Assembly: GCA_016790225.1 (NCBI GenBank)
Contig: JAEUOZ010000074.1
Coordinates: forward strand, 1-64,000
Direction: 5' to 3'
Source: Rubrivivax sp.
Lineage (GTDB): Bacteria; Pseudomonadota; Gammaproteobacteria; Burkholderiales; Burkholderiaceae
DNA: 64,000 nt
Shown here: positions 1 to 64,000 of the stretch, piece by piece
Layout: every line of letters starts with the position of its first letter
Position numbering within the stretch: position 1 is the first letter of the stretch
The notes under the pieces: model-generated
Told to the model about the DNA's origin: nothing
Database searches by the model: none
What the model saw: the letters and a program-made list of their open reading frames with translations, nothing else
Position numbers and translations under genes: made by a program

Positions 1-357
1 CGGCTCGGGGCCCTCGGGCAGCAGCACGAGGAGGTCGACGTCGGAGTAGGGGAACAGTTCGCCGCGCCCGAAACCACCCACGGCCACCAGCGCCGCGCCC
101 GCGGCCAGGGCCGGCATGCGCTGCTGCTCCCAGAGCGTGCACAGCGTGCCGTCGACGTGCCGGGCCAGCGCACGCAGGAGGCGCGTCGCCGCGGCGGCGC
201 TCGGCCGCTGCGCGGCCAGGAAGCGCTCGACGAGGTCGGCGCGGCCGTTCTTGTAGTGCAGCCTGAGCGCCGGCAGCGCCGAAGCCGCCGGCGGCAGCGT
301 CGTCGTCTTCAGGGGGCCGGGCCCGGGGCCGCGGCCCTGCTCGGGCAAGGCCGACAT
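1..357 (-). CDS. glnD: PII uridylyltransferase / uridylyl-removing enzyme GlnD, N-terminal fragment
   Basis: This is the first 119 codons of a gene that runs off the left edge. GlnD adds UMP to, and removes it from, PII signalling proteins in response to glutamine, and so controls nitrogen assimilation. The visible part has a short Pro/Gly-rich start. It is followed by a helical stretch and then the nucleotidyltransferase signature VAVGGFGRGELFPYSDVDLL, with the Gly-Gly and Asp-x-Asp metal-binding residues, at about residues 90-110. The ATG at 355-357 lies 70 bp after the stop of map on the same strand, the usual map-glnD order in betaproteobacteria. The HD and ACT domains lie outside the window. 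Confidence 0.93.
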   Translation of the reverse strand, partial: MSALPEQGRGPGPGPLKTTTLPPAASALPALRLHYKNGRADLVERFLAAQRPSAAAATRLLRALARHVDGTLCTLWEQQRMPALAAGAALVAVGGFGRGELFPYSDVDLLVLLPEGPEP

Positions 358-427
358 GGGCAGGCGTTCTTCGCGTTCGTCGCGGTGTTCGGGATCGGCG
401 CGCGGCCGACGGGCATCGCGCGGCGTG

Positions 428-1315
428 TCAGGGCGCGGTGGCCGCGGCGGTGTCGCTGGCCTGCCGCGCCGGGGGCGCCGAGGCGGAGTTGTAGCCGAGC
501 GGCGCGAACTCCGGCGGCGGCGGGCTGCCGGCCGACACGGTCAGCACCTCGTAGCCGGTGTCGGTGACGAGCACGCTGTGCTCCCACTGCGCTGAGAGCG
601 AGCGGTCGCGCGTGACGATCGTCCAGCCGTCGTAGGGGCGGTTGCCGCGCCGGTCTTCCTTGATCTCGCGGCGGCCGGCATTGATCATCGGCTCGATCGT
701 GAAGATCATGCCCGGCACGAGTTCTTCCAGCGTGCCCGGGCGGCCGTAGTGCAGCACCTGCGGTTCTTCGTGGAAACGGGCGCCGACACCGTGGCCGCAG
801 AACTCGCGCACCACCGAGAAACCGGCCGATTCGGCGAAGGTCTGGATGGCATGGCCGATGTCACCCAGGCGCGCACCGGGCTTGACCTTGACGATGCCCT
901 TCCACATGGCTTCGAAGGTGATGCGGCACAGGCGCTTGGCGGCGATGGTGCCGTCGCCGACGACGTACATGCGGCTGTTGTCGCCGTGCCAGCCGTCCTT
1001 GATGACGGTGACGTCGATGTTGACGATGTCGCCGTTCTTCAGCGGCCGGTCGTCGGGGATGCCGTGGCAGACGACGTCGTTGAGCGACGAGCACAGCGAA
1101 GCCGGGTAGGCCGGGTAGCCGGGCGGGGCGTAGCCGAGCGTCGCCGGGATGCCGCCCTGCACCTTGGTGATGTGCTCGTGCGCGATGCGGTCGAGTTCGA
1201 GCGTGGTCACGCCGGGGCGCACGTGCGGCGTGAGCAGGTCCAGCACCTCGCTGGCGAGGCGGCCGGCCAGGCGCATGCCGTCGATCTCGGCGCCGGTCTT
1301 CAAGGGGATGGGCAT
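428..1315 (-). CDS. map: Type I methionine aminopeptidase
   Basis: This enzyme removes the initiator methionine from nascent cytosolic proteins. The 295-residue product has all the expected metal ligands: Asp101, Asp112, His175, Glu208 and Glu245. His84, in the motif CHGIPD, corresponds to the substrate-contacting histidine. The spacing matches E. coli Map except for about six extra residues near 218-228, between the last two glutamates. A low-complexity tail of some 30 residues, rich in Ala, Pro and Ser, makes it longer than the usual 264-270 residues. It lies just upstream of glnD on the same strand and is divergent from purL, with only 58 bp between the two start codons. Confidence 0.96.
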
Positions 1316-1373
1316 GGGGGCCGATTATCCCACCCACCTAGAATCCCGGCCTTTCCCGCCCCCCCAAGATTGC

Positions 1374-4300
1374 ATGCCTGCGTCGCCCTTGTTCCTGCAG
1401 TTCTTCGAGGGCGGTAATGCCCTGAGCGCATTCCGGGCCGAGGCGTTGCTCAGGCGGCTGCAGCAGGCCTGCCCGAGGATTGCTGCCGTGGCGGCGCGCC
1501 AGGTCCACTGGGCGGCGTTCGACGCCGCGCCGGACCGGGCGGCCCTGGACAAGCTGCAGGGCCTGCTGGCCTACGGTGATGCCTACCACGGCCCGACCGA
1601 GGGTGACCTCGTCGTCGTCATGCCGCGCCTGGGCACCGTGTCGCCCTGGGCCAGCAAGGCGAGCGACATCGCGCGCAACTGCCTGGTCGGCGCGGACCGT
1701 GCCGGTGGCGGCCTCGCCCTGCACCGCATCGAACGCGTCACCGAGGTGCGGCTGGCGGTGAAGGCCGGCCTGCTCGGCGCCGGCAAGCCGCTCTCGGCCG
1801 ACGAACGCGCGGCCGTGGCGGCGCTGCTGCACGACCGCATGACCGAGAGCGTGGCCTTCGAGCGCGACGCGGCACGCCGCCTCTTCGAGCCGCAGCCGGC
1901 GCCGCCGCTGGCGCACGTGGACGTGCTCGGCCGTGGCCGCGAGGCGCTCGTCGCGGCCAACGTCGAGTTCGGGCTCGCGCTCTCCGACGACGAGATCGAC
2001 TACCTCGTCGCTGCCTTCAGGAAGCTGGCGCGCAACCCGAGCGACGTCGAGTTGATGATGTTCGCGCAGGCCAACAGCGAGCACTGCCGGCACAAGATCT
2101 TCAACGCCCGCTTCAGCATCGACGGGCAGGAGCAAGCCCACACGCTGTTTGGCATGATCCGCCACACCGAGCAGGTGTCGCCGCAGCACAGCGTGGTGGC
2201 CTACAGCGACAACGCCGCCGTGATGGAAGGCGGGCCGGTGCAGCAGTGGCTGCCGCAGGGCTTCACCAACGCGCCGATCTATGGGCCGCGGGAGAGGCTC
2301 TCGCATGTGCTGATGAAGGTGGAGACGCACAACCACCCCACGGCCATCAGCCCGTTCCCGGGGGCGGCCACCGGCGCGGGCGGCGAGATCCGCGATGAAG
2401 GCGCCACGGGCCGCGGTGCGCGCCCGAAAGCCGGCCTCACGGGCTTTTCCGTCGGCCATCTGCACCTGCCTGACACCGACGAACCCTGGGAAAGCCAGCC
2501 CATCGGCAAGCCGGCGCACATCGCGAGTGCGCTGCAGATCATGATCGAAGGCCCGCTGGGTGGCGCGGCCTTCAACAACGAGTTCGGTCGGCCCAACCTG
2601 GGCGGCTATTTCCGCGTCTACGAGCAGGCCGTGGCCGGCGTGCAGCGGGGTTACCACAAGCCCATCATGATCGCGGGCGGCCTGGGCGCCATCGATGCGA
2701 GCCAGACGCACAAGAAGCCCTTTGCGCCGGGCACGCTGCTGATCCAGCTGGGCGGGCCCGGCATGCGCATCGGCATGGGCGGCGGCGCAGCGAGTTCCAT
2801 GGCGGCGGGCAGCAACACCGCGGCGCTGGACTTCGATTCCGTGCAGCGCGGCAACCCGGAGATCCAGCGGCGCGCGCAGGAGGTCATCAACCACTGCTGG
2901 GCGCTGGGCGAGAACAACCCCATCCTCGCCATCCATGATGTGGGCGCGGGCGGCATCAGCAATGCCTTTCCTGAGCTGGTGGACGGCGCGGGCCGCGGTG
3001 CCGTCTTTGACCTGCGCCAGGTGCCGCTGGAAGAGAGCGGTCTCGCGCCCAAGGAAATCTGGTGCAACGAGAGCCAGGAGCGCTACGTGCTGGCACTCGA
3101 TCCGGATCTGCTGCCGCTGTTCAGACAGATATGCGAGCGCGAGCGCTGCCCCTACGGCATCGTCGGCCGCGCAACGGCGCAGCCGGAACTCGTGCTGGAG
3201 GATGGCCCGGGCGGCGAACGCGCGATCGACATGCCGCTGGATGTGTTGCTGGGCAAGCCGCCCCGCATGCACCGCGAGGTGCAACGCATCGTGCGCGCCG
3301 AGCCGGCGCTGGATCTGACCGGCTGCCAGCTCGAACCGCTGGCCTTTGCGGTGCTGCGGCACCCCACGGTGGCCAGCAAGCGCTTTCTGATCACCATCGG
3401 CGACCGCACGGTCGGCGGGATGAGCCACCGCGATCCCCTGGTCGGACCCTGGCAGGTGCCGGTGGCCGATTGCGCCGTGACGCTGGCTGACTTTGCCGGC
3501 CTGCGCGGCGAGGCGATGGCGATGGGCGAGCGAACGCCCTTGGCGGCGCTGGATGCGCCGGCCTCTGGCCGCATGGCCGTGGCCGAGGCCCTCACCAACC
3601 TGCTGGCCGCGCCCATCACGCTCAGCCGTGTGAAGCTCAGCGCCAACTGGATGGCCGCTTGCGGCGAACCGGGCGAGGATGCGGCGCTCTTCGATACCGT
3701 GAAGGCCGTGGGGCTGGAGCTCTGCCCGGCGCTGGGCATCGGCATTCCCGTGGGCAAGGATTCGCTGTCCATGCGCACACGCTGGCAGGACGATCAAGGC
3801 GCCCAGCAGCAGGTGCTGGCGCCGGTGTCACTGATCGTCAGCGCCTTTGCAACGCTGGACGACGTGCGTGGCACGCTGACGCCCCAGCTGCAGCCCGGCG
3901 ACACCACGCTCGTGCTGGTGGATCTGGGCTGCGGCCGCATGCGCATGGGCGGCTCGATGCTCGCGCAGGTGCTGGGCCGCTTTGGCCATGAGGTGCCCGA
4001 TCTGGATGAGCCGCAGCGGCTGAAGTCGCTCGTCAGCGCCGTGAATGCGCTGCGCGAGCGCGGCCTGATCCTCGCCTACCACGACCGCAGCGATGGCGGC
4101 CTGTGGGCGGCGGTCTGCGAGATGGCCTTTGCGGGGCATTGCGGCGTCAGTCTGAATGTGGACATCCTGGTTACCGAGAGCGATGGCATCCAGGACAGCC
4201 GGGCCGAATACGGCGATTCCAAGAACTGGGCCGGCCAGGTCAGCGAGCGCCGCAAGGAGCTGACGCTGCGCGCCCTGTTCAACGAAGAGCTGGGGGTGGT

Positions 4301-5396
4301 GCTGCAGGTGCCGACGGCGCAGCGCAACGAGGTGATGCACCTGCTGCGCGAGCACGGCCTCAGCCGCCACAGCCACTTCATCGGCAAGACCAACGAGCGC
4401 GCGACCGTGGAGGTCTGGCGCGATACCAAGCTGCAGCTGGCTGCGTCGCTGCAGAGCCTGCACCAGGCCTGGGACGAGGTGAGCTGGCGCATCGCCCGGC
4501 TGCGCGACAACCCGGCCTGTGCCGACGCCGAACACACGGCCGCCGGCGCGCCGGACGACCCGGGCCTGCACGCCGAGCTGCGCTTCGATCCGGCCGAGGA
4601 TGTGGCGGCGCCCTTCATCGCGCGCGGCGTGAGGCCGGCGGTGGCCATCCTGCGCGAGCAGGGCGTGAATTCGCAGGTGGAGATGAGCCGCGCCATGGAT
4701 CTGGCGGGCTTTTCCACCTACGACGTGCACATGAGCGATCTGCTGGCCGGCCGTGCGCGGCTGGATCAGTTCCAGGCCTTTGTCGCCTGCGGCGGATTCA
4801 GCTATGGCGACACCCTGGGTGCCGGCGAGGGCTGGGCGCGCACGATCCTGTTCAACCCGCGCCTGGCAGAAGCCTTTGCGGCCTTCTTCAACCGGGCCGA
4901 CACCCTGGCCCTGGGCGTGTGCAACGGCTGCCAGATGATGGCTGCTCTGAGCCCGTTGATTCCGGGCGCCCAGGACTGGCCGCGCTTCACGCGCAACCTG
5001 AGCGAGCAGTTCGAGGCGCGGCTGTCCCTGGTGGAGGTTCTGGAGAGTCCCAGCGCCTTCTTCACCGGCATGGCGGGCAGCCGGCTGCCGATTGCCGTGG
5101 CGCACGGCGAAGGCCGGGCGGACTTCACCCAGCGGGGCAACGCGGCCCGCGTGCACCGTGCCATGCGCTTTGTCGATCACCACGGTCGTGCGACGGAGGC
5201 CTACCCTTTCAACCCGAACGGCAGCCCGGAAGGCCTGACCGCCGTGACCACGGCCGATGGCCGCTTCACGGCCCTGATGCCGCACCCGGAGCGGGTCTTC
5301 CGCCACGCGCAGATGAGCTTTGCCGCGGGCGGCGACCTCACGACCGCCAGCCCCTGGATGCGCCTCTTCCGCAACGCCCGGCGGTTTATCGGCTGA
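1374..5396 (+). CDS. purL: Phosphoribosylformylglycinamidine synthase (FGAM synthetase, large single-chain form)
   Basis: PurL converts FGAR, glutamine and ATP to FGAM in de novo purine synthesis. The 1340-residue protein is the fused proteobacterial form (E. coli 1295 residues). It has an N-terminal PurS-like part, two AIR-synthase-like ATP-binding halves and a C-terminal class I glutamine amidotransferase. The motif [19 protein letters not shown] marks the synthetase active region. The amidotransferase nucleophile is Cys1183 in GVCNGCQMM, and the His/Glu pair lies in PHPERVF near the C-terminus. The frame stays open upstream to 1149, but that part overlaps map antisense. The ATG at 1374 gives the family N-terminus ([11 protein letters not shown]). 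Confidence 0.97.
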
Positions 5397-5429
5397 GCCG
5401 CAAGCACGCCGTCATGAGGATATTGCGCC

Positions 5430-6263
5430 GTGACCACTGAACTGCCTGTCCGCCGACTGCTGGTCGATCTGAAGACGCCCTTTCCGCGGCACTGGTGTGG
5501 CGCGGATGCGTTCCGCACGGCCTTGTTCAATGCGCTGTCGATGAGCTTTCCCGTGGGGGAGCAGTTCTTCATCGACTCGGTCCGCCAAGGGCTGGAGCGG
5601 TTGCCGGCCGCGCGCCGCGCGGACTTCGAGGCAGAGGTGCGCGGCTTCATCGGCCAGGAAGCCACGCACCGCCATGTGCATGCGCAGTTCAACACCCATC
5701 TGGCGCAGCAGGGCCTGATCAACCACTGGGAGCCGCGCGCACGCCAACGTCTCAAGCGATTGGACGGCATCGATGCGCGCGCCTGGCTGGGCCTGACCGC
5801 TGCGACCGAGCACTTCACGGCGGTGCTGGCCGAGTACCTGCTGGAAAACGATGCGCCGCTCGCAGGCTGCGAGCCGCGCCTGCGCGAGCTGTGGCTGTGG
5901 CACAGCAGCGAGGAGAGCGAGCACCGCAGCACGGCCTTCGATCTCTACCGCGCGCTGGGCGGCAACGAGCGCTGGCGCAAGCGCCTGTTCTGGATCGTGA
6001 CCTGGCACTTCAGCACCGATCTGGCGCGCCAGACGCTGAACAACCTCTGGCACGACGGCAGCTGGTGGCGCCTTTCCACCTGGGCCAGCGCCTGGCGCCA
6101 TACGCTGGGTCGGGACGGCTTTGTTCGCCGCACCTTTGGCAGCTGGCGCGCCTACCTGCGTGCCGACTTCCACCCCTCACAGGGCCGCACGGAGCCCGGC
6201 CGGCGCTGGCTGGCGGATCATCCGCAGGTGGCCGTGCCGCTGCGCCCGGGCCTGGAGGGGTGA
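5430..6263 (+). CDS. Predicted metal-dependent hydrolase, PF10118 / COG3687 family
   Basis: This 277-residue all-helical protein belongs to a family annotated as predicted metal-dependent hydrolases; its real substrate is not established. It has ferritin-like Glu/His motifs: GQEATHRHVH at about residues 75-84, TEHFTA at about 127 and SSEESEHRSTAFDL at about 155. These could bind a di-metal centre. The start is a GTG 33 bp after purL; ATGs further upstream are out of frame. It is convergent with the YjbR-YdeI gene, with 10 bp between the stops. No signal peptide or membrane segment is visible, so it is probably cytosolic. Confidence 0.8.
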   Translation: MTTELPVRRLLVDLKTPFPRHWCGADAFRTALFNALSMSFPVGEQFFIDSVRQGLERLPAARRADFEAEVRGFIGQEATHRHVHAQFNTHLAQQGLINHWEPRARQRLKRLDGIDARAWLGLTAATEHFTAVLAEYLLENDAPLAGCEPRLRELWLWHSSEESEHRSTAFDLYRALGGNERWRKRLFWIVTWHFSTDLARQTLNNLWHDGSWWRLSTWASAWRHTLGRDGFVRRTFGSWRAYLRADFHPSQGRTEPGRRWLADHPQVAVPLRPGLEG

Positions 6264-6273
6264 CGGGCAGGAC

Positions 6274-7290
6274 TCAGCCCGTCTTGGGCGTCCACTGGTT
6301 GGCGCGCTGGTTCGCGGCCGCCTTGCGGGCCGTCTCCTGCACGCGGGCCGCGCGCGTCTGGGGCCGCCTGGCGGTGTGGATCCACTCCAGGATGCCGCGG
6401 CGCGCTGAGCGCGGGAAGGCGGCAAAGTGCTGCTCGGCGCCCGGCAGGGCGGCCAGCGCGGCGGCCAGATCCGGCGGCACGACCAGGTCTTCCACCGCGT
6501 CCAGGCTGGTCCAGGAGCCATCGGCCTTGGCCGCCTCCACCTTGGCCAGCGCGGCCGGCATCATCAGGCCCGCGGCCAGCAGGCGCTCGATGCGCCGCTT
6601 GTTGGGCCTGGACCAGCCGGTGCGCGGCTGGCGTGGCGCAAACCAGAGCAGCGAGCGGTCCGCGTCCAGCTTGTTGACCTTGCTGTCGACCCAGCCGAAG
6701 CACAAGGCTTCTTCCACCTGATCGTCATAGCTCAGGCGCGGCTGCCCGGTGTGCTGTTTCCAGCCGACAAACCACACGCCTTCCGGTCGGCTGGCATGGG
6801 CCTGCAGCCAGGCGCGCCACTCGGCGCGTGTCAAGGGGTGCACGGAATTGGCTGGGGCACCGGGCGTGGTGCCAGGCAAGGCGGCAGGGCCACGGGCTGG
6901 CGCTTCAGCCGCCACGCGCGCGGCGGGCGCGGTTTCGATGTCTGGGGGCCCTGGCGGCGCCGGCGTCTGGTCGACACCCTTTGCCGCCGGCATCTTGTGC
7001 TGCCAGGCCTCGCGGATCCAGCCCTTGACCAGGGCCGCGTCAGCGCCGTTGAGCACCACCCGCATGCCGACCACCTTGCCACCCCACAGCAGCTTCTCGG
7101 CGACGGCCGGCCAGGCGGCCAGGGCTTGCTCGCGCACGGCTTCGGGCACGAAGAGGTGCAGGTGCGTCTGCTCGGGCGGTACGGTGACGAAGATCCTGCC
7201 GGTGACGCGGAAGCTGCCGAAGTGGTGATGCGGCTCCTCGGTCACGCCGGGCAGGCTCATCGCGAAGCGTCGCACCTGGGTCATGTTCAT
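6274..7290 (-). CDS. MmcQ/YjbR domain fused to YdeI/OmpD-associated domain
   Basis: The 338-residue product joins two small domains usually found as separate proteins. Residues 1-105 are MmcQ/YjbR-like (start MNMTQVRRFAMSLPGV, then FGSFRVTGRIFVT), a double-wing fold implicated in DNA binding. Residues about 155-338 are YdeI-like, with HPLTRAEWRAWLQAH, EEALCFGWVDSKVNKLDADR, WFAPRQPRTGWSRPNKRR and ARRGILEWIHTARRPQTRA, ending in the usual AANQRANQW. A Pro/Ala-rich linker of about 45 residues joins them. The ATG at 7288-7290 was chosen because the upstream frame is low-complexity and outside the family. The function is not known. Confidence 0.8.
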   Translation of the reverse strand: MNMTQVRRFAMSLPGVTEEPHHHFGSFRVTGRIFVTVPPEQTHLHLFVPEAVREQALAAWPAVAEKLLWGGKVVGMRVVLNGADAALVKGWIREAWQHKMPAAKGVDQTPAPPGPPDIETAPAARVAAEAPARGPAALPGTTPGAPANSVHPLTRAEWRAWLQAHASRPEGVWFVGWKQHTGQPRLSYDDQVEEALCFGWVDSKVNKLDADRSLLWFAPRQPRTGWSRPNKRRIERLLAAGLMMPAALAKVEAAKADGSWTSLDAVEDLVVPPDLAAALAALPGAEQHFAAFPRSARRGILEWIHTARRPQTRAARVQETARKAAANQRANQWTPKTG

Positions 7291-7391
7291 CAGCGGTTCA
7301 TCCCGGGTCGTGCACGCAGTTCGTGGAAGGTGCTGAAAGCGCATCGAAGCCGGCGCGGGATCATGCGGCCCGCAGCCCGGTGCGACATCGC

Positions 7392-10300
7392 TCAGAGCCT
7401 GAGCGCGATGACGCCATCCGGCCCCGCGCGAGAGCAGCACAGGATGATGCGCTCTTCGCGTTCGCGCGCCGAAAGCACGACATCGCGGTGCTCCACACTC
7501 TGCGACTGCGCCGCATCGTAGGGCAGCGCGCAGACGCCGCACAGGCCGTCGGAGCACTTGGTGCTGATCGCAAACCCGTGGGCCGACAGCACCTCGGTGG
7601 CGCTTTGTCCGGCCGCGACCGGCAGCACGCGGCCACTGCCGAGCAGCTTCAGGCTGAAGGGGTGGTTTTCGCGCGCCGGGGCTTCGGGCAGGCTGAAGTA
7701 TTCGCGGTGCAGCGCCTCGGGTGGCCAGCCCGCGGCCTGGGCGACGCCAAAGACCGCATCCATGTAGCGCGCCGAGCCGCAGGCATAGAGCTGCTGCCCG
7801 GCCTGCCAGGGCCGGATCAGCTGCGCCAGATCGGCGCGACGGCCTTCGTCCTTGATGTGCAGCTGCACCTGCGAAGCCCAGGGCGCGGCTTGCAGCTCCT
7901 CGATGAAGCCGGCTTCGCGGCGCGAGGCCACGCTGTAGTGCAGTTCGAAGGCGCGTCCCAGTGCATGCAGGCGGTGCGCCATGCTGATCAGCGGCGTGAC
8001 GCCGATCCCGCCCGCCATCAGCCAGGACTTCACCGCCTCTTCCTGCAGGGCAAACAGGTTGCGGGGGCGTGAGACGAAGACTTTGCGGCCCGGCCGGAAG
8101 GCGCGGTGCATCAGCGCCGAGCCGCCCCGGCCGCCGTGCTGCGGATCTTCACGCTGCACGCCCAGCACCCAGCGCCCGCGCTCGGCCGGATCGCCGGCCA
8201 GGCTGAAGGCGCGCAGGTATTCGGGCGCGATCACCACATCGATGTGCGCGCCGGCCTCGAAGGGTGGCAGCTCGCGGCCGGGCGTGGCGATCAGCTCATA
8301 ACGTGCGATGTTGGGTGTCATGTCGGTGCGCGCGGCCAGCTGCACGGCAAAGACCGGCGGTTCACCTTCGGGCATGCGGAAGGGCGGCGCCAGGCCTTCC
8401 GTGCGCTGCTGGGCGAGCCGCTCACGGTATTGCGCGGGTGTCAGCAGTTGCCGGTAGCGTGTGATGCCCTCTTCGCGGTTGACCGGATGTGCCACGGGCC
8501 AGGGCGGCGGCATGCGATCGGCCGGGTAGACCGCAAGGGTCTGCTCCTCGGCGCGCAGCGTCAGATCGGGCTGCAGGCCGCGGCGGTGTGTCTGGCGCGC
8601 CCGCACGTATCGGCCGCTGCCGCGATCGAGCTCGATGTCCCACCACCAGGTCTTCACCGGGTTGATGCCGCCGCGGCCCAGGCGGTCATCCAGCGCGGCC
8701 AGGCGCCGCGCCTGCGAAGGCACGTGGCTTGCCACCCAGCGCCACACACGGTCTGCGAGCAGGCCTTCGAGATTCCAGGGGCAGGTCTTCATGCAGCGTC
8801 CGCACATGCCGCCGCCGGCATTCGTGATGCGGTAGCGCGCGCACTTCTCGGCATCGCTCTTCCAGATCTCGTAGCCGTTGTACATGAGCTTGGGCCCGGC
8901 CGTGATCGCGCCGGAAGGGCACTCGCGCGCGCACTTGTTGCACTGCTCGCAGAAACGCTGCAGACCAAAATCGATGGGCTGATCGGGCGCCATCGGCATC
9001 GAGGTGGTCACCGTGCCGCTCTTCAGGCGCGGGCCGAGGAAGGGGTTGAGGATGACCTCGCCGATGCGGCTGACTTCGCCGAGCCCCGACAGCAGCAGCA
9101 GCGGCGGCTGCAGCACATCGCCATCCAGCACGCTGTGCACGCGGGCGCTGTAGCCCAGGCGGCGGATCTGCTCGGCGACCACGCCGCCGATCATGGAAAA
9201 GCGCAGGTAGGCGCGCATGCTCTGTGCGACGCTGATCCAGTCGTCGCCGCTGGCGCCTTCCATGGTCTCGTGACCCTGGTCGATCAGCAGGTTGACGGCC
9301 TGCTCGTGATAGGCCGGCAGCGGGTTGCCGCCGGCATCGTGCGAATACCAGGCCCACTCGGGCACGGCGCACAGGCCCACGGCATCGCTGCCCAGGTAGT
9401 AGGCGGCTGCCTTGAGATTGCGGGCATTGGTTCGGGCGTCCGACGTGGTGGCCGACACCGGCCCGCGCGCCGGCCCGAACTGCAGCAGCAGCAGCGCACC
9501 CAGCGCGCGCCGCGCGCAGGCGCCGATGGGGCTTTTCATCACGTAGTGCGCATTGCGCGCGCCGTCCTGCACCTCGCGGCCCAGATCGCCGAACAGCGCG
9601 CGGGCAAAAAAGTCCGCCCGCTTCGGGAATCGCGGCACGCGCGGCTGATCGATGAAGGTGGTGGGCTGCTCGCGCCGCGCCAGGCTCTCGAACGGGTGCG
9701 GGCCGAGGTGGAATTCGCGCTGGCGGTAGGGGTCCTGGTGGTGCGCGCCCTTCAGCGTGCCCAGGCCCAGCTGCCAGGCCAGGCCGTGAGAGCGCCGCCG
9801 GTCCTGCGCGGCCTTGGGCGCCAGGGGCACATCGGCCAGCAGCTCGCACAGCGTGGTCACCGCGGCCAGGCCGTAGCGCCGCCCGAGGTACGGGTTGTCC
9901 AGATCCTCGTGCGACAGGCCGGCCGCCACCGCCAGCGTGTGCAGGCAGACCTCGCTGCAGGTGGCGGTGTGCGAGCGCGCCTCGAAGCCCAGCATGCGCA
10001 GGTAGCTGGCCAGCAGCACGGCGGTCTGCGCCGCCAGCAAGGCAGCCCGGTGCGCCTGCGTGCCGTCCAGCCAGGCGCCGCCAGGCTCTTCGGGCCGCGG
10101 GTCGCGCGGGTACTCCACCAGGACGACCAAGGCATGGCTGTGGTGGCTGACCGGGCCGCGCCGCGCGCGCGCCGCGTCCATCACATCGGCCAGGATCATG
10201 TCCATGCCGGCCGCAAAGCTCTGCGGCTGGCTCGCGGCGAGTTGTTCGGCGATGGCGTCGGTCTGCGGGTTGCGCAGGGGTGTGTCCAGCAGGGCGGCCA

Positions 10301-10610
10301 CCGGCAGCGCGCAGATGCCCATCATCGAGGCATCGAAGTAGTAGCCCGCGGCCTTCAGGTGCCGCGCGCGTTCGGCCGGGTCTTCAGGGATCTCGGCGCG
10401 CAGCGGCGCCACCGGGCCATCGCGCACCACGTCGAACATGCCGAGGTAGGGCCGCATCGCATGGCCCAATGAATGCGGCGCCAGCGCATCGAAATCCAGC
10501 GCCGTCATGCGCGGCACCTCGCTGAGCGCCACACCCGCACGGCGGGTGAGCCGCTCCAGCGGATAAGGCCCCAGGTGGACCGGGCGATCGCGGTAGGAGA
10601 AGAGGCGCAT
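7392..10610 (-). CDS. Self-sufficient reductive dehalogenase: RdhA-like corrinoid/Fe-S domain fused to NAD(P)H-flavin-[2Fe-2S] reductase
   Basis: This 1072-residue protein looks like a cytosolic catabolic reductive dehalogenase of the BhbA/NpRdhA type. Such enzymes remove halogen from halo-phenols or halo-hydroxybenzoates with a cob(I)alamin centre. Residues 1-300 and 300-540 are related halves of the corrinoid-binding region. Ser464, Tyr468, Lys530 and Arg594 have the same spacing as the active-site Ser422, Tyr426, Lys488 and Arg552 that I recall for NpRdhA. Two [4Fe-4S] clusters follow: Cys554/557/560/564 and Cys590/603/606/610. Residues 750-1072 resemble phthalate dioxygenase reductase: FMN motif RAFSLAG (800-806), NAD(P) motif MAGGIGVTP (865-873), and plant-type [2Fe-2S] cysteines 1019, 1024, 1027 and 1058/1059. 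There is no Tat signal, and no rdhB anchor gene is adjacent, so electrons probably come directly from NAD(P)H. The substrate is unknown. The ATG at 10608-10610 is preferred over upstream in-frame starts. Confidence 0.88.
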   Translation of the reverse strand: MRLFSYRDRPVHLGPYPLERLTRRAGVALSEVPRMTALDFDALAPHSLGHAMRPYLGMFDVVRDGPVAPLRAEIPEDPAERARHLKAAGYYFDASMMGICALPVAALLDTPLRNPQTDAIAEQLAASQPQSFAAGMDMILADVMDAARARRGPVSHHSHALVVLVEYPRDPRPEEPGGAWLDGTQAHRAALLAAQTAVLLASYLRMLGFEARSHTATCSEVCLHTLAVAAGLSHEDLDNPYLGRRYGLAAVTTLCELLADVPLAPKAAQDRRRSHGLAWQLGLGTLKGAHHQDPYRQREFHLGPHPFESLARREQPTTFIDQPRVPRFPKRADFFARALFGDLGREVQDGARNAHYVMKSPIGACARRALGALLLLQFGPARGPVSATTSDARTNARNLKAAAYYLGSDAVGLCAVPEWAWYSHDAGGNPLPAYHEQAVNLLIDQGHETMEGASGDDWISVAQSMRAYLRFSMIGGVVAEQIRRLGYSARVHSVLDGDVLQPPLLLLSGLGEVSRIGEVILNPFLGPRLKSGTVTTSMPMAPDQPIDFGLQRFCEQCNKCARECPSGAITAGPKLMYNGYEIWKSDAEKCARYRITNAGGGMCGRCMKTCPWNLEGLLADRVWRWVASHVPSQARRLAALDDRLGRGGINPVKTWWWDIELDRGSGRYVRARQTHRRGLQPDLTLRAEEQTLAVYPADRMPPPWPVAHPVNREEGITRYRQLLTPAQYRERLAQQRTEGLAPPFRMPEGEPPVFAVQLAARTDMTPNIARYELIATPGRELPPFEAGAHIDVVIAPEYLRAFSLAGDPAERGRWVLGVQREDPQHGGRGGSALMHRAFRPGRKVFVSRPRNLFALQEEAVKSWLMAGGIGVTPLISMAHRLHALGRAFELHYSVASRREAGFIEELQAAPWASQVQLHIKDEGRRADLAQLIRPWQAGQQLYACGSARYMDAVFGVAQAAGWPPEALHREYFSLPEAPARENHPFSLKLLGSGRVLPVAAGQSATEVLSAHGFAISTKCSDGLCGVCALPYDAAQSQSVEHRDVVLSAREREERIILCCSRAGPDGVIALRL

Positions 10611-10939
10611 GGGGGAGGTTCGTTCAACCGCGGCGCTGCGGCCGGCGTCCCGGCGCGCGCAGCCACGCGGTGTGGCTTGTACCCGATTCTTCAGCGCACA
10701 AGCACTCCAGGCCGGCAAGCACGGGTGGTCGCCGCCGCGCCGGCTTCGCGCGAAGCCGGCCGTCCTGAACGGCACCCGCCGTCTGGCTTGTCCTGCAGCA
10801 CATGACAAAAGACCCGAGAAATCTGGGGTTATCGCGCATTGCCTTCAGGACCCAGCACCGACATTCCTGCTGCGGCCGTCATCAGCCGGTCACAAACGAT
10901 CGCTCCACAACCTGGCGACAAAGATCAGAGAGACCCAGC
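10611..10939. other. Divergent intergenic region between the dehalogenase and chemoreceptor genes
   Basis: These 329 bp separate two divergently transcribed genes and should hold both promoters. The only clear structure I see is the 22-bp palindrome listed separately. There is no convincing -35/-10 pair, sigma-28 site, riboswitch or small gene. In particular, I see no cobalamin riboswitch in front of the corrinoid enzyme. Confidence 0.6.
10739..10760. repeat. 22-bp perfect palindrome upstream of the reductive dehalogenase gene
   Basis: The sequence reads identically on both strands (half-site GCCGGCTTCGC). It lies about 130 bp upstream of the dehalogenase start and 180 bp upstream of the chemoreceptor start. 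It could be a dimeric regulator's operator or a stable hairpin in a leader RNA. No U-tract follows, so a simple terminator is unlikely. Palindromes are commoner in GC-rich DNA, but a perfect 22-mer is notable. Confidence 0.5.
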
Positions 10940-12511
10940 GTGCGCAACAACCAACCCGTCACCGAACGAGAGTTTGCATTTCCCGACAACACCACGCTGC
11001 TGTCGGTGACCGATACCGACAGCCGCATCCGCTACGCCAACGAGGCGTTTGTGGCCACCAGCGGCTTCACGCGGGAGGAGCTGATCGGACAACCCCACAA
11101 CCTGGTCCGGCACCCGGACATGCCCACCGAGGCCTTTGCCGACATGTGGGCCACACTGAAGGCCGGCGAAGCCTGGTCGGCCCTGGTCAAGAACCGCCGC
11201 AAGGACGGCGACCACTACTGGGTGCGTGCCAATGCCACGCCGGTGCGGCGGCATGGGCGGCTGGTGGGCTACCTCTCGGTGCGCACCAAGCCTTCACGTG
11301 CCGAGATCGATCAGGCCGAGGCGCTCTACCGGGATCTGCGCGAAGGACGGGCCCAGGGCCGTGCGGTGCGCAAGGGGCTGGTGGTGCGTACCGGCTGGAT
11401 GGGCTGGACCAGCGCGCTGCAGACGATGTCCGTGTCGCGCCGCATTCAGGTGGCGCTGGCGGCCCAGTGGATGGCGTTGACGGGTGCGGGCTGGGCCATG
11501 GGGCTTGGTGGGGCCACCTGGGGCGCCCTCAGCGGCGCTGCGGGCGCGGCCGCCCTGTTGAGCGGGCTCTGGCTGAGGCAGCAACTCGTCAAGCCGCTGC
11601 AGGCTGTGCTGGGCGCGGCCAATGCCGCGGCTGCCGGCAGCCCACAAGCCGGCGCATACCTGGATCGCAGCGATGAGCTGGGCATGCTGATGCGTGCGGT
11701 CAACCAGAGCGCATTGAACCTGCAGTCGCTGCTGGACGACGTCTCGCGCCAGGTCGGTGGCCTGCAGACGGCCAGTGCCGAGATCGCCAGCGGCAACCAG
11801 GATCTGAGCTCGCGCACGGAGCAGACCGCCAGCAGCCTGGAGCAGACGGCCTCCGCGATGGAGGAGTTCAGCGCCACGGTGCGCCAGACAGCCAGCCACG
11901 CGCAGGAGGCCCGCTCGCTGGCGGAATCCGCGGCCCAGGTGGCCAGCCAGGGCGGCGAGGTGGTGTCCGAGGTGGTGCAGACCGTGCGCGGCATCAACGA
12001 GAGCAGTCGGCGCATCGCGGACATCATCGGCGTCATCGACAGCATCGCCTTCCAGACCAACATCCTCGCCCTCAATGCGGCCGTGGAAGCGGCCCGTGCC
12101 GGCGAGCAGGGGCGGGGTTTCGCGGTGGTGGCCTCCGAAGTGCGCAACCTCGCGCAGCGCAGCGCCAGCGCCGCCCAGGAGATCAAGCAGCTGATACAGG
12201 ACTCCGTGCAACGCGTGGAGCGCGGCACCGAACTCGTGGACAAGGCCGGCGCGACCATGGGTCAGGTGGTCGGCGCCATCGGCCGCGTGTCGCAGATCGT
12301 GGCCGAGATCAGCACGGCTTCCAGCGAACAGAGCACCGGTGTCGTGCAGATCGGTCAGGCGGTGGCCAGCATGGACCAGGCCACCCAGCAGAACGCGGCC
12401 ATGGTGGAGCAATCCACAGCGGCAGCCCACAGCCTGAGCAGCCAGACCCGTTCGCTCGCGCAGGCCGTCTCGGTATTCAAGTCCAGCGAACGGGACGCCG
12501 TCGCGGCTTGA
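10940..12511 (+). CDS. PAS-containing methyl-accepting chemotaxis protein, Aer-like
   Basis: This 523-residue chemoreceptor probably senses redox or oxygen and signals to CheA/CheW. A PAS domain occupies about residues 8-120 (N-terminus [12 protein letters not shown], then [20 protein letters not shown]), as in Aer-type aerotaxis receptors. A hydrophobic hairpin at about 170-210 would anchor it in the inner membrane without a periplasmic sensor. A HAMP-like linker and the long signalling coiled coil follow. The conserved tip ([20 protein letters not shown], then [15 protein letters not shown]) lies at about residues 368-405. I chose the GTG at 10940 because the family motif begins there, with an AGAGAGA stretch about 7 bp upstream. 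It is convergent with rlhA, 6 bp apart. Confidence 0.87.
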
Positions 12512-12517
12512 TCGCCT

Positions 12518-14497
12518 TCAGCGCAGGCCGGCCGGCGCCGACCGCGTACTGTAGAACTGCATCCGCACGGCGGCGGCTTCGCGTTCGGTCTGGCGCACCA
12601 CGTGCTTGCGCAGCTTGCCCACGACGTGCATCTCGCAGGGCTTGCAATCAAAGATCAGCGTGAAGCGGTCATTGCCGTGCTGCAGGGTCATCGGCTCGGC
12701 ACGCACCGTGCCCTGCACGCCGATCACGCCCTTGGCCTGCTTGGGGCACAGGCTCAGCGACCAGCGCACGCAGTGCCGCGTGATCATCAGTGGCACGTCG
12801 CCGGTTTCTTCCAGGCTTTCGTAGGCCGCGTGGATGAGCTTCACGCCGTGGCGGGCGTAGAAGGCGGCGGCCTGGTGGTTGAAGATGTTGGCTAGGTAGC
12901 TCAGCGTCTCTTCAGGGTAGGCCACGGGCGGCTGCACGGCCGCTTCGCGCGGCAGCGGCGCAAAGGCCTCGGCGCGTGCGGCCTCCAGCGCCGCGATGCC
13001 TTGCCGGCGAAGTTCATTGATCACCTGCCTGGGCACGAACAGGCGCGCGGCTGAAGGCGCGATCTGCACGGTCTGCGCACGAAACAGCGTGCCGCCCAGC
13101 CGCTCCAGGGCTTCGCGCAGCGCGGCTTCCGCGTGCTGCGGCTGACGCGCGGCCTCATGCGGATGCGGCTGCTCCACGCGCGCGTGATGGCCTTCGTCAT
13201 CCACCAGATCCAGCGCCAGACCGTCCGGCGTGGTCGACAGCATCAGCGTGGCACCGATCAGCCGCTCGGCGGAGGGCTTGTCCAGCCGACGATCCCAGGC
13301 CATGTCGCGGTTGCGGCTGATCGCCGCGTCGCGCCGCAGATCCTTGCAGCTGTCGATCGGCGCGTTGGGCTCCAGCCGCCAGACGCCACCGCCCAGCGGC
13401 TGCGCCACGTTGATCGGCACGCCCTGCAGTTCTCCCTGGCGATCCCACCAGGTCAGCGCGTCGCCGTTGTTCAGCACCGTGGCCGGGTCTTCGGCCTGCA
13501 CGTCGAAATGCGCCGCACCCACCCGCAGCACGTGGCCGATCGGCATGCCGGCATGCTTGGGTGTATCGAAGGCACCGATGTCGATCTTGCGCCCGTTGAC
13601 GAAGTAGTCCGTCGCGCCGCGGTTGAAGCCACGCTGCGGATCCGGGGTGAAGAAATGCCGCGTGCGGCCTGAAGAGGCCGGGCGCAGATCGCTGCGGCCT
13701 TCGAGCAGCGCATCGAAGAGCTGCCGGTAGTGCGCGGTGACGTTCTTCACCGTCGCCATGTCCTTGTAGCGGCCTTCGATCTTGAAGCTGCGGATGCCGG
13801 CCGCGACCAGCGCCGCGAGATTGGCGCTCTGGTCGTTGTCCTTCAGGCTCAGCACATGCTTGTCGTGCGCGACGATGCGGCCTTGTGCATCGGTCACGGT
13901 GTAGGCCTGACGGCACTCCTGCGAGCAGCTGCCCCGGTTGGCGCTGCGGCCGTTGATGGCGTGGCTGATGTAGCACTGGCCGCTGTAGGCCACGCACAAG
14001 GCGCCGTGCACGAAGAATTCGAGTGTTGAACGCTGCACCTCAGCGGCGATGGCCTGGATCTGGGGCAGCGTCAGCTCGCGCGCCAGCACCATCTGCGAGA
14101 AGCCCACGTCCTGCAGGAAGCGCGCCTTCTCGGGGCTGCGGATGTCGGTCTGCGTGCTGGCGTGCAGCTGGATGGGCGGCAGATCGAGCATCAGCAGGCC
14201 CATGTCCTGCACGATCAGCGCATCGGCGCCGGCTTCGTGCAGCTGCCAGGCCAGGCGGCGCGCGGGCTCCAGCTCGTCATCGCGCAGGATGGTGTTGAGC
14301 GTGACGAAGATGCGCGCGTGGTAGCGGTGGGCGTGGCGCACCAGCCGCTCGATATCCGCCACCGCATTGCTGGCCTTGTCGCGCGCGCCGAAGCCCGGGC
14401 CGCCGATGTAGACCGCATCCGCCCCGTGGTTGATGGCCTCGATGCCGATGTCGGCATCGCGGGCCGGAGCCAGCAGTTCGATCTCGGGGCGGGGCAT
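12518..14497 (-). CDS. rlhA: 23S rRNA 5-hydroxycytidine C2501 synthase, peptidase U32 family (RlhA/YdcP)
   Basis: RlhA hydroxylates C2501 of 23S rRNA near the peptidyl-transferase centre. The 659-residue length matches the long YdcP/RlhA group (about 650 residues) rather than the shorter U32 proteins TrhP or UbiU. The N-terminus contains the hallmark ADAVYIGGPGFGARDKASN at residues 27-45. Cys168, Cys175, Cys191 and Cys195 form the conserved U32 cysteine set, likely ligands of an iron-sulfur cluster. Residues from about 400 on form the C-terminal collagenase-like extension. thrH follows downstream on the same strand's far side, with its stop 49 bp before this start. Confidence 0.87.
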   Translation of the reverse strand: MPRPEIELLAPARDADIGIEAINHGADAVYIGGPGFGARDKASNAVADIERLVRHAHRYHARIFVTLNTILRDDELEPARRLAWQLHEAGADALIVQDMGLLMLDLPPIQLHASTQTDIRSPEKARFLQDVGFSQMVLARELTLPQIQAIAAEVQRSTLEFFVHGALCVAYSGQCYISHAINGRSANRGSCSQECRQAYTVTDAQGRIVAHDKHVLSLKDNDQSANLAALVAAGIRSFKIEGRYKDMATVKNVTAHYRQLFDALLEGRSDLRPASSGRTRHFFTPDPQRGFNRGATDYFVNGRKIDIGAFDTPKHAGMPIGHVLRVGAAHFDVQAEDPATVLNNGDALTWWDRQGELQGVPINVAQPLGGGVWRLEPNAPIDSCKDLRRDAAISRNRDMAWDRRLDKPSAERLIGATLMLSTTPDGLALDLVDDEGHHARVEQPHPHEAARQPQHAEAALREALERLGGTLFRAQTVQIAPSAARLFVPRQVINELRRQGIAALEAARAEAFAPLPREAAVQPPVAYPEETLSYLANIFNHQAAAFYARHGVKLIHAAYESLEETGDVPLMITRHCVRWSLSLCPKQAKGVIGVQGTVRAEPMTLQHGNDRFTLIFDCKPCEMHVVGKLRKHVVRQTEREAAAVRMQFYSTRSAPAGLR

Positions 14498-14545
14498 GGC
14501 GGAGTCCTCCGGGCGGCGCAGCGACTGAGGCGAAGCGTCTGCGGC

Positions 14546-15160
14546 TCAGGCGCGCAGGCGCGCGGCGGCGGCGTCGATGCTGGTCTTCAGCTCGGCGTAG
14601 CTGTGGTGGACGGCGAACTGGGGGAACTGGGCAAGGATGGATTCGGGCGGGTGGATAAAGAAGCCGGCGTCGGCGGCGATGAGCATGCCGGTGTCGTTGT
14701 AGGAATCGCCTGCTGCGATGACCTGGAAGTTCAGGCTCTTCAGCGCATTCACCGCATGGCGCTTCTGATCGGGCTGGCGCAGCTTGTAGTCCGCCACGAA
14801 GCCTTCGCCGTCGATCTCCAGCCGGTGGCAGAAGAGGGTCGGCCGGCCCAGCTGCCGCATCATCGGATCGGCAAATTCGTAGAAGGTGTCCGAGAGGATG
14901 ATCACCTGGTAGCGGCTGCGCAGATCGTCCAGGAAATCCTTGGCGCCGTCCATGGGCTGCATGCCGGCGATCACGTCCTGGATGTCGCGCAGCTTCAGGC
15001 CGTGCTGGCGCAGCAGTGCCAGGCGCCAGCGCATGAGCTTGTCGTAATCCGGCTCGTCGCGCGTGGTGCGCTTGAACTCGGGGATGCCGGTGCGCTGGGC
15101 AAAGGCGATCCAGATCTCGGGGATCAGCACACCTTCCAGATCGAGGCAGACAACTTGCAT
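14546..15160 (-). CDS. thrH: Bifunctional phosphoserine phosphatase / homoserine phosphotransferase ThrH
   Basis: ThrH is an HAD-superfamily enzyme that dephosphorylates phosphoserine and can transfer the phosphate to homoserine, linking serine and threonine synthesis. The 204-residue product matches the family length. Its catalytic motif I is MQVVCLDLEGVLIPE, with nucleophile Asp7 and, unusually for HAD proteins, Glu9 in place of the second Asp; DxEG is typical of ThrH. Motif II is VIILSDTFYEF and motif III is GDSYNDTGML. The ATG at 15158-15160 is the natural N-terminus, since the HAD motif begins immediately. Transcription runs on towards rlhA on the same strand. Confidence 0.92.
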   Translation of the reverse strand: MQVVCLDLEGVLIPEIWIAFAQRTGIPEFKRTTRDEPDYDKLMRWRLALLRQHGLKLRDIQDVIAGMQPMDGAKDFLDDLRSRYQVIILSDTFYEFADPMMRQLGRPTLFCHRLEIDGEGFVADYKLRQPDQKRHAVNALKSLNFQVIAAGDSYNDTGMLIAADAGFFIHPPESILAQFPQFAVHHSYAELKTSIDAAAARLRA

Positions 15161-15256
15161 GGTGCGGCTTGCCCGGGCGGGCGGCGGAATGTGATCGGGC
15201 CGGCATGCTAGCCGAGGGCACCCTCAGGCCGGGGCCGCTGATCGCACAATGCGGGT

Positions 15257-16783
15257 ATGCCCAATGCCGCCCAGACCGATTCGCTGCGCCAGTTGCTGGC
15301 CACCCGCACACCGCTGGTGGTGATCGAAACCCACGAAGAGCCGCGCGTGATGGCCCTGCTGGAAGGCATCTCCAAGGCGGATTCGCGCGAAGTCTGGACC
15401 TGGTCTGCCGCGCGCGGCCTGCGCGTGGCGCACGGCCTGAAGCTGTCGCTGCGGGACAAGGGCGAGGCTCACCCCGATGCATCCGAAACCCAGGAACTGC
15501 CCGCCGCCTTGAAGCAGGTGGAGCGCATGAGCCAGCCGGCGCTGGTGGCCTTTCTGGACATCCACCCCTACCTCAGCAACCCGGTGATCACGCGCGCCCT
15601 GAAGGAGCTGGCGCTGAAGGCCGAAGCGCGCGGCTTGCAGCTGGTCTTCGTGGGGCATGACATCGCGCTGCCGGATGAGCTGGCGCCCTACGCCAGCCGA
15701 TTCGAGGTGGAGCCGATGACGCTGCCGCGGGTGCAGGCGCTGTTCCAGGCCGAGATGGCGCGGCACAAGCAGGCCACGGGGCGCGATGTGGTGGGCTGCC
15801 GGCAGACGCTGGATTCGCTGCTGCGGCACATGGTGGGCTTGCCCGAAGCCTCGGTGCGGCACATGGTGCGGCTCGCGTTGGGCGACGGCCAGATCAGCAC
15901 CGCCGATCTGCAGCGCGTGCTGCAGGCCAAGCAGGGCACGCTGGGCGTGGCTGAGTTGCTGGTTTTCGAGCAGCGGCTGCCGGCGATGGACGAGGTGGCG
16001 GGCCTGAAGGCCGTCAAGCGCTGGCTGCAGGTGCGGCGCGAGCCCTTCCTGAACCCGGGTGACACGGGGCTGCCCGCACCCAAGGGCCTGCTGCTGTTGG
16101 GCGTGCAGGGCGCCGGCAAGAGCCTCACGGCCAAGGCCGTGGCCTCCAGCTGGCAGGTGCCCTTGTTCAGGATGGACTTCGGTGCCTTGTTCGACAAGTA
16201 CCAGGGCGAGAGCGAACGCAAGCTGCGCGAGGCGCTGAAGGTCGCCGAGGCCATGCAGCCCTGCGTGCTGTGGATGGACGAGATCGAGAAGGGCCTGGCC
16301 GGCAGCGGCGCCGGCAGCGACGGGCAGGACAGCGGCACCGGCAAGCGACTGCTCGGCACCTTGCTGACCTGGATGACCGAGCGCCAGGGCAGCGTCTTCC
16401 TGGTGGCCACGGCCAACGACATCGAAAGTCTGCCGCCCGAGTTGATGCGCAAGGGCCGCTTCGACGAGATCTTCTTCGTCGATCTGCCCACGCCCGAGGT
16501 GCGCGCCGGCATCCTGCGCATCCATGCCGCACGCCACAAGCTGCCGCTGGACGAGACCCAGGTGCAGGCCCTGGTTCAGGCCAGCGAAGGATTCAGCGGC
16601 GCGGAGATCGAGGCCGCCGTCGTGGCGGCGCGCTACGAAGCACACGCCCACGGCCGCGCGCCCGATGCGGCGCTGCTGCTGCTGGAGCTTTCACGCACGA
16701 AGCCGCTGTCGGTGACGCGGGCCGAGGCCGTGGCCGCGCTGCGGCACTGGGCCCGCGATCGGGCCGTGGCAGCCGATGGCTGA
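15257..16783 (+). CDS. AAA+ ATPase of the Ycf46-like family
   Basis: This 508-residue protein has a non-conserved N-terminal half of about 255 residues and a C-terminal AAA+ module. The latter contains Walker A GVQGAGKS at about residue 281, Walker B VLWMDEIEK at about 336 and the sensor region VATANDIESLPPELMRKGRF at about 390-410. The RKGRFDEIFFVDLP stretch carries the arginine-finger pattern of Cdc48/FtsH-like AAA domains. This arrangement matches the Ycf46 group found in cyanobacteria and many proteobacteria, whose substrate is not settled. No protease or membrane domain is attached. It stands alone on the + strand, divergent from thrH (97 bp apart), with a CDP-alcohol enzyme 42 bp downstream. 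Confidence 0.83.
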   Translation: MPNAAQTDSLRQLLATRTPLVVIETHEEPRVMALLEGISKADSREVWTWSAARGLRVAHGLKLSLRDKGEAHPDASETQELPAALKQVERMSQPALVAFLDIHPYLSNPVITRALKELALKAEARGLQLVFVGHDIALPDELAPYASRFEVEPMTLPRVQALFQAEMARHKQATGRDVVGCRQTLDSLLRHMVGLPEASVRHMVRLALGDGQISTADLQRVLQAKQGTLGVAELLVFEQRLPAMDEVAGLKAVKRWLQVRREPFLNPGDTGLPAPKGLLLLGVQGAGKSLTAKAVASSWQVPLFRMDFGALFDKYQGESERKLREALKVAEAMQPCVLWMDEIEKGLAGSGAGSDGQDSGTGKRLLGTLLTWMTERQGSVFLVATANDIESLPPELMRKGRFDEIFFVDLPTPEVRAGILRIHAARHKLPLDETQVQALVQASEGFSGAEIEAAVVAARYEAHAHGRAPDAALLLLELSRTKPLSVTRAEAVAALRHWARDRAVAADG

Positions 16784-16825
16784 GCGCCAGGCAGGCGGGC
16801 GGCGCCAGGCCCAAGGTCTGGGCGC

Positions 16826-17524
16826 ATGATCGACCGCAAGGCGCTGCAGTGGCTTTCGCCGTGGCTGGATCGTCTGGCTGCGGGCCTGGCCGCGCGTGGC
16901 GTGAGGGCCGATGCGCTGACCCTGACGGGCTTTGCGCTGGGCCTGCTGGCGGCGGGCCTCATCGCGGCCGGCCAGCCGCTGGCGGCGCTGCTGCCGCTGC
17001 TGGCCAGCCGCTTGTGCGATGGCCTGGACGGCGCGGTGGCGCGGCGCACGCAGCCCACGGACCGCGGCGCCTTTCTGGACATCGCACTGGATTTCCTCTT
17101 CTACGCCAGCATTCCGCTGGCGTTTGCCATCGCTGACCCGGCTGCCAATGCGCTGGCCGCAGCGGGGCTGCTGGCCGCATTCATCGGCACCGGCTCCAGC
17201 TTTCTGGCCTTTGCCGTGCTGGCGGAGCGCCGCGGGCTGCGCAGCACGGCCTATCCGCGCAAGGGCTTCTTCTTTCTGGGCGGGCTCACCGAAGGCGGCG
17301 AGACCTTGCTGTGCTTCGTGGCCATGTGCCTGTGGCCGCAGGCCTTTGCGCTGCTGGCGTTCGGCTTTGCCTTGCTGTGCGGCTTGACGATCGCCACGCG
17401 GCTGTGGGCCGGCTGGCGGCTGCTGGAAGGGCCGGCTGCCGCGCGCGCGACGGGCACCGAGGAGCCGGAACAGGCCGGCGCTCAGGCCGGCGCTCAGGCA
17501 GGCCAGGACAGCCGGGAACGCTGA
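16826..17524 (+). CDS. CDP-alcohol phosphatidyltransferase family membrane enzyme
   Basis: The 232-residue protein is hydrophobic with about five to six membrane segments. It carries the family signature Asp-x2-Asp-Gly-x2-Ala-Arg ... Gly-x3-Asp-x3-Asp, seen as CDGLDGAVARR then GAFLDIALD at about residues 69-93. These residues bind two metals and transfer a phospho-alcohol from a CDP carrier. The exact alcohol cannot be read from sequence. It does not look like PgsA or PssA and probably serves a less common lipid or polyol pathway. The last 30 residues are hydrophilic with a short GAQA repeat. It lies 42 bp after the AAA+ gene, possibly co-transcribed, and is convergent with the HDOD gene (15 bp). 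Confidence 0.82.
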   Translation: MIDRKALQWLSPWLDRLAAGLAARGVRADALTLTGFALGLLAAGLIAAGQPLAALLPLLASRLCDGLDGAVARRTQPTDRGAFLDIALDFLFYASIPLAFAIADPAANALAAAGLLAAFIGTGSSFLAFAVLAERRGLRSTAYPRKGFFFLGGLTEGGETLLCFVAMCLWPQAFALLAFGFALLCGLTIATRLWAGWRLLEGPAAARATGTEEPEQAGAQAGAQAGQDSRER

Positions 17525-17539
17525 TCCGCGCTGTGCCGC

Positions 17540-18427
17540 TCAGACCTCGTCGAGCGCCTGCGAGACCAGATCGTGCCAGCTGTCCAGATCGTCGGCGCCG
17601 ATCTGCAGCCATTCCAGGGCCGTGGCACCGTGGCGCTCCCACTCGCTGTCCGGGGGCAGGCTCTCGCGGCGGCGCAGCAGCAGGTCGCTCACCAGGTTCA
17701 GCGCGATCAGGGTGCGCACTTCCGGCTCCACCTGCTCGTCGCGCAGCACCTCCAGATCATGGTGCAGGCGGACGGCGATCATCACTTCGGGCGCCAGCTG
17801 CCAGACGCGGGCCACCAGCGCGCCCACCACGGCATGGTCGGTGCGGTGGTTGGCGTTCTCCGTCTGCACGTAGCTGCGGTCACGGCGGGCCTGGCCTTCC
17901 ACCATGGTCGAGGCGTAGCCCTTCACGCTTTGCAGCATCACGGGCAGGCCGACGTGCATGAACAGGCCGCAGGTGTGCGCCAGATCGGGCGCCAGCCCCG
18001 GCAGCTGGCCGGCCAGCGCCGACATGGCCGTGGCCCGCTGCGCGCTCTGCTCCCAGAAGCGCGCCAGATGGCGCGAGTCCGCATGGATGGCGCTGCTGGC
18101 CAGAAAGCGCAGCATGGTGGCGGCGGTGGCATTCAGCCCCAGGCGCGTCATCGCCTGGCCCACGGTGCGCACCGGCATCTTGCCGGCGTGCGCCGCGCCA
18201 TTGGCCTGCCGGATCAGGGTCACGGACATGGCCACGTCCTTGGCCGCGATATGCGAGACGGCCGTGAGGTTGGGCTGCTCTTGCGACATCGCCTCGCGCA
18301 ACTGCAGCAGCAGCGCCGGGCAGGGTGGCACGACGATGGTCTTGAGCGGGCCGCTGCGCCGCGATTGGTCAATCTCGCGCGTCAGGGCCTGGGATCGGGG
18401 CGTCGTGTGGGCAAGCTGGGTGGACAT
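17540..18427 (-). CDS. HDOD domain protein
   Basis: This is a 295-residue single-domain HDOD protein. The HDOD domain is related to HD phosphohydrolases but generally lacks catalytic residues and acts as a scaffold in signalling. The region from about residue 30 (VPPCPALLLQLREAM) to 250 shows the usual pattern: ISHIAAKDVAMSVTLIRQAN, then RLGLNATAATMLRFLAS. The later AVVGALVARVWQLAPEVMIAVRLHHDLE contains the LHH-type motif but no complete HD metal site. No second output domain is attached. It lies 77 bp downstream of the DegS-like protease on the same strand, though nothing ties their functions together. Confidence 0.85.
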   Translation of the reverse strand: MSTQLAHTTPRSQALTREIDQSRRSGPLKTIVVPPCPALLLQLREAMSQEQPNLTAVSHIAAKDVAMSVTLIRQANGAAHAGKMPVRTVGQAMTRLGLNATAATMLRFLASSAIHADSRHLARFWEQSAQRATAMSALAGQLPGLAPDLAHTCGLFMHVGLPVMLQSVKGYASTMVEGQARRDRSYVQTENANHRTDHAVVGALVARVWQLAPEVMIAVRLHHDLEVLRDEQVEPEVRTLIALNLVSDLLLRRRESLPPDSEWERHGATALEWLQIGADDLDSWHDLVSQALDEV

Positions 18428-18503
18428 GGCGGGGCGCTGAGGATCGACGCCCCTTTATCGGCCGCGCCTGCCGCGGCCTGAGTGCCCCGGAATCCCGGTC
18501 GGA

Positions 18504-19637
18504 CTACTCGCCCGCAGCCAGCACCACGGACAGCTTGCGCGACTGCCCGGCGCGCCACGCGGTCACGGTGACCGTGTCGCCCGGCTGGCGGCGCTCCAGC
18601 AGCTGCAGCATGTCGTCCAGATCGGCCACGGCGTCCTCGTTCACCGCCGTGATCACGTCACCCGCGACGATGCCGCCATCGGTGCCGCGGCGAAAGGGTT
18701 GCAGCCCGGCGCGCGCAGCCGGCCCGTTGGGCAGCACCTGGACCACCGGCACGCCCTTGGGCAGGTTGAGCGAGCGCAGCATCTGCGGCGAGCCGGCGGT
18801 GACGCCCATCGCCGGCCGCACGAAGCGGCCGTCGCGGATCAGACGCGGCACGATGCGGTTGACCTCGTCCACCGGGATGGCAAAGCCGATGCCGGCACTG
18901 GCCCCGCTGGGGCTGTAGATGGCGGTATTCACGCCGATCAGGCGTCCGGCGGAATCGAGCAGCGGGCCGCCGGAGTTGCCCGGGTTGATGGCGGCATCGG
19001 TCTGCACCACGCCGCGGATCGTGCGGCCATTCACCGCATCGATCTCGCGGTTGAGGGCACTGACGATGCCCACGGTGAGCGTCTGATCCAGGCCGAAGGG
19101 GTTGCCGATGGCAAACACCTTCTGGCCCACGATCAGGTCGCGGCTGCTGCCCATGACGATGGGCGGCAGCTTGGCGGCCGGCGCCTCGATCTTCAGCACC
19201 GCCAGATCACGGTCCGGAAAGGCGCCCACGAGCCGGGCGCCGTGGGTGCTCTGGTCGGACAGCGTCACCCGCGCGGCCTGCGCGCCCTGGATGACGTGGA
19301 AATTGGTGACGATGTGGCCCTTGTCGTCCCAGACGAAGCCAGTGCCGGTGCCGCGCGGCACCTGCTGCACATTCATCGAGAAGAAGTCGCGCTGGGTCTC
19401 CAGCGTGGTGATGTGCACCACCGAAGGGCTGGTCCGCTTGAAGACATCGACGTTGTTGATCTCGTCGGCAGCCAGCGGGCCGCGCGGGGCGACGGCACGC
19501 GGCGTGGCCTCACCCCGGCTTTGCGCGATCACCGGGCCCGACATCCAGGCGATGGCGGCGACGGCGAGGACGCAGGCCACACTGAAGAGGCCGATGCGAA
19601 GTGACAGGCGAGGTGACAGGCGAGAGGACGGCGGCAT
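18504..19637 (-). CDS. DegS/HtrA-type trypsin-like serine protease with one PDZ domain
   Basis: The 377-residue protein has an N-terminal hydrophobic helix (residues about 14-36) that either anchors it in the inner membrane or is a signal peptide. A trypsin-like domain with a complete triad follows: His114 (IVTNFHVIQG), Asp144 (PDRDLAVLKI) and Ser222 (INPGNSGGPLL). One PDZ domain occupies about residues 275-375. A single PDZ and an uncleaved-looking anchor resemble DegS, which senses misfolded outer-membrane proteins. The longer two-PDZ DegP architecture is excluded. No rseA/rseB genes are adjacent, so the DegS role is inferred only from architecture. Confidence 0.88.
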   Translation of the reverse strand: MPPSSRLSPRLSLRIGLFSVACVLAVAAIAWMSGPVIAQSRGEATPRAVAPRGPLAADEINNVDVFKRTSPSVVHITTLETQRDFFSMNVQQVPRGTGTGFVWDDKGHIVTNFHVIQGAQAARVTLSDQSTHGARLVGAFPDRDLAVLKIEAPAAKLPPIVMGSSRDLIVGQKVFAIGNPFGLDQTLTVGIVSALNREIDAVNGRTIRGVVQTDAAINPGNSGGPLLDSAGRLIGVNTAIYSPSGASAGIGFAIPVDEVNRIVPRLIRDGRFVRPAMGVTAGSPQMLRSLNLPKGVPVVQVLPNGPAARAGLQPFRRGTDGGIVAGDVITAVNEDAVADLDDMLQLLERRQPGDTVTVTAWRAGQSRKLSVVLAAGE

Positions 19638-19726
19638 GGCAGCGGAGGGTCAGCAGTCAACAGCCCGCAGATGATGCCAAAGGTGAGCGACTCAAGAGGC
19701 GGCGCGCGATCCGCGCCCGCCGCGGT

Positions 19727-20218
19727 TCAAGACAGCACGTAGGCTGCCGCACCGGTGGCGATGAGCGTGCCTTCGTCATTGACCAGGCGCATCTGCGTGG
19801 AGCCCAGGCGGCCGCCCAGGCGCGTGACTTCGGCGCTGGCGATGAAATGGGTGCCCATGCCGGGCCGCAGGTAATCGATGCGCAGATCGATGGTGCCCAC
19901 CTTCAGGAAGCGGTGCAGGATCTGCGCGGTGTTGTCGCTGCCATGGCGCTCGGCGATGCCGACCATGAGCGCCAGGCCGCCCATGGCATCCAGCGTGGCG
20001 CTGATGACGCCGCCGTGCAGACGGCCATAGGCATAGTGGCCCACCAGTTCCGGGCGCATGGCGATGCGCCCACGCACATCGCCCGGCCGCACGGAGAGCA
20101 GCTTCAGGCCCAGCACGCTGTTGAAGCTGATGCGCTGCTCGAACAACTCGGTCAGGGCCGCGTCCAGGCGCGCCTGCTCTTCAGCGCTGCGCGGGGCTGC
20201 GGGGCTGGCGTGGGTCAT
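19727..20218 (-). CDS. PaaI/YigI-like hotdog-fold acyl-CoA thioesterase
   Basis: The 163-residue hotdog protein probably hydrolyses acyl-CoA thioesters. The motif GRLHGGVISATLDAMGGLA at about residues 72-90 contains the conserved His-Gly-Gly and Asp of the active site. RIDYLRPGMG and LGSTQMRLVNDEGTLIATG follow the pattern of the PaaI and YigI subfamilies. The ATG at 20216-20218 gives a short N-terminal helix before the fold. It lies 29 bp downstream of the BKACE gene on the same strand, so it is probably the last gene of the acyl-CoA operon. There it could release CoA from dead-end intermediates. Confidence 0.83.
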   Translation of the reverse strand: MTHASPAAPRSAEEQARLDAALTELFEQRISFNSVLGLKLLSVRPGDVRGRIAMRPELVGHYAYGRLHGGVISATLDAMGGLALMVGIAERHGSDNTAQILHRFLKVGTIDLRIDYLRPGMGTHFIASAEVTRLGGRLGSTQMRLVNDEGTLIATGAAAYVLS

Positions 20219-20247
20219 GGGCAGGGCGGCGCAGCACTGGGCCTCGC

Positions 20248-21129
20248 TCAGTTCAGGGTCGGTGCGGCCTTCAGGCCCAGGCGCTGGCGGGCCTCGGCCG
20301 GCGTGGCAATGCCGCGCCCGGCGCGTTGCGCGCAGGCGGCCAGCGCCTCGATCAGCTCGCCATTGCCGCGGGCGCGGGTGCCGTCGGGCAGGTAGAAGGT
20401 GTCTTCCAGACCCGTGCGCAGCATGCCGCCCAGATCGGCCGTCTTCTGGTGCACGGGCCAGATCTCGGCGCGGCCGATCAGCGTGGTCTGCCACACGGCG
20501 CCGGGCGCCATCCAGCGCGGCAGCAAAGCGAGCAGATCCGCATCGCAGGGCATGCCGCTGGCCACACCCATCACGAAGTTGTACTCCGGCACGCCGCTGA
20601 AGAGGCCGGCCTTGAGGTACATGCCGACCGCGCGCACGATGCCCACATCGAAGCACTCGAACTCCGGGTGCGTGTCGGCCGCATTCATGGCGGCCAGCAT
20701 CTGCTCGATCTTGGCCACCGGGTTGTCGAAGACCATCGGCGGCCAGGCCCATTGCCCGTTGTCCTTGATCTTCAGGTAGTTCAGGCTGCCGGCATTGCAG
20801 GCGGCGATCTCTGGCTTGACCCGTTCGATGCAGGCCACGGGGCCGGACACATCCTTGCCCACCACACCGGTGGTGAGGTTGATGATCACGCCGGGGCAGG
20901 CCGCGCGGATGGCCTCGCACACCGCCTGGGCCACATCAGGGTCCCAGCTGGGCATGTGGCCCTGGCCTTCTTCCTGGCGGCGCAGATGCACATGCATGAT
21001 GCTCGCGCCGGCATTGAAGGCGTCGCGCGCCTCGGCCGCCATCTGCGCCGGCGTGACGGGCACCGGGTGCTGCCGCGGATCGGTGAGCACGCCCGTGAGC
21101 GAACAGGTGAGGATGGCGTTGTCAGGCAT
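20248..21129 (-). CDS. BKACE family (3-keto-5-aminohexanoate cleavage enzyme-like, DUF849)
   Basis: This family condenses a beta-keto acid with acetyl-CoA and splits it into acetoacetate and a new acyl-CoA, using Zn2+. The 293-residue protein has the zinc ligands His46 and His48 in ASIMHVHLR and Glu242 in RTGLEDTFYL, matching the Kce pattern. GDP-like and TIM-barrel strands such as VIINLTTG are present. Its ATG overlaps the stop of the biotin carboxylase gene by 8 bp, so the two are surely co-expressed. In this operon it may take the place of an HMG-CoA-lyase-type step, since no such lyase is present. The substrate is not known. Confidence 0.88.
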   Translation of the reverse strand: MPDNAILTCSLTGVLTDPRQHPVPVTPAQMAAEARDAFNAGASIMHVHLRRQEEGQGHMPSWDPDVAQAVCEAIRAACPGVIINLTTGVVGKDVSGPVACIERVKPEIAACNAGSLNYLKIKDNGQWAWPPMVFDNPVAKIEQMLAAMNAADTHPEFECFDVGIVRAVGMYLKAGLFSGVPEYNFVMGVASGMPCDADLLALLPRWMAPGAVWQTTLIGRAEIWPVHQKTADLGGMLRTGLEDTFYLPDGTRARGNGELIEALAACAQRAGRGIATPAEARQRLGLKAAPTLN

Positions 21130-23020
21130 CGTCGTCGAGCTCCAGTTCGATCATCACTTCGCCCCCGGCCACCGGGGCACGCAAGGCCACATGAACGGCC
21201 TTCACGGTGCCGGCCGCGGCCGCCGTGATGCCCATCTCCATCTTCATGGCTTCCACGCTGGCCAGCAGCTGCCCGGCGCTGACGCGATCGCCGGCCTGTA
21301 CCTGCAGTGCGCTCACCACACCCGCCACCGGCGCGCGTGCCTTGGACGGATCCACCACCGCATCTCGCACCGGGTAGGGCGAGGGTTCGGTGAAGACGAA
21401 GACGGCCCCCTCGATCGACAGGTGCAGCGCGGCCGGCTCGCGCAGCGCCGGCAGGCGCCGCCAGCAGCCTTCCACCGACACGCGCAGCCAGCCCTCCCGC
21501 AAGGCGGCCACCTCGACCCCGGCGACCGGCAGGCGCAAGCTGCGCCGCTCGGCGCCGCATTGCAGCGTGAGATCGGCGCCGCTGACGCTGGCCGGCCGGG
21601 CCCCAGGTTCGCCGGCCCACACGGCCGCGGCGATGCGCCAGGCGGTGACGTCCGGCAGCGGGCGCTGCAGCAGGGGCGCGCCCTCGGCGGCCCATTCGTC
21701 CAGGCGCGTGGTGCTGAGCTGCGCTGCGCTGAACTGCGGGTGCAGCAGCAGATCGCGCAGAAAGCGTCCGTTGTTGCACAGCCCGAAGAGCGGCACGTCT
21801 TCCAGCGCCCGTGTCAAACGCCTGACCGCATCGGCACGGTCGCTGCCGTGGGCGATCAGCTTGGCCACCATTGCATCGTAGTAGGGCGTCACCTCGCCAC
21901 CGGCCACGATGCCGTCGTCGATGCGGATCTGCGCATCCTGCGGGCGCCAGCCGGCGATGCGCCCGGTCTGGGGCGACCAGCCATCGCAGGGATCTTCGGC
22001 GATCAGGCGCGCTTCGATCGCGTGGCCCTGGAAGCGCAGCTCGTGCTGTTGCAGCGGCAAGGGCTCGCCAGCGGCCACGCGCAGTTGCCACTCCACCAGA
22101 TCCAGCCCGGTGACGGCCTCGGTGACGGGATGTTCGACCTGCAGGCGGGTATTCATCTCCAGAAAGAAGTGGTTCATCTGTCCATCGACGATGAACTCCA
22201 CCGTGCCGGCGCCGCGGTAGCCCACGGCCCGCGCCGCGGCTACCGCCGAGGCGCCCATGGCCTCGCGCAGCGCCGCATCCACCACGGGCGAAGGCGATTC
22301 CTCGATGACTTTCTGGCGCCGCCGCTGGGCTGTGCAATCGCGCTCGCCCAGGTGGATGACCTGGCCGTGTGCATCGGCAAAGACCTGGATCTCGATGTGG
22401 CGGCCGTGCTCGACAAGGCGCTCCAGCATCAGGGTGCCGTCGCCGAAGGCGCTGTGGGCCTCGCGACGGGCTGCAGCCAGCGCCGCGGGCAGCTCGGACG
22501 CGTCCCGCACCAGCCGCATGCCGCGGCCGCCGCCGCCGGCCACGGCCTTGACGAGCAGCGGCAGGCCCAGATCCAGGGCGGCGGCCTGCAAGGCTTCGTC
22601 CCGCTGATCCTCGCCCAGGTGGCCAGGCACGCAGGGCACGCCGGCCGCGAGCATGCGCCGCTTGGCGCCGGCCTTGTCACCCATCGCCGTGATGGCGGCG
22701 GCCGGCGGCCCGATGAAGACCAGGCCGGCGTCGGCGCAGGCCTGAGCCAGCTCGGCCCGCTCGGAGAGGAAGCCATAGCCGGGGTGCAGCGCATCCGCTC
22801 CGGTCAGCCGGGCTGCCTGCAGCAGGGCTTCGATGCGCAGATAGGACTCGGCGGCCGGCGCCGCGCCGATGGGCACGGCCTCGTCGGCCATCTGCACGTG
22901 GGGCGCGCGGGCATCGGCTTCGCTGAAGACGGCCACGCTGCGATAGCCCAGCCGGTGCGCGGTGCGCATCACACGGCAGGCAATCTCGCCGCGGTTGGCG
23001 ATCAGGATCTTGCGGAACAC
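21122..23020 (-). CDS. Acyl-CoA carboxylase alpha subunit (biotin carboxylase plus biotin carrier domain)
   Basis: The 632-residue subunit carboxylates its own biotin with ATP and bicarbonate and hands CO2 to the beta subunit. Residues 1-450 are biotin carboxylase: MFRKILIANRGEIACRVMRT at the start, and the ATP-grasp loop VAGGGGRGMRLV at about 160. A linker/BT-like region follows, then the biotinyl domain, with the target Lys593 in VEAMKMEMG. The size fits 3-methylcrotonyl-CoA (LiuD) or geranyl-CoA (AtuF) carboxylase alpha subunits rather than AccC alone. The order beta, dehydrogenase, hydratase, alpha in this operon matches both pathways. Sequence alone does not decide the substrate. Confidence 0.88.
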   Translation of the reverse strand: MFRKILIANRGEIACRVMRTAHRLGYRSVAVFSEADARAPHVQMADEAVPIGAAPAAESYLRIEALLQAARLTGADALHPGYGFLSERAELAQACADAGLVFIGPPAAAITAMGDKAGAKRRMLAAGVPCVPGHLGEDQRDEALQAAALDLGLPLLVKAVAGGGGRGMRLVRDASELPAALAAARREAHSAFGDGTLMLERLVEHGRHIEIQVFADAHGQVIHLGERDCTAQRRRQKVIEESPSPVVDAALREAMGASAVAAARAVGYRGAGTVEFIVDGQMNHFFLEMNTRLQVEHPVTEAVTGLDLVEWQLRVAAGEPLPLQQHELRFQGHAIEARLIAEDPCDGWSPQTGRIAGWRPQDAQIRIDDGIVAGGEVTPYYDAMVAKLIAHGSDRADAVRRLTRALEDVPLFGLCNNGRFLRDLLLHPQFSAAQLSTTRLDEWAAEGAPLLQRPLPDVTAWRIAAAVWAGEPGARPASVSGADLTLQCGAERRSLRLPVAGVEVAALREGWLRVSVEGCWRRLPALREPAALHLSIEGAVFVFTEPSPYPVRDAVVDPSKARAPVAGVVSALQVQAGDRVSAGQLLASVEAMKMEMGITAAAAGTVKAVHVALRAPVAGGEVMIELELDDDA

Positions 23021-23132
23021 GGCTCATCTCCAGGGCCGCGTGCGGCGGTCAAACCCGGGGACACGCCCCGCGCGGGCAAGGCTGCCGCATCACCGCTTGG
23101 CCAGGCCGGCCCGCAACGGGTGCCAGCCTGCC

Positions 23133-23987
23133 TCATGCCGGCGGCGCCCAGCTGGGCTTGCGCCGCGCCACGGCGGCGGACATGCCCTCCACGCCTTCCG
23201 GCCCGCGGGCGGCGCGCGAAAAGGCGGCAGCAGCGGTGCTGATCATCGCGGCCGGCGCCAGCAATCGGCCTTGCGCGAGCAGCGCCTTGGTCGAGGCGAT
23301 GGCGCCCGGCGCGCACTGCAGGATCTCGCTGCACACACGCGCCACGGCGGCGTCCAGCTGCGAGCTTTCGTGCACCTCGTGCACCAGGCCGATGCCCAGC
23401 GCCTGCGCAGCGCCGAGCCGGCCGCCGGTGACGGCCAGGCGCTTGGCCTGCGAGTAACCCAGGCGTTCGGTGAGGAAGGGCGCGATCTGCGCCGGCAGCA
23501 CGCCCAGCGAGGTCTCGGGCAGGCGGAAGGCCACGTCGTCGCTGGCCAGGGCGACATCGGCCACGCAGGCCAGCCCGAAGCCGCCGCCCATCACGGTGCC
23601 TTCCAGCACGGCAACGGTGGCCAGGCCGGTAGCCGCGTAGGCCACGCAGAGTTCGCCGAAGCGGGCGTTGATGTCGGCGATCGGGTCAGCCGAGGGCTCG
23701 ATCTGGCGATCACGGTCATCGCCCTGCGCCGCACGGGCCTGGGCCTGCACCATGTCTTTCAGGTCGGCGCCGGCGCAGAAGTGGCCGCCGGCGCCGCGAA
23801 GCACCAGCACGCGCACCAGCTTGCCCGCTTGGGCGGCGGAGAGCACCTGCCGCAGCTCGCGCACCATGGCCATGGTCATCGCGTTGCGCGCATCCGGGCG
23901 GTTCAGCGTCACATGCAGCACCGCGCCGTCGCGGTGCACGTGCAGGGCCTCCCAGGTTCGGGCTTCGGGGGCGTCTTCGGGGCTCAT
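23133..23987 (-). CDS. Enoyl-CoA hydratase/isomerase family protein (AtuE/LiuC-like)
   Basis: The 284-residue crotonase-fold enzyme probably hydrates the glutaconyl-CoA formed after carboxylation. The oxyanion-hole motifs are GAGGHFCAGADLKDM (about residues 66-80) and TVMGGGFGLACVADVALAS (about 130-150). The second catalytic Glu is present in RLPETSLGVLP. The first is replaced by Gly, since the usual GGGxELA reads GGGFGLA, so the chemistry may differ from ordinary crotonase. Unlike its counterpart in the + strand operon, it is a single-domain protein. It lies between the acyl-CoA dehydrogenase and the carboxylase alpha gene in the leftward operon. Confidence 0.85.
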   Translation of the reverse strand: MSPEDAPEARTWEALHVHRDGAVLHVTLNRPDARNAMTMAMVRELRQVLSAAQAGKLVRVLVLRGAGGHFCAGADLKDMVQAQARAAQGDDRDRQIEPSADPIADINARFGELCVAYAATGLATVAVLEGTVMGGGFGLACVADVALASDDVAFRLPETSLGVLPAQIAPFLTERLGYSQAKRLAVTGGRLGAAQALGIGLVHEVHESSQLDAAVARVCSEILQCAPGAIASTKALLAQGRLLAPAAMISTAAAAFSRAARGPEGVEGMSAAVARRKPSWAPPA

Positions 23988-24062
23988 GGGTTCCTCATGG
24001 GGCAGATGACCGCGCGTTCTGCGGGCAGCGCGCAGTGTCCCGCGCGGGCGGGGGCCTGCGGA

Positions 24063-25214
24063 TCAGGCCTTCCCCGGCAAGGTGCCTTCGAGCTTGCAGA
24101 TGATGCCCAGCATGATCTCGTCAGCGCCGCCGCCGATGGAGGTGAGCCGGCCGTCGCGGAAAGCCTGCGAGATCGGGTTGTCGGCCGTGAAGCCCATGCC
24201 GCCCCAGTACTGCAGGCAGCTGTCGGCCACCTCGCGCGCCAGGCGGCCGCATTTGAGCTTGGCCATGCTGGCCAGCTTGGTGACGTCCTTGCCGCTCACA
24301 TAGAGTTCGACGGCTCTCCAGGTGAGGGCGCGCAAGCACTCGACTTCGGTGCGCAGTTCGGCCAGGCGGAAGTGGACGACCTGGTTGTCGAGGATGCTCT
24401 TGCCGAAGGCCTTGCGCTCGCGCGTGTAGTCGATGGTCAGGTCGATCAGCCGGTCCAGCCCGCGCAGCGAGGAACAGGCGGCCCACAGGCGCTCTTCCTG
24501 GAACTGCAGCATCTGGAAGGTGAAGCCCAGGCCTTCCTGGCCGATGAGGTTGCGCTGGGGCACACGCACGTTGTCGAAGAAGATCTGGCCGGTGTCCGAG
24601 GCGTGCATGCCGATCTTGTGGATCTTCTGGCGCGTGATGCCGGGCGCATCCATGGGCACGACGATCAGGCTCTTGTTCTTGTGCGCCGGGCCTTCGCTGG
24701 TGTTGGCCAGCAGGCAGCACCAATCGGCCTGCAGCGAGTTGGTGATCCACATCTTGGTGCCGTTGATCACGTAGTCGCCGCCCTCCTTGCGGGCGCTGGT
24801 CTTGCAGGCTGCGACATCCGAACCGCCGCCGGGCTCGCTGACGCCGAGGCAGGCCACATAGTCGCCGCTGATCGTGGGCGTCAGATATTCCTTGCGCAGC
24901 TCGTCGCTGCCGAAGCGGGCGAGCGCCGGCGTGGCCATGTCGGTCTGCACGCCGATGGCCATGGGCACGGCGCCGCAGCTGCAGCTGCCCAGCGCCTCGG
25001 CCATGACGGCGCTGTAGCTGAAATCGAGCCCGGCACCGCCGTAGGCCTCGGGATATTTCAGTCCCAGCAGACCCAGGTTGCCGAGCTTCTTGAACACCTC
25101 GTGCGCCGGAAAGATCTCGGCCTTCTCCCACTCGGGCACATGCGGGTTCACCTCTTTTTCGATGAAGCGGGTGACGGTGTCGGCGATCTGTCGGTGTTCA
25201 GGCGTGAGTTGCAT
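24063..25214 (-). CDS. Acyl-CoA dehydrogenase, citronellyl-CoA/isovaleryl-CoA dehydrogenase-like
   Basis: This 383-residue FAD enzyme introduces a 2,3-double bond into an acyl-CoA. It has the N-terminal helical, beta-barrel (CLGVSEPGGGSDVAACKT) and C-terminal helical domains of the family. Near the C-terminus, QYWGGMGFTADNPISQAFRD is followed by SIGGGADEIMLGIICK. The usual Glu of the YEGT motif is therefore absent, as in isovaleryl-CoA dehydrogenase, where the base sits elsewhere. The ending GADEIMLGIICK resembles what I recall of citronellyl-CoA dehydrogenase AtuD, but I cannot verify this without alignment. A long repeat-rich gap separates it from the carboxylase beta gene upstream. Confidence 0.87.
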   Translation of the reverse strand: MQLTPEHRQIADTVTRFIEKEVNPHVPEWEKAEIFPAHEVFKKLGNLGLLGLKYPEAYGGAGLDFSYSAVMAEALGSCSCGAVPMAIGVQTDMATPALARFGSDELRKEYLTPTISGDYVACLGVSEPGGGSDVAACKTSARKEGGDYVINGTKMWITNSLQADWCCLLANTSEGPAHKNKSLIVVPMDAPGITRQKIHKIGMHASDTGQIFFDNVRVPQRNLIGQEGLGFTFQMLQFQEERLWAACSSLRGLDRLIDLTIDYTRERKAFGKSILDNQVVHFRLAELRTEVECLRALTWRAVELYVSGKDVTKLASMAKLKCGRLAREVADSCLQYWGGMGFTADNPISQAFRDGRLTSIGGGADEIMLGIICKLEGTLPGKA

Positions 25215-25412
25215 GGGGTGGCCTTGTCTCTGGATTGCTTGGGTGGTGGCTGGCGCTTCTCAGGTCATTGGCGGTGCCGGACCGGTGGGGTGGCTCTTGT
25301 GGCGGCTTGCGCGCGGGAGACCTCGCGTCGCGGCGGGCGGCGGGGCTTGTCGAGCTCAGGCTCGGCCGGTCGGCCCTGCAGGCCGACTCCGCTGCGCTTC
25401 TCGGCACGGGAT

Positions 25413-25803
25413 CGCACCGCCCAACTCGCTGCGCGCCGTGCCGGCGCTCCGCTCAGACAGTGGCGGTGAGTCAGATCACGAAGCGCGCTGCGCGCGCCGA
25501 TCCCGCACCTGCGATGCTCGCCGCCCGACATTCGCCCGCCAAGCCCCACCGCCCGCCGCGAGACAGCCGAGTGAGAACTCGAAGCTTGGAACGCCAAGGC
25601 GAGCCTGAGAAAGACCGTCCTTCCACGACCTTCGCGCGCTCTGTCGGTGCCACAAAGCCGAGGGTGGCTTCGCGCGGCCACCCATGGGGCGCGTCGAGGA
25701 GCGCAGCGGCCGGGGCGGCGCGCGTGAGCGCGCTTCGTCATCTGACTCACCGCCGCTGTCCGAGCGCAGCGCCCGGGGGGCGCGGAGCGAGTTGGGCGGT
25801 GCG
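25413..25803. repeat. Long imperfect inverted repeat, 77-nt arms
   Basis: The arms are 25413-25489 and 25727-25803. By hand, the first arm matches the reverse complement of the second at 68 of 77 positions without gaps. The 237-nt spacer contains the first arm of a second inverted repeat. The best-preserved parts are CGCACCGCCCAACTCGCT at one end and GGCGGTGAGTCAGAT near the other. Confidence 0.85.
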
Positions 25804-25887
25804 CCTCGGTCGTGAGCACCGCAGAGGCGTCGGGCCATCGGCCCGACCGCGCCCGCTGGGTGGCCGCGCGAAGCCACCCTCGGCTTT
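25654..25887. repeat. Perfect inverted repeat, 31-nt arms
   Basis: The arms are 25654-25684 and 25857-25887, perfect reverse complements over 31 nt (core AAAGCCGAGGGTGGCTTCGC). It interleaves with the 77-nt inverted repeat: its spacer encloses that repeat's second arm. Two interlocked palindromes could form alternative RNA or DNA structures. They may be the footprint of one repeat copy inserted into, or inverted beside, another. Confidence 0.85.
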
Positions 25888-25971
25888 GCCACAACGCATC
25901 ACAAGACCGAGCCCCCAACAAGCCACATCGCGCCCACCACTCGACAACCGACCACGAGCAGCCAGCCCACC

Positions 25972-27582
<1,611 letters not shown>

Positions 27583-27617
27583 TTGCAGGCTCCTGATGGC
27601 GCGTGCCGGCGGTTCGT

Positions 27618-27646
27618 CGGTCGGCGCTCGCAGAGCGCGCCGACCG
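27618..27646. other. Stem-loop between SDR and carboxylase beta genes
   Basis: A perfect 10-bp stem (CGGTCGGCGC paired with GCGCCGACCG) closes a 9-nt loop in the 85-bp gap between two co-directional genes. No run of T follows on either side, so it is probably an mRNA stability or processing hairpin rather than a terminator. Confidence 0.45.
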
Positions 27647-27667
27647 GGCCGATGGCGCCAGCCGGCT

Positions 27668-28606
27668 TCATGGCCCCAGCACCTTGGGCTTCACCGCGCG
27701 ATGAAACCCGTCATAGGCCGTGGAGCGGGCCTCGTGGCCCAGCGGGAAGATGTCGCTGCCCAGCGAAGCGCCGCCGTCGATCTGCAGCGTCACGCCGGTC
27801 ACGAAGGCGGCGCCGGGCGAGAGCAGCCAGACGATGGCGCTGCTGACTTCGGCCTCCAGCCCCAGGCGCCGCATGGGCACGCTGTGCTTGAGCTTGGGGA
27901 TCAGCGCCTTGGTCGCGCCTTCGTAGGTATCCATGCCGCTGGAGGCGATCCAGCCGGGCGCGACCGCATTCACGCGCACGCCGGCATGTGCCCACTCGAA
28001 GGCGGCCGTCATCGTGAGGTTGCTCATGCCTGCGCGCGCCGCGCCGGAGTGGCCCATGCCGGGCATGCCATTGCGGAAATCGGCCGTCATGTTGACGATC
28101 GCGCCGCCGTGCTGCTGCATGCACTGGTTGAAGAGCTCGCGCATCATCAGGAAGCCGCCGGTCAGGTTGTTGGCCACCACGGCTTCGAAGCCGCGCTTGC
28201 TGATGGCCAGCAGCGGCGCCGGAAACTGCCCGCCCGCGTTGTTGACCAGGCCGCTGACCGGGCCGTGCCGCGCCAGGACCTGCGCCACGCCGGCCTTCAC
28301 GGCCTCTTCATCCCGGATGTCGAAGCACTGCGTGTCGCAGCGCCCGCCATCGGCGGCGATCTCGGCAGCCACGGCGTCCAGCCTGGCCTGCGTGCGCCCG
28401 CTGATGACGACCTGCGCACCCAGAGACGCCAGCTCGTGCGCGACGCACCGGCCGATGCCGCTGCCACCGCCCGTGACCCAGACGCTGCGGCCCGCAAACA
28501 GGCCCGCGCGCAGCACGCTGCGGTAGCCCGCGGCCGTGCCGGGGCCGGCCGCCGCGTCATCAGCGGCCGGCGCGGCGGGATCGGGCGAGGCAGTCGGGTC
28601 CGTCAT
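27668..28606 (-). CDS. Short-chain dehydrogenase/reductase (AtuB/AtuG-like SDR)
   Basis: The 312-residue SDR has the Rossmann motif VWVTGGGSGIGRCVA (about residues 43-57), the NNAGG motif at about 123 and an NVNAVAPGWIASSG-like stretch. The classical Tyr-x3-Lys catalytic pair is not conserved: the region reads MGHSGAARAGMSNL, with Ala-Arg where Tyr and Lys are expected. Related proteins beside acyl-CoA carboxylase genes share this GHSGAARAGM sequence, so they may be 2,4-dienoyl-CoA reductase-like rather than alcohol dehydrogenases. It begins the leftward operon, 152 bp from the divergent SCP2 gene, with a palindromic operator candidate between. The N-terminal 28 residues are Ala/Pro-rich and outside the fold. 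Confidence 0.83.
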   Translation of the reverse strand: MTDPTASPDPAAPAADDAAAGPGTAAGYRSVLRAGLFAGRSVWVTGGGSGIGRCVAHELASLGAQVVISGRTQARLDAVAAEIAADGGRCDTQCFDIRDEEAVKAGVAQVLARHGPVSGLVNNAGGQFPAPLLAISKRGFEAVVANNLTGGFLMMRELFNQCMQQHGGAIVNMTADFRNGMPGMGHSGAARAGMSNLTMTAAFEWAHAGVRVNAVAPGWIASSGMDTYEGATKALIPKLKHSVPMRRLGLEAEVSSAIVWLLSPGAAFVTGVTLQIDGGASLGSDIFPLGHEARSTAYDGFHRAVKPKVLGP

Positions 28607-28651
28607 GGATCAAGGGGGCATCAGTGGTGCTGGGCGCATTGGATGCGAGGG

Positions 28652-28665
28652 TGACGTTAACGTCA
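28652..28665. promoter_or_regulatory. Palindromic operator candidate for the adjacent MerR-type (LiuR-like) regulator
   Basis: TGACGTTAACGTCA is a perfect 14-bp palindrome in the 152-bp divergent region between the SDR and SCP2-MerR genes. It resembles the ACGT-containing palindromes I recall for LiuR-type MerR regulators of branched-chain acyl-CoA genes in proteobacteria. A weaker copy, TGACCTTAACATCG (10 of 14 matches), lies at 28711-28724. One site near each start would fit coordinate control of both operons. The link to the MerR gene at 29062 is inferred from position. Confidence 0.6.
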
Positions 28666-28758
28666 ACCCGATGCCGCATGGGGGATTACGAGGACGTCGT
28701 CATCACGGCCTGACCTTAACATCGGGTGCCCTTCATCCTTGCCCTGCGGCCCACACCC

Positions 28759-29055
28759 ATGGAAATTGCCGACATCACCCGCACCCTGCAAGCCAAGGTG
28801 GGCGAATCCAGCGGCCTGAACGCCACGCTGAAGTTCGATTGCGGCCCCGATGGCGTCGTGGTCATCGACGGCAAGGCGATACCCAATACCGTGGACAACA
28901 CCGATCGCGAGACCGATTGCACCGTGAGCATCACGCGCGACAACCTCGTGGCCATGCTCAGCGGCGATCTGGACCCTGCGACCGGTTTCATGACCGGCAA
29001 GTTCCGTGTCTCCGGCGACATGAGCGTGGCGCTCAAGCTGCAGCGTGTGGTGTGA
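28759..29055 (+). CDS. SCP2 sterol-binding domain protein
   Basis: This 98-residue protein is a stand-alone SCP2 (sterol carrier protein 2) fold that binds acyl-CoA or other lipids in a hydrophobic pocket. The family pattern is seen in FDCGPDGVVVIDGK, then the DCTVSITRDNLVAMLSGDLD-type loop, then TGKFRVSGDMSVALKLQ at the end. I chose the ATG at 28759 because residues upstream in the frame are outside the domain. It is the first gene of the rightward operon and ends 6 bp before the MerR gene. A role in presenting acyl-CoA substrates to the beta-oxidation enzymes is inference. Confidence 0.85.
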   Translation: MEIADITRTLQAKVGESSGLNATLKFDCGPDGVVVIDGKAIPNTVDNTDRETDCTVSITRDNLVAMLSGDLDPATGFMTGKFRVSGDMSVALKLQRVV

Positions 29056-29061
29056 CGCCGC

Positions 29062-29574
29062 GTGACTGAACGCCCGATCCCGCGCGCGACGCGCGATCCC
29101 GAGGCCCCCGACTGGCAGGCGCCGCCGCCTTCGCGCCGAAAAGGCCCGGCAGAGCGCGCCGCACAGGCGGTGCTGGCCTCGCACCGGGAAGGCGACGCCG
29201 GTGAGCTCTACGGCATCGCCGAGCTGTGCCAGGCGTTCAGCATCACGCCGCGCACGCTGCGCTTCTATGAAGCCAAGGGCCTGCTGGAGCCGCGGCGCGT
29301 CAACGGCACGCGGGTCTATTCACGGCGGGATCGCGCGCGCCTGGCGCTGATCCTGCGCAGCAAGGCCATCGGCGCCTCGCTGGGCGAGATCCAGCACTAC
29401 CTCGATCTCTACGGCGATCACGGCGAGGGGCGCGACAAGCAGCTGCGCTACGTGCTGGAGCGCACCGACGCCACCATCCGCGATCTGGAAGAAAAGCGCG
29501 CCCACATCGAAGCCACGCTGGCCGAGCTGCGCCTCATCAACGCCGAGGTGCGCAAGCGCCTGGATCCCGCCTGA
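29062..29574 (+). CDS. MerR family transcriptional regulator (LiuR-like)
   Basis: The 170-residue regulator has an Arg/Pro-rich N-terminal leader of about 48 residues. The MerR helix-turn-helix follows (YGIAELCQAFSITPRTLRFY, then EAKGLLEPRRVNGTRVYSRR, about 51-90), and then a dimerisation coiled coil (about 115-168). No cysteine metal-binding motif follows, so it is not a metal sensor. MerR proteins of this size beside acyl-CoA genes commonly control branched-chain amino acid or fatty acid catabolism. The start is GTG, 6 bp after the SCP2 stop. The candidate operator is at 28652-28665. Confidence 0.85.
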   Translation: MTERPIPRATRDPEAPDWQAPPPSRRKGPAERAAQAVLASHREGDAGELYGIAELCQAFSITPRTLRFYEAKGLLEPRRVNGTRVYSRRDRARLALILRSKAIGASLGEIQHYLDLYGDHGEGRDKQLRYVLERTDATIRDLEEKRAHIEATLAELRLINAEVRKRLDPA

Positions 29575-29618
29575 GTGCGGCGCGCGTCGCCTGCTCCGGC
29601 ATCACCCAAGTCTCAGCC

Positions 29619-30773
29619 ATGAGCCTGCCGCTGTTTCCTGCGCCCTGGATGACCGAAGAGCACCGCATGCTGCAGGACGCGGTGTCGCGCTACATGGCGC
29701 AGCGCTGGGTGCCGCGCGCCGCGGAGTTCCGCGAAGCCGGGCGCATGAGCCCGGCGGACTGGCGCGATGCCGCGGCCAACGGCCTGCTGTGCACCTCCGT
29801 GCCCGAGGCCTGGGGCGGCGGCGGCGGCGATTTCGGGCACGAAGCCGTGATCCTGCTGGAGCAATCCCGCGCCAACCTTTCGGGCTGGGGCGGCGGCCTG
29901 CATTCGGCCATCGTCGCGCCCTACATCCTGCACTACGGCAGCGCGTCGCAGAAGCAGCGCTGGCTGCCGCGCATGTGCACGGCCGAGTTCATCGGTGCCA
30001 TCGCCATGACCGAGCCCGGCACGGGCAGCGATCTGCAGGCGGTGCGCACCACGGCGCGGCGCGATGGCGATCACTACGTCATCAACGGCGCCAAGACCTT
30101 CATCACCAATGGTCAGAACGCCAACCTGGTGGTCGTGGTGTGCCGCACCGGGGCCGAGGGCGGCGCACGCAACATCTCGCTGATCGTCGTCGAGACGGAC
30201 CATGCGCCGGGCTTTCGGCGCGGCCGCCAGCTGGACAAGATCGGCCTGAAGGCGCAGGACACCTCGGAGCTCTTCTTCGATGAGGTGCGCGTGCCGCTGG
30301 ACAACCTCATCGGCGGGCAGGAAGGCCAGGGCTTCTACCAGCTGATGGAGCAGCTGCCGCAGGAGCGCCTGATCATCGCGGTGCAGGGCATCGGGGCGAT
30401 GGAACGTGCGCTGGACGAGACGCTGCGCTACACCAAGGGGCGCAAGGCCTTCGGCAAGACGGTCTGGGATTTCCAGAATACGCGCTTCAAGCTGGCCGAG
30501 GTGCAGGCCACGGTACTGGCCGCGCGCGCCTTGGTGGATGCCTGCATGGTCTCGCACCTGCGCGGCGAACTCGATGCCGCTCGCGCCGCCCTGGCCAAGG
30601 CCTGGGTCAGCGAGCAGCAGTGCCGCGTGATGGACGAGTGCCTGCAGCTCTTCGGCGGCTACGGCTACATGATGGAGTACCCGATCGCCGAGCTGTACGT
30701 GGATGCCCGGGTGCAGCGCATCTATGGCGGCACCAACGAGATCATGAAGGAACTCGCGGCACGCTCCATGTGA
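29619..30773 (+). CDS. Acyl-CoA dehydrogenase
   Basis: The 384-residue FAD enzyme catalyses the first step of beta-oxidation. Motifs include AIAMTEPGTGSDLQAVRTTA (FAD/substrate) at about residues 127-146, then VINGAKTFITNGQNA at about 153. The C-terminal CLQLFGGYGYMMEYPIAELY is followed by RIYGGTNEIMKELAARSM. The IYGGTNEI form lacks the Glu of the medium-chain YEGT motif, as in long-chain and isovaleryl-CoA types. It resembles FadE-like enzymes of the second atu/liu-associated operon class. It lies 44 bp after the MerR gene and 35 bp before the thiolase gene, in one operon. Confidence 0.88.
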   Translation: MSLPLFPAPWMTEEHRMLQDAVSRYMAQRWVPRAAEFREAGRMSPADWRDAAANGLLCTSVPEAWGGGGGDFGHEAVILLEQSRANLSGWGGGLHSAIVAPYILHYGSASQKQRWLPRMCTAEFIGAIAMTEPGTGSDLQAVRTTARRDGDHYVINGAKTFITNGQNANLVVVVCRTGAEGGARNISLIVVETDHAPGFRRGRQLDKIGLKAQDTSELFFDEVRVPLDNLIGGQEGQGFYQLMEQLPQERLIIAVQGIGAMERALDETLRYTKGRKAFGKTVWDFQNTRFKLAEVQATVLAARALVDACMVSHLRGELDAARAALAKAWVSEQQCRVMDECLQLFGGYGYMMEYPIAELYVDARVQRIYGGTNEIMKELAARSM

Positions 30774-30808
30774 GCGCCGTCGCCGGTATACCCCCTCAGG
30801 AGACACCG

Positions 30809-32014
30809 ATGTCCAACGCTTATCTTTACGATCACGTGCGCACACCGCGCGGCAAGGGCAAGAAGGACGGCGCCCTGCACCAGGCCACGCCCGTCTGGCT
30901 CCTGCGCACGCTGCTGCAGGCGCTGCAGCAGCGCAACGATCTGGACACCTCGCTGGTCGACGATGTGGTGCTGGGCTGCGTCACGCCGGTGGGCGAGCAG
31001 GGCGCCGATATCGCCCGCACCGCCGTGCTGGATGCCGAGTGGGCGCAGACCGTGGCGGGCGTCACGCAGTCGCGCTTCTGTGCCTCGGGTCTGGAATCCA
31101 TCAACCTGGCGGCGGCCAAGGTCGCGAGCGGCTTCGAGGATCTGGTGGTCGCCGGCGGCATCGAGAGCATGAGCCGCTGGGCCATGGGCAGCGATGGTGG
31201 CGCCTGGGTGATGGATCCGCGCATCAACCAGAAGACCGGCTTCGTGCCGCAAGGCGTGGGCGCCGACCTGATCGCCACGCTCGAAGGCTGGGAGCGCGCC
31301 GATGTCGATGGCTTTGCGCTGCGCTCGCACCAGCGGGCAGCGGCTGCACGGGCCGAAGGGCGCTTCCGGCGATCCATCGTCCCGGTGCACGACATCGCGG
31401 GTCTGCCGATGCTGGCCGAGGACGAGACCATCCGCCCCAATGCCTCGATGGAGGCCATGGCGCGGCTGGACCCCAGCTTCGCGATGATGGGCCAGATGGG
31501 CTTCGACAGCACCGCCCTGCGCAAGTACACGACGGTGGAGCGCATCCGGCATGTGCATCACGCGGGCAACTCCTCGGGCATCGTCGACGGCGCCGCGCTG
31601 ATGCTGGTGGGCACGGCCGAAGCCGGTCGCAAGGCCGGGCTGCGCCCGAGGGCGCGCGTGCGCGCCGCGGCCGTGATCGGCAGCGAGCCCACCATCATGC
31701 TCACCGGGCCCACGCCGGCCTGCCGCAAGGCGCTGGCCAAGGCCGGCATGCAGGCCCGCGACATCGATCTGTGGGAAATCAACGAGGCCTTTGCCGTGGT
31801 GCCGATGAAGACCGCGCGCGATCTGGAACTGGATCTGGAGCGCGTCAACGTCAACGGGGGCGCCATCGCCATGGGCCATCCGCTGGGCGCCACGGGCTGC
31901 ATCATCCTGGGCACGTTGCTGGACGAACTGGAGCGCCGCGATCTGCACACGGGCGCGGCCACGCTGTGCGTGGGTGGCGGCATGGGCATCGCCACCATCA
32001 TCGAACGGATCTGA
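30809..32014 (+). CDS. Acetyl-CoA C-acyltransferase (thiolase)
   Basis: This 401-residue thiolase cleaves 3-ketoacyl-CoA with CoA to acetyl-CoA and a shortened acyl-CoA. The nucleophile is Cys91 in [15 protein letters not shown]. The NEAF motif, GHPLGATG (catalytic His) and Cys387 in LCVGGGMG complete the active site. I chose the ATG at 30809 because it follows a CAGGAGA ribosome-binding site by about 6 bp and gives the family N-terminus. It sits between the acyl-CoA dehydrogenase and the hydratase/dehydrogenase genes, so the three encode a full beta-oxidation spiral. Confidence 0.92.
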
Positions 32015-32028
32015 GTGGAGCGCTGATC

Positions 32029-34164
32029 ATGTCCAACACTGCAGTTCAATTGACGCTTGGCGACGATGGCATCCTTGTCGCCACCATGGATCTGCCCGGC
32101 CGCCCGATGAACGTGGTGGGCGATCTGCTGATGGACGGCATCAACGCCGCCGTCGAGCGCCTGGCCGGGGAGGGCGTGAAGGGGCTGATCCTCGCCTCGG
32201 GCAAGGCGGATTTCTGCGCGGGAGGGGATCTGGACCGCATGTCCAAGTGGACCCGGCCGGAGGAGCCCTTCGACTCCTGCCAGGCGATGAAGGCGGTGCT
32301 GCGCCGCATGGAGAAGCTGGGCAAGCCCGTGGTGGCCGCGATCAACGGCCACGCCTTGGGCGGCGGCCTGGAGATGGCCTTGGCCTGCCATGCGCGCATC
32401 GCCATCGACGACCCCCGGCTCAAGCTGGGCCAGCCCGAGGTGAAGCTCGGCCTGCTGCCGGGCGGCGGTGGCACGGCGCGCCTGTCACGCCTGGTGGGCA
32501 TCCAGGCGGCGCTGCAGATCTGTGGCGAGGGCAACGACATCCCGGTGGCAAAGGCGCAGCAGATGGGACTGCTCAGCGCGCTGGCCAAGGACCGTGAAGA
32601 CCTGATGGCCCAGGCCCGTGCCTGGATTGCCGCCAACCCCAAGGCCGCGCAGCCATGGGACCAGCCGAAGTTCAAGTTCCCGGGTGGGGATTCGCGCACG
32701 CCTGCGGTGGTGCAGATGTGGAGCATCGCGCCCTCCATCGCCTCGGCCAAGACCTGGGGCAACTATCCGGCCGTGCGGCACATCATGAGCGCCATCTTCG
32801 AAGGCGGCCTGGTGGACTTCGACAACGCCTGCGCCATCGAGAGCCGCTACTTCGCCGCCTGCGTGGTCTCGCAGGAATCCAAGAACATCATCAATACGCT
32901 GTGGTACCAGCTCAACGCGATCAAGAAAGGCGCCTCGCGCCCGGTGGGCATTGCGCCTTCGAAGGTGAAGAAGCTCGGCGTGCTGGGGGCCGGCATGATG
33001 GGGGCCGGCATCGCCTACGTCTCGGCCAAGGTCGGGATCGAGGTGGTGCTGATCGACACCACGCAGGAGGCGGCGGACAAGGGCAAGGCCTATTCGCAGG
33101 GCCTGCTGGACAAGGCGCTGAAGAAGGGCCGCAGCACGCCCGAGAAGCGCGAAGCGCTGCTGGCAAAGATCACGCCCACCACCGACCATGCGCTGCTGGC
33201 CGGCTGTGACCTGGTCATCGAAGCCGTCTTCGAGGACCGTGCCGTCAAGGCCGAGGTGACTGAGCGCGCCGAGGCCGTGATCGGCGCGCAGGCCATCTTC
33301 GCGTCCAACACCTCGACGCTGCCGATCACCGGGCTGGCGCAGGCCAGCGCGCGGCCGGCCAGCTTCCTGGGCCTGCACTTCTTCAGCCCGGTGGACAAGA
33401 TGCCGCTGGTGGAGATCATCGTCGGCCGCGAGACCTCGCCCGAGGCGCTGGCCCGCGGCTTCGACTACGTGCTGCAGATCGGCAAGACGCCCATCGTCGT
33501 GAACGACAGCCGTGGCTTCTTCACCAGCCGCGTCTTTGCCACCTACGTGATGGAAGGCCTGACGATGCTGAAGGAGGGCGTGCACCCGCGCAGCATCGAG
33601 GTGGCCGGCCAGCAGGCCGGCATGCCGATGCCGCCGCTGGCCCTGCAGGACGAGGTCTCGCTGTCGCTGAGCCTGCATGTGAGCGAGCAGACCCGCAAGG
33701 ACATGGCCGCCGAAGGCCGGCCCTACGCTGAACACCCGGGCACACCGGTGATCCGCCAGTTGTGCGAGATCGGCCGCATCGGCAAGAAGGCCGGCAAAGG
33801 CTTCTATGACTGGGGCCCCGACGGCCGCACGCTGTGGCCTGAGCTGGCCACATTGTTCCCGCCTGCAGCGGAGCAGCCGTCGCAGCAGGAACTGATCGAC
33901 CGCCTGATGTTCGCGCAGGCCAACGAGGCGGCGCGCTGCCTGCAGGAAGGCGTGCTGCGCTCGGTGGCCGACGGCAACATCGGCTCCATCTTCGGCTGGG
34001 GCTTTGCGCCCTTCCACGGCGGCGCGCTGCAGTTCATCAATGCCATGGGCGCGGGCGCCTTCGTGCGCCGTTCGCGCGAGCTGGCGGCGGCCTACGGCCC
34101 GCGCTTCGAGCCCGCCGCCAACGTGGTCGCCCAGGCCGAGCAGGGCGGGCGGTTCACCGACTGA
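32029..34164 (+). CDS. Bifunctional enoyl-CoA hydratase / 3-hydroxyacyl-CoA dehydrogenase (FadB/FadJ-like)
   Basis: The 711-residue protein combines an N-terminal crotonase domain with a C-terminal NAD-dependent 3-hydroxyacyl-CoA dehydrogenase, as in FadB/FadJ. Both hydratase glutamates are present ([15 protein letters not shown] and [15 protein letters not shown]). The Rossmann motif [16 protein letters not shown] begins near residue 323. The catalytic His lies in [18 protein letters not shown] at about 450. The end of the protein ([20 protein letters not shown]) is typical of the second dehydrogenase half. It starts 14 bp after the thiolase stop. Together with the thiolase and dehydrogenase it forms a beta-oxidation module. 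Confidence 0.92.
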
Positions 34165-34407
34165 GCGCGGGCCGAAGGCCGCGCGGCGCAGGCGCAGCGA
34201 ACGCGCGTCCCCACGGCGGCCTGCGCGGCGCTTCTGGCCGACAATGGCGGGGTCGTTGTCGAAGCTGCCTGAGGAACCCCATGGCCCTGTCTCTCTACCC
34301 GCTGCGGCGCTGTGCGCCAGGGCCGGCGAGGGTGCGGCCAGCGGGGGCGGATGGCTTCCCGGCGCCGCGCTGCGTCTGCGGGCCTGCGCGCCTGCGCTGA
34401 CACCACC

Positions 34408-35346
34408 GTGCCGGCAGCCCTGATCCCCACGCCCCGTCCTGCCTGGCGCAGCTATGCCGGCATGCTGCTGCGGCCGCGGCGCGGCCTGCGCGGGTCCCAG
34501 GGCCTGCCGGTGATCGGCCGCAGCACCGGGCCCGTCAAGCTCAGCGCCCTGTGGCTCGCCGCCTACCGCGAGCTCATCGGCCTGCCGGATGAACCTTCGG
34601 TGCTGCCGCCGCTGGCCCTGCAGCTGGCCGCTGCGCCGCTGCACCTGTCGATCCTGGCCGATCCCCGGTTTCCGTTTCGCGCAATGGGCCTGGTGCACCT
34701 GGCACAGCGCATCGATCAGGCGCGGCCCGTCCTGCCCGGCGCGGTCTTCCGGCTGGAAGCCTTCACCGGGCATGCCGGGCCCGTGAAGCGCGGTACCCAG
34801 TTCGAGCTGATCACCGAAGCCAGCGATCGCGAAGGCAAGCTGCTCTGGCGCGCGGTGACGCTGGTCCTGTCGCGCCACCCGCCCGCCGACGCCCGTGCGG
34901 CTGAGGCCGCACCCAGCGGGCCGATTTCCAGTCTGGTCGGCGAACTGGCCGTCGAGCCGCCGCTGTGGACTCGATGCGGCTTCGTGTCCGTGCCGGAGCC
35001 CCTGGGCCGGCGCTATGCGGCCATCGCCGGCGACTGGAATCCCATTCACCAGCGGGCCTGGCTGGCCCGGCCCTTCGGCTTCGACCGCGCGATCGTCCAC
35101 GGCACCTGGACGCTGGCGCGCGCGCTGGTCGCCGCCGGCTGGCCGGTGCATGAGGCGTTTTCGCTGCACGCGCGCTTTCGCAAACCCGTGCCGCTGCCGT
35201 CCTCCGTCGCCGTCTGGGTGCATGCCGGCCGTGCCCTGCAGACCCTGCGCGTCACCGACGGCGAAGGCGGCATCGAACACCTGACCGCCCGCATCGAACC
35301 CGCTCTCGCACGCGAGGACGAAGACGATGACGATGCGCTGCTGTGA
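34408..35346 (+). CDS. MaoC-like hotdog dehydratase family protein
   Basis: The protein of about 312 residues appears to be a double-hotdog MaoC-like dehydratase. The C-terminal half carries the hydratase signature YAAIAGDWNPIHQRAW followed by FDRAIVHGTWTLARAL (about residues 200-230), with the Asp and His of the R-hydratase active site. The N-terminal half is a degenerate hotdog. The start is uncertain: I prefer the GTG at 34408, but an in-frame ATG at 34351 is possible. The ATG at 34281 is in another frame and stops at 34400. It is 243 bp downstream of the hydratase/dehydrogenase gene and overlaps the next gene by 4 bp. Confidence 0.75.
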   Translation: MPAALIPTPRPAWRSYAGMLLRPRRGLRGSQGLPVIGRSTGPVKLSALWLAAYRELIGLPDEPSVLPPLALQLAAAPLHLSILADPRFPFRAMGLVHLAQRIDQARPVLPGAVFRLEAFTGHAGPVKRGTQFELITEASDREGKLLWRAVTLVLSRHPPADARAAEAAPSGPISSLVGELAVEPPLWTRCGFVSVPEPLGRRYAAIAGDWNPIHQRAWLARPFGFDRAIVHGTWTLARALVAAGWPVHEAFSLHARFRKPVPLPSSVAVWVHAGRALQTLRVTDGEGGIEHLTARIEPALAREDEDDDDALL

Positions 35347-36119
35347 GCCGCCGGGCTGCGTCTGCCGCTGACGTGGGGGCTGCAGCCGCGTACCCCGTCC
35401 GCGCCGAGCGGCTGGATCTGCTGCGCGCGCTGGCCATGCTTTGGATGACGGCGTTCCACTTCAGCTTCGATCTCAACCACTTCCAGCTGCTGCAGCCGCG
35501 GCAGAACTTCTACACCGATCCCTTCTGGACCGGGCAGCGCACGGCCATCGTGACGCTGTTCCTGCTGTGTGCCGGTGCCGGCCAGGCTCTGGCGCTGCAC
35601 GCCGCTCAGGGCTGGCCCCGCTTCTGGAAGCGCTGGGCGCAGATCGCCGCCTGCGCAGCCCTGGTGAGCCTGGGCTCCGCGCTGATGTTTCCGCGCAGCT
35701 GGATCAGCTTTGGCGTGCTGCACGGCCTGGCCGTGATGCTGATCCTGTGCCGCCTGGCCGCGCCCTGGGGGCGTGCGCTGTGGCCCTTGGGCGCGCTGGC
35801 GATCGCGCTGCCCTGGCTCTGGTCTCACCCGGTCTTCAACGGGCCGTGGCTGCACTGGACGGGCCTGGTCACGCGCAAGCCCGTGACCGAAGACTGGGTG
35901 CCCGTGCTGCCCTGGCTGGGCGTGATGTTCTGGGGCATGGCCGGCACCCAGGCCCTGCTGCGCCACCGCCCGCACTGGCTGCTGGGCGCGGTGGCTCGAC
36001 CGCTGCAGCCCCTGGTCTTGCTGGGGCGATGGAGCCTGAGCTTCTACATGCTGCACCAGCCGCTGCTGATCGGCGCGCTGATGGCATTTCTGGCGCTGCG
36101 GCGCGCGCTGGGCGGCTGA
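35343..36119 (+). CDS. DUF1624 / heparan-alpha-glucosaminide N-acetyltransferase-like membrane protein
   Basis: The 258-residue protein has about seven membrane segments. It starts with the conserved RLDLLRALAMLWMTAFHFSFDL motif (about 21-42), in which the embedded His is characteristic of DUF1624/COG3503 acyltransferase-like proteins. FGVLHGLAVMLIL is a second conserved segment, and LGRWSLSFYMLHQPLLIGAL at the end resembles other membrane acyltransferases. The acceptor is unknown. The GTG start overlaps the dehydratase stop by 4 bp (GTGA), so translation is probably coupled. It is the last gene of the rightward operon. Confidence 0.78.
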   Translation: MSRRAASAADVGAAAAYPVRAERLDLLRALAMLWMTAFHFSFDLNHFQLLQPRQNFYTDPFWTGQRTAIVTLFLLCAGAGQALALHAAQGWPRFWKRWAQIAACAALVSLGSALMFPRSWISFGVLHGLAVMLILCRLAAPWGRALWPLGALAIALPWLWSHPVFNGPWLHWTGLVTRKPVTEDWVPVLPWLGVMFWGMAGTQALLRHRPHWLLGAVARPLQPLVLLGRWSLSFYMLHQPLLIGALMAFLALRRALGG

Positions 36120-36487
36120 GGGCTGACCGCCGGTCTGTCCGGGCGGTTGTACGGAGCCCGTCTGTCCGGGCGCCTGTACGGATGTGCGGTTGTACCGGTG
36201 GACGGTCGCACAGTCGCACGGACGCATCGCCCGGCGACCTCGCCCAGCCATCGCGGGGCCATCACGGCGCGAGCACGGCGCGAGCACGGCGCAAGCACGT
36301 CCGTGCCACGAGGATCCGAAGCGCCCTGTGCACACAGGTGAGGCCGGTTTGACCCATCTCAAGACCCCACGACAAGGCTTGCCCGGCGCCTCTTGAACCC
36401 GGCGCAAGAGCACCTAACTGAGCATCCAAGGCAGCGTCGCCCACACCCTCTGCGGCCTGCCGGATCCGTGCAAGAAGGAGCTTTGCC
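36120..36487. other. Intergenic region with short repeats upstream of the Hsp20 genes
   Basis: No gene is visible in these 368 bp. At 36135-36181 the stretch GTCTGTCCGGGCG recurs twice, each followed by TGTACGGA. Around 36267-36300 the unit GGCGCGAGCAC is repeated about three times with small changes. The 3' end holds the promoter candidate listed separately and an AAGGAG ribosome-binding site just before the first Hsp20 ATG. Confidence 0.6.
36392..36418 (+). promoter_or_regulatory. Possible sigma-32 heat-shock promoter for the Hsp20 pair
   Basis: CTTGAA at 36392-36397 matches the -35 core of sigma-32 promoters exactly. A 13-nt spacer leads to CACCTAAC, a weak match to the CCCCAT-type -10. 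The site is 70 bp upstream of the first Hsp20 start, a reasonable distance. The -10 is poor, so this is tentative. Confidence 0.35.
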
Positions 36488-36928
36488 ATGTTGTACCGCA
36501 GCCTGTTTCCGCGTGACCTCTTCTCTGAATTCGATCGCCTGCAGCGCGAGATGCACAGCGTCTTCGACGCAGCGCCCGCCATTCGCGGCATGGGCCGGGG
36601 CGGCTATCCGGCGCTCAATGTCGGCGGCACGCCCCAAGCCGTCGAAGTGACGGTCTTCGCACCCGGCCTGGAGCCCTCCAGCATCGAGGTGCAGCTGGAG
36701 CGCGGTGTGCTCACGCTGTCCGGCGTGCGCCCAGAACTGCCCAAACCCGCCGACGACAAGAGCACGCTGCACATCAACGAACGCTTCAGCGGCCGTTTCC
36801 GCCGCGTGCTCAGCCTGCCCGACGACATCGATGCAGACGACGTGCAGGCCAGCTACCGCGATGGCGTGCTGCGCGTGCGCATCGGCCGCCGCCAGCCGCA
36901 GCAGGCGCGCCGCATCGCCGTCCAGTGA
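36488..36928 (+). CDS. Hsp20/alpha-crystallin family small heat-shock protein
   Basis: The 146-residue chaperone binds unfolding proteins in oligomeric form. The N-terminus (MLYRSLFPRDLFSEFDRLQREM) is typical of class A bacterial Hsp20. The alpha-crystallin domain spans about residues 45-135. It contains EVTVFAPGLEPSSIEVQLER and ends with the conserved DGVLRVRIGRR, corresponding to the A-x-x-x-n-G-v-L motif. A C-terminal I-x-I/V pattern (RIAV) that mediates oligomerisation is present. An AAGGAG ribosome-binding site lies 7 bp upstream. A second Hsp20 gene follows after 35 bp; such tandem pairs often form mixed complexes. Confidence 0.93.
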   Translation: MLYRSLFPRDLFSEFDRLQREMHSVFDAAPAIRGMGRGGYPALNVGGTPQAVEVTVFAPGLEPSSIEVQLERGVLTLSGVRPELPKPADDKSTLHINERFSGRFRRVLSLPDDIDADDVQASYRDGVLRVRIGRRQPQQARRIAVQ

Positions 36929-36963
36929 ACAACCTGGTTCGAGATCCTGACAGGAGTCCCAAG

Positions 36964-37371
36964 ATGAACACCTTGAATACCGCCCGCGACATCGCCCGAG
37001 AAAGCGCCCGAGACACCGCGCCCGCTCCGCGTGAAGAGCGCCCGGCGCTGCTGCCGCCGGTGGATGTGATCGAAGACAGCGGCGGCATCACGCTGTACGC
37101 CGATCTGCCCGGCGTGGCCAAGGAGCAGCTGCACCTGCGTGTGGACGGCGAACAGCTGGCCATCGAAGCCGAGATGACGCTGCCGGCCAGCGCCGAGCTC
37201 ACGCCGCTGCACACCGAAGTGGCGCGCTCGGCCTACCGCCGCACCTTCACGCTCAGCAAGGAGCTCGACGCTGCCCAGGTGAGTGCCGAGCTTTCGCAGG
37301 GCGTGCTGCGGGTGCGCATCCCCAAGGCCGCCCACGCGCAGCCGCGGCGCGTCGACGTGCGCGTGGCCTGA
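36964..37371 (+). CDS. Second Hsp20/alpha-crystallin family small heat-shock protein
   Basis: This 135-residue partner of the preceding Hsp20 has an Asp/Arg-rich N-terminal stretch of about 35 residues. The alpha-crystallin core follows: PPVDVIEDSGGITLYADLPG, then VDGEQLAIEAEM, then LSQGVLRVRIPKA. The ATG at 36964 is supported by an AGGAG ribosome-binding site 8 bp upstream; an upstream in-frame ATG at 36925 overlaps the previous gene and lacks one. The two products differ considerably in sequence, so this is an old duplication rather than a recent one. Confidence 0.92.
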   Translation: MNTLNTARDIARESARDTAPAPREERPALLPPVDVIEDSGGITLYADLPGVAKEQLHLRVDGEQLAIEAEMTLPASAELTPLHTEVARSAYRRTFTLSKELDAAQVSAELSQGVLRVRIPKAAHAQPRRVDVRVA

Positions 37372-37523
37372 TCGGTGATCGCCATCTCGCCAGGCCGATG
37401 ACCGGCTGCGCCTCGGCGCGATGGCGCCGGGGCGCTTCGCAACGGCGGGCTACCATCCCGTGCATTCGCCCTCCGGGCCGCCCCGAGGGCGAATGCTGGA
37501 AGGCGCGGCCTGAAGGTACCCCC

Positions 37524-38315
37524 ATGAGCCCGCTGCGCACCCTCTATGGTTTCCACGCCGTCACGGTACGCCTGAAGACGGCGCCGGCCAGCGTGGCCGA
37601 GCTGCACGTGGATGCGGCGCGTCGCGACGCGCGCATGCGCAGCTTCGTGCAGCGTGCGCAGGAAGCCGGCGCGCGGCTGATCGACAGCGACGACGAGCGG
37701 CTCACGCGGCTGTGCGGCAGCCCGCGCCACCAGGGCGTGGTGGCGCGTGTCCAGCCGCTGCCGCCGCGGCATTCGCTGGATGACGTGCTGGACGACGCGC
37801 AGGCCGCCGGCGCCGGCCCGGCGCTGGTGCTGGCGCTGGACGGCATCACGGATCCGCACAACCTGGGCGCCTGTCTGCGCACCGCCGATGCGGCCGGTGT
37901 GCAGGCGGTGATCGCCCCCAAGGACCACGCGGTCGGCCTGAACGCGACGGTGGCCAAGGTGGCCAGTGGCGCCGCGGAGACCGTGCCATACCTGATGGTC
38001 ACCAACCTGGCGCGCAGTCTGAATGAACTGAAGGAGCGCGGACTGCGCGTCGTCGGCTTCGGCGACGACGCCGAGCAGACGCTCTACGAGATCGATCTGT
38101 CCGGCCCCATCGCGCTGGTGCTGGGGGCCGAAGGCGCCGGCATGCGGCAGCTGACGCGCAAGACCTGCGATGTGCTGGTGCGCATCCCGATGGCGGGTGC
38201 GGTGGAGAGCCTGAATGTCTCCGTCGCCTGCGGCGTGAGCCTGTACGAGGTGCTGCGCCAGCGCCTGGCCGCTCAGCCGGCCCTGGTCGCGGAGCGGCAG
38301 ACGCCGAGCGAGTGA
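37524..38315 (+). CDS. rlmB: 23S rRNA (guanosine-2'-O-)-methyltransferase RlmB
   Basis: RlmB methylates the 2'-OH of G2251 in the 23S rRNA P loop, using SAM. The 263-residue protein has the N-terminal RNA-binding domain (LYGFHAV, DERLTRLCGSPRHQGVVA) and the SPOUT knot domain. Motif 1 is ALDGITDPHNLGACLRTADA at about residues 108-127, motif 2 is LVLGAEGAGM, and motif 3 is IPMAGAVESLNVSVA. The ATG at 37524 gives the family N-terminus MSPLRTLYGFHAV. It stands alone on the + strand after the Hsp20 pair, and is convergent with the chromate-type transporter genes. Confidence 0.94.
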   Translation: MSPLRTLYGFHAVTVRLKTAPASVAELHVDAARRDARMRSFVQRAQEAGARLIDSDDERLTRLCGSPRHQGVVARVQPLPPRHSLDDVLDDAQAAGAGPALVLALDGITDPHNLGACLRTADAAGVQAVIAPKDHAVGLNATVAKVASGAAETVPYLMVTNLARSLNELKERGLRVVGFGDDAEQTLYEIDLSGPIALVLGAEGAGMRQLTRKTCDVLVRIPMAGAVESLNVSVACGVSLYEVLRQRLAAQPALVAERQTPSE

Positions 38316-38366
38316 TCGCGGTCTTCTGGCGCTGCGTTTTCTGAAGACGCGCGCCTCGCTGGGTGC

Positions 38367-38393
38367 AGGCCTGCGGCGCGGGCCGCCAGGCCT
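38367..38393. terminator. Stem-loop between convergent rlmB and chrA-like genes
   Basis: AGGCCTG plus CGGC pairs with GCCG plus CAGGCCT, giving an 11-bp stem with one bulged C and a GCGG loop. It lies between two convergent stop codons, so it could end transcription from either side. No T-tract follows, so Rho-independent activity is uncertain. Confidence 0.4.
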
Positions 38394-38400
38394 GATCGCA

Positions 38401-38958
38401 TCAGACCCAGCCGAGCATCCCGGCCGCGGCTCCCGCGGCGATCGGCCAGACCGGGCTGAGCCTGGTCTTCTGCATCAGCAGCACCGTGGCGGCGAGCAGG
38501 GGCACCGTGCCCCAGCGTGTGTGCGAGGGTTCGGTGAGCAGCCAGCAGGTGGCCAGCAGCAGGCCGATGGTGACGGGCGCCAGCCCTTCGGTAAAGGCGC
38601 GCACGCCGCGTGAGCCTTGCCGTTGCGCGCCATAGCGCCCCGCCGCGACGGCAAGCACGGTGGACGGCAGCAGGCTGCCGCTGAGCGTGGCCAGCACGCC
38701 CGCCAGGCCGGCCACGTTGAAGCCGATCACCGCCACGAAGAGCACGTTCGGGCCAGGCGCCGCCTGCGCCAGCGCGATCGATCCGCTGAAGCTGGTTTCA
38801 CTCAGCCAGCCACGTTCGCCGACGATGAAGCGGTGCATGTCCGGCACGGTGGTGATCGCGCCGCCCACCGCCAGCAGCGACAGCAGCGCAAAGTGGCCGA
38901 AAAGCTGCGCCCAGGCCCACGGCGCCCAGCCCAGCGGCCCGGTGAGCCATTCGCTCAC
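38401..38958 (-). CDS. Chromate transporter family protein, single-domain (ChrA half 2)
   Basis: This hydrophobic protein of 185 residues is one half of a split ChrA-type (CHR family) transporter, which exports chromate or related oxyanions. The start of the domain (FGHFALLSLLAVGGAITTVP) and the APGPNVLFVAVIGFNVAG motif are characteristic; about five or six membrane helices are expected. I placed the start at the GTG 38956-38958, which has GGAGG 8 bp upstream. A second in-frame GTG at 39016-39018, with its own identical GGAGG, arises from a 60-bp tandem duplication and would add 20 residues. The partner half lies just upstream on the same strand. Confidence 0.82.
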   Translation of the reverse strand: MSEWLTGPLGWAPWAWAQLFGHFALLSLLAVGGAITTVPDMHRFIVGERGWLSETSFSGSIALAQAAPGPNVLFVAVIGFNVAGLAGVLATLSGSLLPSTVLAVAAGRYGAQRQGSRGVRAFTEGLAPVTIGLLLATCWLLTEPSHTRWGTVPLLAATVLLMQKTRLSPVWPIAAGAAAGMLGWV

Positions 38959-39075
38959 TGGACGACCCTCCGCCCTGCGGGCTCCGGGATGAGCGCTTGG
39001 GAGCGGCCCGGCGCGCACTGGACGACCCTCCGCCCTGCGGGCTTCGGGATGAGCGCTTGGGAGCGGCCCGGCGCG
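38956..39075. repeat. 60-bp tandem duplication carrying a ribosome-binding site and start codon
   Basis: Copies 38956-39015 and 39016-39075 are identical except for one C/T difference (38984 against 39044). Read on the minus strand, each copy includes GGAGGGTCGTCCAGTG, that is, a ribosome-binding site and a GTG. Because 60 is a multiple of three, the outer start is in frame with the inner one. Confidence 0.95.
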
Positions 39076-39076
39076 C

Positions 39077-39667
39077 TCATGGCCGCAGGCGCCACCAGGC
39101 CCAGGCCCAGGCCAGCGGCGCCACCAGCGCCAGCACGCCCACCAGCGGCAGGCGCAGGCCGCCGACGGCCAGCGCGACCCCGATCACCAGCGCGGCACAG
39201 GCGAGCAAGCCCATGCGGTTGCCCCGCAAGGCGGTCGACAGCTTGATCGCCGTGGCCAGCACCAGGCCGGCGGCCACCACGCCCATGCCGCGCAGCGCAT
39301 CGTTCATCAGCGGCGCGTGTCCGGCCTGTTGCACCAGCGCGGCCAGCAAGAGCACGATCACCAGCGGCACCAGCATCAGGCCGGCCAGTGCCGAGAGCGC
39401 ACCGCGCCAGCCCAGGCAGCGATCGCCATAGATCAGCGCCATGTTGACGATGTTGGGGCCGGGCAGGACCTGGCCCAACGAGAGCAGCGCCAGGAACTCG
39501 GCCCGGCTGAGCCAGCCGCGGCGTTCCACCAGCACACGCTGCGCCACCGGCAGCACACCGCCGAACCCTTGCAGGGCCAGGCTCTGGAAGGCGAGAAACA
39601 GCTCGCGGCAGCTGGATGGGCCAGGCTGTGCGGGCGCCGACGGGGGATCGCCCGCCGTACCGCTCAA
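39077..39667 (-). CDS. Chromate transporter family protein, single-domain (ChrA half 1)
   Basis: The 196-residue half begins with a short leader, then ELFLAFQSLALQGFGGVLPV, the CHR-domain opening. LGQVLPGPNIVNMALIYGDRC is the matching PGPN motif. About six membrane helices follow, ending in a Trp-rich tail. The frame continues upstream into the neighbouring gene. The likely start is the TTG at 39665-39667, which overlaps the TGA of the 2-hydroxyacid dehydrogenase by 4 bp and fits translational coupling. Paired short ChrA proteins usually act together. The transported ion is not certain. Confidence 0.78.
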   Translation of the reverse strand: MSGTAGDPPSAPAQPGPSSCRELFLAFQSLALQGFGGVLPVAQRVLVERRGWLSRAEFLALLSLGQVLPGPNIVNMALIYGDRCLGWRGALSALAGLMLVPLVIVLLLAALVQQAGHAPLMNDALRGMGVVAAGLVLATAIKLSTALRGNRMGLLACAALVIGVALAVGGLRLPLVGVLALVAPLAWAWAWWRLRP

Positions 39668-40671
39668 GCCTGCACCTTCAGGACCTCGGGGTTGACGATG
39701 TTCGTCGGTGCACCATTCACGTAGGCCAGCACGTTCTCGAAGGCCGCGCGGAAGTAGAGCTCGTAGTTGTCCTGCTCGACAAAGCCGATGTGCGGTGTGC
39801 ACACCGCGTTTTCCAGGCGAAGCAGCGGGTGGCCTTGCAGGATCGGCTCGCTCTCGAACACGTCGATCGCGGCCATGCCCGGGCGGCCGCGGTTCAGCGA
39901 GGAGACGAGCACGCCTTCTTCCAGCAACTCCGCGCGCGAGGTATTGACGAACAGCGCCGTCGGCTTCATCTGCACCAGATCGTCCAGCTTGATGCTGCCG
40001 CGGGTTTCGGGCGTCAGCCGCAGGTGCAGGCTGATCACGTCGCAACCGGCAAAGAAGGCGGCACGGTCGGACGCCGCCTCATGGCCATCGCTCAGCGCCC
40101 TCTGGCGCGAGGCTTCGCTGCCCCAGACCACCACCTGCATGCCGAAAGCCTTGGCATAGCCTGCCACCAGCTGGCCGATCTTGCCGTAGCCCAGGATGCC
40201 CAGGGTGCGGCCGCGCAGCACCATGCCCACGCCGAAGTTCGGCGGCATGGCCGCAGCCTTCAGACCGCTCTGCTGCCAGGCGCCGTGCTTGAGATTGCCG
40301 ATGTACTGCGGCAGCCGGCGCATCGAGGCCATGATGAGCGCCCAGGTCAGCTCGGCCGGCGCATGGGGTGAGCCGATGCCTTCGGCCACGGCGATGCCCA
40401 GGTTCGTGCAGGCGTCCAGATCGATGTGCGAGCCGATGCGGCCGGTCTGCGAGATCAGCTTCAGGCGCGGCAGCTTTTCCAGCAGCTGCCGCGGAAACTG
40501 CGTGCGCTCGCGGATGGTGACCAGGATGTCGGCATCGCGCAGGCGCACGGAGAGTTGGCCCACGCCCTTCACCGTGTTGGTGAAGACCTTGGCGTTCAGC
40601 GTCTCCAGCAGGCTCGCGCAGGGGAGCTTGCGCACGGCATCCTGATAGTCGTCGAGGATGATGATGTTCAT
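39664..40671 (-). CDS. D-2-hydroxyacid dehydrogenase family protein
   Basis: The 335-residue NAD-dependent oxidoreductase belongs to the D-isomer-specific 2-hydroxyacid dehydrogenase family. The nucleotide motif is TLGILGYGKIGQLVAGYA at about residues 153-170. The catalytic Arg is in FVNTSRAELLEEG, the Glu in AIDVFESEPI and the His in CTPHIGFVE. The start MNIIILDDYQDAVR is typical of a subgroup often annotated as phosphoglycerate dehydrogenase-like. The C-terminal ACT domain of true SerA is missing, so the substrate is unknown. Its stop overlaps the presumed TTG start of the transporter gene. Confidence 0.88.
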   Translation of the reverse strand: MNIIILDDYQDAVRKLPCASLLETLNAKVFTNTVKGVGQLSVRLRDADILVTIRERTQFPRQLLEKLPRLKLISQTGRIGSHIDLDACTNLGIAVAEGIGSPHAPAELTWALIMASMRRLPQYIGNLKHGAWQQSGLKAAAMPPNFGVGMVLRGRTLGILGYGKIGQLVAGYAKAFGMQVVVWGSEASRQRALSDGHEAASDRAAFFAGCDVISLHLRLTPETRGSIKLDDLVQMKPTALFVNTSRAELLEEGVLVSSLNRGRPGMAAIDVFESEPILQGHPLLRLENAVCTPHIGFVEQDNYELYFRAAFENVLAYVNGAPTNIVNPEVLKVQA

Positions 40672-40862
40672 GGCTGTGCGCGATTGTGCCCTGCGCGATG
40701 TCAGGGCCGGCAGCGCAGGCGGGCGCCGGTGCGCTGCGCGGGCCTCGCAGGAGCCGGGCGCGTGAGGCGGGCCTCGCGGCCCCGTCGCGAGCGCTGCGGC
40801 TGTGAGATCGTTTGCGGGTCAAGCGCCGAAGCGCGACCCATCAGCGGCCGATCAGCCTGCGG

Positions 40863-41282
40863 TCAGTAGCTGTCCATCCGGGCGGCGGCGCGCGCGGCCG
40901 CACGGATCGCGCCGGCGCTGGGCATGCGGGCGGGCAGGGCACCCGGAGAGGTCGCGTGCAGCGGGATTTCGCTGCTGCTCACCGGCCCGGCGTCGGATTC
41001 CGTGAACAGGGAGTCCAGCCCGGTCTTCAGCGCGTGGCGGATGGTGCAGGTGTCCGGATCGTTGCCAGCCAACGCGGCAAACAGCGATTGACGCAGCTGC
41101 CACAGGTCATACGGATCCTCGGACTTGCGGACGCGTTCGCGCAGCCAATCGCCCCGATGCCCTGGCAGGCCGGCCGTGGCGATCATGAAGTCCTGCTTCA
41201 GTTCGACGAACGCGCGGCGGGCGGCCAGTTTGGCCAGGCGGTCTTGCGGCAGACCGGCACCTTCGAAGCTCGGAATGGTCAT
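40863..41282 (-). CDS. Hypothetical protein, paralogue of the upstream gene
   Basis: I do not recognise this 139-residue protein. It is mostly helical, with a conserved-looking core DWLRERVRKSEDPYDLWQLR followed by QSLFAALAG at about residues 44-75, and an Ala-rich C-terminus. The next gene upstream has a similar core (RARSLRELWHLRAALFDVLA), so the two look like diverged tandem copies. They are separated by 2 bp, and so are almost certainly co-translated. There is no signal peptide, membrane helix or known motif. Codon use looks like that of neighbours, with no sign of transfer. Confidence 0.7.
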   Translation of the reverse strand: MTIPSFEGAGLPQDRLAKLAARRAFVELKQDFMIATAGLPGHRGDWLRERVRKSEDPYDLWQLRQSLFAALAGNDPDTCTIRHALKTGLDSLFTESDAGPVSSSEIPLHATSPGALPARMPSAGAIRAAARAAARMDSY

Positions 41283-41284
41283 GG

Positions 41285-41713
41285 CTAGAACGGGGCGAAG
41301 CGCGAGTGCGTATCGCGCGCGTTGAAGTAGGGGTTCAGGCGCAGCAGGCGGCGCTGCGCTTCGGCCTGGGACAGCTGGCGCGCCAGCACGTCAAACAGGG
41401 CAGCACGCAGATGCCACAGCTCGCGCAGCGAGCGGGCACGCTGGATCTGGCGCGACAGGCGTTCGGCCTCGTCACCCACGAGATCCTTCACGCTGCCCAG
41501 GAACGCGGTACGGACCGAAGGCAGCCGGCTCAGCGGCGGCGATGCATCCAGCGGCGCGGGCGCGAGGACCCAGAACATGAATCGCTGCCAGCCGGATTCA
41601 GGTGCCGTCTGCAGCGAGGGGGGCTTGACTTCGGTGCGCAGCCGGCTCGAACTGATGAAGCCATGAGCGGCAGCTCGGGCGCGGTGGCTGGAGGGGGACA
41701 GGAAGCCAAGCAT
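41285..41713 (-). CDS. Hypothetical protein, paralogue of the downstream gene
   Basis: This 142-residue unknown protein starts with about 65 Ser/Arg/Pro-rich residues of low order. A helical part follows, DEAERLSRQIQRARSLRELW then HLRAALFDVLARQLSQAEAQ, which resembles the core of the next gene. The ATG at 41711-41713 was chosen; the frame is open upstream to 41845, but without a ribosome-binding site and with poor composition. The pair lies between a dehydrogenase gene and a helix-hairpin-helix gene, which gives no functional hint. Confidence 0.62.
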   Translation of the reverse strand: MLGFLSPSSHRARAAAHGFISSSRLRTEVKPPSLQTAPESGWQRFMFWVLAPAPLDASPPLSRLPSVRTAFLGSVKDLVGDEAERLSRQIQRARSLRELWHLRAALFDVLARQLSQAEAQRRLLRLNPYFNARDTHSRFAPF

Positions 41714-41940
41714 GGGTGTGGTATCGGGCACGCAATCTGCAACTTGAGATGCAGTGTCCGAGCCGCCATCACCGGCCGATCCTGTAAGTAAGCCGCGCTT
41801 GAGAAGGCACTTCGCGGATGGGGGCAAGCCTGCGCCGAACAGCACCCGGAAGGCGGCTCAATTCGGGCTGATCGTGAAGCCGCAGCGGACTTCCAGTGCC
41901 CGTGGCCGCTCAGCGCAGCGGCGCGAGCGCCACAGGCCTG

Positions 41941-42246
41941 TCAGACCCCGCCGTAGATCAGCTTTCGCGTGGCGGTGTACTGCCACCAGGGCGCCGGCGG
42001 GGCGCCGCCCATGAAATCGGTGGCGGCCATGAAGGTGTCCAGCACACAAGGGTCATGCCGCAGGCCGGTCTTGGCGCAAAGTGACTGGTACAGCACAAAG
42101 GGATCCCGGCCCTTGAGTTGCTGCGGATGCGTGATGCCGATCAGCCGAAGATCGCCGGCCAGCGAAGGGCCGACATTGGGCAGTTGCTCCAGTGCCTCGC
42201 AAACGGCCGCCGTGGCGGCCTTGGGGTGCTTGACGACGGCGGCCAT
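41941..42246 (-). CDS. Helix-hairpin-helix protein, Cdd1-like ('pathogenicity locus' family)
   Basis: This 101-residue protein contains a helix-hairpin-helix pair, LEQLPNVGPSLAGDLRLIGI (about residues 19-38), as used for sequence-independent DNA binding. It continues with HPQQLKGRDPFVLYQSLCAK, then TGLRHDPCVLDTF. The Cys residues and Asp-Pro-Cys-Val pattern match the small family labelled Cdd1 or mitomycin-resistance-like. Its function is unestablished. A C-terminal Trp/Tyr-rich tail follows. It lies 135 bp downstream of lexA on the same strand, which makes an SOS or DNA-repair link tempting, but there is no direct evidence. Confidence 0.78.
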   Translation of the reverse strand: MAAVVKHPKAATAAVCEALEQLPNVGPSLAGDLRLIGITHPQQLKGRDPFVLYQSLCAKTGLRHDPCVLDTFMAATDFMGGAPPAPWWQYTATRKLIYGGV

Positions 42247-42381
42247 GGACGCGCGTGGATTGGGGGCGAGACGGCCGCAGGGTGTCGGTGCGGCGGTGGA
42301 ACGACAGTGGGAATGTGGCGGCAGGGCGGCGGCAGGGGGGCGGCAGGGCAGCGGTACGCTGGCGGGATAACGGCGCCCGCG

Positions 42382-43068
42382 CTACATCAGCATGGTGTTG
42401 CGGATCAGGCCGACAGCCAGACCTTCCAGTTCAAAGGGCTCGTCGGGGCGCACGATGATGGTCTGGAAATCGGGGTTCTCGGGGATCAGCTCGATGTGCT
42501 CGCGTGTGCGGCGCAGGCGCTTGACGGTGACCTCATCACCCAGCCGCGCAACGACGATCTGGCCATTCTTGGCTTCCCGCGTCTGCTGCACCGCGAGCAG
42601 ATCGCCATCCAGGATGCCGGCATCACGCATGCTCATGCCGCGCACCTTGAGCAGGTAATCCGGCTTGCGGGCAAAGAGGCTGGCTTCCACCACGTATTGC
42701 TGATCCACATGCTCCAGCGCCAGGATCGGTGAACCGGCGGCGACGCGGCCCACCAGCGGCAGCGTGAGCTGTGCCAGGCTGGGCAGCGGCAGACTGAACT
42801 GTTTGCCGAAGGGTGCCAGCCGTGCCGCGTTGAGCGCGCGCAATGTGTCAGACTTCAAGCGGATGCCGCGCGAAGTGCCGCCCACCAGTTCGATCACGCC
42901 CTTGCGTGCCAGCGCCTGCAGGTGTTCTTCGGCGGCGTTGGCGGAGCGGAAGCCGAGTTCGGCGGCGATCTCGGCCCGCGTGGGCGGTGCCCCGGTGCGT
43001 TCGATGGCGCTTTGCACCAGATCCAGAATCTGCTGCTGACGCTCGGTGAGTTTGGGGCTGTCGATCAT
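42382..43068 (-). CDS. lexA: SOS-response repressor LexA
   Basis: LexA represses DNA-damage genes and cleaves itself when RecA filaments form. The 228-residue protein has the winged helix ([20 protein letters not shown], then [20 protein letters not shown], residues 7-55). The cleavage site is Ala111-Gly112 (RVAAGSPI), and the catalytic pair is Ser146 (RGMSMRDAG) and Lys183 (EVTVKRL). The ATG at 43066-43068 is the family start, although the frame is open further upstream. Two CTGT-N8 half-matching LexA boxes lie 35-70 bp upstream, which would allow autoregulation. It is divergent from the asparaginase gene, 80 bp apart. Confidence 0.96.
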
Positions 43069-43102
43069 GGCTGCCGGTTCGGATGCACGAGTTGTGGTGC
43101 AC

Positions 43103-43118
43103 CTGTCGATTTGTCCAG
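43103..43118. promoter_or_regulatory. LexA box candidate 1 upstream of lexA
   Basis: CTGTCGATTTGTCCAG fits the CTGT-N8-ACAG operator with one mismatch in the right half-site. It lies 35 bp upstream of the lexA ATG, between lexA and asparaginase. The central 8 bp are not especially AT-rich, so strength is uncertain. Confidence 0.5.
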
Positions 43119-43121
43119 TGA

Positions 43122-43137
43122 CTGTATTTTTATCCAT
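43122..43137. promoter_or_regulatory. LexA box candidate 2 upstream of lexA
   Basis: CTGTATTTTTATCCAT has a perfect left half-site and AT-rich centre, but a poor right half (CCAT instead of ACAG). It begins 4 bp after the first candidate ends and lies 11 bp from the asparaginase ATG. Two adjacent sites would let LexA dimers bind side by side. Confidence 0.35.
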
Positions 43138-43148
43138 GGAACGTGCGG

Positions 43149-44087
43149 ATGGCAAGCACTGATGCATGCGTGGTGGTGCTGGCCACCGGCGGCACGATCG
43201 CCGGACGCGCCGCACAGCGTGACGACAACGTCGGTTATGTCGCGGCCCAGGATGGCGTTGGCCAGCTCATCGCGGCCGTGCCGGCCCTGGCGCGCTGGCG
43301 GCTGGAAGGCGAGCAGATCGCCCAACTGGACAGCAAGGACATGAGCGAAGCCGTGTGGGCGCAACTGGCGCGGCGCATCGGCCAGCTGCAGCAACGGCCG
43401 GACGTGGCCGGCATCGTCGTCACGCACGGCACGGACACGCTGGAAGAAACGGCCTACGCGCTGCACCGCCTGGTGAGCGGCAGCCGGCCGGTGGTGCTGA
43501 CCGCAGCGATGCGCCCGGCCAGTTCGCTGCAGGCCGACGGCCCGCAGAACCTGCTGGATGCCGTCACGGTGACCTCGCACCCGGGCGTGTCGGGCGTGCT
43601 GGCCGTGCTGGCGGGGCGCGTGCTGGCCGGCCATGAATTGCGCAAGCTGCACAACTACCGGATCGATGCGTTCTCCAGCGGCGATGCCGGTGCGCTGGCC
43701 TGCATCGAAGAAGGCCGCGTAAGGGCGCTGCGCCCCTGGCCCGCGCCTGAGCCGATGCCGGGCCTGGAGCCCGCCTCACTGCCGGCCGCCTGGCCCTGGG
43801 TCGAGATCGTTCACAGCCACGCCGGGGCGCAGGGTCGCGCGGTCGATACCCTGCTCGCCGCCGGTGTGCAGGGTCTGGTGGTCGCGGCCACTGGCAACGG
43901 CAGCGTGCACGCCGATCTGCTGGCCGCGCTGCTGCGCGCGCGCAGCCACGGCGTGCCTGTCCTGCGGGCCACGCGCTGTGCGCTGGGGGCGCTGGTCGAC
44001 GATGGCGGCCCACTCGAAGGCGCGGGCGGCCTGACGCCTGCACAGGCACGTGTGGAGCTGATGCTCAGGCTGATGTCCGGCGTTTGA
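43149..44087 (+). CDS. L-asparaginase
   Basis: The 312-residue enzyme hydrolyses asparagine to aspartate and ammonia. The two threonine motifs are present: Thr16 in [14 protein letters not shown] (nucleophile) and [17 protein letters not shown] at about residues 90-106. The [10 protein letters not shown] segment also matches the family. No signal peptide is visible, so it is a cytoplasmic form. The ATG at 43149 was preferred to the in-frame GTG at 43143, as both lie close and only one fits the family start. It is divergent from lexA. The neighbour downstream is an envelope cluster, so it stands alone. Confidence 0.92.
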
Positions 44088-44288
44088 CATCGGGCGCAGG
44101 CCGTCCGTGGCCACCCGTGGCCAGCGCAGGCCGCCACGAGCGCCGCGCCATCGCGGCCCATGCCTGGCCGCAGGTTCTTGTGCGGGGCCCTTGCATCCGG
44201 CTGCGCGCGGCTGCCGTATCCCTGCCCAGATGCCAGCCCCTGGCGTCACCCGCCGGCAGCGTCGCCGGTACGCCGCAGGAGAACCCCC

Positions 44289-45839
44289 TTGAAGATCCGC
44301 AGACATCCGCGCAGTGCCTGGGCTGCCATCCCCCTGGCCTTGTCGGTGCTGGCCGGCAGCGCGCTGGCGTCCAGCCACCGCGAGGCGCCATTCATCACCA
44401 CCGTGCCCAAGGTTGATGCGACCGATTTCTACCTCTTCCGCAGCTACGAGCCGGGACGCAGCGACTATGTGACCCTGATCGCCAACTACCTGCCGCTGCA
44501 GGACGCCTACGGCGGGCCCAACTACTTTGCGCTGGATCCGAATGCGCTCTACGAAATCCACATCGACAACAACGGGGACGCCAAGGAAGACCTGACGTTC
44601 CAGTTCCGCTTCCGCAACACCCTGGCCGGCAACGGTGCGGGCGTCAACCTGAACATCGGCGGCAAGCCGGTGGCGATCCCGCTCATCCAGGCCGGGCCGG
44701 TGGCCAACCTGAAGGACGCCAACCTGCATCTGGCCGAGAGCTACAGCCTCACGCTCGTGCGCGGCGATCGGCGCAGCGGCGCGGTCAGCGCCGTCACGCA
44801 GACGGGCAGCGGAGCGACCCAGTTCGACAAGCCGGTGGACAACATCGGCGCCAAGACCATCGCCGATTACGCCGGCTACGCAGCGCGCCACATCCACAGC
44901 ATCAACGTGCCGGGCTGTGCGGCGCCCGGCCGGGTATTCGTCGGCCAGCGCCAGGATCCCTTCGCGGTAAATCTGGGCACGGTCTTTGACCTGGTCAATG
45001 CCCCTGTGGCGGTGATCACCGATCCGGCGCTGATCGGTGCGGCCGCCAACACGATCGGCGACAAGAACGTCACCACGCTGGCGCTGGAGATCCACAAGGA
45101 CTGCCTGAAGTCCGGTGCCGGTGGCGACGATGTGATCGGCGGCTGGACGACGGCCAGCCTGCGCCAGGCGCGCTTGCTGAACGGCCGCCCGCCTTCGGGC
45201 CACCAGGTCAGCGAGAAGGCCGGCGGCGCCTGGGTTCAGGTCTCGCGCCTGGGCATGCCCCTGGTCAACGAGGTGGTCATCGGGCTGAAGGACAAGGACA
45301 AGTTCAATGCCTCGCGGCCCGGGGGCGATGCGCAGTTTGCCGACTACGTGACCCATCCCACGCTGCCGGCGCTGCTGGAGATCGCGCTGGCGCTGCCGGG
45401 CACGGCGCCCACCAACTTTCCACGCAATGACCTGGTGACCACCTTCCTCACCGGCATCAAGGGCGTGAACCAGCCGCGCACGGTCACGCCTGCCGAGATG
45501 CTGCGGCTGAACACCGCCATCGCGCCCGTACCCTTTGCCCAGCAGAACCGCCTGGGCATCGTCGGCAACCTGCTGGCCGGCGGAGCCGACAACGCCGGCT
45601 ACCCCAACGGCCGGCGGCCCAAGGACGATGTGGTGGACATCTCGCTGGTCGCCGTGATGGGCGGGCTGTGCATGGCCAACGGGGCAAACGATGCACTGGG
45701 CTTCGGCAGCGCCTGCCGGCCGTCTGCCGTGCCGCTGGGCGCCACCGCCTTCCGCCTGCACGATGCCGTCGATCAGGCTGTCGTGCCCTTGCTGGGCGGC
45801 TTCCCGTACCTCAACACGCCGCTGCCGGGCAGCCGCTGA
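44289..45839 (+). CDS. DUF4331 domain exported protein
   Basis: The 516-residue protein belongs to DUF4331, a family of exported proteins of unknown function. The N-terminus has a clear signal peptide (about 24 residues, hydrophobic core AAIPLALSVLAGSALA), cleaved before SSHREAPFITTVPKVDATDF, the DUF4331 hallmark. TDFYLFRSYEPG, the Asn-Tyr-rich middle and an end with DVVDISLVAVMGGLC follow. The start is a TTG, which I chose because AGGAG lies exactly 7 bp upstream. ATGs upstream precede stretches unlike any signal. Three further genes follow with small gaps or 4-bp overlaps, so this begins an operon. Confidence 0.86.
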   Translation: MKIRRHPRSAWAAIPLALSVLAGSALASSHREAPFITTVPKVDATDFYLFRSYEPGRSDYVTLIANYLPLQDAYGGPNYFALDPNALYEIHIDNNGDAKEDLTFQFRFRNTLAGNGAGVNLNIGGKPVAIPLIQAGPVANLKDANLHLAESYSLTLVRGDRRSGAVSAVTQTGSGATQFDKPVDNIGAKTIADYAGYAARHIHSINVPGCAAPGRVFVGQRQDPFAVNLGTVFDLVNAPVAVITDPALIGAAANTIGDKNVTTLALEIHKDCLKSGAGGDDVIGGWTTASLRQARLLNGRPPSGHQVSEKAGGAWVQVSRLGMPLVNEVVIGLKDKDKFNASRPGGDAQFADYVTHPTLPALLEIALALPGTAPTNFPRNDLVTTFLTGIKGVNQPRTVTPAEMLRLNTAIAPVPFAQQNRLGIVGNLLAGGADNAGYPNGRRPKDDVVDISLVAVMGGLCMANGANDALGFGSACRPSAVPLGATAFRLHDAVDQAVVPLLGGFPYLNTPLPGSR

Positions 45840-45849
45840 AGGAGCCGCG

Positions 45850-46212
45850 ATGATCCACACCACACGCCCTTACTCGCCCGCTGGGCGGAAAGGCACGCGG
45901 CAGCCATCGGGGGCCGAGCTCACCGCCCCGCGCACGACACCACGCACGCCCGCGTGGCGGGCCGTGCTGATGGCCCCGGCCATCGCGCTGATGCTGGGCA
46001 CCGGGCTCTCGGCCTGCGGGGGTGATCCGGCCCCGGTGGACACCCCGCCACCTATGGCCGAGCGCGAGGTGCCCGCCAGCGCGACGGCCTCGCCCGAGGC
46101 CTACGCCCGCTACGCCGCTTCGGCCACGGCAGACGACAGTGCCGAGCCGCTCAGCGTGGACAAGGTGGAGCCGCCCACCAGCGAGACGGCCGAGCCGGTG
46201 GAAGGCCTCTGA
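45850..46212 (+). CDS. Small lipoprotein, unknown function
   Basis: The 120-residue protein has a 38-residue Arg/Thr/Pro-rich N-terminus. A hydrophobic helix (APAIALMLGTGLSACGG) ending in the lipobox LSAC follows, so it is probably a lipoprotein with the lipid-bearing Cys near residue 57. That is later than usual; a start further downstream, such as the ATG at 45970 (Met41), would give a more conventional signal. The mature part is short, acidic and Pro/Ala/Glu-rich. An AAGGAG site at 45839-45844 precedes the ATG. It ends on an ATGA overlap with the TPR gene, so it is part of the DUF4331 operon. Confidence 0.68.
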   Translation: MIHTTRPYSPAGRKGTRQPSGAELTAPRTTPRTPAWRAVLMAPAIALMLGTGLSACGGDPAPVDTPPPMAEREVPASATASPEAYARYAASATADDSAEPLSVDKVEPPTSETAEPVEGL

Positions 46213-47549
46213 TGACGGCGCCCCGCCTCCGGCGCCTGGCCAACAAGGCGTGCTGGCCGATGCTGGCGGTGCTGGGGATGGCCGCAGCCGCGTCTGCGCT
46301 GGCCGGTGAGCCGTTTGTGCCCGCGCGCGATGATCAGATCGTGGAGCGCCTACCGGTCCGCTCCGATGCCGAACGGCGGGCGCGCCAGCAGCAGCGGGCC
46401 ACGCCCGCCGATCTGCCCTCGGCACTGAGTCAGGCGCGTGAAGCGGTTCTGCGGGCCCGCCGATGGGGCGATCCGCGCGAGCTGGGCGCGGCGCAGGCCG
46501 TGCTGGCGCCGTGGTGGCAGTTGCCCGAGCCGCCCGCGGCCGTTCGGCTGCTGCGCGCCACGGTGCGCCAGGGCCTGCATCAGTTTGAGCCGGCGCAGGC
46601 GGATCTGCAGGCGCTGATCGGAACATCCGGCGCCGCCGGGACTGCGGCCACCGAGGGTAAACGGCTGGCCGGCTGGGCGTTGCGAAGCCCTGACGTGGCG
46701 GTTGAGCAGCAGGTTCAAGCCCAGGCGCGGCTCAGTCTGGCGGCGCTGCATCAGCTGCAAGGCCGCTTCGACGCGGCGGCGGCCCTGTGTGCCGAGCTGC
46801 ATCAGGACCGCTTTCGGGCTCTGGGTGAAAGCCTCGCGATTCAGGCGCAGGCCTGCCTGGCAGAACTGCAGGGCTTGCAAGGGCAGCCCGAGGCGGCCGA
46901 ACGGTCTCTGGCCGCGCTGGCGGTGCGCGCGCCCGGCGATGCCTGGCTGGCCTTGCTGCGCGCCGAGCTGGCCCAGCGCCAGGGTCATGCCGCACGGGCC
47001 GAGGCCCAGTTTGCGCTGGCGGCGTCGGCTGCGCCCGATGTCTACACGCTGAGCGCATGGGCAGACCACCGGCTGGATCAGGGCCGGATCCGTGAGGCGC
47101 TCGCCGTGCTGGAGCGAGCACCCGAGCCGGCGCAGGCAGCCGATGCCCTGCGCTTGCGCCGCGCGCTGGCCTGGCATCGCCTGGGTGATGCACGTGCGCC
47201 GGCCCTGGCGGCGGATCTGGAGCGTGGGTTTGCGGCGGCGCGGCAACGCGGCGACGTGCCGCATCACCGCGAGGAAGCGCGCCTGGCGCTGGAGGTGCAG
47301 GGTGACGCCAGCCGTGCCTGGGAGCTGGCGCGCGAGAACTGGCAGCGTCAGCGCGAGCCGGCGGATGCGCTGCTGCTGTGGCGCAGTGGCTGGGCCGCGG
47401 GGCAGGGCGAAGCCGCGCAGGCCCTGTTGAGGCACTGGGCCGACGATCCGCAGAAGGTCGATCGCCGGCTGTCCAGGCCTGCGGGTCTCATGCCCGCGGC
47501 TCGCGTGGCCGGCCTGAGCGAGCCTGGCCGCAGGGTGAGCCCGTGGTGA
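46212..47549 (+). CDS. Exported tetratricopeptide-repeat-like protein
   Basis: The 445-residue protein has a signal peptide (MLAVLGMAAAASALA, about residues 17-31). It is otherwise an array of helical pairs resembling degenerate TPRs: QARLSLAALHQLQGRFDAA, AELQGLQGQPEAAERSLAAL, ELAQRQGHAARAEAQFALA and others. TPR arrays make protein contacts, so it may be a periplasmic scaffold. It overlaps the lipoprotein gene by one base (TGATG) and the HupE-like gene by 4 bp, a sign of tight co-translation. Ala, Arg and Gln content is high. No enzyme motif is seen. Confidence 0.78.
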   Translation: MTAPRLRRLANKACWPMLAVLGMAAAASALAGEPFVPARDDQIVERLPVRSDAERRARQQQRATPADLPSALSQAREAVLRARRWGDPRELGAAQAVLAPWWQLPEPPAAVRLLRATVRQGLHQFEPAQADLQALIGTSGAAGTAATEGKRLAGWALRSPDVAVEQQVQAQARLSLAALHQLQGRFDAAAALCAELHQDRFRALGESLAIQAQACLAELQGLQGQPEAAERSLAALAVRAPGDAWLALLRAELAQRQGHAARAEAQFALAASAAPDVYTLSAWADHRLDQGRIREALAVLERAPEPAQAADALRLRRALAWHRLGDARAPALAADLERGFAAARQRGDVPHHREEARLALEVQGDASRAWELARENWQRQREPADALLLWRSGWAAGQGEAAQALLRHWADDPQKVDRRLSRPAGLMPAARVAGLSEPGRRVSPW

Positions 47550-48847
47550 CGCTGCGCGCGCAGCCGCGTGGGCCGCTGCGTGGGCTGCGGCGCGTGCTGC
47601 CGCGCGGGCTGCTGTCCGGGCTGCTGTCTGCGCTGCTGTGGGCTGGGCTGGTCCCGAGCGCCGCCGCCCACCAGGCCAGCGATGCGCTGCTGAATCTGCG
47701 CTGGCTGCCGGCGGCTCATGGTCAGCCGTCGCACGAATCGCTCATCGAGCAGCGCCTGGACATCGCGCTGCGCGATCTGGATCGCGAATGGCCGCTGGAT
47801 GGCGATGGCGACGGCAGCCTGCGCTGGGGCGAGGTGCTGGCGCAATGGCCGCAGATCCAGGCGTTGGCGGCGCAGGGTGTGACGCTGCACGCGGGCGCAA
47901 GGCCCTGCCATGCCGGCCGGCAGGGTGTGCCACAACTGGTGCAGCACGGCGAGCAAGCGCACGCGGTGCTGCAAACGCGCTGGTCCTGCCCCGCAGACGG
48001 CGGCCCGCTGACCCTGCGCTACACGCTGTTCCAGCAGACCGATGCGGGCCATCGCGGCCTGCTGCGTGTGGCCGGTGCTGGCGCACGCGATGCGCTTGTC
48101 GTGCTGGCCCCGGGCGATACGGCATCGCTGCCGCGGCCGCACCGGGATGCGGGGTCTGGCCTCGGCGACGCGGCCCAGGCAGCCGTGGCATCCACGTGCC
48201 CCGGCTGCGCGGATTCGGCGCCCGCGCCGCGCACGGGCCCTGGCGCGATCGGCTTCTTTCTCGAAGGCCTGCGCCACATCGGTTCAGGCCTGGATCACCT
48301 GCTGTTCCTGGCCAGCCTGCTGGTGGTGGCGGTCTGCGCGCGTGAGGACGGCCGTTGGGTGCCCCGCCGCAGCGCCGCGGCTGCCTGGGCAGAGACGGCG
48401 CGGCTGGTGACGGCTTTCACTCTGGCGCACTCGCTGACGCTGGCGCTCGCGGTGGCGGGCGTTCTGGCGCCGCCCGCGCGCTGGGTGGAGAGCCTGGTCG
48501 CTGCCAGCCTGCTGCTGGCGGCACTGGACAACCTGCGGCCGCTGCTGCCCGGGCCGCGCTGGGGCGTGGTGGCTGTCTTCGGCGCGGTGCATGGCTTCGG
48601 CTTTGCCGGGCCGCTGCAGGCGCTGGGCCTCCAACGCGGCGAGCTGGCGCTGCCGCTGCTGGCCTTCAACCTGGGCGTGGAGGCCGGCCAGCTGCTGCTG
48701 GTGGCGCTGCTGCTGCCGCTGGCACTGGCCTGGCGCCACGCGCCGGCCTACCGCGTGGGGGTGGTGCAGGGCGGCTCGGCGGCCGTGGCCTTGCTGGCGA
48801 CGGCCTGGACCGCGCAGCGCGTGCTGGACACCGGGCCCTGGCGCTGA
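47546..48847 (+). CDS. HupE/UreJ family membrane protein with N-terminal exported domain
   Basis: The 433-residue protein has a signal peptide (residues about 14-33) and an N-terminal exported domain of some 200 residues. That domain contains a calcium-binding-like loop, DGDGDGSLRWGEV (about 85-97). Six membrane segments follow. The C-terminal half carries GLRHIGSGLDHLLFLASLLV, TAFTLAHSLTLALA and FGAVHGFGFAGPL, the HupE/UreJ-2 signature, whose His residues suggest nickel or other metal transport. No hydrogenase or urease gene is nearby. The GTG at 47546 overlaps the TPR stop (GTGA). In related genomes similar proteins accompany DUF4331 genes, so a shared envelope role is plausible but unproved. 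Confidence 0.82.
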   Translation: MTLRAQPRGPLRGLRRVLPRGLLSGLLSALLWAGLVPSAAAHQASDALLNLRWLPAAHGQPSHESLIEQRLDIALRDLDREWPLDGDGDGSLRWGEVLAQWPQIQALAAQGVTLHAGARPCHAGRQGVPQLVQHGEQAHAVLQTRWSCPADGGPLTLRYTLFQQTDAGHRGLLRVAGAGARDALVVLAPGDTASLPRPHRDAGSGLGDAAQAAVASTCPGCADSAPAPRTGPGAIGFFLEGLRHIGSGLDHLLFLASLLVVAVCAREDGRWVPRRSAAAAWAETARLVTAFTLAHSLTLALAVAGVLAPPARWVESLVAASLLLAALDNLRPLLPGPRWGVVAVFGAVHGFGFAGPLQALGLQRGELALPLLAFNLGVEAGQLLLVALLLPLALAWRHAPAYRVGVVQGGSAAVALLATAWTAQRVLDTGPWR

Positions 48848-48906
48848 GCGGCAGGCTCGAGGAGGCGCCGGCACGCCGTGCCGTCCAGCGGCTGGCACAG
48901 CGAGCT

Positions 48907-48942
48907 GCCCAACGAGTGGCCCAACGAGTGGCCCAACGAGCG
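48907..48942. repeat. 12-bp minisatellite, three copies
   Basis: Three head-to-tail copies of GCCCAACGAGTG, the third with one change (GCCCAACGAGCG), lie in the 180-bp gap between the convergent hupE-like and ohr genes. Copy number may vary between strains. No gene reads through it convincingly. Confidence 0.85.
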
Positions 48943-49027
48943 GCCAGCCGTGAGCCGGCGCCAATCGACGGGCCGGCAAGCCGCCAGCCAAGCGCCCGCG
49001 CGCCGTCTGGCGCAAAGCCTCCCCGCT

Positions 49028-49462
49028 TCAGACCACGGTGAGGCTGACGTCGATGTTGCCGCGCGTGGCGTTCGAGTAGGGGCAGACCTCGTGCGCCGCA
49101 GCCACCAGCGCTTCGGCGGCGGCGCGGTCCAGGCCGGGAATGCTGATGGCCATGCTGACCGACACGCCGAACGCACCGGGCTTGCCGGTCATCGGGCCGA
49201 TGGAGCAATCCGCCGTGATCGAGGTGTCGGCCGGCAACGGCATCTTCTGGCGGGCGCCCACGGCCTTCAGTGCACCGATGAAGCAGGCCGCATAGCCGGC
49301 CGCAAACAGCTGCTCGGGGTTGGTGCCCGGGCCGCCATCGCCGCCCAGTTCCTTGGGCGTGGACAGCGACAGCGCGAAGCGCCCGTCGGAGGCGGAGGTG
49401 CTGCCGGTACGGCCTCCGGTGGAGGTGGCGCGTCCGGTGTAGAGGGCTTTGTCGATGGCCAT
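49028..49462 (-). CDS. ohr: Organic hydroperoxide resistance protein Ohr
   Basis: Ohr is a thiol peroxidase that reduces organic hydroperoxides using lipoyl or dihydrolipoyl donors. The 144-residue protein has both redox cysteines: Cys60 in FAAGYAACFIGALK and Cys127 in HEVCPYSNATRGN. Arg18 and Glu50 (NPEQLFA), which set the active site, are also present. The N-terminus (MAIDKALYTGRATSTGGRTG) is characteristic. The GC-rich 290-bp region upstream holds no adjacent ohrR regulator gene, so control must come from elsewhere. It is convergent with the envelope operon. Confidence 0.93.
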   Translation of the reverse strand: MAIDKALYTGRATSTGGRTGSTSASDGRFALSLSTPKELGGDGGPGTNPEQLFAAGYAACFIGALKAVGARQKMPLPADTSITADCSIGPMTGKPGAFGVSVSMAISIPGLDRAAAEALVAAAHEVCPYSNATRGNIDVSLTVV

Positions 49463-49752
49463 GGTCTTTGTCTCTTTTCGAAAGGTGACTTGAAGTCGCG
49501 CAGCCGGATGGGCGGCCAGGCTGGACAGAGGCCTGTCCTCAACCAGCCGGCTGCCATGGCAGCACGCAATCCGGCCGCGGAAATCCAAGCCCTGCGGTCC
49601 ACAGGACGTGGTGCAGGCGAGGGGATGCGCGGCCCCGCTGATCGTAGTGCGAGACGCCGCGCCTTGCTGACCCGGGTGCTTGTCCTGCTGCTCGCTCGTC
49701 ATCAGCCGCAGGATGACGCGCCTTGCCGTGCGGCAGCGCCGCGCGCTGACGC

Positions 49753-51807
49753 TCAGGAAGCTGCGGCGTTCAGCGACTCCAGCTGCTCCTGCAGCTCGAG
49801 CCAGCGCTCTTCCAGCATGGCCACTTCGGCGGCCACGTGGTTGAGCTGCCGACCGTGCTCGGCGATGACCGCCGGATCCAGCGCGCCGCCGCTCAGTGCG
49901 GCTTCCGAGGCCGCGCGCTCGGCGGCGAGCTTTTCCAGGCGCTGGTCGATGCGGCTCAGCTCCACGCGCAGCGGGCGCGTCTGGTCTGCGAGGCGGCTGC
50001 GCGCCTGCGCCTTGGCCTTGCGGTCGTCGCGCCCGCCGCTGGAAGGCGGGGGCGGGGCAGCCGACGCGGCCTTGCCTGTCGCAGCCGCTGAGGCCGGCCG
50101 GCCTGCCGCCGCGGGTGATGAGGGCCGGCCCGCCGCCGCGGGCGAGGGGCCCGCCGGCGCAGGCGGCGGGGCCAGCGGCCGCGCGCCGGGTGCCGGCGGC
50201 GCTTCCTGGCCCTTGGCCACCGCGCGGCTGATGTCCAGCAGCCAGCGCTGGTAGTCGTCCAGATCGCCATCGAAGGGCTCGACGCCGCCGCGCGTGACCA
50301 GCCAGAACTCGTCGCAGACTTCGCGCAGCAGCGCGCGGTCGTGGCTGACCAGCATCACCGTGCCTTCGAACTCGTTGAGCGCCAGGGACAGCGCCTCGCG
50401 CGTGTTGAGATCCAGGTGGTTGGTGGGCTCGTCCAGCAGCAGCAGGTTGGGGCGCTGCCAGACGATCGTGGCCAGCACCAGGCGCGCCCGCTCCCCGCCC
50501 GAGAGCGTACCCACGCGCTGGTGCACCATGGCATCGGCAAAGCGGAACTGCCCCAGGAAGTTGCGCAGCTCCTGTTCCTTGGCGTTGGGGCTCAGCTCGC
50601 GGGCCAGGCGCACCATGCGCTGCATGGGCGTGTCGTCTTCGTGCAGCAGGTCCATTTCCTGCTGCGCGAAGTAGCCGATGCTCAGGCCCTTGCCTTCGGT
50701 CATCGTGCCGGCGATGGCGGGCAGCATGCCGGCGATCGTCTTCACCAGGGTCGATTTGCCCTGGCCGTTGGCGCCCAGGATGCCGATGCGCTGGCCGGCC
50801 AGCACCGTGCGGTTGACCTGCTGCACGATGGGCACACCACCGTAGCCGCACTGCACATCGCGCAGCACCAGCATGGGGTTGGGCAGGTTGGCGGGTTCGC
50901 GGAACTCGAAGCTGAAGTCACTGGCCGTCAGCACCGGCGCGAGCTTTTCCATGCGCGCCAGGGCCTTCACGCGGCTCTGGGCCTGGCGGGCCTTGGTGGC
51001 CTTGGCCTTGAAGCGGTCGATGAAGCGCTGCAGGTGCGCGATGCGTTCCTGCTGCTTGTCGAAAGCGGCCTGCGCCTGCGACATCCGCTCCACGCGCATC
51101 ATCTCGAAGGCCGAGTAATTGCCGCCGTAGCGCAGGATGCGGCCCTCGTCGAGGTGCAGCGTCACATCGGTGACGGCATCCAGGAATTCGCGGTCGTGGC
51201 TGATGATCAGCAGCGTGCCGGCAAAGCGCTGCAGCCAGGCCTCCAGCCAGACCAGCGCGTCCAGGTCCAGGTGGTTGGTGGGTTCGTCCAGCAGCAGCAG
51301 ATCGGCCGGGCACATGAGCGCGCGCGCCAATTGCAGGCGCATGCGCCAGCCACCGGAAAAGCTGTTGACCGGCGCATCCAGCTGCTGCGGCCGAAAGCCC
51401 AGGCCCAGCAGCAGCGCCTGCGCGCGCGAACGGGCATCGAAGGCGCCGGCTTCGTCCAGCGCCAGATGGGCCTCGGCCATCGCGTGGCCGTCGTCGGCGG
51501 CTTCGGCGGCCGCCAGCGCGTCCTGGGCGCGCTGCAGCGGCACATCGCCCTGCAGCACGTAATCCGTCGCCGCGTCCCCGGTTTCGGGCATGGACTGCGC
51601 CACTTCGCCGAGTTGCCAGCGCGGCGGCATGTCCACATCGCCGCCATCGGCCTGCAGGCGCCCGGCCATCAGTGCGAAGAAGCTGGACTTGCCCGCGCCG
51701 TTGCGCCCGACCAGGCTCGCCTTTTCGCCCGGGTTGAGCGTGAATTCGGCGCCTTGCAGCACCACCTTGGCGCCGCGGCGCAGCGTGAGATTGCGAACGG
51801 TGATCAT
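49753..51807 (-). CDS. ABC-F family ATPase (YheS-like)
   Basis: The 684-residue ABC-F protein has two nucleotide-binding domains and no membrane part. Such proteins act on ribosomes. The first domain has Walker A GRNGAGKSS, signature SGGWRMRLQLARAL and Walker B LLLLDEPTNHLDLDALVWLE. The second has GANGQGKST, LSGGERARLVLA and LLLLDEPTNHLDL. The start MITVRNLTLRRGAKVVLQGA resembles YheS. Between the second ATPase domain and the C-terminal coiled coil lies a linker of about 60 Ala/Gly/Pro-rich residues with PAAAGRP-type repeats. The ATG overlaps the prmB stop by 4 bp (ATGA). A 5' in-frame extension to 51897 was rejected. Confidence 0.9.
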   Translation of the reverse strand: MITVRNLTLRRGAKVVLQGAEFTLNPGEKASLVGRNGAGKSSFFALMAGRLQADGGDVDMPPRWQLGEVAQSMPETGDAATDYVLQGDVPLQRAQDALAAAEAADDGHAMAEAHLALDEAGAFDARSRAQALLLGLGFRPQQLDAPVNSFSGGWRMRLQLARALMCPADLLLLDEPTNHLDLDALVWLEAWLQRFAGTLLIISHDREFLDAVTDVTLHLDEGRILRYGGNYSAFEMMRVERMSQAQAAFDKQQERIAHLQRFIDRFKAKATKARQAQSRVKALARMEKLAPVLTASDFSFEFREPANLPNPMLVLRDVQCGYGGVPIVQQVNRTVLAGQRIGILGANGQGKSTLVKTIAGMLPAIAGTMTEGKGLSIGYFAQQEMDLLHEDDTPMQRMVRLARELSPNAKEQELRNFLGQFRFADAMVHQRVGTLSGGERARLVLATIVWQRPNLLLLDEPTNHLDLNTREALSLALNEFEGTVMLVSHDRALLREVCDEFWLVTRGGVEPFDGDLDDYQRWLLDISRAVAKGQEAPPAPGARPLAPPPAPAGPSPAAAGRPSSPAAAGRPASAAATGKAASAAPPPPSSGGRDDRKAKAQARSRLADQTRPLRVELSRIDQRLEKLAAERAASEAALSGGALDPAVIAEHGRQLNHVAAEVAMLEERWLELQEQLESLNAAAS

Positions 51808-52694
51808 GGAGCGGTAGAGAGAGAGGCCTGCCAGGCCCGTGCGGCCTCCTGCGTGACCAGCAGGACCTGTTCGTCGCCAGCGCTGGTGCCCAGCCACACC
51901 ACCTCGAGCCCGGCAAAGGCCGCCTCGAAGTGTGCACGCTCGTGGCCGATCTCCAGCACCAGCACGCCGTGTTCAGTGAGGTGAAGCGTCAGCTGCTCCA
52001 GCAGCGGGCGGATGAAGGCCATGCCGTCCGGGCCACCGGCCAGGGCCAGCGCCGGCTCGGCGCGGAATTCGGCCGGCAGCGCCTGCATCGAGGCTTCATT
52101 GACGTAGGGTGGGTTGCACAGGATGAGGCCGTAGCGGCCCTCGGCGGCCGCAAGGCCGTCCCCCTGCCGCAGGCGGATGCGTTCGGCCAGGCCGTGGCGC
52201 TGCACGTTCAGCCGCGCCACGGCCAGGGCCTCGGCGCTGAGATCGCAGGCGTCCAGCTGCAGATCGGGCCAGGCCATGGCCGCGAGAACCGCGAGACTGC
52301 CATTGCCGGTGCACAGGTCCAGCGCGCGCACGGTATCCGGCGACAGCCACGCATCCAGCGTGCCGTCGGCGATCGGTTCGGCGATGAGCGAACGCGGCAC
52401 GATGGCGCGTGCATCGATGTGGAAGGGCACACCCTGCAGCCAGGCTTCGCCCGTGAGGTAGGCGGCGGGCTGGCGGGTCTGGATGCGCCGTTCGATCAAG
52501 TCATCGATGGCGGCCGCCTCATCGGCCGTGAGTTCGCGGTCCGCGACGCCATCCAGATCGTCCAGCGGCAGACCGAGCTGCCACAGCACCAGCCACGCGG
52601 CTTCGTCGTAGGCGCACAGCGTGCCGTGCCCAAAACAAACGCCCGCCTCTTCAAGGCGGGCGCTGCTGCGCTCCACGGCCTGCAGCAAGGTCAT
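51804..52694 (-). CDS. prmB: 50S ribosomal protein L3 N5-glutamine methyltransferase PrmB
   Basis: PrmB methylates a glutamine side chain of ribosomal protein L3. The 296-residue protein has an N-terminal helical domain (LLQAVERSSARLEEAGVCFG, DEAAWLVLWQLGLP). The SAM site reads ALDLCTGNGSLAVLAAM at about 137-153, and the catalytic NPPYVNEASM lies at about 205. NPPY with the LDLCTGNG form and lack of a longer N-terminal domain favour PrmB over PrmC. The frame upstream extends to 52856 but is poor; the ATG at 52694 fits. The next gene, an ABC-F ATPase that also works on ribosomes, overlaps by ATGA. Confidence 0.9.
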   Translation of the reverse strand: MTLLQAVERSSARLEEAGVCFGHGTLCAYDEAAWLVLWQLGLPLDDLDGVADRELTADEAAAIDDLIERRIQTRQPAAYLTGEAWLQGVPFHIDARAIVPRSLIAEPIADGTLDAWLSPDTVRALDLCTGNGSLAVLAAMAWPDLQLDACDLSAEALAVARLNVQRHGLAERIRLRQGDGLAAAEGRYGLILCNPPYVNEASMQALPAEFRAEPALALAGGPDGMAFIRPLLEQLTLHLTEHGVLVLEIGHERAHFEAAFAGLEVVWLGTSAGDEQVLLVTQEAARAWQASLSTAP

Positions 52695-52764
52695 GCGGGG
52701 CGCGCTCCGGGGCCATCCGGCCCTTGCACAGACACCCGGCCGCTCAAGGGCTGCAGACCGCAAC

Positions 52765-53973
52765 TCATCGTCGCAGCCAGGGCGCGATGCCGGCCTGCAC
52801 ATTGCCCAGGTCATCCGGGCGCACGTCCAGCGTGATCTCGGTAAACGTGGCGGCATCCGGGTCCACCGGATCTTCGACCGGTTTGGCCGGCTCGCGCGAA
52901 GCCGCGCCGCCCTGGTTCTGCAGGCGCCACATCAGGTTGGTGGGCGAGTCCGCGTGCGCCAGCGCTTCATCGCGCGAGACGGAACCCAGGCCGATCAGCC
53001 GTGCCAGATCTTCTTCGAAGGTCTGCGAGCCTTCGGTCATGGATTGCTCCATGGCTTCCTTCACCGCGGTGAAGTCACCCTTGGCGATCATCTCGGCGGT
53101 CAGCTTGGTGTTGATCAGCACCTCGACGGCTGGGATGCGGCCACCGGCTTCCGCGCGCAGCAGCCGCTGGCAGACGATGGACTTCAGCGCCGCTGCCAGA
53201 TCGGCCAGCAGCGCAGGCCGGGCTTCGGGCGTGTAGAAGCTCAGGATGCGGCCCAGCGCGTGGTAGCTGTTGTTGGCGTGCAGCGTGGCCAGCACCAGGT
53301 GGCCCGACAGCGCGTAGCTGATGGCCGAAGTCATGGTCTCGCGGTCGCGGATCTCGCCGATCAGGATGACGTCCGGCGCCTGCCGCAGCGCATTCTTCAG
53401 CGCCGTCTGCAGCGACACCGTATCGCGGCCGACCTCGCGCTGGTTGACCACCGACTTCTTGTTGGTGAACAGGAACTCGATCGGATCCTCGATCGTCAGG
53501 ATGTGTCCCGGCACGTTCTGGTTGCGTGCTTCCAGCATGGACGCCAGCGTCGTGCTCTTGCCGGTGCCGGTGGCGCCCACCATGAGGATCAGGCCGCGCT
53601 TTTCCATCACCAGCGTATTCAGCACGTCCGGCACGCCCAGGCTGTCCAGCTGGGGAATGGTGGTGGGGATGCAGCGGAATACCGCGGCCAGAGAGCCGCG
53701 CTGGCGGAAGGCGGAGAGACGGAAGCTGCCCACGCGGGCGATGCCGATGCCCACATTGAGCTCGCCGGTGTCATCCAGCTCTTCCAGCTGGCGGGGCGTG
53801 AGCAGCTCGCCCAGCAGCTGGCGCACCTGATCGGGCGTCATGACCTGATCGCTGAGCTGGCGGATCTGGCCGTGGATCTTGATCAGGATCGCGGTGTTCG
53901 TCGACAGATAGACGTCGGAAGCACCCTTCTCCGCCATCAGGCGAAGGACCTTTTCCATGTTGCCACCGGACAT
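52765..53973 (-). CDS. pilU: Twitching-motility retraction ATPase PilU/PilT family
   Basis: This 402-residue hexameric ATPase retracts type IV pili. It has the PilT-family N-terminal PAS-like part (MEKVLRLMAEKGASDVYLST, residues 6-25) and Walker A GATGTGKST (133-141). The Asp and His boxes are TIEDPIEF and LVLATLHANNSYHAL, with Walker B DVILIGEIRDRETM. Length and the tail beyond residue 370 fit PilU more than PilT (about 345 residues). CAGGAG lies 8 bp before the ATG at 53971-53973, which decides the start. No other pil gene is present, so it works with a locus elsewhere. It is 37 bp from dapD. Confidence 0.87.
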   Translation of the reverse strand: MSGGNMEKVLRLMAEKGASDVYLSTNTAILIKIHGQIRQLSDQVMTPDQVRQLLGELLTPRQLEELDDTGELNVGIGIARVGSFRLSAFRQRGSLAAVFRCIPTTIPQLDSLGVPDVLNTLVMEKRGLILMVGATGTGKSTTLASMLEARNQNVPGHILTIEDPIEFLFTNKKSVVNQREVGRDTVSLQTALKNALRQAPDVILIGEIRDRETMTSAISYALSGHLVLATLHANNSYHALGRILSFYTPEARPALLADLAAALKSIVCQRLLRAEAGGRIPAVEVLINTKLTAEMIAKGDFTAVKEAMEQSMTEGSQTFEEDLARLIGLGSVSRDEALAHADSPTNLMWRLQNQGGAASREPAKPVEDPVDPDAATFTEITLDVRPDDLGNVQAGIAPWLRR

Positions 53974-54010
53974 CGTCAGCTCCTGTCGAAACGCAAGAAG
54001 GGAGCCTGGA

Positions 54011-54835
54011 CTATGCGCGCAGCAGTTCGTTGATGCTGGTCTTGGAACGGGTCTGCGCATCCACTTTTTTGACGATCACCGCGCAATACAGGCTGTGCGT
54101 GCCGTCGGCGCTGGGCAGGCTGCCGCTGACCACCACGCTGCCGGCAGGCACTCGCCCGTAGCTCACCTGGCCCGTGGCGCGATCGTAGATCTTGGTGCTC
54201 TGGCCGATGAACACGCCCATGGAGATGACCGAGTTCTCTTCGACGATCACGCCTTCGACGACCTCGCTGCGCGCGCCGATGAAGCAGTTGTCCTCGATGA
54301 TGGTCGGGTTGGCCTGCAGCGGCTCCAGCACGCCGCCGATGCCCACGCCGCCCGACAGGTGCACGTTCTTGCCAATCTGGGCACAGGAGCCCACGGTGGC
54401 CCAGGTGTCGACCATCGTGCCTTCATCGACGTAGGCGCCGATGTTCACGTAGCTGGGCATCAGCACGGCGCCCTTGCCGATGAAGCTGCCGCGACGGGCG
54501 ACGGCCGGGGGCACCACGCGCACGCCGGTCTCGCGCATCGCACCTTCGCTGACATGCGCAAACTTCGTGGGCACCTTGTCGAAGAAGGACAGATCGCCCG
54601 CGTGCATCACCTGGTTGTCATTCAGCCGAAAGCTCAGCAGCACCGCCTTCTTGACCCACTGGTTCACGGTCCACTGGCCCACGCCCTGGCGATCAGCGAC
54701 GCGCAGACGACCAGCATTGAGCTCGCCGATGACATGGTCCACGGCCTCGCGGATGCTCGGGTCGGCGTTGGCAGGAGACAGGGCACTGCGGCCCTCCCAG
54801 GCGAGGTCGATGAGATTCTGCAGTTCGGTGCTCAT
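54011..54835 (-). CDS. dapD: 2,3,4,5-tetrahydropyridine-2,6-dicarboxylate N-succinyltransferase
   Basis: DapD succinylates tetrahydrodipicolinate on the way to meso-diaminopimelate and lysine. The 274-residue protein has the N-terminal helical part and then the left-handed beta-helix of hexapeptide repeats ([20 protein letters not shown], then [15 protein letters not shown]). The active-site glycine-rich [12 protein letters not shown] and [20 protein letters not shown] motifs match the family. The ATG overlaps the dapC stop by 4 bp, so dapC and dapD are translated together. This pair covers two consecutive steps of the pathway. Confidence 0.96.
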
Positions 54836-56046
54836 GGTGTGCGGGGTTGGGGTTGGGCGGCCAGGCCGCGCGTGAATTCGACGATGCGTCGGGCAGCCTC
54901 GGCACATTCCTGGGTGCCGGCGACCAGCGCCATGCGGATGCGGCCTGCGCCAGGGTTGATGCCGTGTGCCTGGCGCGCCAGCAGGCTGCCGGGAAGCACC
55001 GTGACATTGTATTGAGCGAGCAAGCCGCGCGCGTAGGCGAGGTCATCGCCGCCAGGAACCGCCGCCCAGAGGTAGAAACCGGCATCGGGCAGGCGCACGT
55101 CCAGCACGCCCGAAAGCAGCGGCGTCAGCTCGGCAAACTTGCGGCGGTACAGCTCGCGGTTGTCCACCACATGCTGCTCGTCGTTCCAGGCTGCGAGGCT
55201 CGCGCGCTGCACCAGGCCGCTCATCGCGCTGCCGTGGTAGGTGCGGTAGAGCAGGAAGTCCTTCAGGATCGCCGCGTCGCCCGCCACGAAGCCGCTGCGC
55301 AGCCCGGGCACGTTGCTGCGCTTGGACAGGCTGGTCAGCATCACCAGCCGCTCGAAGCCGCGGCCCAGCTGCTGGGCCGCCTGCAGGCCGCCTAACGGCG
55401 CATCTTCGCGGAAGTAGATCTCGGAATAGCACTCGTCGCTGGCGATCACGAAGCCGTGCCGATCGCTCAGTTCGAAGAGCGTGCGCCACTCCGCCAGCGG
55501 CATGACGGCGCCGGTGGGGTTGCCCGGCGAACAGACATAGACCAGCTGGGTGCGCGCCCAGGTGGCGGCATCGATGTCATCCCAGCGCACGCCGAAGTTG
55601 CGCTGCGGGTCGCTGTTGGCAAAGGCCGGCTGCGCGCCGCCCAGCAGCGCCGCGCCCTCGTAGATCTGGTAGAAGGGATTCGGGCAGACCACCGTGGCGC
55701 CGGGCCGGGAGGCATCCAGCACCGTCTGGGCGAGCGAGAACAGTGCCTCGCGCGTGCCCATCACCGGCAGCACCTGGGTACCGGGATCCACGCTCACGCC
55801 ATAACGCCGCTGCAGCCACGCGGCGCAGGCTTCGCGCAGCGCGGGTTCGCCGATCGTGGGCGGGTAGGACGACAGCGCAGAAAGGCCCTGCAGCAGCGCT
55901 ACTTCCACGAAACGCGGCGTGGGGTGCCGGGGTTCGCCGATGCCCAGGCTGATGGGCTTGAAGTCCGGGTTGGGAACGATGTCGCGCGTGAGCTCGCGCA
56001 GGCGTTCGAAAGGATAGGGATTCAGGCGCCGGAGCAGCGGGTTCAT
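54832..56046 (-). CDS. dapC: Succinyldiaminopimelate transaminase DapC
   Basis: DapC is a PLP-dependent aminotransferase that converts N-succinyl-2-amino-6-oxopimelate to N-succinyl-diaminopimelate. The 404-residue class I/II fold has the [10 protein letters not shown] motif (about 173-182) and the cofactor Lys242 in [25 protein letters not shown] provides the PLP-binding Asp and Tyr. The start [19 protein letters not shown] is typical of the betaproteobacterial group. It forms an operon with dapD through an ATGA overlap. It begins 41 bp after the patatin gene on the same strand. Confidence 0.94.
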
Positions 56047-56086
56047 GGGCGGATTATCCGGGCCCGCCATGGCGCCGGCACGGCGG

Positions 56087-57145
56087 TCAGGCTGCAGGCT
56101 CGGGCGGCGCCTTGAGCAGCTCACCGAGTGCGGCCGTCGAACGGCGGCCGACCTGGTCTGCCTGCTCCCGCAGCCACTGCTGTGCGCAGTGCCGCCCCAG
56201 GCGGTGCAGATGGTCCACGAAGTCGGGTTGCGCGATCAGCCGCGTTTCGCCGGCCAGTGGCGCCAGCACGGCGGCCCCGTCGACCACGTGCCAGCGGGCG
56301 CGTGCGATGCGCCGCTCCAGGCGGCCGATCACCGGCCATCCCAGCGCGCGCTGCTGCTCGTCCAGCCAGGCGAGCTCGGCCACGAAGGGTGCGTTGAAGG
56401 CCAGTTCCGCCAGGCGATGGCGGATCTCGGGCGCGAGCTTCGGAACCGCCGGGCGGGCGCGGGGCGAAAGCGGCACGATCAGCGTGTCCGGCGCGGCGTG
56501 GGGCGATTCCAGCAGCGCACGCAGCGGCGGATTGGCGGCATAGCCGCCGTCCCAATAGGCCTGGCCATCGAGCATGACGGGGTGGTGCAGCATCGGCAGG
56601 CAGGCCGACGCCAGCAGCATGTCCAGCGTCAGCTCGTGTTCGTGGAACAGGCGAAGGCGGCCGCTGTCGGCCCGCGTGGCGGCGATCAGCAGGCGCAGGG
56701 GCGTCGCGCGGCGCAGCAGCGCAAAGTCGATATGGGCGACCAGCAGCTCGCGCAGCGGGTTGTGATCCAGCGGATTGAATTGCGCGGGCGACACCCAGTG
56801 TGTCCAGGACAGCGCCCACTGCGCCATCGCGGACAGCTTCGGTGCCACGGCGCTGCCGCCCGCCATCCACCCGGGCTGCGCCTGTCGCGCCAGCTGCTCC
56901 CAGAAGCCGCGCAGCACCTGGCGCGCCGTGCCGCGCGGCGCGCCTTCGCGTTCCTGTGCCAGGCCGCAGGCCAGCAGGCTGGCGTTCAGCGCACCGGCGC
57001 TCGCCCCGCTGGCCAGCGGCCACTCGAAGGCGTCGGCCTCCAGCAGTGCGTCCAGCACGCCCCAGGTGAAGGCGCCGTGCGAGCCGCCGCCCTGCAGCGC
57101 GAGGTTCAGCCCGGGCCGGCTGCGCCGCGGAAACCAGAGGCTCAC
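56087..57145 (-). CDS. Patatin-like phospholipase
   Basis: The 352-residue protein is a patatin-fold lipid acyl hydrolase with a Ser-Asp dyad. The oxyanion hole is LALQGGGSHGAFTWGVLDAL (about 15-34), the nucleophile is Ser49 in GASAGALNA, and the Asp lies in YWDGGYAANPPL at about 180. No signal or membrane helix is seen. The GTG at 57143-57145 is preferred; an in-frame ATG at 57244 would overlap the SET gene by about 70 bp and add basic low-complexity residues. The function could be lipid turnover; no effector-type secretion signal is seen. Confidence 0.85.
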   Translation of the reverse strand: MSLWFPRRSRPGLNLALQGGGSHGAFTWGVLDALLEADAFEWPLASGASAGALNASLLACGLAQEREGAPRGTARQVLRGFWEQLARQAQPGWMAGGSAVAPKLSAMAQWALSWTHWVSPAQFNPLDHNPLRELLVAHIDFALLRRATPLRLLIAATRADSGRLRLFHEHELTLDMLLASACLPMLHHPVMLDGQAYWDGGYAANPPLRALLESPHAAPDTLIVPLSPRARPAVPKLAPEIRHRLAELAFNAPFVAELAWLDEQQRALGWPVIGRLERRIARARWHVVDGAAVLAPLAGETRLIAQPDFVDHLHRLGRHCAQQWLREQADQVGRRSTAALGELLKAPPEPAA

Positions 57146-57173
57146 CGCGCCGACCTTCGCGGCCCGCCGGGCC

Positions 57174-57599
57174 TCAGATCGCGCCCACGCACGTCGGCGC
57201 CCCGCAACGGCAGCGCAGCGTGCCTCTGTGGTGCGTCTGGCCATAGTTCACAGTGATCTCTTCGCCCGGCGCGATGTCGCGCAGCGCATAGAACTCCACC
57301 CGCCCATTGCGGGTGCACAGGCGCGCATTGGGCGCGCAGGAGTGGTTGGTGTAGCGCATCGGATCCGTCGAACGGCTGAAATCGATCGCCCGTTTCGCCG
57401 AGAGCTCCACGATCATCACGCGTTCCGTGCGCGTGGCACGGATGCGGGCCTGCTCGACGTCGATCGATTCACCGCGGATCTCGCCGATCTTGCGGCGCGA
57501 AGGAATGCCTTCGGCGGCAAACGCGCCCTGGCCATCGATGCGGCTCTCGTGCACGTCGACGGCGTACTTCTGATAGGGCGGTCGGATCACGGCTGGCAT
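57174..57599 (-). CDS. SET domain protein (putative lysine methyltransferase)
   Basis: The 141-residue protein is a stand-alone SET domain, best known from eukaryotic histone methyltransferases. It has the SAM-binding NHSCAPNARL (residues 85-94) and GEEITVNYG (112-120) motifs. A post-SET Cys cluster at the end (Cys130, Cys132 and Cys137) probably binds zinc. The start is at the ATG 57597-57599. It lies 25 bp after the MFS transporter stop and 28 bp before the patatin start. Small bacterial SET proteins exist in several proteobacteria; substrates are largely unknown. Confidence 0.88.
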   Translation of the reverse strand: MPAVIRPPYQKYAVDVHESRIDGQGAFAAEGIPSRRKIGEIRGESIDVEQARIRATRTERVMIVELSAKRAIDFSRSTDPMRYTNHSCAPNARLCTRNGRVEFYALRDIAPGEEITVNYGQTHHRGTLRCRCGAPTCVGAI

Positions 57600-57624
57600 G
57601 GCGGGTTTCGGCAGGCGATGGGCC

Positions 57625-58869
57625 TCAAGACGGCGGCCGGCGTTCGGCCAGCCATGCTGCCAGACCCAGCAGCAGGCCCAGTGCCGCCGCGGGCAGCACC
57701 ACGGCACTGGCGCCGGCTGTCCAGGAACCGGCGGCCGCGACGGTAGCGGCGATGAGTGGCGTGCCGATGAACTGCCCGAGCTGCGAAGTCTGGATGTACA
57801 GACCCTGCAGCGTACCGGTCTGCTGGGGATCGCGGGCCAGCACGGTGGACGAAGACAGCACCGCCGAGGGGATCAGCCCGCCGACGAAGGACACGCCCAC
57901 CGCCGCCGCCAGGCGCAGCGCATCGGGCAAGGCATCGGTGGTGTAGGCCAGCGCACCCAGGCCCGTGGCCAGATGCCCCAGGCTCAGCTGCCACCCGCGC
58001 GGCAGCCCGCGCTGGCTGAGCCAGCCGCCCAGCAGATTGCCGGGCACGTTGGCGACCACCATCGTGGCCGTCCACAGCGCCGCCGTGACGGCGCCCAGAC
58101 CGCGGTGCTCGATCAGGTAGCTGGGCATCCACACGATGAGCGCAAAGTGCTGCACCGCCCACAGGCCGAAGCAGGGCGCCAGCAGCCAGGGCAGAGGCTG
58201 CCCCAGCGCCTGCCGCACAGGGGCCAGGAAAGAAGCCGGCCGGCCGGCGGGCTGCGTGCCGGGGTAATGCCGTCGCAGGCTGAATACCGCCCAGGCCGCC
58301 AGCAGCAGCCCCAGGCTGACGGCCAGCCACAGGCTGCGCCAGCCGGCCGTGGGGATCAGCCACGGCCCGGCCGCCAGGCCCAGCGCAGCGCCGGCGGGCA
58401 TGAAGGCGCTCCAGATGCTCAGCGCAAAGCGGCGGTCCGGCCCGGCGGCCGCGGCCGTCACCAGCGCGGGCGCCGAGACCACGACCATCATGAAGCCCAG
58501 GCCTTCGGCAAAGCGGGTCAGCAGCAGACCGACAAACCCTTGCGCCATCCCCGCCGCGCTCACCGAGGCCAGCGCCGTCAGCAGCAGCCCGGCCATCACC
58601 AGGCGCAGCGCACCGAGCCGGCCGACCCACATGCCCATGGCCAGCGCCAGGCCCGCGGCCAGCGTGGTGAGCATCGAAGACACCCAGCCCGCCTGCAGCA
58701 GGCTCAGGCCGAGCTCCTGGCGCAGCACGGGCAGCGCTACCGGCACCTTGCCGATATTCAAGGCCACGGCCACCCCCGCGGCAAAGGCCGCCAGCACGGC
58801 GGGCCAGTGCGTGCGGTGGCCCGCCGCAGCCGTCAAAGGCGCGTCCAGCCCGGGCCGGCGTCGGCGCAA
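57625..58869 (-). CDS. MFS transporter
   Basis: This protein of about 414 residues has twelve predicted membrane helices and the major-facilitator layout. Features include the helix 2-3 loop [17 protein letters not shown] (motif A-like), helix 4 [18 protein letters not shown], and a central hydrophilic loop around residue 205. A cyanate/CynX- or NreB-like subtype is possible; the substrate is not identifiable. The start looks like the TTG at 58867-58869, which overlaps the queF end by 37 bp; no other start precedes helix 1. It is between queF and the SET gene, all on the same strand, possibly co-transcribed. Confidence 0.82.
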
Positions 58870-59453
58870 GCCGGCAGTTGGACAGCCGGCTGCGGCTTCC
58901 AGTCCTTCTTGCGGTGCTCCACGGTCACGTAGGTGCGGATGCCGCCGCGCACGAACCAGTCGGCATGGATGCGCGCAAAGCGGGGCTGGATGGCCTTGAC
59001 CAGATCATCGAGGATGGTGTTGGTCACGCGCTCATGGAACGCGCCCTCGTTGCGGTAGGCCCAGAAGTACATCTTCAGGCTCTTGAGTTCCACGCAGAGC
59101 TGATCGGGAACGATCTCGATCCAGAAGTGCGCAAAGTCGGGCTGGCCCGTGAGCGGACAGTGGCAGGTGAATTCCGGCACGTCGAAGCGGATCACGTAAT
59201 CGCGCGCCGGCTGCGGATTCGGAAAGACCTGCAGGTCCTTCGAGGGCGCCGATGGCGGCACGGCCGGGGCCTCGCGCTGGTTCAAGGGGCTGGCGCCGGC
59301 GCTGGCGCCGGCACGCTTGCGTGCCCTGCCGAGCGGCTTCTTGAGGGCGGCCGGTTCAGGTGCCGCGGCCGGCTTGGCGCCGTGTTCCGCGCCGGGTTCC
59401 GCGCCGGGTTCTCTGGCGGGCCCGGAGGCCCGCCCGGATGTGCGTCTGTTCAT
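58833..59453 (-). CDS. queF: NADPH-dependent 7-cyano-7-deazaguanine reductase QueF (type I) with N-terminal extension
   Basis: QueF reduces preQ0 to preQ1 in queuosine biosynthesis. The 206-residue protein has a C-terminal catalytic domain of the short type I form. Cys99 and Asp106 in [17 protein letters not shown] match the spacing of the Cys55/Asp62 pair of B. subtilis QueF, and [11 protein letters not shown] is also present. The first 70 residues are a disordered Ala/Gly/Glu/Pro-rich extension with [16 protein letters not shown] repeats, absent from usual QueF. A start within that stretch would give a more typical size, but no better ATG is seen. It is divergent from smc. Confidence 0.9.
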
Positions 59454-59482
59454 GGGTGCGATGCTATCATCCCGCCCCTCTG

Positions 59483-59503
59483 AAGCGCCGGTTATCGGCG
59501 CTT
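59483..59503 (+). terminator. Stem-loop with T-run in the smc leader (possible attenuator)
   Basis: AAGCGCCG pairs with CGGCGCTT across a GTTAT loop, giving an 8-bp GC-rich stem whose 3' end continues into TT. A TATCAT hexamer at 59465-59470 on the same strand could be the -10 of an smc promoter, so the hairpin would lie at the very start of the transcript. This looks like a Rho-independent terminator used as an attenuator, but no + strand gene precedes it. Equivalence in the opposite direction is possible for queF. Confidence 0.45.
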
Positions 59504-59576
59504 TTGTTCAATGAAATCAACAAGTTACGGTGATGCGCTCGCCTCGCCGGACGGAACCCGCCAGGAGGCTTGAGCC

Positions 59577-62500
59577 ATGCGCCTGAACCAGATCAAGCTG
59601 GCCGGCTTCAAGAGCTTTGCCGAGCCGACCACCTTCCAGTTGCCGGGCCAGCGCGTCGGCGTGGTGGGCCCCAACGGTTGCGGCAAGTCCAACATCATGG
59701 ATGCCGTGCGCTGGGTGCTGGGCGAGAGCAAGGCCAGCGAGCTGCGGGGTGAATCCATGCAGGACGTCATCTTCAACGGCTCGGGCAACCGCAAGCCTGC
59801 CAGCCGCGCCAGCGTGGAACTGGTGTTCGACAACGCCGACGCCCGCGCCGGCGGCCAGTGGAACAGTTTTGCCGAGATCGCCGTCAAGCGCGTGCTCACG
59901 CGGGACGGCACCAGCAGCTACTACATCAACAACCAGCCAGTGCGCCGCCGCGACGTGCAGGACGTCTTCCTGGGCACCGGCCTGGGCCCGCGTGCCTACG
60001 CCATCATCGGCCAGGGCACGATCAGCCGCATCATCGAATCGCGCCCAGAGGAACTGCGCCTCTTCCTGGAAGAGGCGGCCGGCGTCTCCAAGTACAAGGA
60101 ACGGCGCCGCGAGACCGAGAACCGTCTCAAGGACACGCGCGAGAACCTCACCCGCGTGGACGACATCCTGCGCGAGCTCAACGCCAACCTCGAGAAGCTG
60201 GAGAAGCAGGCCGAGGTGGCCAGCCAGTACCGCGCCCTGCAGGAACAGGGCACGCTGAAGCTGCACCAGCTGTGGTTCCTGAAGCACCGCGATGCCGCCA
60301 CCGAGCAGGAACGTGTGCAGCGCGCCATGGCCGAGGCCGTGAACGCGCTGGAAGCGCGCATGGCCGAGCTGCGCCACGTGGAAGCCGAGCTGGAGACGCT
60401 GCGCCAATCGCATTACGGCGCGGGCGACCGTCTGCATCTGGCGCAGGGCGCGCTGGCTGAAGCGGCCCTGGAAGTCAGCCGCCTGGAAGAGCGCATCCGC
60501 TACGTGGTGGAAGGTCGACAGCGTGTCGAGCAGCGCCTGGCGGATCTGCAGGCGCAGAACGGCCAGTGGGAACAGCGCCGCGCCGATGCCGCGCAGGAGC
60601 TGGACGACATCGCCGGGCAGATCGCTTCGGCCGAAGAGCAGGGCGAGCTGCTGATCGCGCAGGCCGAAGAACAATCCGGCCAGTTGCCCGGCTTCGAGGA
60701 CGCGGTGCGCGCCGCGCAGGGGCGCAGCAATGCGCAGCGCAGCCTCGTGGCCCAGGTCCAGCAGCAGATCCAGGTGCTGGCCGCCGAGAGCCGCAGCGTC
60801 GAAGAACAGTCGCGCCAGCTGGGGCTGCGCCGCGAACGCATGGCGGGCGAGCGCAAGTCGCTGGCCGCGCCCGATCTGGCGCGGCTGGAGGAACTCCAGC
60901 GCCAGACCGCCTCGGCCGATGACGCGCGCCAGGTGGCCGAGGCGCTGCTGCACGAGCTGTCCGAACAGGTGCCCGGCCTGGACGAGCAGCGCCGCGCGCA
61001 GCAGGAAGCCGCCAACCGCGAGTCTTCGCGCCTGGCGGACATCAGCGCGCGGCTGGAGGCGCTGCGCGCCCTGCAGGACAAGGTGCAGACCGAAGGCAAG
61101 CTCAAGCCCTGGCTGGCGCGCCACGGGCTCGAAGGCCTGCAGGGGCTGTGGAAGAAGGTGCACATCGAGTCCGGCTGGGAAACGGCACTCGAAGCCGCGT
61201 TGCGCGAGCGCCTGAATGCGCTGGAAGTGGGCCGCCTGGACACCGTGCGCGCCTTTGCGGGCGACGCCCCGCCCGCACGGCTGGCCTTCTACACCCTGCC
61301 GCAAGCGGCCGCGCCGGATACCCATCGCACGCTGCCGCGGCTGTCGGACCTGCTGCGCCTGGGCGATGCCGGCCTGAAAGCGCTGCTGGTCGACTGGCTG
61401 GAAGGGGTCTACACCGCCGCCACCCTGGACGAGGCGCTGGCCCACCGCGGCAAGCTTGCGCACGGCGAAGTCATCATGACGCGCGAAGGCCATGCCGTCT
61501 CGCCGTTTGCGGTGAGTTTTTATGCCCCGGATTCCGAGCAGGCCGGCATGCTGGCGCGGGCCCAGGAGATCGAGAACCTCGAGCGCCAGCTGCGCGCGCA
61601 GACCCTGATCGCCGACGAATCGCGCACGGCACTCGTGCGGCTGGACGCGGCCTTCACCGAAGCCTCCTTGGCGCTCACCCGCGCGCGGCGCGAAGCCGCC
61701 GAGACGCAGACACGCCACCACGGCTTGCAGGTGGAACTGATGCGCCTGTCGCAGCAGGCCGAAGCCACGCAGTCGCGCCGTACACAGATCGACGACGAGC
61801 TGGGCGAGATCGACGCGCAGCTGGGCGATCTGCAGGAGCGGCGGGCCACGGGCGAGGCGCGCTTCGAAGAGCTGGACATGCAGCTGGCCAACACGCAGGA
61901 GCGCCACGCCGAGCTGGACGACGGCGTGATCGCCGCGGAGCGCCAGCTGGCCGGTGCACGTGAGCAGGCCCGCACGCTGGAGCGCCAGGCCCAGGAAGCC
62001 CAGTTCCAGGCCCGCGCGCTGGCGGCGCGCCGCGGCGAACTGCAGCGCGCCATCGAAACCGCGCAGCAGCAGGTGCAGACCAACCTGCAGGCCGGTGAGC
62101 AGCTGGAGCTGGAGCTGGGCAGCCTGAATGACGCGGCCGCGCAGGCGGGCCTGCAGAGTGCCTTGTCGCTCAAGCTCGACCGGGAGCGGTCGCTTGGCGC
62201 CGTGCGCAGCGAGTACGACGACATCACGGCGCGCATGCGCGCGGGCGACGAAAGGCGCCTGGAATTCGAACGCAGCCTGGATCCGCTGCGCGAGCGCATC
62301 ACCAAGCTGCAGCTGGAGGCGCAGGCCGCGCAGCTGGGCGGCGCGCAGTACCTCGAACAGCTCACCGCAGCCGCGGTGGATCTCGAACTCCTGGGCCAGG
62401 GCATCGAGGCCGGCGGCGTCAAGCTCTGGGGCCTGCAGGGCGAGATCGATCGCATCCAGCGCGAGATCACCGCACTGGGGGCCGTCAACCTCGCGGCCCT

Positions 62501-63095
62501 GGATGAGCTGAGCGAGTCACGCGAGCGCAAGACCTTCCTCGACGCGCAGAACGCCGATCTCAATGACGCCATCAAGACGCTGGAAGACGCGATCCACACC
62601 ATCGATCTGGACACGCGCGATCTCCTGGGCCAGACCTTCAACCAGGTCAACGAGCACTTCGGCCGCATGTTCCCCAGCCTCTTCGGCGGCGGCTCGGCCA
62701 AGCTCGTGATGACGGGCGAGGAAATTCTGGATGCCGGCGTTCAGGTGATGGCTCAGCCGCCCGGCAAGAAGAACAGCACCATCCACCTGCTGTCCGGCGG
62801 CGAGAAGGCGCTCACGGCGATCGCGCTGGTGTTTGCGATCTTCATGCTCAACCCGGCCCCGTTCTGCCTGCTGGACGAGGTGGATGCGCCGCTGGACGAC
62901 GCCAACACCGAGCGCTACGGCAAGCTGGTCAGCGAGATGTCCACCAAGGGCACGCAGTTCCTCTTCATCAGCCACAACAAGATCGCCATGGAGATGGCCG
63001 AGCAGCTGATCGGCGTGACCATGCAGGAGCAGGGCGTCTCGCGCATCGTGGCGGTGGACATGGAAGCGGCGATCGGCATGGCCGAAGCGGCTTGA
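59577..63095 (+). CDS. smc: Chromosome partition protein Smc (condensin ATPase)
   Basis: Smc dimers organise and segregate the chromosome. The 1172-residue protein starts with MRLNQIKLAGFKSFAEPTTF and Walker A VGPNGCGKSNIMDAVRWV (about 30-47). Long coiled coils follow (about 160-490 and 660-1000), with a hinge near 510-640 (the DTVRAFAGDAPPARLAFYTL region). The C-terminal ATPase end has the signature LLSGGEKALTAIALVFAI and Walker B FCLLDEVDAPLDDANTERYG. AGGAGG lies 8 bp before the ATG. The next gene is zipA. Partner genes scpA/scpB are not in the window. Confidence 0.96.
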   Translation: MRLNQIKLAGFKSFAEPTTFQLPGQRVGVVGPNGCGKSNIMDAVRWVLGESKASELRGESMQDVIFNGSGNRKPASRASVELVFDNADARAGGQWNSFAEIAVKRVLTRDGTSSYYINNQPVRRRDVQDVFLGTGLGPRAYAIIGQGTISRIIESRPEELRLFLEEAAGVSKYKERRRETENRLKDTRENLTRVDDILRELNANLEKLEKQAEVASQYRALQEQGTLKLHQLWFLKHRDAATEQERVQRAMAEAVNALEARMAELRHVEAELETLRQSHYGAGDRLHLAQGALAEAALEVSRLEERIRYVVEGRQRVEQRLADLQAQNGQWEQRRADAAQELDDIAGQIASAEEQGELLIAQAEEQSGQLPGFEDAVRAAQGRSNAQRSLVAQVQQQIQVLAAESRSVEEQSRQLGLRRERMAGERKSLAAPDLARLEELQRQTASADDARQVAEALLHELSEQVPGLDEQRRAQQEAANRESSRLADISARLEALRALQDKVQTEGKLKPWLARHGLEGLQGLWKKVHIESGWETALEAALRERLNALEVGRLDTVRAFAGDAPPARLAFYTLPQAAAPDTHRTLPRLSDLLRLGDAGLKALLVDWLEGVYTAATLDEALAHRGKLAHGEVIMTREGHAVSPFAVSFYAPDSEQAGMLARAQEIENLERQLRAQTLIADESRTALVRLDAAFTEASLALTRARREAAETQTRHHGLQVELMRLSQQAEATQSRRTQIDDELGEIDAQLGDLQERRATGEARFEELDMQLANTQERHAELDDGVIAAERQLAGAREQARTLERQAQEAQFQARALAARRGELQRAIETAQQQVQTNLQAGEQLELELGSLNDAAAQAGLQSALSLKLDRERSLGAVRSEYDDITARMRAGDERRLEFERSLDPLRERITKLQLEAQAAQLGGAQYLEQLTAAAVDLELLGQGIEAGGVKLWGLQGEIDRIQREITALGAVNLAALDELSESRERKTFLDAQNADLNDAIKTLEDAIHTIDLDTRDLLGQTFNQVNEHFGRMFPSLFGGGSAKLVMTGEEILDAGVQVMAQPPGKKNSTIHLLSGGEKALTAIALVFAIFMLNPAPFCLLDEVDAPLDDANTERYGKLVSEMSTKGTQFLFISHNKIAMEMAEQLIGVTMQEQGVSRIVAVDMEAAIGMAEAA

Positions 63096-63165
63096 TCCTG
63101 CTGGGCCGGCTGCGTGTTCGCCGAGAAGACGTGGCACGGCATGCACGGGCGCTAGCATGCAGCCC

Positions 63166-64000
63166 ATGAGCCTGACCCTGTCCCTGATCCTGCTGGCCGC
63201 AGCGGTGCTGGCCGGTCTGGCCCTGCACAGCGGCTGGAAGGGCCGCCAGCAGCGCATGCTGCGCCGGCCCTTTGCGCCGACGGTGGCGGAGGAGCCGCGC
63301 CTGGAGCCGAGTCTGGGGGGCGAGACCGCTGGGGACCCGGCCGATGACACACCGGTTCTCCACGATGAGGCGCTGCCGCTGCGCGCACCGCGCAAGCCCC
63401 CGGTGCGCCTGGACGCCCTGATCGACGCGATGGCCACCGTGAGCCCGGAATCGCCCTTGAGCGGCGAACTGGCCTTGGCCCACATGCCGGCTTCGCGGCG
63501 CGCCGGGAGCAAGCCCATGCTGATCGAGGGCCTGGATGCCGAGACCGGCGAGTGGGAACCGCTGTCGCACGGCCGCCGCTACTCGGAGTTTCAGGCCGGC
63601 GTGCAGCTGGCCAACCGCAGCGGCGCGCTCAACGAGATCGAGTACAGCGAGTTCGTGCAGAAGGTGCAGGCCTTTGCCGACGGTGTGGGTGCGGTCGCCG
63701 ATTTCCCGGACATGCTGGATGTGGTGGCCCGCGCCCGCGAACTGGACCACTTTGCCGGCGCGGCCGATGCCCAGCTCTCGCTGCGGCTGCGCGCCAACGG
63801 CGTGGCCTGGTCGGTGGGCTATGTGCAGCAGGCGGCGGCCCGCCAGGGCTTCGTGCCCGGTGCGCTGCCGGGGCGGCTGGTGCTGCCTGGCGTGCTGGAA
63901 GGCGATCCGCCGATGCTGGTGCTCGGCTTTGACGCGCAGGCCGCGCTGGCCGATGCGCCGCAGGCCGGCCTGCGCGAGGTGACGCTCTCGCTGGACGTGG
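63166..64000 (+). CDS. zipA: Cell division protein ZipA-like, C-terminally truncated by the window
   Basis: The first 278 residues are visible. One N-terminal membrane helix (LTLSLILLAAAVLAGLALH, residues 2-20) precedes a basic stretch (GWKGRQQRMLRRP). A variable acidic and proline-rich linker follows, and then an alpha/beta domain from about residue 110 that matches the ZipA C-terminal FtsZ-binding domain (GVQLANRSGALNEIEYSEFV, DFPDMLDVV). This arrangement and the position after smc (usually before ligA) support ZipA, which anchors FtsZ to the membrane. The gene has no stop before position 64000. Confidence 0.85.
   Translation, partial: MSLTLSLILLAAAVLAGLALHSGWKGRQQRMLRRPFAPTVAEEPRLEPSLGGETAGDPADDTPVLHDEALPLRAPRKPPVRLDALIDAMATVSPESPLSGELALAHMPASRRAGSKPMLIEGLDAETGEWEPLSHGRRYSEFQAGVQLANRSGALNEIEYSEFVQKVQAFADGVGAVADFPDMLDVVARARELDHFAGAADAQLSLRLRANGVAWSVGYVQQAAARQGFVPGALPGRLVLPGVLEGDPPMLVLGFDAQAALADAPQAGLREVTLSLDV

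Follow-up and report, generated by a model that had tools for sequence, protein, structure and literature searches.

An intact betaproteobacterial gene for a self-sufficient catabolic reductive dehalogenase

Described dehalogenases and the architecture of the window protein

Respiratory reductive dehalogenases carry a Tat signal and are accompanied by an adjacent membrane-anchor gene, rdhB. Catabolic reductive dehalogenases (RdhAs) occur in aerobic microbes, as a review notes (PMC6299022), and are set apart from the respiratory enzymes by a vestigial domain, according to the paper on JtRdhA of Jhaorihella thermophila (PMC10463259). JtRdhA, by its description there, has a duplicated cobalamin domain, two [4Fe-4S] motifs, an insert, a phthalate-dioxygenase-reductase-type (PDOR) module and no Tat signal, and its reported residues include F291, S422, M423, Y426, K488 and R552 in the numbering of NpRdhA; all of these are found again in the protein studied here. 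BhbA of Comamonas sp. 7D-2 resembles that protein in full-length architecture, a 52-residue insert and catalytic residues, but is 50% identical to it, lies on a separate branch, and is encoded on plasmid pBHB (our locus L081) within a catabolic gene cluster that includes protocatechuate 4,5-dioxygenase. The Nitratireductor pacificus enzyme NpRdhA (PDB 4RAS, 6ZXU, 6ZXX, 6ZY0 and 6ZY1) lacks the reductase module and the 53-residue insert, and is 46% identical over 658 compared columns, with four pocket differences. In a published Roseobacter debrominase (PMC13101508) both cluster motifs fall within residues 283-345, which makes it a shorter enzyme of another layout.

In the window, by which we mean the whole stretch of 64,000 nucleotides analysed, a frame open for 1072 residues plus stop occupies 7392..10610 on the minus strand, as do all features located below, and constitutes the coding sequence of a self-sufficient catabolic reductive dehalogenase, identified from the open frame, the NCBIfam RDH model, NpRdhA and relatives. 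The single protein of this length that the original prediction had claimed is thus present. A longer mechanical ORF (1138 aa) begins upstream at a TTG; the ATG at 10610 is nonetheless the likely start, since NpRdhA and 78 of 80 genome loci align from residue 1 or 2. No Shine-Dalgarno-like sequence was found before this ATG, and promoter and terminator scans of 6200-11100 did no better than shuffles.

The protein scores 191.3 bits against NCBIfam RDH (TIGR02486; cut-off 160.35). Pfam-A at E <= 1 yielded 4Fe-4S families above cut-off and no reductive-dehalogenase family, with DmmA-like (31.7 bits, cut-off 33) and Fer2 (20 bits, cut-off 21) matches falling just short, so that the naming of the class draws on the NCBIfam model, on homologues and on structure. 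Among solved structures, NpRdhA is the closest in sequence (495 bits for residues 156-733 and 70 bits for 1-102); the predicted fold superposes on it, side chains being compared by sequence alignment only; the nearest solved structures to the RdhA part are NpRdhA and then respiratory dehalogenases. The catalytic corrinoid/[4Fe-4S] core, delimited by TIGR02486, the NpRdhA match and the fold, spans residues 296-658 (8637..9725) and includes, from sequence and alignment, two [4Fe-4S] cysteine motifs at residues 554-611 (8778..8951), namely C554-x2-C-x2-C-x3-CP and C590-x12-C-x2-C-x3-CP, whose eight cysteines are identical in 205/205 aligned rows. Behind it, the PDOR module comprises residues 749-1072 (7395..8366), as judged from structure matches and fold, with sequence matches to P450-fused reductases and to phthalate dioxygenase reductase over residues 743-1066. 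The module contains RAFSL at 800-804 (8199..8213), GGIGVTP at 867-873 (7992..8012) and C-x4-C-x2-C-x30-C with cysteines 1019, 1024, 1027 and 1058 (7437..7556), which we take to be the motifs for flavin (FMN), for NAD(P)H and for the [2Fe-2S] ligands, respectively. Both halves of the predicted enzyme, the corrinoid dehalogenase with two [4Fe-4S] motifs and the NAD(P)H-flavin-[2Fe-2S] reductase, are therefore borne out, the latter with the Pfam matches just under cut-off noted above.

A rival reading makes the protein a fusion of a reductase with epoxyqueuosine reductase (QueG), or with some other class III cobalamin enzyme, acting on a non-halogenated substrate. The QueG model does match residues 488-613 weakly, and the JtRdhA paper places both families in one cobalamin-enzyme class (PMC10463259). 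However, that match is worth 24 bits against a cut-off of 200 and against 191 bits for RDH, the structures nearest to the RdhA part are those of dehalogenases, and the substrate-binding residues of NpRdhA are kept throughout the alignment (below); we regard this alternative as scarcely credible. A respiratory RdhA is likewise rejected. Inspection of the N-terminal sequence revealed nothing Tat-like, hydropathy revealed no stretch of membrane strength, in agreement with the predicted lack of Tat export and membrane anchor, and the adjacent genes encode a chemotaxis receptor and a YjbR/OmdA protein. With the architecture of BhbA and JtRdhA and the catalytic residues of NpRdhA, the description of a self-contained reductive dehalogenase is upheld.

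Two further features, passed over in the original prediction, lie in the N-terminal part. Residues 7-262 repeat 296-545 in degenerate form (hhalign probability 99.7%, 32% identity over 219 columns, with three control pairs at 0.2-0.3%), and this alignment of the two halves defines a vestigial N-terminal duplicate of the cobalamin-binding domain at residues 1-262 (9825..10610), in which the sites corresponding to Tyr468 and Lys530 have neither Tyr nor Lys. Within it, alignment delimits an insert of 53 residues (103-155; 10146..10304). Of 204 fused rows, 203 have 52-53 residues here and the remaining one has 4, against about 12 in NpRdhA. We infer that this stretch is the fusion-specific insert of the JtRdhA paper, where a model has it folding over the active site (PMC10463259).

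Catalytic residues, pocket and proposed chemistry

The catalytic spacing of 4, 62 and 64 residues given in the original prediction is exact in our alignment, wherein S464, Y468, K530 and R594 correspond to NpRdhA S422, Y426, K488 and R552. Ser464 and Tyr468, the latter the proposed proton donor, lie in the motif SMRAY (9207..9221), Lys530 is encoded at 9021..9023 and Arg594 at 8829..8831, all placed by alignment. As F334, F335, M465 and H492 match as well, the NpRdhA residues F290, F291, S422, M423, Y426, H450, K488 and R552 are all retained, and the four that bind the halophenol (S422, Y426, K488 and R552) are kept in all aligned rows. The roles assigned to these residues are those given in a paper on NpRdhA complexes (PMC7565698) and in the one on JtRdhA (PMC10463259).

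The surroundings of these residues are less constant. Four pocket positions differ from NpRdhA (A419 to V461, N452 to V494, F310 to Y356 and P311 to V357), and the changes are common to the window protein, 26/26 Burkholderiales loci and the 119 other proteins among the best matches listed. The other fused loci (n=56) have Val at position 419 in every case and at 452 in 53, with Met at 290 in 48. BhbA and its homologue in Nitratireductor OM-1 have Ser, Ala and Ser at NpRdhA positions 419, 452 and 310, that is, Ser/Ala in place of Val461/Val494 and Ser in place of Tyr356. Because of the four differences, the substrate may not be the same as that of NpRdhA. The two proteins with the Ser/Ala pocket both adjoin protocatechuate-pathway genes, which, from two examples only, hints at a substrate difference.

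By analogy with NpRdhA and JtRdhA, NAD(P)H would reduce FMN, from which electrons would pass singly via the [2Fe-2S] and then both [4Fe-4S] clusters before reaching base-off cobalamin. A preferred ortho-halogenated phenol would have its halogen touching the cobalt and its phenol oxygen held by Lys530 and Arg594 together with Ser464, and Tyr468 would give the proton, releasing halide and the dehalogenated phenol; tolerance of oxygen would be expected on the same grounds. The enzyme's most likely function is the removal of bromine, iodine or chlorine from phenol-like compounds. Since JtRdhA is reported to act on bromo- and iodophenols but on none of the chlorinated compounds tested (PMC10463259), bromine or iodine is the likelier target. 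The naming of a halophenol or a hydroxybenzoate as substrate is a guess. Taken as a whole, a cytoplasmic, self-sufficient catabolic reductive dehalogenase with this route and chemistry is the best explanation of the locus, to which we assign a probability of roughly 0.9. No finding contradicted the enzyme class, although Pfam-A offers no family of its kind at E <= 1.

Relatives, distribution and descent

Of 7999 candidates scored in a protein search, 2972 had E <= 0.001; the best 120 were listed, one being the window's own, and the other 119 have 1037-1105 residues and align over 96-100% of the query at 69-78% identity. A genome collection yielded 113 stretches that encode relatives, of which 80 loci were kept, those of Burkholderiales being 68-74% and those of Alphaproteobacteria 51-65% identical to the window protein. 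Distribution was gauged in evenly drawn samples of 399 from the order and from the family of Ramlibacter rhizophilus (E <= 1e-100). Eleven members of the order sample match, two of them in the window protein's clade: the centre itself and a partial match, confined to residues 2-746 in a 761-residue frame. The nine others match over about residues 153-787 at 44-48% identity, a span that leaves out the remainder of the reductase module. The family sample also gave 11 matches among 399, with eight in the clade (the centre included, one partial) and three of the other kind. A search of plasmids gave eight records in which 80% or more of the query is covered, including the plasmid that carries BhbA. 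The original prediction had called such fusions rare. This overstates the case, as they form a named subfamily in print (PMC10463259) and the window protein has more than 100 close relatives, which rules out a very rare fusion; what survives of the claim is the sparse occurrence in the samples (2/399 and 8/399), and we describe the fusion as patchy rather than rare.

In a quick maximum-likelihood tree of 110 rows, rooted for drawing only and with NpRdhA on a long branch, the window protein falls in a clade of 51 rows, betaproteobacterial wherever an organism is named (SH-aLRT 99). Five alphaproteobacterial rows are sister to this clade (100). The roseobacter group is separate from it (100); JtRdhA was compared by its published description, and the roseobacter-type relatives, at 51-58% identity, make up this distinct group. 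BhbA, apart from the window protein, joins the Nitratireductor OM-1 protein (SH-aLRT 100). The label "BhbA-type" consequently holds for architecture and fails for descent and for the pocket residues; the dehalogenase reading survives this tree of fused RdhAs. Relatives in Limnohabitans, Ramlibacter, Rubrivivax and Hydrogenophaga share the clade and the architecture at 68-74% identity, but have other gene neighbours, the Limnohabitans branch with a short-chain dehydrogenase next downstream. A search of the literature on these genes in Limnohabitans, Rubrivivax and Burkholderiales, judged by titles and the openings of abstracts, returned nothing on the clade except the JtRdhA paper, whose tree legend names Burkholderiales bacterium JOSHI_001, Noviherbaspirillum and Ottowia as sources of RdhAs (PMC10463259).

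Genomic setting and possible role

On one side of the gene lie those for an M24 peptidase (methionine aminopeptidase-like), PurL, a Metal_hydrol family protein and the YjbR/OmdA protein, and on the other those for a PAS/HAMP chemotaxis receptor, a U32 peptidase, a HAD hydrolase and an AAA ATPase; from such housekeeping neighbours the gene is apparently chromosomal. The best PurL relatives, where named, are from Rubrivivax, Leptothrix, Aquincola and unclassified betaproteobacteria, which makes the genome one of the Burkholderiales, in line with the original proposal. Of 48 other genes picked in the window, we scanned 40 against Pfam, and two of these had no family. They include a block of families fitting leucine/isovalerate breakdown, and none known for ring cleavage, halophenol or cobalamin use, so that the gene stands alone, as predicted, across the 40 proteins scanned. 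The window also has no tRNA and, at gathering threshold, no cobalamin riboswitch or other Rfam match. Among 85 neighbourhoods (the window and 84 loci, called with our own ORF caller, several on short contigs), no neighbour is common to all 27 Burkholderiales loci. A short-chain dehydrogenase cluster occurs at +1 in 12 of these, 11 of which form the Limnohabitans branch, and a few pairs of loci have one neighbour in common. Some relatives do have a regulator beside the gene, LysR, TetR or GntR-type genes adjoining the dehalogenase in five of the loci (L008, L067, L017, L018 and L022; sequences read by eye).

Its isolation in the window, the missing Shine-Dalgarno-like sequence and the patchiness among sampled members of the order and family could indicate that the gene is decaying, or a mere passenger, and at present serves no purpose. 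Yet 1072 codons have stayed open with catalytic and cluster residues kept, GC content is close to that of the window (0.706 vs 0.700), and close relatives are equal in length and have the same residues, which makes such a fate very unlikely. The gene is real and intact, and its membership of a class that the literature has already defined is well supported.

As to what the cell does with it, the enzyme may, with less confidence than attaches to its chemistry, be used alone for salvaging or detoxifying occasional natural halophenols, its product feeding aromatic pathways elsewhere in the genome. A pathway like that of BhbA, in which 3,5-dibromo-4-hydroxybenzoate or a relative would be converted to 4-hydroxybenzoate for PobA, is a competing proposal. 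BhbA and the OM-1 homologue adjoin protocatechuate dioxygenase genes, the latter also lying near pobA, and 3,5-dibromo-4-hydroxybenzoate was the best substrate tested for JtRdhA (PMC10463259). PobA scored over cut-off in 7/7 and 4/5 of the fusion-carrying genomes searched (11/12 together), which is compatible with a route through 4-hydroxybenzoate. On the other hand, it did so in 65/97 sampled family members as well, three known carriers removed, and the excess in carriers, not all of which are known to be members of the sampled family, is not significant (Fisher one-sided p 0.07). No gene of such a pathway appeared among the 40 window proteins scanned, and BhbA and OM-1 form their separate branch with Ser/Ala in place of the clade's Val461/Val494, leaving this proposal doubtful. 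In seven relatives' genomes, homogentisate dioxygenase was over cut-off in 3, CobN matches stayed below cut-off in 3, and BtuB-like receptors did so in all 7.

A river metagenome paper interprets the abundance of its reductive dehalogenases as pointing to anaerobic niches (PMC12472701). Genome loci place the self-sufficient fused class in Limnohabitans, for which reason we retain, tentatively and as a less favoured possibility, the idea that the betaproteobacterial clade, spread over Limnohabitans, Ramlibacter, Rubrivivax and similar lineages with a conserved Val461/Val494 pocket and mostly no shared operon, has a separate function of its own, acting chiefly on a common natural halophenol and not on a hydroxybenzoate pollutant; counts of reductive dehalogenases in oxic fresh water might then reflect, in part, aerobic salvage rather than organohalide respiration. 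Knowledge of the self-sufficient class as such is unchanged by the window protein. It adds a betaproteobacterial example, with a pocket unlike those of NpRdhA and BhbA that is useful for questions of substrate and halogen choice, to a class that, being driven by NAD(P)H and including in JtRdhA an enzyme that works in air (PMC10463259), is attractive for dehalogenating phenolic pollutants.

Neighbours of the dehalogenase gene

The dehalogenase gene, rdhA (7392-10610, minus strand), is followed immediately, on the same strand, by a gene encoding a two-domain YjbR and OmdA/YdeI protein (6274-7287). This downstream gene could have been transferred, since those relatives of its product that carry an organism name, among the 120 relatives listed, are from Cyanobacteria or Chloroflexi. 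On the other side, a PAS/HAMP chemotaxis receptor gene (10802-12511, plus strand) is divergent to rdhA. The window also carries the gene for PurL (1323-5396). The contigs bearing a relative of the dehalogenase (P0004) and a relative of PurL (P0231) are both 55334 bases in size, and linkage of rdhA and purL may therefore be kept in a close relative.

A possible leucine/isovalerate block elsewhere in the window

A minus-strand block at 20248-28606, assigned by family matches only, comprises BKACE, biotin carboxylase, enoyl-CoA hydratase, acyl-CoA dehydrogenase, carboxyltransferase and SDR genes, families consistent with leucine/isovalerate breakdown.

Homologues and neighbourhoods in other genomes

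Among homologues that match the RdhA part without the rest of the reductase module, those of three genomes (G186, G148 and G723; 44-45% identical) have one TGA within the match, and are possibly broken or misassembled.

A molybdenum-hydroxylase-like large subunit, named by reading its sequence, is encoded in 14 of the 85 neighbourhoods, among them L043, L044 and further alphaproteobacterial loci; in 11 of these 14 its gene is the third one downstream of rdhA. This protein and the dehalogenase may act in a common pathway.
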